A stretch of 26,716 nucleotides of DNA from positions 1 to 26,716 of IMG/VR virus record IMGVR_UViG_3300032050_000688; one strand, 5' to 3'. Below, piece by piece: positions 1 through 26,716 of the stretch. The position numbers were made by a program, and so were the translations under genes. Positions within the stretch are counted from its first letter, which is position 1. The number at the start of each line of letters is the position of its first letter. Under the pieces are notes generated by a model. The model worked only from the letters and a program-made list of their open reading frames with translations. It was not told where the DNA came from and did no database searches. Source of the DNA: a virus.

Positions 1-1
1 G

Positions 2-715
2 TATCTTGACGCCATCAAGGGTGTATATGAAGGAACGCGATTAGCGCAACAGGAACTATACGGCGAGATGCTCTCGGACGTAGAGGGAGCGTTGTGGACA
101 CCAGATCTTATTGACCGTTCAAGAGAAACTACGTTGCCAATGGGAACACCGTTGCGCGTTGTCGCAGTTGACCCTTCGGTTGCAGAGAATCCTCGAGACG
201 AGTGCGGTATCATTGTTTGCGCATCAACTGGCGAGCGCGATTTGTACAAGCGTAACTCCTGGGTACTCGAGGACGCAACTGTTCATGGATCTCCTGACGT
301 GTGGGCAAACAAGGTTGTGCAGATGGCACGCAAGTGGGGTTGCCCTGTAGTTGCTGAGGTTAACCAAGGCGGTGCGCTCGTTCGCAATGCTATTAACACG
401 ATTGATCCAAGTATTAAGGTACTTGAGGTTCATTCCAAGCACGGCAAGGCTCTACGCGCAGAACCAATTACGCTCGCGTATGAACAAGGTCGTGTTCACC
501 ACGTAGGCTATCTTGCAGATCTTGAAAGCCAGATGATCTCGTGGATTCCTGGTGAAGGTAAGTCTCCAGACCGCGTTGACGCCTTGGTCCACGCATTAAC
601 TGCGCTCCTTATTAAACCTCCTGCTGGTTTCGTTGGTGGAAAGATCACCGCGCGCTCACTTGCGCATCGTAAGCTTCCAAACAACCGAACAGGCGGTGTT
701 TTTAAAGTTCGCTAG
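2..715 (+). CDS. terL: Terminase large subunit (TerL), C-terminal part, 5'-truncated
   Basis: This is the DNA-packaging motor's large subunit; its C-terminal nuclease cuts concatemeric phage DNA at the portal. The frame is open from base 2, so the gene begins outside the window and about 237 residues are visible. The first residues (YLDAIKGVYEGTRLAQQELY) are the linker that typically joins the ATPase and nuclease domains of actinophage TerL. The RNase H-like nuclease follows with its acidic residues in order: Asp in VAVDPS, Glu in VVAEVNQGG, and Asp in SPDRVDALVHAL near the end. The ATPase Walker motifs lie upstream and are not visible. The nuclease part looks intact and ends with a usual basic tail. 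The gene heads the late cluster, 18 bases before the next gene. Identity is very secure; the exact start is unknown. Confidence 0.95.
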   Translation, partial: YLDAIKGVYEGTRLAQQELYGEMLSDVEGALWTPDLIDRSRETTLPMGTPLRVVAVDPSVAENPRDECGIIVCASTGERDLYKRNSWVLEDATVHGSPDVWANKVVQMARKWGCPVVAEVNQGGALVRNAINTIDPSIKVLEVHSKHGKALRAEPITLAYEQGRVHHVGYLADLESQMISWIPGEGKSPDRVDALVHALTALLIKPPAGFVGGKITARSLAHRKLPNNRTGGVFKVR

Positions 716-733
716 TGTACACTACATGTTATC

Positions 734-1246
734 GTGTACCTTATGGAAGAGAAGCGCCGTCCTGCTCGTAAGCAGGCACTACCGGAGTCTGAGGCCGAGC
801 TTCTTTCTACCTTATTTGATAAGGAGTTCTACACCCGAGTAAGACAACTCTTTGAGGCAGGTTGGTCTCTTCAAAGCATTGGTAACGCGTGTAATCCTGT
901 TCGTCGTAGATCTACCGTTAAGTTTTGGGTCGCACGTAATCATGAACATTCTCCTATATCTTCTCCTATTCCAACCCCTAAGCTTAAGACAGGACCTCGC
1001 GGTTATGTATCACGACGTCCAGTCTCTCCGGGAATTAGTGGAGCAGATCGCACTCGTATCGAGCAGTTGTCTCCGCTGGCTCGTCGTTATCGTTCTAAGA
1101 TGACACCTAATTCTCCACAAGCACTTGCCAACGATGAGCTTACAATTATCTGTACTCGTCTTTACGAGTCAAATGTTCCAGTTCGCGAACTTGCCGAGGT
1201 GGCAGGTGTTACATATCGCGCAATGGCAAGAAGGTTAGGTAAATGA
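734..1246 (+). CDS. Helix-turn-helix DNA-binding protein
   Basis: This is a small basic protein of about 170 residues, or 167 if the in-frame ATG at 743 is the true start; neither start has a good ribosome binding site. Two helical segments could bind DNA: residues 36-68 (VRQLFEAGWSLQSIGNACN and following Arg-rich residues) and the C-terminal 138-170 segment, where VPVRELAEVAGVTYRAMARR is a typical helix-turn-helix. The middle (about 70-100) is Pro/Ser-rich and looks like a linker. It lies directly after terL and overlaps the next gene by four bases (ATGA). The place suggests either a late-gene regulator or a small-terminase-like packaging protein. I infer DNA binding from sequence pattern only and cannot choose between these roles. 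Confidence 0.72.
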   Translation: MYLMEEKRRPARKQALPESEAELLSTLFDKEFYTRVRQLFEAGWSLQSIGNACNPVRRRSTVKFWVARNHEHSPISSPIPTPKLKTGPRGYVSRRPVSPGISGADRTRIEQLSPLARRYRSKMTPNSPQALANDELTIICTRLYESNVPVRELAEVAGVTYRAMARRLGK

Positions 1247-1611
1247 AAATAATGAATGATGTGTTTCCTGCCTTTGTTGGAGTTGCCCAGGCTGGTCTCG
1301 TTAATACGGTTCAAGAGCTTTCATCTGCGCCGATCACCGCAGGTGCCTATCAGGTAACAAAGACACGTATCGTTGTCACCGATGAGGCGGTTATCGTTGC
1401 CGTAGATGGTCAAGATGGTCCGATGATTGTTTTTCGTGAACGGTACACCGAACATCACAAATCAGATAGTAGGACCGAGGACTCATACATAGTCACCGAA
1501 ACAGGCAAGATGCTTGCCTACAAGAAGGACGAGAACTGCGGTTGTGGTTCACGTTTGCGCTCGTGGAATCCGTATCGCCACGTGTATTCAAGTCAGGATC
1601 CAACCGAATGA
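1243..1611 (+). CDS. Conserved small phage protein with CGCGSRLRSWNPY motif
   Basis: A protein of 122 residues with no function I can name. Residues 35-70 look beta-rich (YQVTKTRIVVTDEAVIVAVD). The C-terminal part carries a striking Cys-rich basic motif, NCGCGSRLRSWNPYRHVY, around residue 98 onward. I recall this kind of motif from small hypothetical proteins of other actinophages, so it is probably conserved rather than chance. No signal peptide or membrane segment is visible. The start overlaps the stop of the helix-turn-helix gene by four bases, which indicates translational coupling, and it ends 12 bases before the DUF1360 gene. The two close cysteines could bind metal or form a disulfide; this is inference. 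Confidence 0.75.
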   Translation: MKIMNDVFPAFVGVAQAGLVNTVQELSSAPITAGAYQVTKTRIVVTDEAVIVAVDGQDGPMIVFRERYTEHHKSDSRTEDSYIVTETGKMLAYKKDENCGCGSRLRSWNPYRHVYSSQDPTE

Positions 1612-1623
1612 AAGGAATAACCT

Positions 1624-1917
1624 ATGGAAATCGCGTTTGGTAACTTCGTTATACTAGCGCTTGCAGTCTACCGTGCTAGCCGTCTTATCATCGAGGACAC
1701 AGTCCTTGACAAGTTCCGTAAGAAGGTCTGGAAGAAGTTTAAGCCAGCCGACGGAGGTATTGGGTATCTACTCACCTGTTATTGGTGTGTGTCATTTTGG
1801 ATCTCATCACTAGTTATACTTGCCTATATTATAGTACCTATACCAACGACTGCCGTATGCGCTGTTTTTGCGCTATCAGCAGCCGCAGGAGTTATAACCG
1901 CATGGTTGGAAAAGTAA
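1624..1917 (+). CDS. DUF1360-type small membrane protein
   Basis: A 97-residue integral membrane protein. The sequence shows a first hydrophobic helix (about residues 5-20) followed by YRASRLIIEDTVLDKFRKKV, a basic amphipathic stretch, then the signature GYLLTCYWCVSFWISSLVIL and a third hydrophobic segment near the C-terminus. The pattern YRxxRLIxEDT, then GYLLTCxWCxxFW, is that of the DUF1360 family, which occurs in Bacillus sporulation-associated genes and in many actinophages. Its biochemical role is unknown. In phages such small proteins are sometimes listed as membrane or holin-like proteins, but the position between terminase and portal genes gives no direct support for lysis. A ribosome binding site (AAAGGAA) precedes the ATG. 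The family call is fairly sure; the function is open. Confidence 0.8.
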   Translation: MEIAFGNFVILALAVYRASRLIIEDTVLDKFRKKVWKKFKPADGGIGYLLTCYWCVSFWISSLVILAYIIVPIPTTAVCAVFALSAAAGVITAWLEK

Positions 1918-1955
1918 TGTCCAACTATTCCGTTAATCAGGACAAGGAGTAGCAG

Positions 1956-3698
1956 GTGGCAGTATTTAGTCGCGAACCCGATAAGAATCGTGCGGGGCGT
2001 CGTAGATCAGCAGCAGCTGTCCGTCGTGCTATTAACTCTCCTTCTCTGTCTCTTAGCTCTATTGCAAACGTTCCAGGTTTTGCTACACCAGTCCCATACT
2101 CATATCCTCGTGGCCTTACTGCTGCCGCAGCGCAGATTCGTCTAAACGATAAGGGCGAGGCCGAGCAATTTCGTTCACGTCGTCTTGCAGGAGCAAACTC
2201 CTGGCAGACTGAGGCGTGGGAATACTATGACGCCATCGGTGAAATTAAATACGCATTTAGTCTTGTTGGATCTGTAATATCTCGTATTCGTCTTTATGCC
2301 GCGGTGATTGATAATCCTGCCGAGCCACCATTTCCAGTTCGCAACAGTGACCTATTAGATAAGCGTCTTGCCTCTGCCGCAGAGCGCGCAATTGTTCGTC
2401 TTGACTCCGCATACGGCGGACAGGCTGGACTTCTTCGTGATGCAGCGTTAAACCTAGCAGTTTCCGGTGAGTGTTACCTAGTCCAAATTCCAGAGCGCCG
2501 TGGACAAGGACTTCCAGAGACTTGGGATATTCGTTCAGTTGATGAAGTTCAGGTTGACCAAAAGGGTGCATACACAATTATTCCTCGTCGTGAGGCTTCA
2601 ACACTTACTGGACAAAAAAATGCTGGTCAACTTATTTTGCCAAAGAACGCTTTCGTTGGTCGTATCTGGAGAGCGCACCCACGATATTCCGACGAGGCTG
2701 ATTCAAGCCTACGCGGTTTGTTAGATCTTTGTGCAGAGCTACTTCTCCTCAACAGAACGTTCCGTGCTACTGCACGCTCACGCCTAAACGCTGGTGCGTT
2801 GTACTTACCTGACGGTCTTTCTGTTGCCGGTTCACCAGACCCAGATTATCCATATGATGATGATGACGCAACTAATCAAGACTTTAGTCCTGAGGAAGCA
2901 GCGGACGAGTTTGAAGATCAGTTGATGGATGCGATGACGACTCCGATTCGTGACGAGGACTCTGCGTCTGCAGTTGTTCCTCTTATCATTCGCGGTCCTG
3001 CTGAGCTTGGTGACAAGATTAAGCAATTCAAGTTTGAACGTTCATTTGACCCTGCACTTGCGCAACGTGCAGATCGCGTTCTTGAAAGAATCCTACAAGG
3101 TCTAGATGTACCAAAGGATATTGTTACAGGCCTTGCAAACGTAAAATACTCAAACGCTCTTCAAATTGATGAGTCTCTATACAAAGCACATATCGAACCG
3201 TTAATGCTTCTCATTGCAGACGCAATTACAGTTGTTTATCTGCGTCCTTACCTGATTGCAAATGGGTTCGACCCAGCTCAGGTAGAACGCATCTGCGTAT
3301 GGTATGACCCATCACAGGTAGCTACGCGCAATGACCGCGCGGCTGACGCAGATGCTGGATTTGACAGGGGAGTAATTTCCGGAGATGCGTGGCGTAGATC
3401 GCACGGATTCACAGAGCAGGATGCACCAACGCCAACAGAAGTTGCACTACGTCTTCTTAAGGAGAAGGGCGCAATCACGCCAGAGCTTACAGAGGCAATG
3501 CTTGGAGCCGTTGCTCCTGACGTAATGAAGGCAACACGTCTTGCATCACAGGCACAATCACTTGCACCAATTCCGCCAGAGGTTGAACGACTTCTTAAGG
3601 GACCACAGTCTACAGAACCAGTAGCTGACGAGGCTGCACCAGAAACTCCAGAGACGCCAACAGAGACAACAGAGCCAACACCGACAACAGAGGTTTAA
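1956..3698 (+). CDS. Portal protein
   Basis: The portal is the dodecameric ring at one capsid vertex through which DNA enters and leaves, and it docks terminase and the head-tail adaptor. The protein is 580 residues. Diagnostic features are the early helix GEIKYAFSLVGSVISRIRLY, the segment LRDAALNLAVSGECYLVQIP (the portal clip/wing pattern), and the stem and crown region LPKNAFVGRIWRAHPRYSDE through GLDVPKDIVTGLANVKYSNA. An acidic insertion (PYDDDDATNQDFSPEEAADEF) lies near residue 300. The C-terminus ends in a long Glu/Thr/Pro-rich tail (last 30 residues), probably disordered. A GTG start at 1956 is supported by AAGGAG at 1944-1949. The next gene begins two bases after the stop. Confidence 0.93.
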   Translation: MAVFSREPDKNRAGRRRSAAAVRRAINSPSLSLSSIANVPGFATPVPYSYPRGLTAAAAQIRLNDKGEAEQFRSRRLAGANSWQTEAWEYYDAIGEIKYAFSLVGSVISRIRLYAAVIDNPAEPPFPVRNSDLLDKRLASAAERAIVRLDSAYGGQAGLLRDAALNLAVSGECYLVQIPERRGQGLPETWDIRSVDEVQVDQKGAYTIIPRREASTLTGQKNAGQLILPKNAFVGRIWRAHPRYSDEADSSLRGLLDLCAELLLLNRTFRATARSRLNAGALYLPDGLSVAGSPDPDYPYDDDDATNQDFSPEEAADEFEDQLMDAMTTPIRDEDSASAVVPLIIRGPAELGDKIKQFKFERSFDPALAQRADRVLERILQGLDVPKDIVTGLANVKYSNALQIDESLYKAHIEPLMLLIADAITVVYLRPYLIANGFDPAQVERICVWYDPSQVATRNDRAADADAGFDRGVISGDAWRRSHGFTEQDAPTPTEVALRLLKEKGAITPELTEAMLGAVAPDVMKATRLASQAQSLAPIPPEVERLLKGPQSTEPVADEAAPETPETPTETTEPTPTTEV

Positions 3699-3700
3699 CA

Positions 3701-4516
3701 ATGTCAATTGAGCCAGTTGATCTTTTAGACTCTTACGAGCCAGTAACCGCTGCGGGCGAAGGTCCGTGCTGGGATGGTTACAAACAAGTTGGAATGAAGA
3801 AGGGTAAGAACGGAAACATGGTTCCTAACTGTGTTCCTAAAGACTCGTCTGATTCAACAGAAACAGAGTTTGCAAATCCTCGTGCTCCTAAAAAAGATCG
3901 CATCTACGGCTCAAAGAAAAATAAAAAAGGATCTGCGTCTGGCGGAAAGAAAATCGTGTTTAGCGCTCGAACAGAGGCAACGCTTCGTGAGAAGGTTAAG
4001 AAGCATAATGAAAAAGCGCCTGAAGGGCGTAAGGCAACACTTGGAATGTTAAAGGCGGTGTATCGCCGCGGCGCAGGTGCATTCTCAAGCTCGCACCGTG
4101 CAGGCATGACAAGAGATGGCTGGGCGTTTGCTCGCGTAAATGCATTTCTACGTCTATTAAAAAGTGGACGTCCCGCAAATCCAAACTACAAACAGGACAA
4201 TGATCTTTTACCAGCAAAGCATCCACGTTCAAGTAAAGGTGATGCTTCTGTGATTGCATCACTATACGCAAATCAAGAACTATATATTTCACTTAAGGAC
4301 GAAGAAGAGTATCACTCACCAGAACATGCAATCTTAGCTATGGCAGAACTTTCTGGAGAAGGATACGAAATTATCCCTGCCTTACGAGCAGCTTGGCTTC
4401 GTGGCGTTCGTGAGAACGAGTCGCCGTTTGACCGTGCAGCAGTTCTAGCGTCTGCTTTATATGATTCTAAAGACGCCGATCTTTTACCAACTAAGGAGTC
4501 ACCTCAAAGTGTATGA
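3701..4516 (+). CDS. DUF5824-type head-region protein with N-terminal Cys motif
   Basis: A 271-residue protein of unknown function. Three parts are visible. Residues 14-50 hold PVTAAGEGPCWDGYKQVG followed by a Lys/Gly loop and NCVPK; this two-Cys module occurs in many phage head proteins. Residues about 65-105 are very basic (KKNKKGSASGGKK). Residues 112-162 (VYRRGAGAFSSSHRAGMTRD, then WAFARVNAFL) match the pattern I know as DUF5824. The C-terminal third is helical. A motif DLLPAKHPRSS near residue 168 returns as DLLPTK at the C-terminus and as DLLPVGHPNS in the next protein. The gene starts two bases after the portal stop and overlaps the following gene by eight bases, so all three are probably cotranslated. 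A minor capsid or packaging role is inferred from position only. Confidence 0.82.
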   Translation: MSIEPVDLLDSYEPVTAAGEGPCWDGYKQVGMKKGKNGNMVPNCVPKDSSDSTETEFANPRAPKKDRIYGSKKNKKGSASGGKKIVFSARTEATLREKVKKHNEKAPEGRKATLGMLKAVYRRGAGAFSSSHRAGMTRDGWAFARVNAFLRLLKSGRPANPNYKQDNDLLPAKHPRSSKGDASVIASLYANQELYISLKDEEEYHSPEHAILAMAELSGEGYEIIPALRAAWLRGVRENESPFDRAAVLASALYDSKDADLLPTKESPQSV

Positions 4517-7500
4517 GCTAATTAACGATATTCTTACACGGAGAGAGAACACCGTAGTTGTAAAACCAAAGTTCCGTGGAGCAAAAAAGACACTTCGCCA
4601 ATCTGTACTTGAATTAGCTGCCACTGAAAATAAAAAGGTAACTGCTGAGCGTCGTGTTTCTACTCAGTCAGTTTTAGCCGTTGCTGAGCGCTCACTAAGT
4701 AAGACAGCTCATCTTGACGACAAAACTCGTAAGTTTATCGCGTATAAGGAAGTTTCATCTTTTATTAGCCTAGCGCAAACTGGAGAACTTCCATCAGGCT
4801 CAAAAATATCCTGCTTTGACCTTCTACCAGTAGGTCACCCTAACTCTACGTCACGTAATGCAATGACCGCGTCTGCACTACGTCACGCTCGTTCTCGCTG
4901 GATTGCAGCTGATCCACGTATCGATGATGAGGCAAGAGAGATCGTTGCGGCAGCGTATTTTTATGATAAGGATTCTGTAGAGTACGCACATGCAATTACC
5001 TCATTGCAGGTTCTTATCGCTGGTGGTGTTCCTCGTGAGGTTTATTTAACAGCACTCACCGCTGCATTTAGTTTTGGTGACGGTAACTCTTCAGCTGCTC
5101 GCCGTCTGCGCGCAAATCTACAGTGGCGTGACCGTTTAGGCCGCTGGATTGAAATGGGTCGCGGTATTGGTTTTAAGATTAACATCGGCGGGAACAACGT
5201 TCCGATCAATGGAAAGTTTGTTGGCGTTGATGGTAATCGCGGACTTGTTCAGGTTAAGGGTGATCCAAATCTCCCAGATGGTATCTATCCTGTTGAATCA
5301 AGTAACGCTCAGGAATACAAGGCGCTTCTACCAGACAGCGTAGCTGGAAAACTTAAGGGTAAGCTTTCTTCTATTCTTGAAAAAAGAGCGCAGATCTTCT
5401 CTAAGGAAGACATGATTAAGATGCGTATGGACGCACCTGCCGGTTGGAAAAAGAATGAGGACGGATCATTTGGTTCTGACGACGATTACATCGTAGAAGA
5501 GTCTGACGGAAAACTCGCGCTGTTCCGTAAGGACAAGAACGGTGACAAGGGCACACAGGTTGGTGAGCCAGTTGATGACTGGGCACAGATCCAAGATCTT
5601 GCAAACGCTGATGAAGAAGATTACGACAAGTTTAAGCGCATTATGTCTTCTCCAAGCAATAAGGATGTTCTTCCAGGTTCTGAGGAAGATCCTTACGATA
5701 AGCTTAATCCTTCTGCAAAGGCTGTGCTAGAAGAGCAGAAAGCTAAGAAGGCAAAAGATAAAGCGTTCTTTGAAGAAAAGAAAAAGAAGTACAACGAGGA
5801 CGTTGATAAGTTTGAAGAGATGTTTGAGCAAGGAAAGGATATTGAAGGACGTGACATTCCTGAAGGCTGGGAACTTGGAATTAGCAAGTACTCGACTGAT
5901 GGCGCCCCTGAGATTAGAACGTTCCAAAAGTTAGTACCAAGTGCAGACGGAAAGAATCAAGTTCAGGTAATTGCAGAAATTGATGACAAAGGCAAGATTA
6001 AGTTTGGACACCGCGCTAATTGGTTTAATAAGGACGAACAAGGATTTGAAGGATACGACACCTGGGAAGAAGTTGAGGCGCGTATTCCTGATGTTGTTAA
6101 GTGGGTTGGAGACTCAAAGAGTCTACAACACGACCCGGCCGATCCTTGGTTTAAGGAAACCATCCCTGTTCCTCGCGCTGGAGATGATGAGCCCGTCGCA
6201 AAGATAGAAGCTAAAGATATCGGAGAATTTCCTGGTCCTGAAGACCAAGAAGGTCCTATCATCGTGCGTGATCTTCCTAAAAAAGAAGAGCCTGTAGCAT
6301 CTAAGTTTACACCTTCTAAAAACGCGTGGAAACTTCAGAGTCCAGAAAAGTTTGAACCCGAAGGTCGCGTTGATGATGAGCAAAGTCCAGATTTTTCAGA
6401 TGACCCAGAAGTTCTTGCAAACAAGTTTGGTGAAGATGCACTTGTTGACGCATTTATTCAAGCAATCGTTGGTAAAAAGGATTACGCGTTAGATCTTCTT
6501 GATGACAGCTCTTCTGAAGAAGAAGAAGAAGAAGTAGACGAAGACGGAAAGCCTATAAAGAAGCCAAAGAAGAAAGGACCTGGCGCTCCTAAAAAACAGC
6601 CTGAAAAGCCGATTGTTGGTCTTGGCGTTGGCGCTCTTGATTTTAAGGGTGGCGAAGAGTGGATTCCAGCAGAGGCAATCTATCTTGCACTAAAGAAGCA
6701 AGGATACGATGCTGATCTTCTTCTTGCACAACTGTATGACACAGGTTTAGGCGAAAGTAAGAATCAAGATCTTCTTAAGTCTCTTCGTAAGGAAGAAACT
6801 GTAGAGATGCAGACACCTCTACTTGACGCAATTGATCCTGATGATGCAGATGCTATTGCAAGAGCAAACGTTGATGTTGCACTCGCGGACTCTGGATCTG
6901 CAGTAGTTTCGCAGCTGCTAGAACTTAATAGAAGTGGTGAGCCAAACGCTAAGATCGTAGAACTTGCTGCTGCCATTAGAAATGCAAAAGGAGCTTCAGC
7001 AGGAAGCAAAGACGAGAAGATCTCAGAAGATCTTCAAAAACTGCTAGATGATTACATTGGAGGAGCACTTGACCCCGATGCGTCTCCTGAGGACAAACAA
7101 GCGTTTCAAGCGCTATGGGCAACAATCACTGCTCTTGATGAGGGAATCAGTGACGGTGTAGAGGAGACTAGACTTGCACTTGGCGTGTTTGACGCAATTA
7201 AAAAGTATAACGGATCTGCTGAGTGGCCAGAGGTGCAAGAGTTCTTTAAGAAAAATGGAAGCATAAACGATCTAATTAAGTCAAAGCAAGCCATAATTGA
7301 TGGAAGAGAATCAATTGACAGCGACACCTCTTTTGCTGGTGCATTCTTTAGACTTATGGTTGAGTCATCTCGGTACAATCAAACATCTTTGTATCGAGGA
7401 ATACAGGTGCCAAATGATAGTCCTCTTTTAGAGAAAATTAGAAATGGAGAAGTTCTAGCATTTGATGCTCGCTCGTTCTCAATGGATCAAAACTTAGCCA

Positions 7501-10500
7501 GAGTCTTTTCAGGTGGACTTAACAGCGTAAAAGACAAGACTGCTGTTGTATTTACAATCCGTCCTGAGAAAGGAAGATCTGTTGATTTAAGTAGACTATC
7601 TCCTTTTGAAGAGCAAGAGCATAGAGTCTTAGGTAACTTTAAGATCGTAAAAGTAAAAGAATCAAAGAACTCGGCTGGTAAGACAGTTCTTGAGGTTGAG
7701 ATTGAGACACTGTCAAAGCGCGACGCAGTTCTTTCTGGACTAGACTCGGATTACGAGAATCTTTTAATGGAAACAAACGAGTCTCCAGAGATGCCAGAAG
7801 GTTACCACAAGATTGACCCTGCTCGCTATGAGTCAAGGGCAGATCAAGAATACCCAGAGAACTTTGAAGATAAGCCTAATGCAGTAGCACGTAGCTATCC
7901 ACGCGAGAAACTAGCACCGGCGTTTAGAGCAGCAATTGAAGATGGCTCAGGTGAGGTTATTCTTAAGGTAGATGATGAAAAAGAAGTTACAGTTGCTGTA
8001 GAGCTTATTCGTGATGCCTTGCAGATTCAAGGTGTTGACACAAACGCGCTATTAGAAGATATTGCAAATGCAGATCCAGATGCAGAAGTCACTAATGAGG
8101 AAGCTGATGCTGTAGAAGAAAGCTCAGAGAATCCAGTAAATGCAATTGTTGAAGAAGCTAACACCGAGTATGACATGCAAAACTGGAAGAAGGTTGGTCC
8201 TCAACTTGGATCTAACGAAGGTGGTTTCTACGAGGACGCTGAAGGCAACCGTTACTACGTAAAGACTCCTAAGTCTGATCTTCACGCAGAGAATGAAGTT
8301 CTTGCTGCTGCGCTTTATAAGCTTCTTGGTGTTGATGCAGCTGATCTCGGTATCGCCAGTGCGGACGACGGTGTAAAGAAAACGTTCTCTCCAGACATCA
8401 TTGGTTCAAAGCAAGATCTACAAGAAAAATTAAATGACCCAGAGTATCTTGCTAAGTTGCAAGAAGGCTTCGCAGTTGATGCATGGCTTGGAAACTGGGA
8501 CGTTGCAGGTTTAGGATTTGATAACGTAATGTCCGATGGTGATGGCAACCCTGTCCGTGTAGACCCAGGTGGAGCGCTTTTATTCCGCGCTATGGGTAAA
8601 CCTAAGGGTTCTTTATTTGGCAATGATGTCAATGAACTAGATACCTTACGTGATCCTAATATGAATCCGCAGTCTGCTGCGATATTTGGTTCAATGACTG
8701 ATGAACAACAAAAGGAATCAGCGCGCAAGCTTCTTAACATATCAAACGATGATATTGACTCAATGGTTGATGGAATTGTTTCTAACCCAGAAGCTGCACA
8801 GGAAATTAAGGATAAGTTAAAGGCTCGTCGTAAGTTTATTCTTGACCGCTACGATCTACTCAGTGAAGATTCATCTACCTTAATTGAAAATGTAGACGTT
8901 GAAGATGAGAACGATAAAGATCCAGAGGCTGTCTCAACTCCTGAAGGCAAGAGCAAGGAAATTGACAGTCGTCTTGACACTGCTCGCAGCTGGGCTGAAG
9001 AGTATGCGCTTGATGAGAATATGCTTGCATCAGCTCGTAAGAAGTTTCAAGCTGTAGCAGATCAAATTGACAAGGTACTTGTTGACTGGCGCAATGGCGA
9101 GATCTCTGATGAAGAACTTCCAGGTGTATTAGACGAGTTACGTGATCTTGCAGACTTTGGTAAGATTGGTGATGATACAGAGCTGTTAAACAACATCGAT
9201 GACCTAGATGAACAACTTATGAATCTTAAGGAATACATCGAGGAAGAAAACAAGAAGAACGCGCCAGACAAAGTTGAAGTAGAAGAACCTGCTAAGTCTG
9301 CAGATCCTGTACCGACAGAGTCTGTAACTAATCCTTATAAAGATAAAAATGGAACACCTATTGAGCCTGGTGCAAAACTTCGCTATGAAAAGAAGGGTGT
9401 TGTTCTTGAAGGAGTATTTGTAAAATACGACAAGAGTGTTCAGTATGTCCAGGTAAAGTTCCCAGACGAAAAGAAAGCTCGTGCGATGAGCACAAAGTAT
9501 CTTACAGTTATTACTGACGGTGACGACGGTGGTGGTGGCGAAAGCCCAAAAGCCCCTGAGCCTTCACCGGCTCCAACTTCGGCTCCGGACCCAACTCCAA
9601 CGCCTTCTGTAGAGCCTGATGCTGATGATTTAGTTGATGAAAAGAAAGAACCTAAACAAGATGACATTGGACAGTTCGATACTACTGCCAAACTAACAGA
9701 AGATGGCAAAAAGGTTCGTGTATCTTTTGTCGTTGATGGAAATCGTCCTTTCAACCCAAACAGTGACACTGGTCCTAATAGTTATGAAGAAGTTCTGCCT
9801 TATGCAGTTGACTCCAAGTTAGATGTTGATGGCGTTGATGAGGTTACGGTTGAAATTCCTCTTGAGAAGATGGACGAATTTCTAAAAACTTATCAATCTT
9901 TCTTTAATGAAAAACTAGTCCCTGAAGAGTTTTACGGTGACCTATATGAAAAGTCACCTAAGAAACTTCAAGCGCACTCACAGATGATTAAAGATCTGCT
10001 AGACCAGCAGGGAACTAAGATCTCTGATGAAAAAGCTAATCAGATTCGCGACGCTATAGATCAAGAAGGTCTTGTTGATTGGTCTGAGGCAGATGACGCA
10101 GATATCATTTCAGCAATTACGGACATAGTTGCTCCAGGCATAGTTGATATTAGTGAAGAGATTGCAACAGGTGAAGCTAGCAAGGAAGAAAAGAAAGAAG
10201 AACCTAAACCTGAAGAATCAAAATCAGAAGAACCTGGGCCATTTTTTGACAAGGATCTTAATAAAGCAGCGCAGTTAGTTGCAAACCTTTATCAGTATGG
10301 AGGACTAAAATCTGAAGATCTTGTTGGTGTAAACCCGGAGCTAGGCGCCATTGCAGTAAATGTAGACGGTCAGATACTTGTATTTGATGGACCTAATGAT
10401 AAGTACACTACTATAGAAGACGCTGATAAAGATTTTTATGCCGGAGGAGACGGAGCAGTCTTTGGTTGGAGAGAACCAACTACCGCAGAACAAGTAGACT

Positions 10501-12272
10501 TAAAAGGTAAAATTGAAACTGAGTCAACTCCATTTGACCAAGGCGAGCAAGAGATCCAGCAAGAGCTTGATGCAGATGTAGACTCAAGCACAGAAGATCT
10601 AGATGTTCCTGAAGGTCTATTGTCAGCTCCAGACGCTAATGGAAAAAATGTTTTTGCAGGCGTAAAGGTTGCTGATAAAGACGGAGTAATTGGAACTGTA
10701 ATCGGAGTAAATAAGCAAAATTACGCAAGAGTAGATTTTGGAAACGGAACTGTTAAGTGGCGTTCAGTTAAAACATTGAAATCTACAGGAGAGCTTGATG
10801 AGAACTTCCAAGGATCTACAGTAAAGGTAAGCGGAGGTAAGTCTACCGGAGCAGGCGCGCCACCAGTTATCGTTGATAGTCCAGCAGACTGGAAACTATC
10901 AAACTTTGAAAATGTACCCGCACTTCCTGACGCAATCGCAAGAGTTTTAGACACAACTGACAAGAACGCCGGAATGCGCGGAGCTTCAGTTGCAGTGGAT
11001 GCAGACTCCATTGAAGATCTTGATGTTCGTGTAATTCATGTTAAGGATGAGAATGGCGTTGATAACATTCAACTAAAGTTTAAGCTCACAAACTGGGCAG
11101 GAAAACAAAGAGTAGCTGAAATAGCTAAGATGACTCCTTCTGAGCAAGCAGAAAATGGAATTCAAGTTAGCCCGATGAAAATTCAAAGAATTGACGTCGA
11201 CAAGGACGGTGTTGGACAAATCTCTAGCACAGAGACTGCCTACACTAACGGTGCAGGTAGAACTTACACAATTACCACTGAGGACGGAATTGTTATTAAG
11301 ATTCATCGCGCAAACGCTGATGGTTCTGATACCTTTGGTAAAGGATATGGACAGAGCCCTGCCCGTGCGTTTCATAATACAGTTCAAATTCAAGCACCGG
11401 TTGATGCAACCGAGGACCAGATTGCAAATGCCTTAAAAATTGCTGGTGTCAGCGAGGTTCGTCCAGCTACACCGGCTGACTCAAAGATTCTTGTCGAGAA
11501 TCGCCTGATGAGTATATTTGATGCAAAGACAGATGCAAACACAAACCCTAAAGGTGAAAAGAGAGCAGAAAGCTTAGCAAAGGTAAAGGACAAGTGGGGT
11601 CTAACTGTAGACGACGTTATTGTTACCACGGGTGCCTCTGGAAGAATAGAGTACCGTCTTTCTCCAGAAGGAGCAAAAAAGATCTGGGAGGCGACAGGAA
11701 AACCTGCAGTTATTAACCACAGTCTTCGTAATCCAGGGATTCTTTCCTACACCATGACGGAAGAGGAGAAGGACAAAGCAATGACCGATTGGATTGTTGG
11801 TCTTATTGACAATCCTCAAGGAGGTCTACTTTCAACGACAGCTCGATGGACAGAAGGCGTTGGCGTTCATGGCCAGTCAAGCGCAAGAGACATCGAGACC
11901 GGAGGAGCAGACTACGTATTTACTCGTCCTTCTAGCAATGACGGCAAGAAAAGATACGGGACTAGCGATTACGTACCTACCCTGTATTTTGATCCTTTAA
12001 AGTTGTATGAACGTCTAGACTTTTACGCAAACTACACTGATAAGTTTGGGGCACGTCAAAAGAACAAGGATGTTATCTCTGCGGCAAAGGTTGGAGCCTA
12101 CGAGGTTATGTTCAAACATCGCCTTGCCTGGGAAGATCTTGACGTTATGGTAGTTTCTAAGAGAGTTCACACAGGAGTAATTGAGGGACTAAAGGCTCGA
12201 GGAATTACAACAATTGGTGGTCGTCCAATCGAGGAGGTTATCATTATTGAAACAGGAGAGACTAAGACATGA
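4509..12272 (+). CDS. Giant (2,587 aa) multidomain protein: ADP-ribosyltransferase + kinase-like + C-terminal ART-like
   Basis: The GTG at 4509 is preferred because AAGGAG lies at 4493-4498. The protein is highly acidic and mosaic. Residues 103-200 hold DLLPVGHPNS and helices; 207-213 RDRLGRW; 228-290 a small beta barrel-like segment. Residues 667-700 are an acidic (Ser3Glu6) then Lys/Pro-rich stretch. Residues about 870-1070 are an R-S-ExE ADP-ribosyltransferase (R963, S989-F-S991, E1035-Q-E1037). Residues about 1220-1450 are a HipA/PI-kinase-like core (K1252, E1263, D1331, N1339, D1352). Residues 1608-1668 and 2048-2093 are KOW/SH3-like modules, with a Pro/Thr linker at about 1675-1708. A C-terminal domain (about 2370-2587) contains GGADYVFTR. 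Its place between portal and protease suggests a capsid-internal protein that may be ejected into the host. The N-terminal function is unknown. No frameshift is seen. Confidence 0.88.
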   Translation: MYELINDILTRRENTVVVKPKFRGAKKTLRQSVLELAATENKKVTAERRVSTQSVLAVAERSLSKTAHLDDKTRKFIAYKEVSSFISLAQTGELPSGSKISCFDLLPVGHPNSTSRNAMTASALRHARSRWIAADPRIDDEAREIVAAAYFYDKDSVEYAHAITSLQVLIAGGVPREVYLTALTAAFSFGDGNSSAARRLRANLQWRDRLGRWIEMGRGIGFKINIGGNNVPINGKFVGVDGNRGLVQVKGDPNLPDGIYPVESSNAQEYKALLPDSVAGKLKGKLSSILEKRAQIFSKEDMIKMRMDAPAGWKKNEDGSFGSDDDYIVEESDGKLALFRKDKNGDKGTQVGEPVDDWAQIQDLANADEEDYDKFKRIMSSPSNKDVLPGSEEDPYDKLNPSAKAVLEEQKAKKAKDKAFFEEKKKKYNEDVDKFEEMFEQGKDIEGRDIPEGWELGISKYSTDGAPEIRTFQKLVPSADGKNQVQVIAEIDDKGKIKFGHRANWFNKDEQGFEGYDTWEEVEARIPDVVKWVGDSKSLQHDPADPWFKETIPVPRAGDDEPVAKIEAKDIGEFPGPEDQEGPIIVRDLPKKEEPVASKFTPSKNAWKLQSPEKFEPEGRVDDEQSPDFSDDPEVLANKFGEDALVDAFIQAIVGKKDYALDLLDDSSSEEEEEEVDEDGKPIKKPKKKGPGAPKKQPEKPIVGLGVGALDFKGGEEWIPAEAIYLALKKQGYDADLLLAQLYDTGLGESKNQDLLKSLRKEETVEMQTPLLDAIDPDDADAIARANVDVALADSGSAVVSQLLELNRSGEPNAKIVELAAAIRNAKGASAGSKDEKISEDLQKLLDDYIGGALDPDASPEDKQAFQALWATITALDEGISDGVEETRLALGVFDAIKKYNGSAEWPEVQEFFKKNGSINDLIKSKQAIIDGRESIDSDTSFAGAFFRLMVESSRYNQTSLYRGIQVPNDSPLLEKIRNGEVLAFDARSFSMDQNLARVFSGGLNSVKDKTAVVFTIRPEKGRSVDLSRLSPFEEQEHRVLGNFKIVKVKESKNSAGKTVLEVEIETLSKRDAVLSGLDSDYENLLMETNESPEMPEGYHKIDPARYESRADQEYPENFEDKPNAVARSYPREKLAPAFRAAIEDGSGEVILKVDDEKEVTVAVELIRDALQIQGVDTNALLEDIANADPDAEVTNEEADAVEESSENPVNAIVEEANTEYDMQNWKKVGPQLGSNEGGFYEDAEGNRYYVKTPKSDLHAENEVLAAALYKLLGVDAADLGIASADDGVKKTFSPDIIGSKQDLQEKLNDPEYLAKLQEGFAVDAWLGNWDVAGLGFDNVMSDGDGNPVRVDPGGALLFRAMGKPKGSLFGNDVNELDTLRDPNMNPQSAAIFGSMTDEQQKESARKLLNISNDDIDSMVDGIVSNPEAAQEIKDKLKARRKFILDRYDLLSEDSSTLIENVDVEDENDKDPEAVSTPEGKSKEIDSRLDTARSWAEEYALDENMLASARKKFQAVADQIDKVLVDWRNGEISDEELPGVLDELRDLADFGKIGDDTELLNNIDDLDEQLMNLKEYIEEENKKNAPDKVEVEEPAKSADPVPTESVTNPYKDKNGTPIEPGAKLRYEKKGVVLEGVFVKYDKSVQYVQVKFPDEKKARAMSTKYLTVITDGDDGGGGESPKAPEPSPAPTSAPDPTPTPSVEPDADDLVDEKKEPKQDDIGQFDTTAKLTEDGKKVRVSFVVDGNRPFNPNSDTGPNSYEEVLPYAVDSKLDVDGVDEVTVEIPLEKMDEFLKTYQSFFNEKLVPEEFYGDLYEKSPKKLQAHSQMIKDLLDQQGTKISDEKANQIRDAIDQEGLVDWSEADDADIISAITDIVAPGIVDISEEIATGEASKEEKKEEPKPEESKSEEPGPFFDKDLNKAAQLVANLYQYGGLKSEDLVGVNPELGAIAVNVDGQILVFDGPNDKYTTIEDADKDFYAGGDGAVFGWREPTTAEQVDLKGKIETESTPFDQGEQEIQQELDADVDSSTEDLDVPEGLLSAPDANGKNVFAGVKVADKDGVIGTVIGVNKQNYARVDFGNGTVKWRSVKTLKSTGELDENFQGSTVKVSGGKSTGAGAPPVIVDSPADWKLSNFENVPALPDAIARVLDTTDKNAGMRGASVAVDADSIEDLDVRVIHVKDENGVDNIQLKFKLTNWAGKQRVAEIAKMTPSEQAENGIQVSPMKIQRIDVDKDGVGQISSTETAYTNGAGRTYTITTEDGIVIKIHRANADGSDTFGKGYGQSPARAFHNTVQIQAPVDATEDQIANALKIAGVSEVRPATPADSKILVENRLMSIFDAKTDANTNPKGEKRAESLAKVKDKWGLTVDDVIVTTGASGRIEYRLSPEGAKKIWEATGKPAVINHSLRNPGILSYTMTEEEKDKAMTDWIVGLIDNPQGGLLSTTARWTEGVGVHGQSSARDIETGGADYVFTRPSSNDGKKRYGTSDYVPTLYFDPLKLYERLDFYANYTDKFGARQKNKDVISAAKVGAYEVMFKHRLAWEDLDVMVVSKRVHTGVIEGLKARGITTIGGRPIEEVIIIETGETKT
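6516..6533 (+). repeat. GAA trinucleotide run (six units), coding for Glu6
   Basis: Six tandem GAA codons encode residues 670-675 of the giant protein, directly after three Ser codons and before a Lys/Pro-rich stretch. It is a simple repeat inside a charged, probably disordered linker and could vary in length by slippage. Confidence 0.85.
7130..7720 (+). other. Domain: R-S-ExE ADP-ribosyltransferase (VIP2/C3-like)
   Basis: Within the giant protein, the three catalytic elements of arginine-type ADP-ribosyltransferases occur in order and at normal spacing. They are LYRGI (R963, NAD binding), DARSFSMD (the S-T-S position, here S-F-S at 989-991) and FEEQEHRV (ExE at 1035-1037). A helical N-lobe precedes them (about residues 870-955). 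All key residues are present, so the domain is probably active. By family knowledge the R-S-ExE set with E at the first Glu position usually marks arginine-directed transferases. Phage enzymes of this kind (T4 Alt is the model) travel in the head and modify host RNA polymerase or ribosomal proteins; the target here is unknown. Confidence 0.88.
8169..8880 (+). other. Domain: HipA/PI-kinase-like catalytic core
   Basis: Within the giant protein, residues about 1220-1450 show kinase landmarks in order. RYYVKTPKSD contains the ATP-binding Lys (K1252). HAENEVLAAALYKLLGV contains the helix-C Glu (E1263). GNWDVAGLGFDNV is a catalytic loop with D1331 and N1339. PVRVDPGGALLFR is the metal-binding Asp (D1352) in a D-P-G-G variant of the DFG motif. 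This layout is closer to HipA and phosphoinositide 3/4-kinase-like enzymes than to eukaryote-like protein kinases. Such domains are known in phage polyvalent proteins. The substrate is not predictable from sequence. The family call rests on motif order, with no alignment run. Confidence 0.7.
11610..12269 (+). other. Domain: C-terminal ART-like fold (PARP/DarT-like pattern), putative
   Basis: The last 200 or so residues of the giant protein carry VINHSLRN (H2404), LLSTTARWTEGVGVHGQSS, GGADYVFTR (about 2465) and YEVMFKHRLAWEDLDVMVV (E2532), ending in ARGITTIGGRPIEEV. I recall a very similar C-terminal segment in other actinophage giant head proteins. The order (His on a first strand, an I/L-L-S-T helix entry, a G-x-x-Y-V-F strand resembling the PARP GxYF turn, then a Glu beginning an E-V-x-F strand) is what an H-x-E ADP-ribosyltransferase would show. 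That fold assignment is inference and needs a structure prediction. Confidence 0.4.
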
Positions 12273-13333
12273 TGAATAAGTTAAAGCTTACAGACGAGGC
12301 CGCGTGGAAGACAGACGAAGGCTTTCTAGCCGGACCAGCGGTTCTTGTTGCTAACACTGAAAACGGTTCAGCCATGCTTAAGCCTATCTATGGACTTCAC
12401 ATCGAAGAGCTTGACGGTAGCCCACATGTTGGAGCAGCTACCATTGAAGGTATACGCTACTACCCTCTTGTTCGCGCGGAGGATGTTCGCGTAAGTGCAA
12501 TTAGAGGAGACATAACATTCTCAAGTTACGGTACTATTTATACGGTAAGGGCATTTCAAGATATTGATGGTAGATGGGCTTCTCGTCTAAAAACCGTCGT
12601 TCCTGCTGAGGCGTTAGAGGAGATATACATGGCAGAGGTAAAGTTGGCGTTTACTCCGAACGCTCCTGCTCTTGATGACAGTTTATATGCGGCAATTGAC
12701 AGTGAGTCAGACGAGGTTAAATATCTTGTGTATTCATCTGAGGCTGGAATGTACACCCGCTCAAATCGTGGCTGGTTTAAGTTGCCGGTTGATGACGAGT
12801 CACTTGATGGCCTAGAGGTTCACGAGGTAACTCCTAAGTTTACTAAGATATTTGATATGGCAGAAGGAAATGAGGAAATTCTTACCTCAAAGGACACTGC
12901 CCAATACGCAGGCGAGGAGTCAGAGCCGATTACCGCGGCAGCTGAGTCAAACCCAGATTGCCCACCAGCAACACAGGACATCAAAGTTAATCTTGAAAAT
13001 CGTGAATACGCGATTAAAAATGCTGGATACGGCCCATTGAATCCAAACGAACCAAATGATGAGTTTTGGGAAGAAAAAGGAAAGCGCTGGGGCGTTGACG
13101 CTGATGAGGCACGAAAGAGTACATGTGCCAACTGTGTAATGTTTATTCGTACACCAAGCATGCTTGACTGTATTTCATCTGGAATTCAGCAAGGCGGATC
13201 CTCTAGTGATGATGCCTGGGACGCAGTTGATACTGCAGAACTTGGTTACTGCGAGGCTTTAGATTTTAAGTGTGCTGCTTCTCGTACTTGTAGCGCGTGG
13301 GTAGTCGGCGGACCCATTACGGAGGAAGAATAA
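12269..13333 (+). CDS. Cys-rich virion-region protein, possible metal-binding C-terminal domain
   Basis: A 354-residue protein. The ATG at 12269 overlaps the preceding stop (ATGA), and a second in-frame ATG follows at 12272; the short overlap supports coupled translation. Residues 1-215 are beta-rich and unfamiliar. At 219-226 stands EPITAAAE, a motif shared with neighbouring head proteins, which then leads into a distinct C-terminal domain. That domain has seven cysteines: C231, C286 and C289 (CANC), C301, C328 (GYCEAL), C335 and C341 (RTCSAW). The arrangement WGVD, CxxC, DCI, GYC, FKC, RTCSAW recurs in head-region proteins of marine and actinobacterial phages as I recall, and resembles a small iron-sulfur (HiPIP-like) or zinc module. 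The metal is not determinable here. The gene overlaps no protease coding sequence if the protease starts at 13336. Confidence 0.82.
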   Translation: MMNKLKLTDEAAWKTDEGFLAGPAVLVANTENGSAMLKPIYGLHIEELDGSPHVGAATIEGIRYYPLVRAEDVRVSAIRGDITFSSYGTIYTVRAFQDIDGRWASRLKTVVPAEALEEIYMAEVKLAFTPNAPALDDSLYAAIDSESDEVKYLVYSSEAGMYTRSNRGWFKLPVDDESLDGLEVHEVTPKFTKIFDMAEGNEEILTSKDTAQYAGEESEPITAAAESNPDCPPATQDIKVNLENREYAIKNAGYGPLNPNEPNDEFWEEKGKRWGVDADEARKSTCANCVMFIRTPSMLDCISSGIQQGGSSSDDAWDAVDTAELGYCEALDFKCAASRTCSAWVVGGPITEEE

Positions 13334-13335
13334 AA

Positions 13336-16300
13336 GTGGTAAACGTACTCGGAGTTAGAGACTCACTAGTTCTATTTCAAAGTGGAGACAGTGGAGTTGT
13401 AATTGACAAGGACGTTAATCTTGTCGTTGAGACTGGTGACGCTGAGGCATTGTTTGCCTCAAGTAGCTGGAATCCTAACTCTGAAGAGATTTCACAGTCA
13501 ATGTTTGATCTTGCGCACGGCGCACTTGCAAATTTAGAAATTAAGGTAATTGTTGCATCAGGTCGTCTCTACACAATTCCTCGTGGAGTACAAGTTGAAG
13601 CAAAGAAGGCGCTTGAATGGCGCAAGGAACATAAGAGAGGAGGGACACCCGTTGGCCTCAACACCGCGCGCACTCTTTCTAAGGGAGGGCAAATTGGAAT
13701 CGAAAAAGTTAGGCATATTGCGAAGTATTTTCCGCGCCATGAGATTGATAAGAAGGCGGAAGGGTGGCAACCAGGTGAGAAGGGCTTTCCTTCTCGCGGG
13801 CGTATTGCGTGGGCTCTCTGGGGCGGGGATGCTGGATGGCGATGGGCGCAAGCAATCGTCGAAAGAGAAAACAAAAAATCTTTAACTGCTGATGGCTATG
13901 GTCTTCCTGGATATGAACAAGACCCTAACGAATATGAGGCTCCTCGTCTTTACACATCAGATTTAGACGCGTTTAAAGAAGCAATGGAAAAACCAGAAAT
14001 TGTTTCTCCAGAATTTATTGCCCGCGTAAGACTTGATGGATCTGGCATTGACCGTCTTTACAAGATTGATCTTGATGGAAGCGTTTTTGTTTGGGATGGA
14101 TCTGGCTGGGACACATTAGGACTTTATGGTGCAGATATTTACGCATATGACAACGCACTTGATGATAATGAAGATATTTACGTTGAAAAATCTCACGTTG
14201 TAATTGATCCTGATTCTGCAATAATCATAGCTGCACGACTACAACTAAATCCTGACCGTTGCGTAATGGTAGAGGACATTGACTACGATGAGGCTCAACT
14301 TGCTGCCCGCGCAATGAACGAGGTTGACTGGGAGTACGTTGATAGCGCAATGACTGCTGCTGGAGAACAGTCTACAGCACCAGTAACTGATGGAGAGTAT
14401 TCTCCAGAGGAACGCTCAAAGAATGCAGCTCGCCAAGTTCGCGATGCATCAGGCCGCTTTGCTTCACAAGGCTCTCGCGTTGTTGTTGGTGGTGACGTGC
14501 AAAATGGTGTTGGTACTATTCGTGCGATTAACCCTGAGTCAAGCACGGTAAAGGTTCAATTTGACAACGGAACAATGGCAGACGTTCCAGCAGCAAGCAC
14601 TGAGAAGGTTGACAAGTACATTGGTGCAATCTCAAGAGAGACTATAGAAACTCCAGGATTTGATACTACGGGAATACTTGCTCAACCACGTACTCCAATT
14701 GACCGTCCAGATGTTCAGATTCCTGGAACTCTTCCAGCACTTCGCCCAAGTGATATGTCTGAGATTGTTAACAATTGGCCAGCGTGGGTTAAATCGCAAA
14801 GAGATCAATTTAAGGGTGCGGATTCTGCTACTCCAACTTCAGCTCCAGCACCATCGTCTAATCTAAAGACTTCTCCAACAGGTACACCACCTTCTGTGCC
14901 TACAAGCCCAGGTGGTTCTCCAATCTCTTCACAGGCTAAACCTGACCGCGCGGAAACTCGCTGGTATGACGAATCAAAGATTCCTGATGATAGAACTGAC
15001 AAGATGAAGGACTTGATGAAGACAACTGGCGATAAACTTACGCTAGATGCCTATGATCATCCTTTATTAAAGAACTTCTTAAACAAGACGGTAAAAACAA
15101 AGTCTGGAGAAACGTTAAAGCCAAATCAGCTTTGGTATCAGCCTATCGCGCCAGCAGTTAGAGGCGCGGCAGCAGCAGAAGAATTAACACCAGATAACTC
15201 TGACGTTCAACCTCTATTTATGGCACTTGTATCTCCAGATGATCCTCGTGCGGTTATGGATTTAGTTGCTCTTGTCCCAGCAAACTCAAAATCAACTCTT
15301 CCAATGACATACAAAAGAGCTGAAGGCAAGTGGGTTCGTGATGAGGGAATTCTAGGAGATCTAAACTCAGCAACTCCTCCTCCAGTGGTCCCTCTCGACA
15401 GTGCTACTCTTCAAGATGTGCTAAAGCAAATTGACACCAACACTGTTACTGCATCCGTCGTTGTGTCTGAGACATTAGATCACATTCTTACAGTCTTATG
15501 GGGACCAACACTTGTTGCTGCTGGCGGACTTGACCGTAACCGTGGAAACGCTGAAAAGCTTCGTCGCTATTGGACAGTTGGTAAGGGCGGTCTAAAGATT
15601 CGTTGGAATACTGGCGGAGACTGGACCCGTTGTGTTCGTCAGCTATCTAAGTATCTTGGACCTCGTGCAAAAGGATATTGTTCTCTTCGTCATAAGGAGA
15701 TGACCGGAATGTGGACAGGTGATAAAAAACATCGTCAGCTTTATGGACGTAAAGGCCGTGGACGTAATGCATTTAGCAATGATGTTATTGCAACGTCTGA
15801 GGAGATTATCGAGAGAGCCGCGTTAAATGCTCGCGCAAGAGACGCGCGTGTCCGTATGGGACTAGTCGCGTCTATTGAAGGATACAAGGGATCAGCTTTT
15901 AAGATGCCTCTTGTTATTCCTGAAGAGATCGAGTCTGGTGACGGTCGTAAGTTCCGTAAAAACGCAATTGATATGCGCGAACTACCGCTTCCTTTAATGT
16001 GGCAGATTAAGACTGGTGAAGGTCACATGGGATCAGTTGTAGTTGGTCGCATTGATCAAATGGAAAGAACTGACCAAGGCATTGGAAATGCCTATGGAGT
16101 ATTTGATACTGGTGAATATGGCAAGGAAGCAGAACGTCTTGTTCGCGAAGGTTTTATCCGTGGAATTTCAGCTGACATGGATATGTTTGAAGCCAAGGAA
16201 GAAAAAATAGAAGCTGGAGACGATACAGAAGGCAAGGTAGGTAATGGTAAGATTGACATTACTAAAGCACGAGTTATGGGAGTTACTATCGTGCCTAAGC

Positions 16301-18066
16301 CTGCGTTCCAAGAATGCAAGATTTTCCTCGTTGAGGAAGAAAAAGAGATACAGGAGGATAACGTGATTCCTGACGGAGTCTATGTGGAAGATGTGGATCC
16401 GACAGAAGCAGCGTCGCTAGTCGCATGCGGCTTTGTCGCTGGCGCGATCCCGGTTGTTCCACCTAAAAGCTGGTTTGACAATCAGCAACTTAATAAGCCA
16501 ACGCCACTTACGGTGACAGACGAAGGCCAAGTGTATGGTCACATTGCTGCATGGCATGTAGATCACATTGGACTAGCGTATGGAACTAAGCCACCTCGCT
16601 CAAAGAGCAAGTACGCCTACTTCCACACAGGAGTGGTTCGTACCGATGATGGAACAGATGTTCCTGTCGGCCAACTAACATTAGCAGGTGGACATGCTTC
16701 ACTCGAGGCTAGCGCTCACGAGGCTGCTCGTCACTATGACGATACCGCCTCTGCGATTGCAGATGTTCACGCAGGTGAAGATGCCTACGGTATCTGGGTA
16801 GCTGGATCAATTCGTCCAGGCGCTACTCCAGAACAAATTCGTGCTCTTCGTGCATCAGCACCTTCTGGTGACTGGCGTCCAATTAAGAACAGCCTTGAGC
16901 TTGTTGCCGTATGTCAGGTAAACGTTCCAGGGTTCCCAATTGCTCGTGCCCGTGTTGCATCAGGCCAGGTTATGGCACTTGTTGCCGCTGGCGCAAGTAC
17001 ATTAGCTAAGCTAAAGAGTGACCCTGTGTCAGAACTTGCTGCTCGTGTACAAAAACTGGAGCAGTTAGAACTAGTAGAACTTTCAGCAAAAGCTGATGGT
17101 GCTCGCGAGCGTTTTGCCGATATTCGTGCAGCCCGTAGGGCAGAACTTCAAGCACAGATCGCCGAGCTTTCTTCTCGCGTTCTTCCAACGGAAGATTATG
17201 AAGACGGATTTGGTTACATCTCCCGTGAGACTCGCCAAAAGCTTGCCAAGGAAGGTAAGGCTCTACCGGACGGTTCTTATCCAATCACAAACGTAGATAG
17301 CCTAAAGGATTCCATCCAGGCCTATGGACGTGGCAAGCCTTCAAAGCGTGCGGCGATTCGTCGTCACATCATGAAGCGTGCTCGCGTTCTTGACCGTGCG
17401 GACCTTATTCCTGAAAAATGGAAGGCAATGTCCTCAGAGGAGATTAGCTTTGCAGTAGAAGGTCTTCGTTCACGTATTCCTGCAACTACAGCCTCAGCAG
17501 AGGAAACAACCGACTTGGGAAAAGCATTAGCGGTTGAGACTGCCGAGCCAGAGGCTAAATACGTCTCTGGCAAGACTCAACCGCGTGATTCTAAAGGAAA
17601 GTTTCGTCAAGTTCTAGCCCGTATTAAGCAGGACCTTGGAGAGTCTGGTCTACAGGACGTTGTAGAAAAGATCGCCGAGACTGAGGGACTAGAAAATGCT
17701 GGTAACTACGTTGAGGCTGCTCGTTCTGCGACGGATCTCATTGGAATTATTGACCGCATTGACTCAAGGGCTCTTAATCCAGAGGCCCTAACAAACGTGC
17801 GCGAGAGTGCACGCGCTCTTGGCGAGACAATCGCCAACCTACCTTTACCTTTTGGAGCGGAAGCAACAAAGGTAAGATTTAGCGATCTACCTCCTGCCCT
17901 ACGTGATCTTGTCGATGACATGATTACAAGGGTTGAAGACAAGATCGGTAAAAAAGACGCGGACGTCGCTACCGAAGGACTACGCGCCTATATGGCTGGA
18001 GGAGACTACTTAAACCAGAGCCAAATAAGCTCTCAATTAAGTAAGCTTCTTCGACTATTAACCTAA
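13336..18066 (+). CDS. Capsid maturation (prohead) protease, giant mosaic form
   Basis: A 1,576-residue protein; GTG at 13336 is chosen because GGAGGAAG lies at 13321-13328. Modules in order: residues 90-180, a conserved basic block (LEWRKEHKRGGTPVGLNTAR, KVRHIAKYFPRHEID); 182-187 SLTADG and 337-344 SAMTAAGE; 369-375 RDASGRF plus a KOW/SH3-like module to 425; a Pro/Ser-rich linker; 734-805, RNRGNAEKLRRYWTVGKGG to KGYCSLRH. The protease core is at 845-1010, with catalytic His897 (GEGHMGS) and Ser945 (FIRGISADMDMF), then VMGVTIVPKPAF, as in U35-type proteases. Residues 1046-1215 (KPTPLTVTDEGQVYGHIAAW, SGDWRPI) are the actinophage protease companion domain. A coiled coil (1228-1283), a YISRETRQKLAKEG module (1288-1365) and a scaffold-like C-terminus (1414-1576) follow. 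It should process scaffold and head proteins. Such proteases are usually much shorter. Confidence 0.9.
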   Translation: MVNVLGVRDSLVLFQSGDSGVVIDKDVNLVVETGDAEALFASSSWNPNSEEISQSMFDLAHGALANLEIKVIVASGRLYTIPRGVQVEAKKALEWRKEHKRGGTPVGLNTARTLSKGGQIGIEKVRHIAKYFPRHEIDKKAEGWQPGEKGFPSRGRIAWALWGGDAGWRWAQAIVERENKKSLTADGYGLPGYEQDPNEYEAPRLYTSDLDAFKEAMEKPEIVSPEFIARVRLDGSGIDRLYKIDLDGSVFVWDGSGWDTLGLYGADIYAYDNALDDNEDIYVEKSHVVIDPDSAIIIAARLQLNPDRCVMVEDIDYDEAQLAARAMNEVDWEYVDSAMTAAGEQSTAPVTDGEYSPEERSKNAARQVRDASGRFASQGSRVVVGGDVQNGVGTIRAINPESSTVKVQFDNGTMADVPAASTEKVDKYIGAISRETIETPGFDTTGILAQPRTPIDRPDVQIPGTLPALRPSDMSEIVNNWPAWVKSQRDQFKGADSATPTSAPAPSSNLKTSPTGTPPSVPTSPGGSPISSQAKPDRAETRWYDESKIPDDRTDKMKDLMKTTGDKLTLDAYDHPLLKNFLNKTVKTKSGETLKPNQLWYQPIAPAVRGAAAAEELTPDNSDVQPLFMALVSPDDPRAVMDLVALVPANSKSTLPMTYKRAEGKWVRDEGILGDLNSATPPPVVPLDSATLQDVLKQIDTNTVTASVVVSETLDHILTVLWGPTLVAAGGLDRNRGNAEKLRRYWTVGKGGLKIRWNTGGDWTRCVRQLSKYLGPRAKGYCSLRHKEMTGMWTGDKKHRQLYGRKGRGRNAFSNDVIATSEEIIERAALNARARDARVRMGLVASIEGYKGSAFKMPLVIPEEIESGDGRKFRKNAIDMRELPLPLMWQIKTGEGHMGSVVVGRIDQMERTDQGIGNAYGVFDTGEYGKEAERLVREGFIRGISADMDMFEAKEEKIEAGDDTEGKVGNGKIDITKARVMGVTIVPKPAFQECKIFLVEEEKEIQEDNVIPDGVYVEDVDPTEAASLVACGFVAGAIPVVPPKSWFDNQQLNKPTPLTVTDEGQVYGHIAAWHVDHIGLAYGTKPPRSKSKYAYFHTGVVRTDDGTDVPVGQLTLAGGHASLEASAHEAARHYDDTASAIADVHAGEDAYGIWVAGSIRPGATPEQIRALRASAPSGDWRPIKNSLELVAVCQVNVPGFPIARARVASGQVMALVAAGASTLAKLKSDPVSELAARVQKLEQLELVELSAKADGARERFADIRAARRAELQAQIAELSSRVLPTEDYEDGFGYISRETRQKLAKEGKALPDGSYPITNVDSLKDSIQAYGRGKPSKRAAIRRHIMKRARVLDRADLIPEKWKAMSSEEISFAVEGLRSRIPATTASAEETTDLGKALAVETAEPEAKYVSGKTQPRDSKGKFRQVLARIKQDLGESGLQDVVEKIAETEGLENAGNYVEAARSATDLIGIIDRIDSRALNPEALTNVRESARALGETIANLPLPFGAEATKVRFSDLPPALRDLVDDMITRVEDKIGKKDADVATEGLRAYMAGGDYLNQSQISSQLSKLLRLLT

Positions 18067-18092
18067 GAAAAGTAATGTATTATTCAATTCGG

Positions 18093-18172
18093 GTGGAGTG
18101 CCTCCACGCTATTGCAGCGGAGTCCCTCGGCCTTGGACTGATCAACGAGACGAATGAGAAATCTCGTTCGTC
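18093..18172 (+). promoter_or_regulatory. Structured RNA leader upstream of the major capsid gene (three hairpins)
   Basis: Three inverted repeats follow one another in the 129 bases between the protease stop and the capsid start. Stem GTGGAG/CTCCAC is at 18093-18107 with a 3-base loop. AGTCC/GGACT is at 18121-18139. A strong 10-bp stem GACGAATGAG/CTCGTTCGTC (one G-U) is at 18149-18172 with loop AAAT. There is no T run, so this is not a simple terminator. It ends 11 bases before the capsid Shine-Dalgarno. A role in mRNA stability, processing or translation of the highly expressed capsid gene is likely but inferred. Confidence 0.6.
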
Positions 18173-18183
18173 GTGACTGGCCC

Positions 18184-18193
18184 GGAGGAGGGA
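18184..18193 (+). promoter_or_regulatory. Ribosome binding site deciding the capsid start
   Basis: GGAGGAGGGA ends two bases before the GTG at 18196. It fixes that GTG as the start rather than the in-frame ATG at 18154, which lies inside a hairpin stem and has no Shine-Dalgarno sequence. Confidence 0.85.
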
Positions 18194-18195
18194 CA

Positions 18196-20205
18196 GTGGA
18201 CCGTATTAAAGAAATGCTAGATACACTAACTGAGCTTAACGAGGATCAACTCGCTGAGCTTCAAAGTGCTATCGTAAGCGAGTTTGAGACGGTTGAAAAG
18301 GAAGATCCAACTCCCCAGACAGTAGATGCGATGACATCACTAGCTGACATGCTTGACACAGTACGCAATGAAGCAAAGCGTCGCGAGGCACAAGCTGAAG
18401 AGCTTGCTGCACGTGCTGCAGAGGCTGCAATGCGCGTCAAGGGTGAAGCTGAAGATGCTCCAAAGGCTGAAGGCGAAGCCGAACCTATGGAAGAGGACAA
18501 AGAAGCTGAAAAAGCTCCTGCTGTTCCTGCTATGGAAGAGGAAAAGCCAGCAGACAAAGAGCCAATGGCTGAAGCGTCAACAACTGTGGATAAGGTTTCT
18601 GAATTATCGACCGATAACACTACCGCTGAGACAATTGTCGAAGCAACACCAGCTGCCGAGGCAGCTACAGAAGCTGCACCTGTAACAGAGGCAGCCGCAA
18701 CAGAAGTTAAGGCAGAGGAAACCACAACCGTGGAATTCGCTGCAGAAGAAGCTAAGGTAGAAGCAGTTGCTGAAGAGGCACCTGCTGTAACTGCAGCAGC
18801 AGAAGAGGCACCAGTTGCCGAGGCTGTAGCTGAAGTTGTTGCCGAGGCAGAAGCACAAACCACAACAACAGAAACCGCTCAAGTTATTGAGCAGAAGGAG
18901 CAGGAGGCACCAGTGACCGCCGCCGCATCAACAGAGGATACCTCAAACATCGAGGTTCCAGCTGACCGTCGCCCAGTAGCTCAGAGTTCAGCAGCCGCAG
19001 TGGCAATCACAGCGGGCGCTGATATTCCTGGCTACACAGCAGGCAGTGAAGTAAAGGACATGAACGAAGTAGCTGGCCTTATGGCAAAGCGTCTTCATGG
19101 ATTCCGTAACGTAAATGGTGGAAATGGCGAGCAACACATCGTTGCTTCATTCTCTACCTCATTCCCAGAGGAGCGCACTCTTACTACAGATGCTGAATCC
19201 AACTGGGCAAAAATCCAGGCAGTAACATCCCCTGAGGCACTTGTTGCTTCTGGTGGACACGTTGCTCCATTCGAGGTTAAGTACGATATCTTTGGTATCG
19301 GCTCAACCGCTCGTCCAGTTCGCGATTGCCTACCTAGATTCCAGGCTAACCGCGGCGGTATTCGTTTCGTAACTCCACCAGTACTTAGCTCATATGCTAA
19401 CGCTGTTGGTGTTTGGACAAACGCCGTTGACACAAACCCAGGCACCGAGACCAAGCTTAGCTTGACAGTTGCTGCAGCAGCAGAGACCACCGTCGCAACA
19501 GACGCTGTAACTCTACAAATGCAGTTCGGTAACCTTGCAACACGCGCATATCCAGAGCTTATCGCTCGTCACAACGAGCTTGGCTTGATTCAACATGCAC
19601 GTGAGGCCGAGCAAAACATCATGACCAAGATCGGTGACGCTTCAACAGCAGTCACAAGCACATCCCTAATCGGATTTGGCCGCGATTTCTTGGTACAAAT
19701 TGGCCGCGCAGCAGCAGCCTACCGTTCACGTCACCGTCTAGAGAATGATGCACCACTACGTGCAATCATCCCTGGCTGGGTAAAGGACGCAATGGCAGCA
19801 GATCTCACAATCGCAGCACCTGGAGATAACACTCTAAATGCATACGCAGAGATCGATGGATACGTCGCATCACGTGGAGTAAATCTATGTGTGTCTCTTG
19901 ACGGCAACGTATTCGGCTCACAATCAGCTGGCGCTCTAAACGAGTTCTCAGATACATTCGTATGGTACATCTTCGCAGAGGGTTCATTCCTCTTCTTAGA
20001 CGGTGGCACACTTGATCTTGGAATCGTTCGCGACAGCACACTTGTTGGAACAAACGACTACAAGATGTTCGTTGAGACCTTTGAAGGTGTCGCGTTCGTT
20101 GGTGTCGAGTCCCTCAAGGTAACAAGCACCATTAGCGTCAACGGCGTAGCAGCAGCTCTCCGTGACACAACTGGTGGCGCAACAGCTGCGGCAATTGAGT
20201 ACTAA
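18196..20205 (+). CDS. Major capsid protein (HK97 fold) with N-terminal scaffold-like arm
   Basis: A 669-residue protein starting at GTG 18196. Residues 1-80 (DRIKEMLDTLTELNEDQLAE and a helix to EELAARAAEAAMRV) are a coiled-coil scaffold-like (delta) arm. Residues 80-245 are acidic Ala/Glu/Pro/Thr low complexity. PVTAAA at 239-244 marks a likely maturation cleavage site, followed by ADRRPVAQ. From about 265 comes the actinophage HK97-fold capsid: VASFSTSFPEERTL, GGHVAPFEVKYDIFG, IRFVTPPVL, NLATRAYPELIARHNELGLI, and the E-loop/A-domain end GTLDLGIVRDSTLVGTNDYK. The capsid part alone (about 400 residues) is normal for the family; the arm makes it long. Codons such as ATC, TTC and TAC are more frequent than in the giant neighbours, as expected for very high expression. 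A strong leader precedes it and a hairpin follows. Confidence 0.95.
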   Translation: MDRIKEMLDTLTELNEDQLAELQSAIVSEFETVEKEDPTPQTVDAMTSLADMLDTVRNEAKRREAQAEELAARAAEAAMRVKGEAEDAPKAEGEAEPMEEDKEAEKAPAVPAMEEEKPADKEPMAEASTTVDKVSELSTDNTTAETIVEATPAAEAATEAAPVTEAAATEVKAEETTTVEFAAEEAKVEAVAEEAPAVTAAAEEAPVAEAVAEVVAEAEAQTTTTETAQVIEQKEQEAPVTAAASTEDTSNIEVPADRRPVAQSSAAAVAITAGADIPGYTAGSEVKDMNEVAGLMAKRLHGFRNVNGGNGEQHIVASFSTSFPEERTLTTDAESNWAKIQAVTSPEALVASGGHVAPFEVKYDIFGIGSTARPVRDCLPRFQANRGGIRFVTPPVLSSYANAVGVWTNAVDTNPGTETKLSLTVAAAAETTVATDAVTLQMQFGNLATRAYPELIARHNELGLIQHAREAEQNIMTKIGDASTAVTSTSLIGFGRDFLVQIGRAAAAYRSRHRLENDAPLRAIIPGWVKDAMAADLTIAAPGDNTLNAYAEIDGYVASRGVNLCVSLDGNVFGSQSAGALNEFSDTFVWYIFAEGSFLFLDGGTLDLGIVRDSTLVGTNDYKMFVETFEGVAFVGVESLKVTSTISVNGVAAALRDTTGGATAAAIEY

Positions 20206-20230
20206 GCCGTAACCACGTTAGTAATGTTGA

Positions 20231-20256
20231 GGAGGGGCTCGGAAACGGGCCCCTCC
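20231..20256 (+). terminator. Strong hairpin with GAAA tetraloop after the capsid gene
   Basis: An 11-bp stem (GGAGGGGCTCG with CGGGCCCCTCC, one U-G pair) closes a GAAA loop 25 bases after the capsid stop. No T run follows. It could be a terminator of the kind without a U tract, or an mRNA 3' stabiliser or processing site. Confidence 0.7.
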
Positions 20257-20297
20257 GATACAAATAACAAAACAAACTTTTAGATTAGGAAGTAAAG

Positions 20298-21173
20298 ATG
20301 GCTTTTAGAGGAGTCTTTGAGGCACCGATGCACGTGCCTTCAGCGTTTGGACTATTTACTGTTGTCAAGCCTGATACTGCACCTAAAGAAGATCAATGGA
20401 TCCGTGGTTTTTCTCAGTACTGGGATACCGGATATTACTCAGCAAAAAACTGGGACGATACAGATACAACTTCATACACTCTTGCATCAGATGCAACACC
20501 AACTCGTTACGACGAGATTAAACCATTTTTTATCGAGGTTGAAGACTATCGATCAACATTAGGATTACTTGGCGTTGACCATATTGAAAGAATTAAAGGT
20601 CAACTAGACGGAATTACACAAAAGGCAGTCGAAAAGGAACTTTGGGACGGCGCTGTTCGTATTGGACGAAGCCACTCAAATAAAGCGCTAGTTCATCCTG
20701 ACGCAACCATTATTAACTCTGGAAATGCCCTAAGCCCACGCAGAGCCTTAGCAATGCTTGAACAACATATTGCAGAGGCTTCTCCATGTGGAGAACAGGG
20801 TGTTATTCATATGACCCGCGACGTAGCAACCTTACTCGCAGGAGACAGTCACCTTTTAATGCACCAAGAAGGAAAGGCACACCTACAAACACTAGGTGGA
20901 ACGCCTGTAATTGTAGGCTCTGGTTACTCAGGAGCAGGTCCAACTGACGCTGCTGGAAATACTGAAGACCCTAGCCACACAAACAAATGGATGTACGCCA
21001 CCGGTACTGTCAAGGTTGTCCTTGGCGATATTGATGTCGTCACTGACACCTTAGCACAAGGCTTTGATGTGTCGGGAAATCAGAACGATATGCGTCTCAA
21101 GGCAATCCGCCCAGCGGCTGTTTACTTTGATACAACTATCCACGTCGCAGTAAGAATAGATCTAACAGCGTAG
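20298..21173 (+). CDS. Virion structural protein adjacent to the major capsid gene
   Basis: A 291-residue protein with AGGAAG at 20287-20292 before the ATG. It opens with MAFRGVFEAPMHVPSAFGLF. The middle part has PCGEQGVIHMTRDVATLLAG, and the end has LQTLGGTPVIVGSGYSGAGP, KWMYATGTVKVVLGDIDVV and RPAAVYFDTTIHVAVRIDLT. I recall proteins with this start and this C-terminal pattern directly after the capsid gene in many actinophages, where they are usually uncharacterised virion proteins. The final strands resemble the end of an HK97-like fold, so a capsid-related minor or vertex protein is possible; that is inference. It has its own ribosome binding site after a hairpin, and precedes the major tail gene by 40 bases. 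Confidence 0.78.
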   Translation: MAFRGVFEAPMHVPSAFGLFTVVKPDTAPKEDQWIRGFSQYWDTGYYSAKNWDDTDTTSYTLASDATPTRYDEIKPFFIEVEDYRSTLGLLGVDHIERIKGQLDGITQKAVEKELWDGAVRIGRSHSNKALVHPDATIINSGNALSPRRALAMLEQHIAEASPCGEQGVIHMTRDVATLLAGDSHLLMHQEGKAHLQTLGGTPVIVGSGYSGAGPTDAAGNTEDPSHTNKWMYATGTVKVVLGDIDVVTDTLAQGFDVSGNQNDMRLKAIRPAAVYFDTTIHVAVRIDLTA

Positions 21174-21213
21174 AATTATCTACGTTGATAGCTAAATAAG
21201 GAGAAAGAAACAC

Positions 21214-22260
21214 ATGGCAACTCAAGATTACGCCGCAAGTATTCAAGGCGTGTCCATTCGGGTTACTCGCCTCGATGCGGCCGGTAATCTTCTGAATGGT
21301 GCGGGAGACAGCTACACTACGTCAGCTTTCATCCGCGTATCATTTACGCCTGAATATGAAGAAGGAGATGAAATTACAGAGAAGGCTGCTGATGGCACCG
21401 TCTGTGTAGTTTACAAGTCCCCAGATACGCTAAAGCGTATCACGATGGAACTGGCAATTTGTGAGCCAGATCCTGAACTAACACAACTTTTGTCCGGTGG
21501 CCTTTTGCTTCGCAAAAACACTGGAACATTCGCAGCACCAAATCGCAAGTCAATCGGTTGGTCTTCACCAGCTGTTGGTGATGATCCTGCAGCAGCAGGC
21601 GTTGCCCTTGAGTGCTGGTCGTTTGCAATTAAGGATGGAAAGAAGAGCTCAACTCTTCCTTACTTCCACTGGGTATTCCCTTACGTCAAGATTCGTCAAT
21701 CTGGCGACCGTGTAATTGAGAATGGTTTGCTTGCAAACACATTCGAAGGTTATGGTCTTGGAAACACGAACTTTGGTTCAGGCCTTGATGAGCGCTGGGA
21801 GTTCCCAGTTGCAACAGAGCGTCCATACTCATATGCACGCGCTGCATGGGCACCAACAGGTCGTAACGGTTTCTATACCTGGCACCCAGATATTACAAAG
21901 TCAGTAAACAACAAAGCTTTATCAAGCAACGTTGCAACTCTGACAACCTCAACAGCTCACACTTTTGCAGTTGGCGATACAGTAACCGTGAGTGGTATTG
22001 ATGCAACATTCAATGGTACCTTCACAATTACTGCCGTGCCAAGCACAACAACCTTCCGCTATGCTAAGACAGCTGGTGACGTTGGTTCAGTTGCAGTGAG
22101 CCCAGTAGGAACAGCACTAGTTCCAACCAACAGCCGTGCAGTCACTGACTTCACAAGCCAAGGTTCAACAAGTGAATATAACGTTCCTGGAAACAATGAT
22201 TACAACGCCGATCTACCAATCGACTTCATCATTGCTTCATCTGAGGATCCAGTAGCGTAG
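21214..22260 (+). CDS. Major tail protein with C-terminal Ig-like/decoration module
   Basis: The tail tube subunit, 348 residues, with AAGGAG at 21198-21203. Residues 10-230 show the actinophage tube pattern: SIRVTRLDAAGNLLNGAGDS, FTPEYEEGDEITEKAADGTV, PDTLKRITMELAICEPDPEL, and the beta-rich PYFHWVFPYVKIRQSGDRV to ERWEFPV. Residues about 232-305 form an added module, with SSNVATLTTSTAHTFAVGD, TVTVSGIDATFNGTFTITAV and TTFRYAK. This module recurs in many unrelated phage virion proteins. It would sit on the tube surface and could act in weak host-surface binding or stabilisation. The rest (to 348) is polar. The gene lies before the head-tail joining genes, unlike the lambda or HK97 order. A strong hairpin follows the stop. 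Confidence 0.88.
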   Translation: MATQDYAASIQGVSIRVTRLDAAGNLLNGAGDSYTTSAFIRVSFTPEYEEGDEITEKAADGTVCVVYKSPDTLKRITMELAICEPDPELTQLLSGGLLLRKNTGTFAAPNRKSIGWSSPAVGDDPAAAGVALECWSFAIKDGKKSSTLPYFHWVFPYVKIRQSGDRVIENGLLANTFEGYGLGNTNFGSGLDERWEFPVATERPYSYARAAWAPTGRNGFYTWHPDITKSVNNKALSSNVATLTTSTAHTFAVGDTVTVSGIDATFNGTFTITAVPSTTTFRYAKTAGDVGSVAVSPVGTALVPTNSRAVTDFTSQGSTSEYNVPGNNDYNADLPIDFIIASSEDPVA

Positions 22261-22271
22261 TTTCGTAATTT

Positions 22272-22322
22272 GGGCGGTGTGCCAATGTGTAAATATATGT
22301 ACACAGGTACACCGCCCGTTTT
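22272..22322 (+). terminator. Long intrinsic-terminator-like hairpin after the major tail gene
   Basis: A 12-bp stem (GGGCGGTGTGCC with GGTACACCGCCC, one G-U) continues, after a 2-base bulge, into a further 6 bp (TGTGTA with TACACA) and an 8-base loop. GTTTT follows at 22318-22322. The stem starts 11 bases after the stop codon. It is a good intrinsic terminator and would lower expression of the joining and tail genes relative to capsid and tube. Confidence 0.82.
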
Positions 22323-22346
22323 ACTAATAGGACAAGAAGGACGGGT

Positions 22347-23489
22347 ATGAGTAATCTTTGGGTAACACCAGAAGAGCTTGGCAGCTACGCCAACTCAGAG
22401 TTTGCCTACGAGGCATGCAAATCGGCCTCTGGTCTTCTCTGGGCAATGTCAGGTCGCAAGTACAGTGGTGTAACAACTGTAACTGAGCGCTACGTATGCC
22501 AAAACCGTGTATTTCGTTTAGGTGCGTCTGTAAACACATATCAAGCCTTATTGCTTGACGGCGCAGTATTTAACATTCCATCTGATGAATTTGATAATTT
22601 TAATGACCGTGTTGTTGACGGCCTCTCTCCAGAGTCACGTATTCGTCTTCGTGGTCGTCCTGTAACAAAGGTTCACTCAATTCGTCGCCGTGACGGAATC
22701 ATCATTGACCCATCGGCGTACTACCTCGTAGATCATTCAACTATTCAAGCAGCGACAGGTGTCCCATGGACTCCATGTAACCTTGAGGTTACCTATTCAT
22801 ACGGAACCTACCCTCCAACAATGGGTAAGATGGCTGCTCGCACTCTAGCCATTGAGTTTGCCAAGCTATTTGCAGATGATGATGACTGCGCCCTTCCACA
22901 ACGTGTTACCTCAATTGCACGCCAAGGCGTCTCCTACACTCTTCTTGATAATCAAGACTTTATCGAGGAAATGCGCACAGGAATTTACATGGTTGACCTG
23001 TTTCTTAAGTCGGTTAACCCTGATAAGGCAAGAACTAAATCTCGTGTCTTCTCTCCCGACGTTCCTCGCGGTCGTCGCTATACTCCAAAGCCTCTTCGTC
23101 TTGGTACAAGCGAGTTGGATATGGCAATTACCTCTACAGGAGGTACCGTAACAGTTCCTCTTGAGTATATTGCCGCTGAGTTCTTAGTAGAGCAAGGCGA
23201 CTGGGTTCCAAATCTTATTATCCGTAACTATGGAGAAACAAAGCAGCTTGATCTTGACCAAGGAGCAGTAAGTATCGACGAGGCAGCGTATGACATCACG
23301 TTTAACATTGCCTACAACGATGCTCTTCGCACTATGGGCATGGTAGATCCTGGAACGTATGATCTTTATGCATCACGTCCAAGCGTAGAAACACCGGGAA
23401 CCACCGAAACCGTTCTTATCTGCTCTGGAAACGTAAGATTCCAGTTGGCTAACTCTAGTATCAATGCTTTTAATATCGGTGGAAACTAA
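22347..23489 (+). CDS. Head-to-tail adaptor (HK97 gp6-like) with extra C-terminal beta domain
   Basis: A 380-residue protein; AGAAGGA at 22335-22341 precedes the ATG. The N-terminal 230 residues match head-tail adaptors that sit under the portal: WVTPEELGSYANSEFAYEAC (helical start), SGRKYSGVTTVTERYVCQ, LRGRPVTKVHSIRRRDGIII, NLEVTYSYGTYPPTMGKMAA and a helical end. From about 250 a separate domain follows (LDMAITSTGGTVTVPLEYIA, LVEQGDWVPNLIIRNYGETK, then PGTYDLYASR and LICSGNVRFQL). Its GD-W-P and G-T-Y-D pattern resembles the Ig-like/BppU-type beta sandwich seen in baseplate proteins. Usual adaptors lack it. The first domain is well supported; the name for the second is inference. Confidence 0.82.
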   Translation: MSNLWVTPEELGSYANSEFAYEACKSASGLLWAMSGRKYSGVTTVTERYVCQNRVFRLGASVNTYQALLLDGAVFNIPSDEFDNFNDRVVDGLSPESRIRLRGRPVTKVHSIRRRDGIIIDPSAYYLVDHSTIQAATGVPWTPCNLEVTYSYGTYPPTMGKMAARTLAIEFAKLFADDDDCALPQRVTSIARQGVSYTLLDNQDFIEEMRTGIYMVDLFLKSVNPDKARTKSRVFSPDVPRGRRYTPKPLRLGTSELDMAITSTGGTVTVPLEYIAAEFLVEQGDWVPNLIIRNYGETKQLDLDQGAVSIDEAAYDITFNIAYNDALRTMGMVDPGTYDLYASRPSVETPGTTETVLICSGNVRFQLANSSINAFNIGGN

Positions 23490-23519
23490 AAAGTAAATAC
23501 AAAAGGAGAAACGACGAAT

Positions 23520-23630
23520 ATGAACAGCATTAGCGCTCCAAACCCTTTTAGAGCCAAAAGTAAGGGTGCTCAGTCGCGTTTAGAGACACTTTCACAGGTG
23601 CCCGAGGCTAATTCCACAGGCGAGAAATAG
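23520..23630 (+). CDS. Mini-gene of 36 residues in the head-tail block
   Basis: A short frame, ATG at 23520 to TAG at 23630, encodes MNSISAPNPFRAKSKGAQSR and 16 further polar residues. AAGGAGA at 23503-23509 is a good ribosome binding site 10 bases before the ATG, and the gene fills the gap between the adaptor and the next gene almost exactly. Predicted peptide is polar and basic at the N-terminus, with no membrane helix. I do not recognise a family. The site and the spacing make it probably real; a role as a joining or assembly peptide is inference. Confidence 0.6.
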   Translation: MNSISAPNPFRAKSKGAQSRLETLSQVPEANSTGEK

Positions 23631-23639
23631 GGTTTATAC

Positions 23640-24146
23640 ATGTCCTCTCTATACGATGTATCTAACGTAGATCCAGACGCACTTAACCTTAAAAACATGA
23701 TGGATCAAGTCCTTGAGAAGGTTACCTCTGTGTTTACTTCTTATGGAGTACCTCTTCCATCACGTTGCTACTGGACAATGGGAGAACCTGCAATTGACTG
23801 TGAACAACTAGTCGTTTCGTTTGTTCAACTGTACCTTGGAACTCCAGGTGACCAGGCTGCAACTCCTCAAAGATGCCATATGCCGAGAACAGCTGTTCTT
23901 ACAATCTCAATTGCTCGTGAAGTTCCTGTTGTTGGACAAAATGGTCGCCCTCCTTCAGGAGAAAAGATCGAGCAAGGCTCATATCTTTCTTCTGTTGATG
24001 CCTGGGTTCTTATGGAGTCAATGAAACAATTTGATCCTTGGGATGATGGTATCCCTGGAATGGGTGTTATCGCCACAGTTGATGCCTCGACTGCAGAGGG
24101 TGGATTTCAAGTAGTAAACATGCAACTATCAGTGGTGGTTCCATAA
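23640..24146 (+). CDS. Head-to-tail stopper or tail terminator-like protein
   Basis: A 168-residue protein in the head-tail joining block. It begins with a helix (MMDQVLEKVTSVFTSYGVPL), has PSRCYWTMGEPAIDCEQLVV, a strand pair around CHMPRTAVLTISIAREVPVV, and ends in AEGGFQVVNMQLSVVVP. The helix-strand-strand order and the beta C-terminus fit actinophage proteins listed as stopper or tail terminator; I lean to terminator because of the C-terminal strands. Upstream spacing from the mini-gene is nine bases and there is only a weak ribosome binding site. The stop overlaps the next start by one base (TAATG), so coupling is likely. The exact subclass is uncertain. Confidence 0.68.
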   Translation: MSSLYDVSNVDPDALNLKNMMDQVLEKVTSVFTSYGVPLPSRCYWTMGEPAIDCEQLVVSFVQLYLGTPGDQAATPQRCHMPRTAVLTISIAREVPVVGQNGRPPSGEKIEQGSYLSSVDAWVLMESMKQFDPWDDGIPGMGVIATVDASTAEGGFQVVNMQLSVVVP

Positions 24147-24535
24147 TGGCAGTTAAGGTAATTCTTTATCCAGGACCAATGGACATGATGTTAAAAAGTC
24201 CAGTTGGTGAAGTTGGTAGATTTCTTGCTGGTCGAGCAAGACTAATTGTCGTCGGTGCAAAAAGGCAGGTTGGTAAAAAGACTAGAAGGCTACAACAGTC
24301 AATACACAGTCGACAAAGCAGAACTGCATACGGGCAGATGGTTTGGATTGGCTCAGAGGTAAAGTATGCGCTTGCTCATCATGAAGGAACAAAGCCTCAC
24401 ATAATCAAGCCTAACAAGGCGAAGGCACTTAGGTTTACAGCTGGTACGCGAGTGATCTACTCTCGTGCTGTAAGGCATCCAGGTACTCGTGCAAATCGTT
24501 ACCTGAAAGACCAGTTGTATATTGCAGTACTTTGA
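24146..24535 (+). CDS. HK97 gp10-like tail completion / neck protein
   Basis: A 129-residue basic protein. The pattern YALAHHEGTKPHIIKPNKAK, then LRFTAGTRVIYSRAVRHPGT and a terminal helix (ANRYLKDQLYIA), is that of HK97 gp10-like proteins, which act at the head-tail junction or tail completion. The basic first third (RLIVVGAKRQVGKKTRRLQQ) probably contacts neighbouring rings. The start codon shares a base with the preceding stop. Length is normal for the family. The family call is good; the precise ring position is not resolvable from sequence. Confidence 0.8.
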   Translation: MAVKVILYPGPMDMMLKSPVGEVGRFLAGRARLIVVGAKRQVGKKTRRLQQSIHSRQSRTAYGQMVWIGSEVKYALAHHEGTKPHIIKPNKAKALRFTAGTRVIYSRAVRHPGTRANRYLKDQLYIAVL

Positions 24536-24547
24536 TAAAATAAACTA

Positions 24548-24561
24548 GAGACAACCGTCTC
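24548..24561 (+). other. Small hairpin before the tail assembly chaperone
   Basis: GAGAC/GTCTC with loop AACC stands in the 51-base gap between the gp10-like gene and the chaperone gene. The stem is only 5 bp and no T run follows; its function is unknown and it may be chance. Confidence 0.3.
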
Positions 24562-24586
24562 AAGACACACGAGAAAAGAGAAATAA

Positions 24587-24937
24587 ATGACTAATAGATT
24601 CAAAGACTTTGGCGGTGGCACAGATGTACAAAAGAAGCCATTGTCATTCAAACTTCACGAAGAGGAGTTTAATTGTGTTCCAGTATTGCAAGGTAAGCTT
24701 TTGCTTGACCTTGTTGTAGATTCTTCATCAGAGGCTCCAGAAGCAGCTGCAAAGGTAATTACCTCATTCTTTAAGCATGTTCTACAAGATGAAAGTTACA
24801 CTCGCTTCGAGGCGCTTTTGTCTCATAAGGAAAAAATTGTCTCAGTAGAGACTCTAGGTGAGATCACCGGTTGGTTAGTAGAAGAGTACACAAACCGCCC
24901 GGAAGAGCAGCCAGAGCTCTCCTCTCCTGGGCAGTAG
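24587..24937 (+). CDS. Tail assembly chaperone, upstream frame (gpG-like)
   Basis: A 116-residue protein: FKLHEEEFNCVPVLQGKLLL, then helices including AAAKVITSFFKHVLQDESYT and TLGEITGWLVEEYTNRPEEQ. The hydrophobic HEEEFxCxPVLQGxLLL start and the WLVEEYTNRP end are typical of actinophage tail assembly chaperones, which bind the tape measure during tube polymerisation. It ends inside the next frame, which is in -1 register and opens at 24862. Family members normally make a longer fused product by programmed frameshifting. The start site has only a weak ribosome binding site (AAGAGA). Confidence 0.87.
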   Translation: MTNRFKDFGGGTDVQKKPLSFKLHEEEFNCVPVLQGKLLLDLVVDSSSEAPEAAAKVITSFFKHVLQDESYTRFEALLSHKEKIVSVETLGEITGWLVEEYTNRPEEQPELSSPGQ

Positions 24938-25314
24938 ACCTCTGGTATTACGTGAACGGAAGAGCATTGGTAAACGGACTTCAACTAGCAAGCATGCCAG
25001 CAAGTGACATGTTAGACGTCATTCATTATTTCTTTGAGGATGATCTAAACTACTCAACTGCTGAGCAGGCTGAGGCTAGAGACAAGACGCGCGACTCAAT
25101 ATATGCGGAGCTGTATGACAGCACGTATAAATATAGTCGCAAATCATCCAATGGAGCATACGAACCTTTGTCTGCAGATGAAATAGATGCTGCTGAGGAA
25201 AAGATGCCTGAACCGTTCAACCCAGCCCAAAGACCAAAGGCTTACGTTGCACCAACAAACTTTGATCCAAATGCAGCAAAGCCTTTTGGAAACATACTGG
25301 ACGCACCGCTCTAA
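24862..25314 (+). CDS. Tail assembly chaperone, downstream frame (gpT-like, by -1 frameshift or TTG start)
   Basis: This frame is in -1 register to the upstream chaperone and overlaps it by up to 76 bases. Coding character (ARALLSWAVDLWYYVNGRAL, then MPASDMLDVIHYFFEDDL) is already present before the upstream stop at 24937, so both frames are coding there. That is the usual arrangement of the G/GT chaperone pair, read as a fusion after a -1 slip. No canonical slippery heptamer is seen; C-CCG-GAA at 24898-24904 is the best candidate. An alternative is separate initiation at TTG 24871, nine bases after AGGTGA. The rest is helical, then a Pro-rich tail. It ends 37 bases before the tape measure gene. 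Confidence 0.75.
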   Translation, partial: DHRLVSRRVHKPPGRAARALLSWAVDLWYYVNGRALVNGLQLASMPASDMLDVIHYFFEDDLNYSTAEQAEARDKTRDSIYAELYDSTYKYSRKSSNGAYEPLSADEIDAAEEKMPEPFNPAQRPKAYVAPTNFDPNAAKPFGNILDAPL

Positions 25315-25332
25315 AAAATTAAGTAACAACCA

Positions 25333-25345
25333 AGAAAGGAGGTGA
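25333..25345 (+). promoter_or_regulatory. Extended ribosome binding site of the tape measure gene
   Basis: AGAAAGGAGGTGA is a 13-base complement to the usual bacterial 16S rRNA 3' end, six bases before the ATG. It is the strongest such site in the window and fixes the tape measure start. Confidence 0.9.
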
Positions 25346-25351
25346 GAGAAA

Positions 25352-26716
25352 ATGGCACTTGTCGGCGAGGCACATATAGTTGTTCGTGCTATAACAAGCG
25401 GAGTAGCAGGCGACATCAAGAGAGGCTTTAGCGGTCTTGGTGACATCGGTGATAGCGCTGGAAAAGACGTCGGAAGAAGCTTTAGCAGAGGCTTTGCTAA
25501 AAATAACAAGAGTATATTTGATAGTAGTTTTATCAAAAACGCCATTGCGACAAACAAGCAACTTGTTTCTCTCACTCGAACAGGTAGAACAGTCGGTACT
25601 GGTCTAGCTGCTCTTGCCTCAGGTCTTGGCGCGCTTATATCATCAGTAGTTGCATTAGGCGCAAGTGTGGCTGCGGCTGGTCCGTCTCTTCTTGTGTTTG
25701 GTTCAATTCTTTCTTCTGTAGGAATAGCAGCTGTAACTGCCAAACTAGCATTGGGAGGAATCGGCGCTGCCGTAGGTAAACTCAATAAGGCAAAGACAAA
25801 GGCCGCAAAGGACGATACTGCCGAGAAGCGTCGTGTTGCTGATGCTGAAAAAGCTCTTGCTCGTGTTATTGAAAGAAATGCTGAAGATGCTTTACAGTAC
25901 GATGCAGACTTAGTAGAATCTAAGAAAAAAGTAACCGAGGCACAGACCGAACTTACCAAGGCAATTGAAGAAGGAAACGAAGAGCTTCAACAACTTGGCT
26001 TTGACGCAGAGGACGCTGCCCTTGCCGAGAAGAAGGCGGCCCTTGAACTTGAGAAGGCTCGTGAAACTCTACAGCGCGCTCAAGATCTTCCACCAAACTC
26101 TCGTGCTCGTAAGGAAGCTGAGCTTGCATACGCTCAGGCTGAACTTGGTCTACGTAAGGCAAAGGACGCGAACTCAGATCTTGCAGCAGAGCAACTACGT
26201 CTTTCAAAGACAGGTGTAGACGGCACTCAGGTTGTTATTGACGCAAATGAAAAACTAAATGATGCTAAGTTTGCTCAAGCTGAACTAGAAGCAAATAGAT
26301 TAAAAGAAGTTCGAGATGGCTTGCGCGCAGAGAAAGATGCTACCTTAGATCTAAAAAGAGCTAATGAAGATCTTGCAAAAGCACAAAAGGGCGGTGAAGG
26401 CGGAGCTGATGACCCGCTTGCAGGTCTAACAGAGTCACAGAAAACATTTGCAAAGTTTATCTCTAGTCTAAAGCCAAAGGTTGAGGAGCTTAAGGAAGCT
26501 GCAGCAGGCGCATTTCTTCCTAAATTGCAAGAAGGCATTGAGATTGTTGCAGACAAAGGATTTCCTGTTATTAAGCAAGGTGTTACTGAGGTTGGAGACG
26601 CGCTAGGAAACGCGTCAATTGAAATTGCAAATGCGATAACAGAGGCTGGAAATCTTAAGGATCTTGCCACTGTATTTACAAACTCGGCAACGAATATCGA
26701 AAAATTAGGCAGCATC
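25352..26716 (+). CDS. Tape measure protein, N-terminal part (cut by window end)
   Basis: The tape measure protein sets tail length and is ejected with the DNA. The frame is open from ATG 25352 to the window end, giving 455 residues. The start MALVGEAHIVVRAITSGVAG leads to a Gly/Ser/Lys region. Residues about 80-140 are a long hydrophobic stretch (LAALASGLGALISSVVALGA, AAGPSLLVFG), likely membrane-interacting. Residues 145-365 are coiled coil rich in Ala/Glu/Lys (EKRRVADAEKALARVIE, LAEKKAALELEKARETLQRA). Then DPLAGLTESQKTFAKFISSL and LKEAAAGAFLPKLQEGIEIV, a pattern common in actinophage tape measure proteins, follow. The C-terminal part is outside the window, so any lytic domain there cannot be judged. 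Confidence 0.93.
   Translation, partial: MALVGEAHIVVRAITSGVAGDIKRGFSGLGDIGDSAGKDVGRSFSRGFAKNNKSIFDSSFIKNAIATNKQLVSLTRTGRTVGTGLAALASGLGALISSVVALGASVAAAGPSLLVFGSILSSVGIAAVTAKLALGGIGAAVGKLNKAKTKAAKDDTAEKRRVADAEKALARVIERNAEDALQYDADLVESKKKVTEAQTELTKAIEEGNEELQQLGFDAEDAALAEKKAALELEKARETLQRAQDLPPNSRARKEAELAYAQAELGLRKAKDANSDLAAEQLRLSKTGVDGTQVVIDANEKLNDAKFAQAELEANRLKEVRDGLRAEKDATLDLKRANEDLAKAQKGGEGGADDPLAGLTESQKTFAKFISSLKPKVEELKEAAAGAFLPKLQEGIEIVADKGFPVIKQGVTEVGDALGNASIEIANAITEAGNLKDLATVFTNSATNIEKLGSI

What the first reader, a model, noticed from the sequence alone, without database searches (positions are those of the whole stretch)
4509..12272. Giant capsid-region protein combining an ADP-ribosyltransferase and a HipA/PI-kinase-like domain
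Seen: a 2,587-residue frame between portal and protease genes with R963, S-F-S 989-991, ExE 1035-1037, and separately K1252, E1263, D1331, N1339, D1352. Known: R-S-ExE ADP-ribosyltransferases such as T4 Alt are packed in heads and modify host proteins on infection; phage polyvalent proteins carry several effector domains in one chain. Inference: this protein is packaged and delivered to reprogram the host by both ADP-ribosylation and phosphorylation. At this size it would have to be unfolded or cut to leave through the tail; no clear TAAGE-type motif like that of its neighbours is seen in it, so how it leaves is open.
Basis: partly seen in the sequence, partly recalled or inferred. Interest (0 to 1): 0.82.

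Follow-up and report, generated by a model that had tools for sequence, protein, structure and literature searches.

The report
Giant multi-enzyme protein in phage heads
A virus of actinobacteria carries, among its head-building genes, a single 2,587-residue protein with an ADP-ribosylating enzyme, a kinase and probably a second ADP-ribosylating enzyme, which it most likely packs into its shell and injects to disable or re-programme the host cell.

Summary
In detail: a 2,587-residue frame (GTG 4509, AAGGAG 10 nt upstream) lies between portal and S78-type protease, with every named residue where stated. R963, E1035 and E1037 are invariant in about 25 relatives; K1252, E1263, D1331, N1339, D1352 in 61-63 of 65. 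The model of 860-1460 matches R-S-E ADP-ribosyltransferases (Vis, Certhrax) and CtkA/HipA-type kinases (Foldseek probability 1.0).

Three things were missed. (1) The C-terminal domain is probably a second, DarT-like ART with invariant H2404, Y2469, E2532 (fold match weak, E 0.05). (2) The giant does carry the neighbours' TAA motif (LTAA, 183-186), a likely protease site kept in a hypervariable linker (22/23 relatives, 3.2 expected); cutting there would free a ~186-residue propeptide. (3) The kinase usually travels with an ART (73 of 109 proteins), fused in unrelated prophages to MuF or minor-capsid domains; one homologue (Yersinia phage fHe-Yen8-01) is annotated as particle-associated.

Best reading: a head-packaged polyvalent effector, a kind known since 2017, but a new family with a recurrent kinase-ART tandem. 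Packaging and catalysis are inferred, not shown.

The parts
4493..4498 (+). Shine-Dalgarno AAGGAG, 10 nt before GTG4509
   Evidence: Sequence printed; start supported by relatives
4509..12272 (+). Giant polyvalent protein, 2,587 residues
   Evidence: homologues
4509..5543 (+). N-terminal module (residues 1-345), shared by the giants of this family; residues 1-186 proposed head-targeting propeptide
   Evidence: propeptide role inferred
5055..5066 (+). LTAA (residues 183-186), proposed prohead-protease site
   Evidence: motif only; cleavage not tested
5127..5147 (+). RDRLGRW (residues 207-213), conserved RDxxGR[FW] motif, also in the protease protein
7086..7688 (+). R-S-E ADP-ribosyltransferase domain (residues 860-1060 with its helical lead-in): R963, S989-F-S991, E1035-x-E1037
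8151..8888 (+). HipA/CtkA-like kinase domain (residues 1215-1460): K1252, E1263, N1329-W-D1331, N1339, D1352
11091..12269 (+). C-terminal module (residues 2195-2587), DarT-like ART: H2404, R2446, Y2469, R2502, E2532, K2536
1956..3698 (+). Portal protein, carries LTAA at residues 54-57
3701..4516 (+). 271-residue protein with DUF5824 match and VTAAGE near its start; related to giant residues 35-133
13297..18066 (+). 1,589-residue protein with S78-like prohead protease domain (about residues 875-1040), the presumed processing enzyme
   Evidence: Pfam S78 below its cut-off

Best explanation
The gene encodes a polyvalent effector packed in the head of an actinobacteriophage. Its first ~186 residues act as a head-targeting propeptide, removed inside the prohead by the phage's own S78-type protease at LTAA. 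The remaining ~2,400-residue chain, folded enzymes on acidic flexible linkers, is expelled with the DNA. In the host the R-S-E ART (ExE, so probably arginine-directed) ADP-ribosylates proteins, the HipA/CtkA-like kinase phosphorylates proteins, and the DarT-like C-terminal ART modifies nucleic acid or a further target. Kinase and ART form a tandem that many phages attach to different head proteins. Shown here: sequence, conservation, the first two folds, gene context, the tandem and its head-domain fusions. Inferred: cleavage, packaging in this virus, ejection, catalysis, targets.
For: Catalytic residues invariant; confident models and PDB fold matches for ART and kinase; C domain with invariant H2404/Y2469/E2532 and DarT as best fold matches; position between portal and protease here and in relatives; TAA-type motif shared with portal, capsid, protease and other head-gene products, and kept in 22 of 23 diverse relatives against 3.2 expected; kinase-ART tandem fused to MuF or Phage_min_cap2 in unrelated prophages and enriched; C domain fused to MuF in phage Pan1; homologous kinase+ART protein of Yersinia phage fHe-Yen8-01 annotated 'phage particle associated protein'. 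Precedents: P1 DarB, 250 kDa, N-terminal packaging signal (PMC9024508); SPN3US propeptides of 20-254 residues (PMC10052503).
Against: No proteomics of this phage or of an actinophage relative; the particle annotation concerns a distant homologue and its basis could not be read. No Pfam or PHROG family match for the window domains. DarT-like match is weak (E 0.05). The motif count rests on related sequences. No activity is demonstrated, and domains could be inactive.
Confidence: 0.68

Rival explanations
1. The protein is made during infection and acts in the cytoplasm as a host-takeover factor, but is not packaged; its place among head genes only reflects late expression.
For: In Pseudomonas phage Dolphis and relatives the kinase+ART gene lies away from head genes.
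Against: MuF and minor-capsid fusions, particle-associated homologue, protease-type motif shared with head proteins.
Confidence: 0.15
2. It is mainly a structural or scaffolding head protein whose enzyme-like domains are degenerate leftovers.
For: Position between portal and protease; large acidic linkers; N-terminal module shared with neighbouring head-gene products.
Against: Catalytic residues are the most conserved ones; purifying selection; larger relatives add RNase T, UvrD, NUDIX and further ARTs.
Confidence: 0.07
3. ART and kinase are real, but the C-terminal domain is not an ART; it is an unrelated conserved fold, for instance a head-binding module.
For: Foldseek E only 0.05 and TM 0.46-0.47; no Pfam hit; comparison with a DarT sequence not significant.
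Against: All five best PDB matches are DarT; viral matches include iridovirus 422L; invariant H...Y...E order; it takes the same place after the kinase as a PF03496 ART does elsewhere.
Confidence: 0.22

Closest known systems
Phage polyvalent proteins (Iyer et al. 2017, PMC5512222)
   Same: Large multidomain effectors encoded with head genes, often containing ARTs, predicted to be packaged and injected.
   Different: Their described kinases are a truncated protein-kinase type lacking the C-lobe and a zeta-toxin type; HipA/CtkA-like kinase, kinase-ART tandem and DarT-like end domain are not mentioned there.
T4 Alt (packaged R-S-E ART)
   Same: R-S-E class ART, encoded for packaging in the head.
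   Different: Alt is a single-enzyme protein of moderate size; here the ART is one of three enzyme-like domains in 2,587 residues, with no sequence-level match to Alt.
CtkA / HipT / HipA kinases
   Same: Fold and D...N...D catalytic layout.
   Different: No Pfam HipA match for the window domain; joined to ARTs and head domains, not to an antitoxin.
DarT DNA ADP-ribosyltransferases
   Same: Best fold matches of the C domain; H...Y...E order.
   Different: Weak match; no partner DarG seen; carried by a phage in place of a host defence system.
P1 DarB (PMC9024508)
   Same: About 250 kDa head-packaged protein with an N-terminal packaging signal, believed to enter the cell; answers the size objection.
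   Different: Antirestriction function; signal lies within 30 residues, the propeptide proposed here is ~186.

Membership tests
Phage polyvalent proteins | Two or more effector domains in one chain | tested here: met
   ART and kinase folds, probable second ART
Phage polyvalent proteins | Encoded with portal/terminase-type head genes | tested here: met
Phage polyvalent proteins | Packaged in the virion and injected | not testable with these tools
   Only a distant homologue is annotated particle-associated
R-S-E ADP-ribosyltransferases | R, S-[FW]-[ST], ExE motifs in order | tested here: met
R-S-E ADP-ribosyltransferases | ART fold | tested here: met
   Vis E 2.8e-5, Certhrax 3.9e-5, probability 1.0
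R-S-E ADP-ribosyltransferases | Match to the sequence family PF03496 | tested here: not met
   No hit; so filed by fold and motif, not as a PF03496 member
HipA (Pfam HipA_2, PF20613) | Sequence family match | tested here: not met
   No hit for the window; Forza homologue E 0.0079, below cut-off
HipA/CtkA-like kinase fold | Fold and conserved K, E, D, N, D | tested here: met
DarT | Pfam PF14487 match | tested here: not met
   No hit; profile comparison not significant
DarT | DarT fold | tested here: inconclusive
   Best five PDB hits are DarT, E 0.05-0.12, probability up to 0.85
DarT | DNA ADP-ribosylation | not testable with these tools
   Needs assay
Prohead-protease substrates | Short site shared with portal, capsid and other head proteins of the same phage | tested here: met
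Prohead-protease substrates | Actual cleavage at that site | not testable with these tools
   Needs N-terminal or mass-spectrometric data

The most novel reading that the evidence does not exclude
Kinase and ADP-ribosyltransferase form one portable infection module that phages of several bacterial phyla attach to whatever head protein they have, and in these actinophages the head also carries a DarT-type DNA ADP-ribosyltransferase, an enzyme otherwise used by bacteria against phages, turned on the host at the moment of DNA entry.
Probability: 0.25. Interest if true: 0.85.

Novelty: new variant of a known kind. Interest (0 to 1): 0.62.

Why it matters
It gives a concrete, testable case of a phage head that would deliver three host-modifying enzymes in one chain, and shows a recurring kinase-ART pairing in phage head proteins that no paper found here describes. 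The proposed protease site offers a delivery tag that can be tested directly, and a DarT-like domain in a phage head would reverse the usual roles in DNA ADP-ribosylation.

Tried and rejected
Pfam, PHROGs and PDB sequence searches with the whole protein gave nothing usable (best PDB E 0.59). PDB profile searches with the three domain alignments also failed. Profile comparison of the ART alignment with a PF03496 ART from Gordonia phage Forza, and of the C domain with a bacterial DarT, was not significant, although the latter put the catalytic-type Glu in register. The in-frame ATG at 4461 was rejected as start. The statement that the giant lacks the TAA motif was rejected. A literature search for HipA with MuF in phage papers found only one paper, on another subject. 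No paper on phage fHe-Yen8-01 is held, so the basis of 'particle associated' could not be checked.

Full report
THE OBSERVATION. The frame 4509-12272 encodes 2,587 residues without a stop. GTG4509 is the start: AAGGAG lies 10 nt upstream and relatives begin with ATG at the aligned codon directly after a stop. The window is a 26.7-kb virus fragment. Its gene order is terminase C-terminal part (PF17289), small genes, portal (phrog_776), a 271-aa protein, the giant, a 354-aa protein, a 1,589-aa protein with an S78-like protease domain, major head protein (phrog_777), major tail protein, head-tail adaptor and tape measure. Five of five long contigs with relatives carry WhiB genes, and the nearest named phage, DSL-LC01, was assigned to Actinomycetia (PMC10611076), so these are most likely actinobacteriophages.

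RELATIVES. Close relatives in viral contigs are 71-93% identical in their best segments over long stretches; DSL-LC01 has a 3,290-residue homologue in the same place. Profiles of four regions found many more giants of about 2,300-5,300 residues. Among the 62 distinct kinase proteins tallied at that stage, 17 have the order N - ART - kinase - C and six N - kinase - C. The linkers are variable; about 1-350, 600-1050, 1215-1450 and 2100-2587 are the conserved modules. Purifying selection acts throughout (dN/dS about 0.03-0.19).

ART AND KINASE. In 26 ART homologues R963 is invariant; E1035 and E1037 are invariant where aligned; the middle motif is [SP][FW][ST]. In the kinase, K1252, E1263, N1329, D1331, N1339 and D1352 are kept in 61 to 64 of 65 rows. 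An AlphaFold2 model of residues 860-1460 has mean pLDDT 89.6 (pTM 0.56, as expected if the two domains are flexibly linked). Foldseek against the PDB gives, each with probability 1.0, the R-S-E ARTs Vis (2.8e-5), Certhrax (3.9e-5) and HopU1 (2.9e-4), and the kinases CtkA (1.2e-5), HipT (6.5e-4) and a HipA-type MDT protein entry (3dnv, 1.5e-3). Established biochemistry links ExE to arginine modification (own knowledge). Sequence-family tests fail: no Pfam or PHROG match for the window domains. It has the folds and motifs but is not a recognised member of PF03496 or Pfam HipA.

A THIRD DOMAIN. In 34 homologues H2404, R2446, S2457, D2461, Y2469, R2502, N2508, D2511, E2532 and K2536 are invariant. 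The model has pLDDT 87.2 and pTM 0.86. The five best PDB matches are all DarT, E 0.05-0.12, probability up to 0.85, and viral matches include iridovirus protein 422L; iridovirus ORF28-type ARTs are described as DarT-related (PMC9503650), though whether 422L belongs to them was not tested. The H-Y-E order fits the second ART class. The match is weak and PF14487 is not hit, so I call it DarT-like with moderate confidence (about 0.75). The core of this domain also ends a MuF head protein of Pseudanabaena phage Pan1.

KINASE-ART TANDEM. Scans of viral and bacterial genome contigs gave, with the named phages, 109 distinct kinase-containing proteins; 73 also carry an ART (R-S-E type, PF03496-like or the C domain), in 69 placed after the kinase. 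Among long ORFs of these loci, 73 of 96 kinase proteins but 10 of 73 others carry an ART (Fisher p 2e-16; related sequences, so not a formal probability). The PF03496-like and MuF profiles were built by iteration; Pfam itself confirms representative cases. In unrelated bacterial genomes, apparently prophages, the tandem is fused to MuF (L120 Thalassotalea, L123 Endozoicomonas, L132 Methyloversatilis) or Phage_min_cap2 (L119 Virgisporangium). In Gordonia phage Forza kinase and a PF03496 ART are separate genes between portal and capsid. The kinase+ART protein of Yersinia phage fHe-Yen8-01 is annotated in its record as 'phage particle associated protein'. This is the best available evidence that such proteins are packaged.

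PROCESSING. The giant contains exactly one TA[AG], LTAA at residues 183-186. The same hydrophobic-T-A-[AG] motif occurs in g1243 (ITAG), portal (LTAA), the 271-aa protein (VTAA), the 354-aa protein (ITAA), the protease protein (MTAA) and the major head protein (VTAA, ITAG). In 22 of 23 diverse relatives an [APS]-hydrophobic-[TVI]-A sits in a length-variable linker before the conserved GGNSxAAR...RDxxGR[FW] block; shuffled linkers give 3.2 on average and at most 9 in 2,000 rounds. Because the relatives share descent, this is support and not a formal probability. The natural reading is a prohead-protease site that removes a ~186-residue propeptide. SPN3US head proteins lose N-terminal propeptides of 20-254 residues (PMC10052503), and P1 packages the 250-kDa DarB through an N-terminal signal (PMC9024508), so neither size nor arrangement is without precedent.

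LARGER RELATIVES. Some giants add RNase T, UvrD helicase, NUDIX and a further PF03496 ART in the same chain, as expected of a modular injected effector and not of a scaffold.

MECHANISM. Most likely: synthesised late, drawn into the prohead by its N-terminus, trimmed by the protease, expelled with the DNA; then the enzymes modify host proteins and possibly nucleic acid at the start of infection. Shown: sequence, conservation, two folds, context, tandem. Inferred: packaging in this virus, cutting, ejection, activity and targets. As a kind it is a phage polyvalent protein (Iyer et al. 2017, PMC5512222); as a family, with a HipA/CtkA-like kinase-ART tandem and a DarT-like end domain, I found no description, within the limits of the held library.

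Noticed in passing
window 3989-4291 (in the 271-aa gene 3701-4516): This stretch is weakly similar to giant residues 35-133 (E 4.8e-4) and lies by a DUF5824 match; N-module fragments recur in neighbouring head-gene products of relatives.
   Followed up: partly
window 13297-18066, residues 352-388 and 1430: The protease protein has MTAAGE followed by RDASGRF, and a second RDSKGKF, mirroring LTAA...RDRLGRW of the giant; the RDxxGRF block may be a shared assembly signal.
   Followed up: partly
window 4509-12272 versus L008: Synonymous divergence is patchy (dS 0.01 in 2031-2224 but 0.72 in 351-600), a sign of mosaic recombination inside the gene.
   Followed up: no
L007, L008, L010 at the position of window residues 560-590: Near-identical relatives carry an extra ~100-residue segment here, so the linker is a site of module gain or loss.
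   Followed up: no
L064:4442-19993 and L068:4032-17990: Giants of 4,653-5,184 residues that also contain RNase T and UvrD helicase domains, and in L064 NUDIX and a PF03496 ART.
   Followed up: partly
L112:6483-9758, L114:6717-9335, L154:7629-9308: Kinase homologues in bacterial genomes joined to WGR and ART, to a 2H phosphoesterase and ART, or to NUDIX: the kinase keeps company with ADP-ribose chemistry.
   Followed up: no
window 18154-20205: The major head protein has an Ala/Glu-rich N-terminal ~285 residues ending in ITAGADIPGY, conserved in relatives, which looks like a built-in scaffold removed at maturation.
   Followed up: no

Follow-up and report, generated by a model that had tools for sequence, protein, structure and literature searches.

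Introduction

The bond cut by the HCMV protease, a herpesvirus assemblin, lies between Ala and Ser. Assay substrates for this enzyme carry the sequence VVNA-SS (PMC3853728), and a close mimic of VVNA-SS has served as a reporter substrate whose P1 Ala fits that bond (PMC12632753). Herpesvirus assemblins are made as precursors and freed by self-cleavage (PMC4498786, PMC8537868). Among tailed phages, the prohead protease gp245 of SPN3US cuts head proteins at AXE, including the portal, the capsid protein, ejected proteins and the protease itself (PMC10052503). In the mycobacteriophages Omega and LittleE, removal of the N-terminal arm of the capsid protein has been shown by N-terminal sequencing (PMC3706429). 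Moreover, assemblin-like peptidases have been proposed to process large polyvalent proteins of phages (PMC5512222).

The window studied here, the whole 26.7-kb stretch of a virus record, holds a head block in the order portal, DUF5824 protein, 2603-aa protein, Cys-rich protein, 1589-aa protease protein and capsid. Its closest named phage found is Actinomycetia phage DSL-LC01, and the next-closest phages infect Microbacterium (Big4, Cece, Pumpernickel, A3Wally), Arthrobacter (Atuin, Mimi) and Gordonia (GMA2, Sixama, Forza, Phendrix). Most head-building proteins of this phage and its many relatives carry at their borders a recurrent four-residue tag, made up of a hydrophobic residue, usually Thr or Val, Ala, and either Ala or Ser. 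As judged from sequence, this tag is very probably the processing site of the phage's capsid maturation (prohead) protease.

Results and Discussion

A shared motif in the head proteins

A first-pass annotation of the window had proposed a recurring [P/A][V/I/M]TAA[G/A] string as a common maturation-protease cleavage signal. It listed PVTAAGE, PITAAAE, AMTAAGE and PVTAAA, with SLTADG as a weaker form, and all five peptides translate from the + strand exactly where it had placed them. Its residue numbering uses GTG 18196 for the capsid and GTG 13336 for the protease protein. These are probably the true starts, rather than the longest-ORF starts at 18154 (capsid) and 13297 (protease protein), because the proteins of relatives begin there.

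The strict pattern [PA][VIM]TAA[GA] occurs five times in four proteins of the window, with 0.03 occurrences expected from within-protein shuffles, a contrast that is weak by itself as the pattern was chosen post hoc. The proposed consensus is real but too narrow, since T, V, A, I, K and S can all stand at P2 and either A or S at P1', and the trailing E is dispensable. What had been noticed in one record is a general pattern in related phages. In the portal-to-capsid proteins of 12 phages, the wider form [LIVMF][TV][AS][ASG][AG] is found 154 times against 16 expected from shuffles (61,766 aa), a whole-set total that is inflated by shared ancestry, for which the shuffles make no correction. The remaining proteins of the same loci give 30 against 27 expected (80,550 aa), and ORFs of other genome regions, a set that includes some structural-like collagen proteins of DSL-LC01, give 25 against 15 (64,441 aa). 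With the narrower [PA][LIVMF]TA[AS], the counts are 55 against 3.2 expected in head proteins, 2 against 4 in the rest of the loci and 1 against 2 in other regions. Furthermore, the excess of the wider form is seen in each of the 12 phages taken singly, tail and replication proteins stay at background level, and 63 sites with unrelated flanks are left after removal of those with related flanks.

One objection is that Ala/Thr-rich linkers yield such strings by composition alone. Many sites do lie in low-complexity linkers, but shuffling within 25-aa local blocks leaves 15.8 expected matches against the 154 forward motifs observed, and the reversed motif is not enriched (21 against 15.5 expected from the same local shuffles). 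Additionally, hydrophobic-T-A-[AS] is the commonest among its 24 residue orders, the next three overlapping it, and control segments neighbouring the linkers, after PEER or CPxAT, contain no sites. Local shuffles and reversed and permuted motifs thus contradict an origin from composition or low complexity, which is hardly credible. When tetrapeptides are counted without any pattern, TASA, VASG, ALVA and LVAS come out near the top of the list for head proteins but not for the remaining proteins.

In a logo of 101 dereplicated sites, P4 is Pro or Ala, P3 is Val, Leu, Ile or Met, P2 is Thr in 78%, P1 is Ala, P1' is Ala in 93% and Ser in 7%, and P2' is Ala, Gly or Val, often followed by an acidic residue. 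As the search pattern dictated P3, P1 and P1', these frequencies are descriptive and no proof of the bond. At orthologous linkers of viral contigs, the phi-x-A-[AS] island is kept while its flanks diverge. Linkers from viral contigs were dereplicated at 70% identity for the phi-x-A-[AS] counts given below; the relaxed motif and the linker anchors were fixed after the alignments had been viewed, and the shuffles were scored with the same relaxed form.

The capsid protein

The capsid gene shows the following features, numbered from GTG 18196.

18196..18444, + strand: helical scaffold-like arm, residues 1-83 (model helices 2-9, 16-35 and 40-83; pLDDT mostly 73-86)
18445..19029, + strand: flexible linker, residues 84-278, which carries the border site (pLDDT mostly <40; aligns poorly in relatives)
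18784..18804, + strand: extra AVTAAAE in the arm linker, not conserved
18910..18930, + strand: arm/body border site P239-V-T-A|A-A-S245, predicted cut marked
19030..20205, + strand: capsid body, HK97-like major head protein, phrog_777

A helical N-terminal arm thus precedes an HK97-like body. The arm is confident in the model, which is poor elsewhere, body included (mean pLDDT 45), and the site at residues 239-244 sits near the end of the flexible stretch. All 32 dereplicated capsid proteins taken from viral contigs have V/M-T-A at the border within this hypervariable linker, and E-A-[PT]-[VM]-T-A-[AS] forms an island between stretches that vary in both sequence and length. The phages compared all keep h-[TA]-A-[SA] at this border (12/12), the distant ones as TVTAS, TVTAA or PVTAS and the Gordonia phages as AMAAS. 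Border linkers contain phi-x-A-[AS] in 26 of 28 cases, against a shuffled mean of 2.3. By eye, similar strings stand at the capsid border of the smaller actinophages Xkcd426, Gaea, Tank and TurkishDelight, which have distant capsids, and of the cluster B mycobacteriophages Akoma and Phipps; where looked at, the portal N-termini of both sets show them too.

The predicted scissile bond is probably phi-T-A|A/S, and the mature capsid would then probably begin near A243. It is rather unlikely that the bond lies one residue later (phi-T-A-A|) or that the capsid is really cut some 31 residues downstream, at AITAGADIPG. In favour of the downstream cut, AITAGADIPG is invariant in close relatives, but the Gordonia phages have lost its P1 Ala (RATVGTD, RPVIGHD) and keep MAAS at the upstream site. 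For this reason AITAGADIPG was rejected as a cut site and is more likely the start of the capsid body. As for the later bond, a P1 Ala followed by Ala or Ser fits 101/101 collected sites, though the search pattern required it. Some matches to the motif, among them LVASGG within the body and AITAGAD beyond the border, are surely structural and uncut.

A sequence search for solved relatives of the capsid protein gave none, either for the window protein or for its profile. Hits of the Akoma capsid to solved structures were set aside, as they fall on its C-terminal add-on domain. Elsewhere in the window, the C-terminal stretch of the major tail protein (21214-22260) matches virion structural families of other phages and is probably an add-on domain.

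The portal and internal head proteins

Sites of the portal and of the proteins between portal and protease are as follows.

2115..2129, + strand: portal N-terminal site R-G-LTAAA, residues 54-58
3740..3760, + strand: PVTAAGE of the DUF5824 protein, ahead of its Cys module
4860..4877, + strand: AMTASA in the 2603-aa protein, kept only in close relatives
5052..5066, + strand: ALTAA of the 2603-aa protein, ahead of its RDRxGRW module and equal to residue 8 of the Big4, Cece and A3Wally homologues
12926..12946, + strand: PITAAAE of the Cys-rich protein, ahead of its CPPATQD domain

All 25 portals compared have the portal site, which the first-pass annotation had missed, in the form R-[PAG]-[LIM]-x-A-A-A, and phi-x-A-[AS] stands at the portal N-terminus in all 15 dereplicated sequences against a shuffled mean of 2.8. 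Its conservation could alternatively be structural. Among internal proteins, the leaders of the DUF5824 Cys module carry phi-x-A-[AS] in 11 of 21 dereplicated relatives (1.1 expected), and the linkers before CPxATxD of the Cys-rich protein in 27 of 33 (2.4 expected). The 2603-aa protein has few sites.

Two further observations concern these genes. The CWxGYxxxGxKxxxGxxVPNC module (3701-4516) lies near the portal gene in many relatives with variable leaders, and about half of its dereplicated leaders contain a cleavage-like motif. Residues ~976-1075 of the 2603-aa protein (4461-12272) resemble, by eye, an R-S-ExE ADP-ribosyltransferase (LYRGI...RSFSMD...EQEH); Pfam did not detect this stretch, and in Gordonia relatives the same block includes a protein annotated as ADP-ribosyltransferase.

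The protease polyprotein

The 1589-aa protein (13297-18066) carries the protease module and a series of candidate sites.

13879..13896, + strand: SLTADG, a weak and doubtful site
14347..14367, + strand: AMTAAGE linker site
15511..15525, + strand: LVAAG before GLDRNRG
15862..15876, + strand: LVASI immediately ahead of the S78 domain, a candidate site for N-terminal release
15892..16338, + strand: protease domain of the S78 (assemblin/gp21-like) kind, residues 866-1014 when counted from 13297
16366..17136, + strand: second conserved domain AGGHA...PSGDWRPI, residues 1024-1280, annotated as capsid maturation protease in many phages
16978..16992, + strand: LVAAG immediately behind the second domain, a candidate site for C-terminal release

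Linkers around residue 352 contain phi-x-A-[AS] in 22 of 32 dereplicated sequences (1.4 expected). With G also allowed at the last position (phi-x-A-[ASG]), the motif is found in 33 of 37 linkers before DRNRG (4.4 expected) and in 31 of 43 before S78 (9.3 expected). The site after the second domain is kept as L-[VT]-A-A-G in 12/12 phages and occurs in viral contigs as well. SLTADG is present in the sequence but doubtful as a site, being a conserved [LV]-x-A-D-G-[YF] string in relatives; Microbacterium phages have LTASA at this position. The four strict sites of the first-pass list were right, but the list was incomplete: LTAAA, AMTASA, ALTAA, both LVAAG sites, LVASI and AVTAAAE were absent from it.

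The protease domain matches Pfam Peptidase_S78 (PF04586) weakly, with 18.3 bits against a cut-off of 21; DSL-LC01 scores 23 bits in a genome search, just over the cut-off, and 19.9 in another search, just under it. An AlphaFold2 model of the protease protein built from 41 sequences is reasonably confident for the S78 domain only. Foldseek returned EBV protease and T4 gp21 as weak first matches to this model, none with E <0.001. VIA-align 2 gave T4 gp21 (5jbl) a Z of 9.7 over 117 residues and VZV protease (1vzv) a Z of 9.1, followed by further herpesvirus proteases, and the first unrelated row has a Z of 5.8. According to the model, the S78 domain is folded like T4 gp21 and herpesvirus assemblin. 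His910 and Ser958 (H45 and S93 of A1/A3) are invariant in 8 and 41 sequences and are candidate catalytic residues.

The sites may also be cut by something other than S78, namely the second domain (AGGHA...PSGDWR, residues 1024-1280) or a host protease, a reading with an appreciable but clearly minor chance. The second domain is present in 11/11 phages tested and in 831 phage records, as compared with 73 records with a detectable S78, and S78 could not be detected by BLAST, profile or whole-record search in GMA2, Sixama, Forza, Phendrix and Gaea, five Gordonia phages that all keep the sites. However, it is S78 that has the right fold and the invariant His and Ser in 41 sequences; any catalytic role of the second domain is hypothetical, and its model is of low confidence. 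A host protease would not account for the restriction to head genes. When the second domain was compared with S78 by profile, to see if it could be a diverged S78 copy, no relation appeared between the two shallow profiles.

In DSL-LC01 three adjacent genes take the place of the 1589-aa protein, and in Arthrobacter and Gordonia phages its counterparts are likewise encoded separately. Because of this split in relatives, its parts can function as separate polypeptides.

Proposed processing and its significance

The reading of the motif as a common cleavage signal is supported on comparative grounds: the sites lie in linkers between conserved blocks and keep only hydrophobic-x-Ala-Ala/Ser. The first-pass annotation had placed the four strict sites at borders, the capsid one between arm and body. 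Concentration in head proteins, conserved linker positions, the disordered border of the capsid and the flanked protease module point in the same direction. A literature search found no mass spectrometry or N-terminal sequence for virion proteins of close relatives.

The precursors, that is, the portal, the DUF5824 protein, the 2603-aa protein, the Cys-rich protein, the protease polyprotein and the capsid, would be built into the prohead. The protease, whose two domains have LVASI on their upstream side and LVAAG on their downstream side, would free itself and then cut exposed flexible linkers at a P3 aliphatic residue, P2 mostly Thr, and P1 Ala, with Ala or Ser at P1'. Such cutting would take off the helical scaffold arm of the capsid to give a mature start near A243, trim the portal N-terminus and split the modules of internal head proteins before DNA packaging. 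We infer that cutting occurs, and likewise the exact bond, the order of events and the cutting domain.

The motif might instead be a head-targeting or scaffold-binding signal that directs proteins into the prohead and is itself uncut, which we regard as quite improbable. Its concentration in head proteins would suit such a role, and T4 propeptides also act in core targeting (PMC10052503). However, several copies per protein, placed on both sides of the protease module and in internal linkers, would be odd for a tag, and the P3/P1 pattern is like that of assemblin substrates; both roles could also combine.

The cleavage reading provides a concrete signature for a large group of actinobacterial phages with mostly 'hypothetical' head proteins. 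It predicts the mature ends of capsid and portal, and suggests how the 1589-aa polyprotein and its neighbours get cut into working pieces. Right precursor boundaries are important for structural work on these capsids. Furthermore, it would tie phage capsid proteases to herpesvirus ones by substrate preference. More tentatively, and less likely than not, phages with this protease module use the assemblin-like rule aliphatic-x-Ala|Ala/Ser; tailed phages might then have the substrate rule, beyond the protease fold, in common with herpesviruses, and for many head and injected proteins of actinophages processing could be read from sequence.

Comparison with known systems

As with multi-substrate prohead proteases, one short motif runs across the head proteins and falls to background level in other phage proteins. 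SPN3US gp245, phiKZ and T4 gp21 are alike in having a single head protease with many head substrates, a short common motif and self-cleavage (PMC10052503), and gp245 also resembles the present case in having several motifs per propeptide (PMC10052503). In contrast to the P1 Glu of SPN3US, P1 here is Ala, as the pattern defines, with Ala or Ser at P1', and no Glu is conserved within the islands. Unlike SPN3US, phiKZ and T4, the lineage infects Actinobacteria and its protease lies within a 1589-aa polyprotein.

Herpesvirus assemblin may share the aliphatic P3, the P1 Ala and the small P1', which are defined here by the search pattern, and it has a related protease fold (Z 9.1 with VZV protease). 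PVTA-AA may accordingly be likened to VVNA-SS. Self-release of a precursor protease is a further likeness, proposed only for the present phage. P2, however, is mostly Thr here, as compared with Asn in the substrate of HCMV. In the present phage, moreover, the capsid protein includes the scaffold, and many more substrates are predicted.

HK97-type phages, Omega and LittleE share with the window the removal, predicted here, of an N-terminal scaffold arm from the capsid. The arm in the window, in contrast, has about 242 residues with a long disordered linker, and other proteins also carry the site; the mature N-terminus of Omega and LittleE, DLDRNN..., has no such motif on the primed side. Polyvalent proteins with C-terminal assemblin-like peptidases are likewise large phage proteins with several domains, in which the peptidase is predicted to act in processing (PMC5512222). 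The available text of that source names no cleavage signal, whereas a motif across separate head proteins is proposed here. The mechanism itself is already known from T4, phiKZ and SPN3US, whereas the signature and the substrate set appear to be new.
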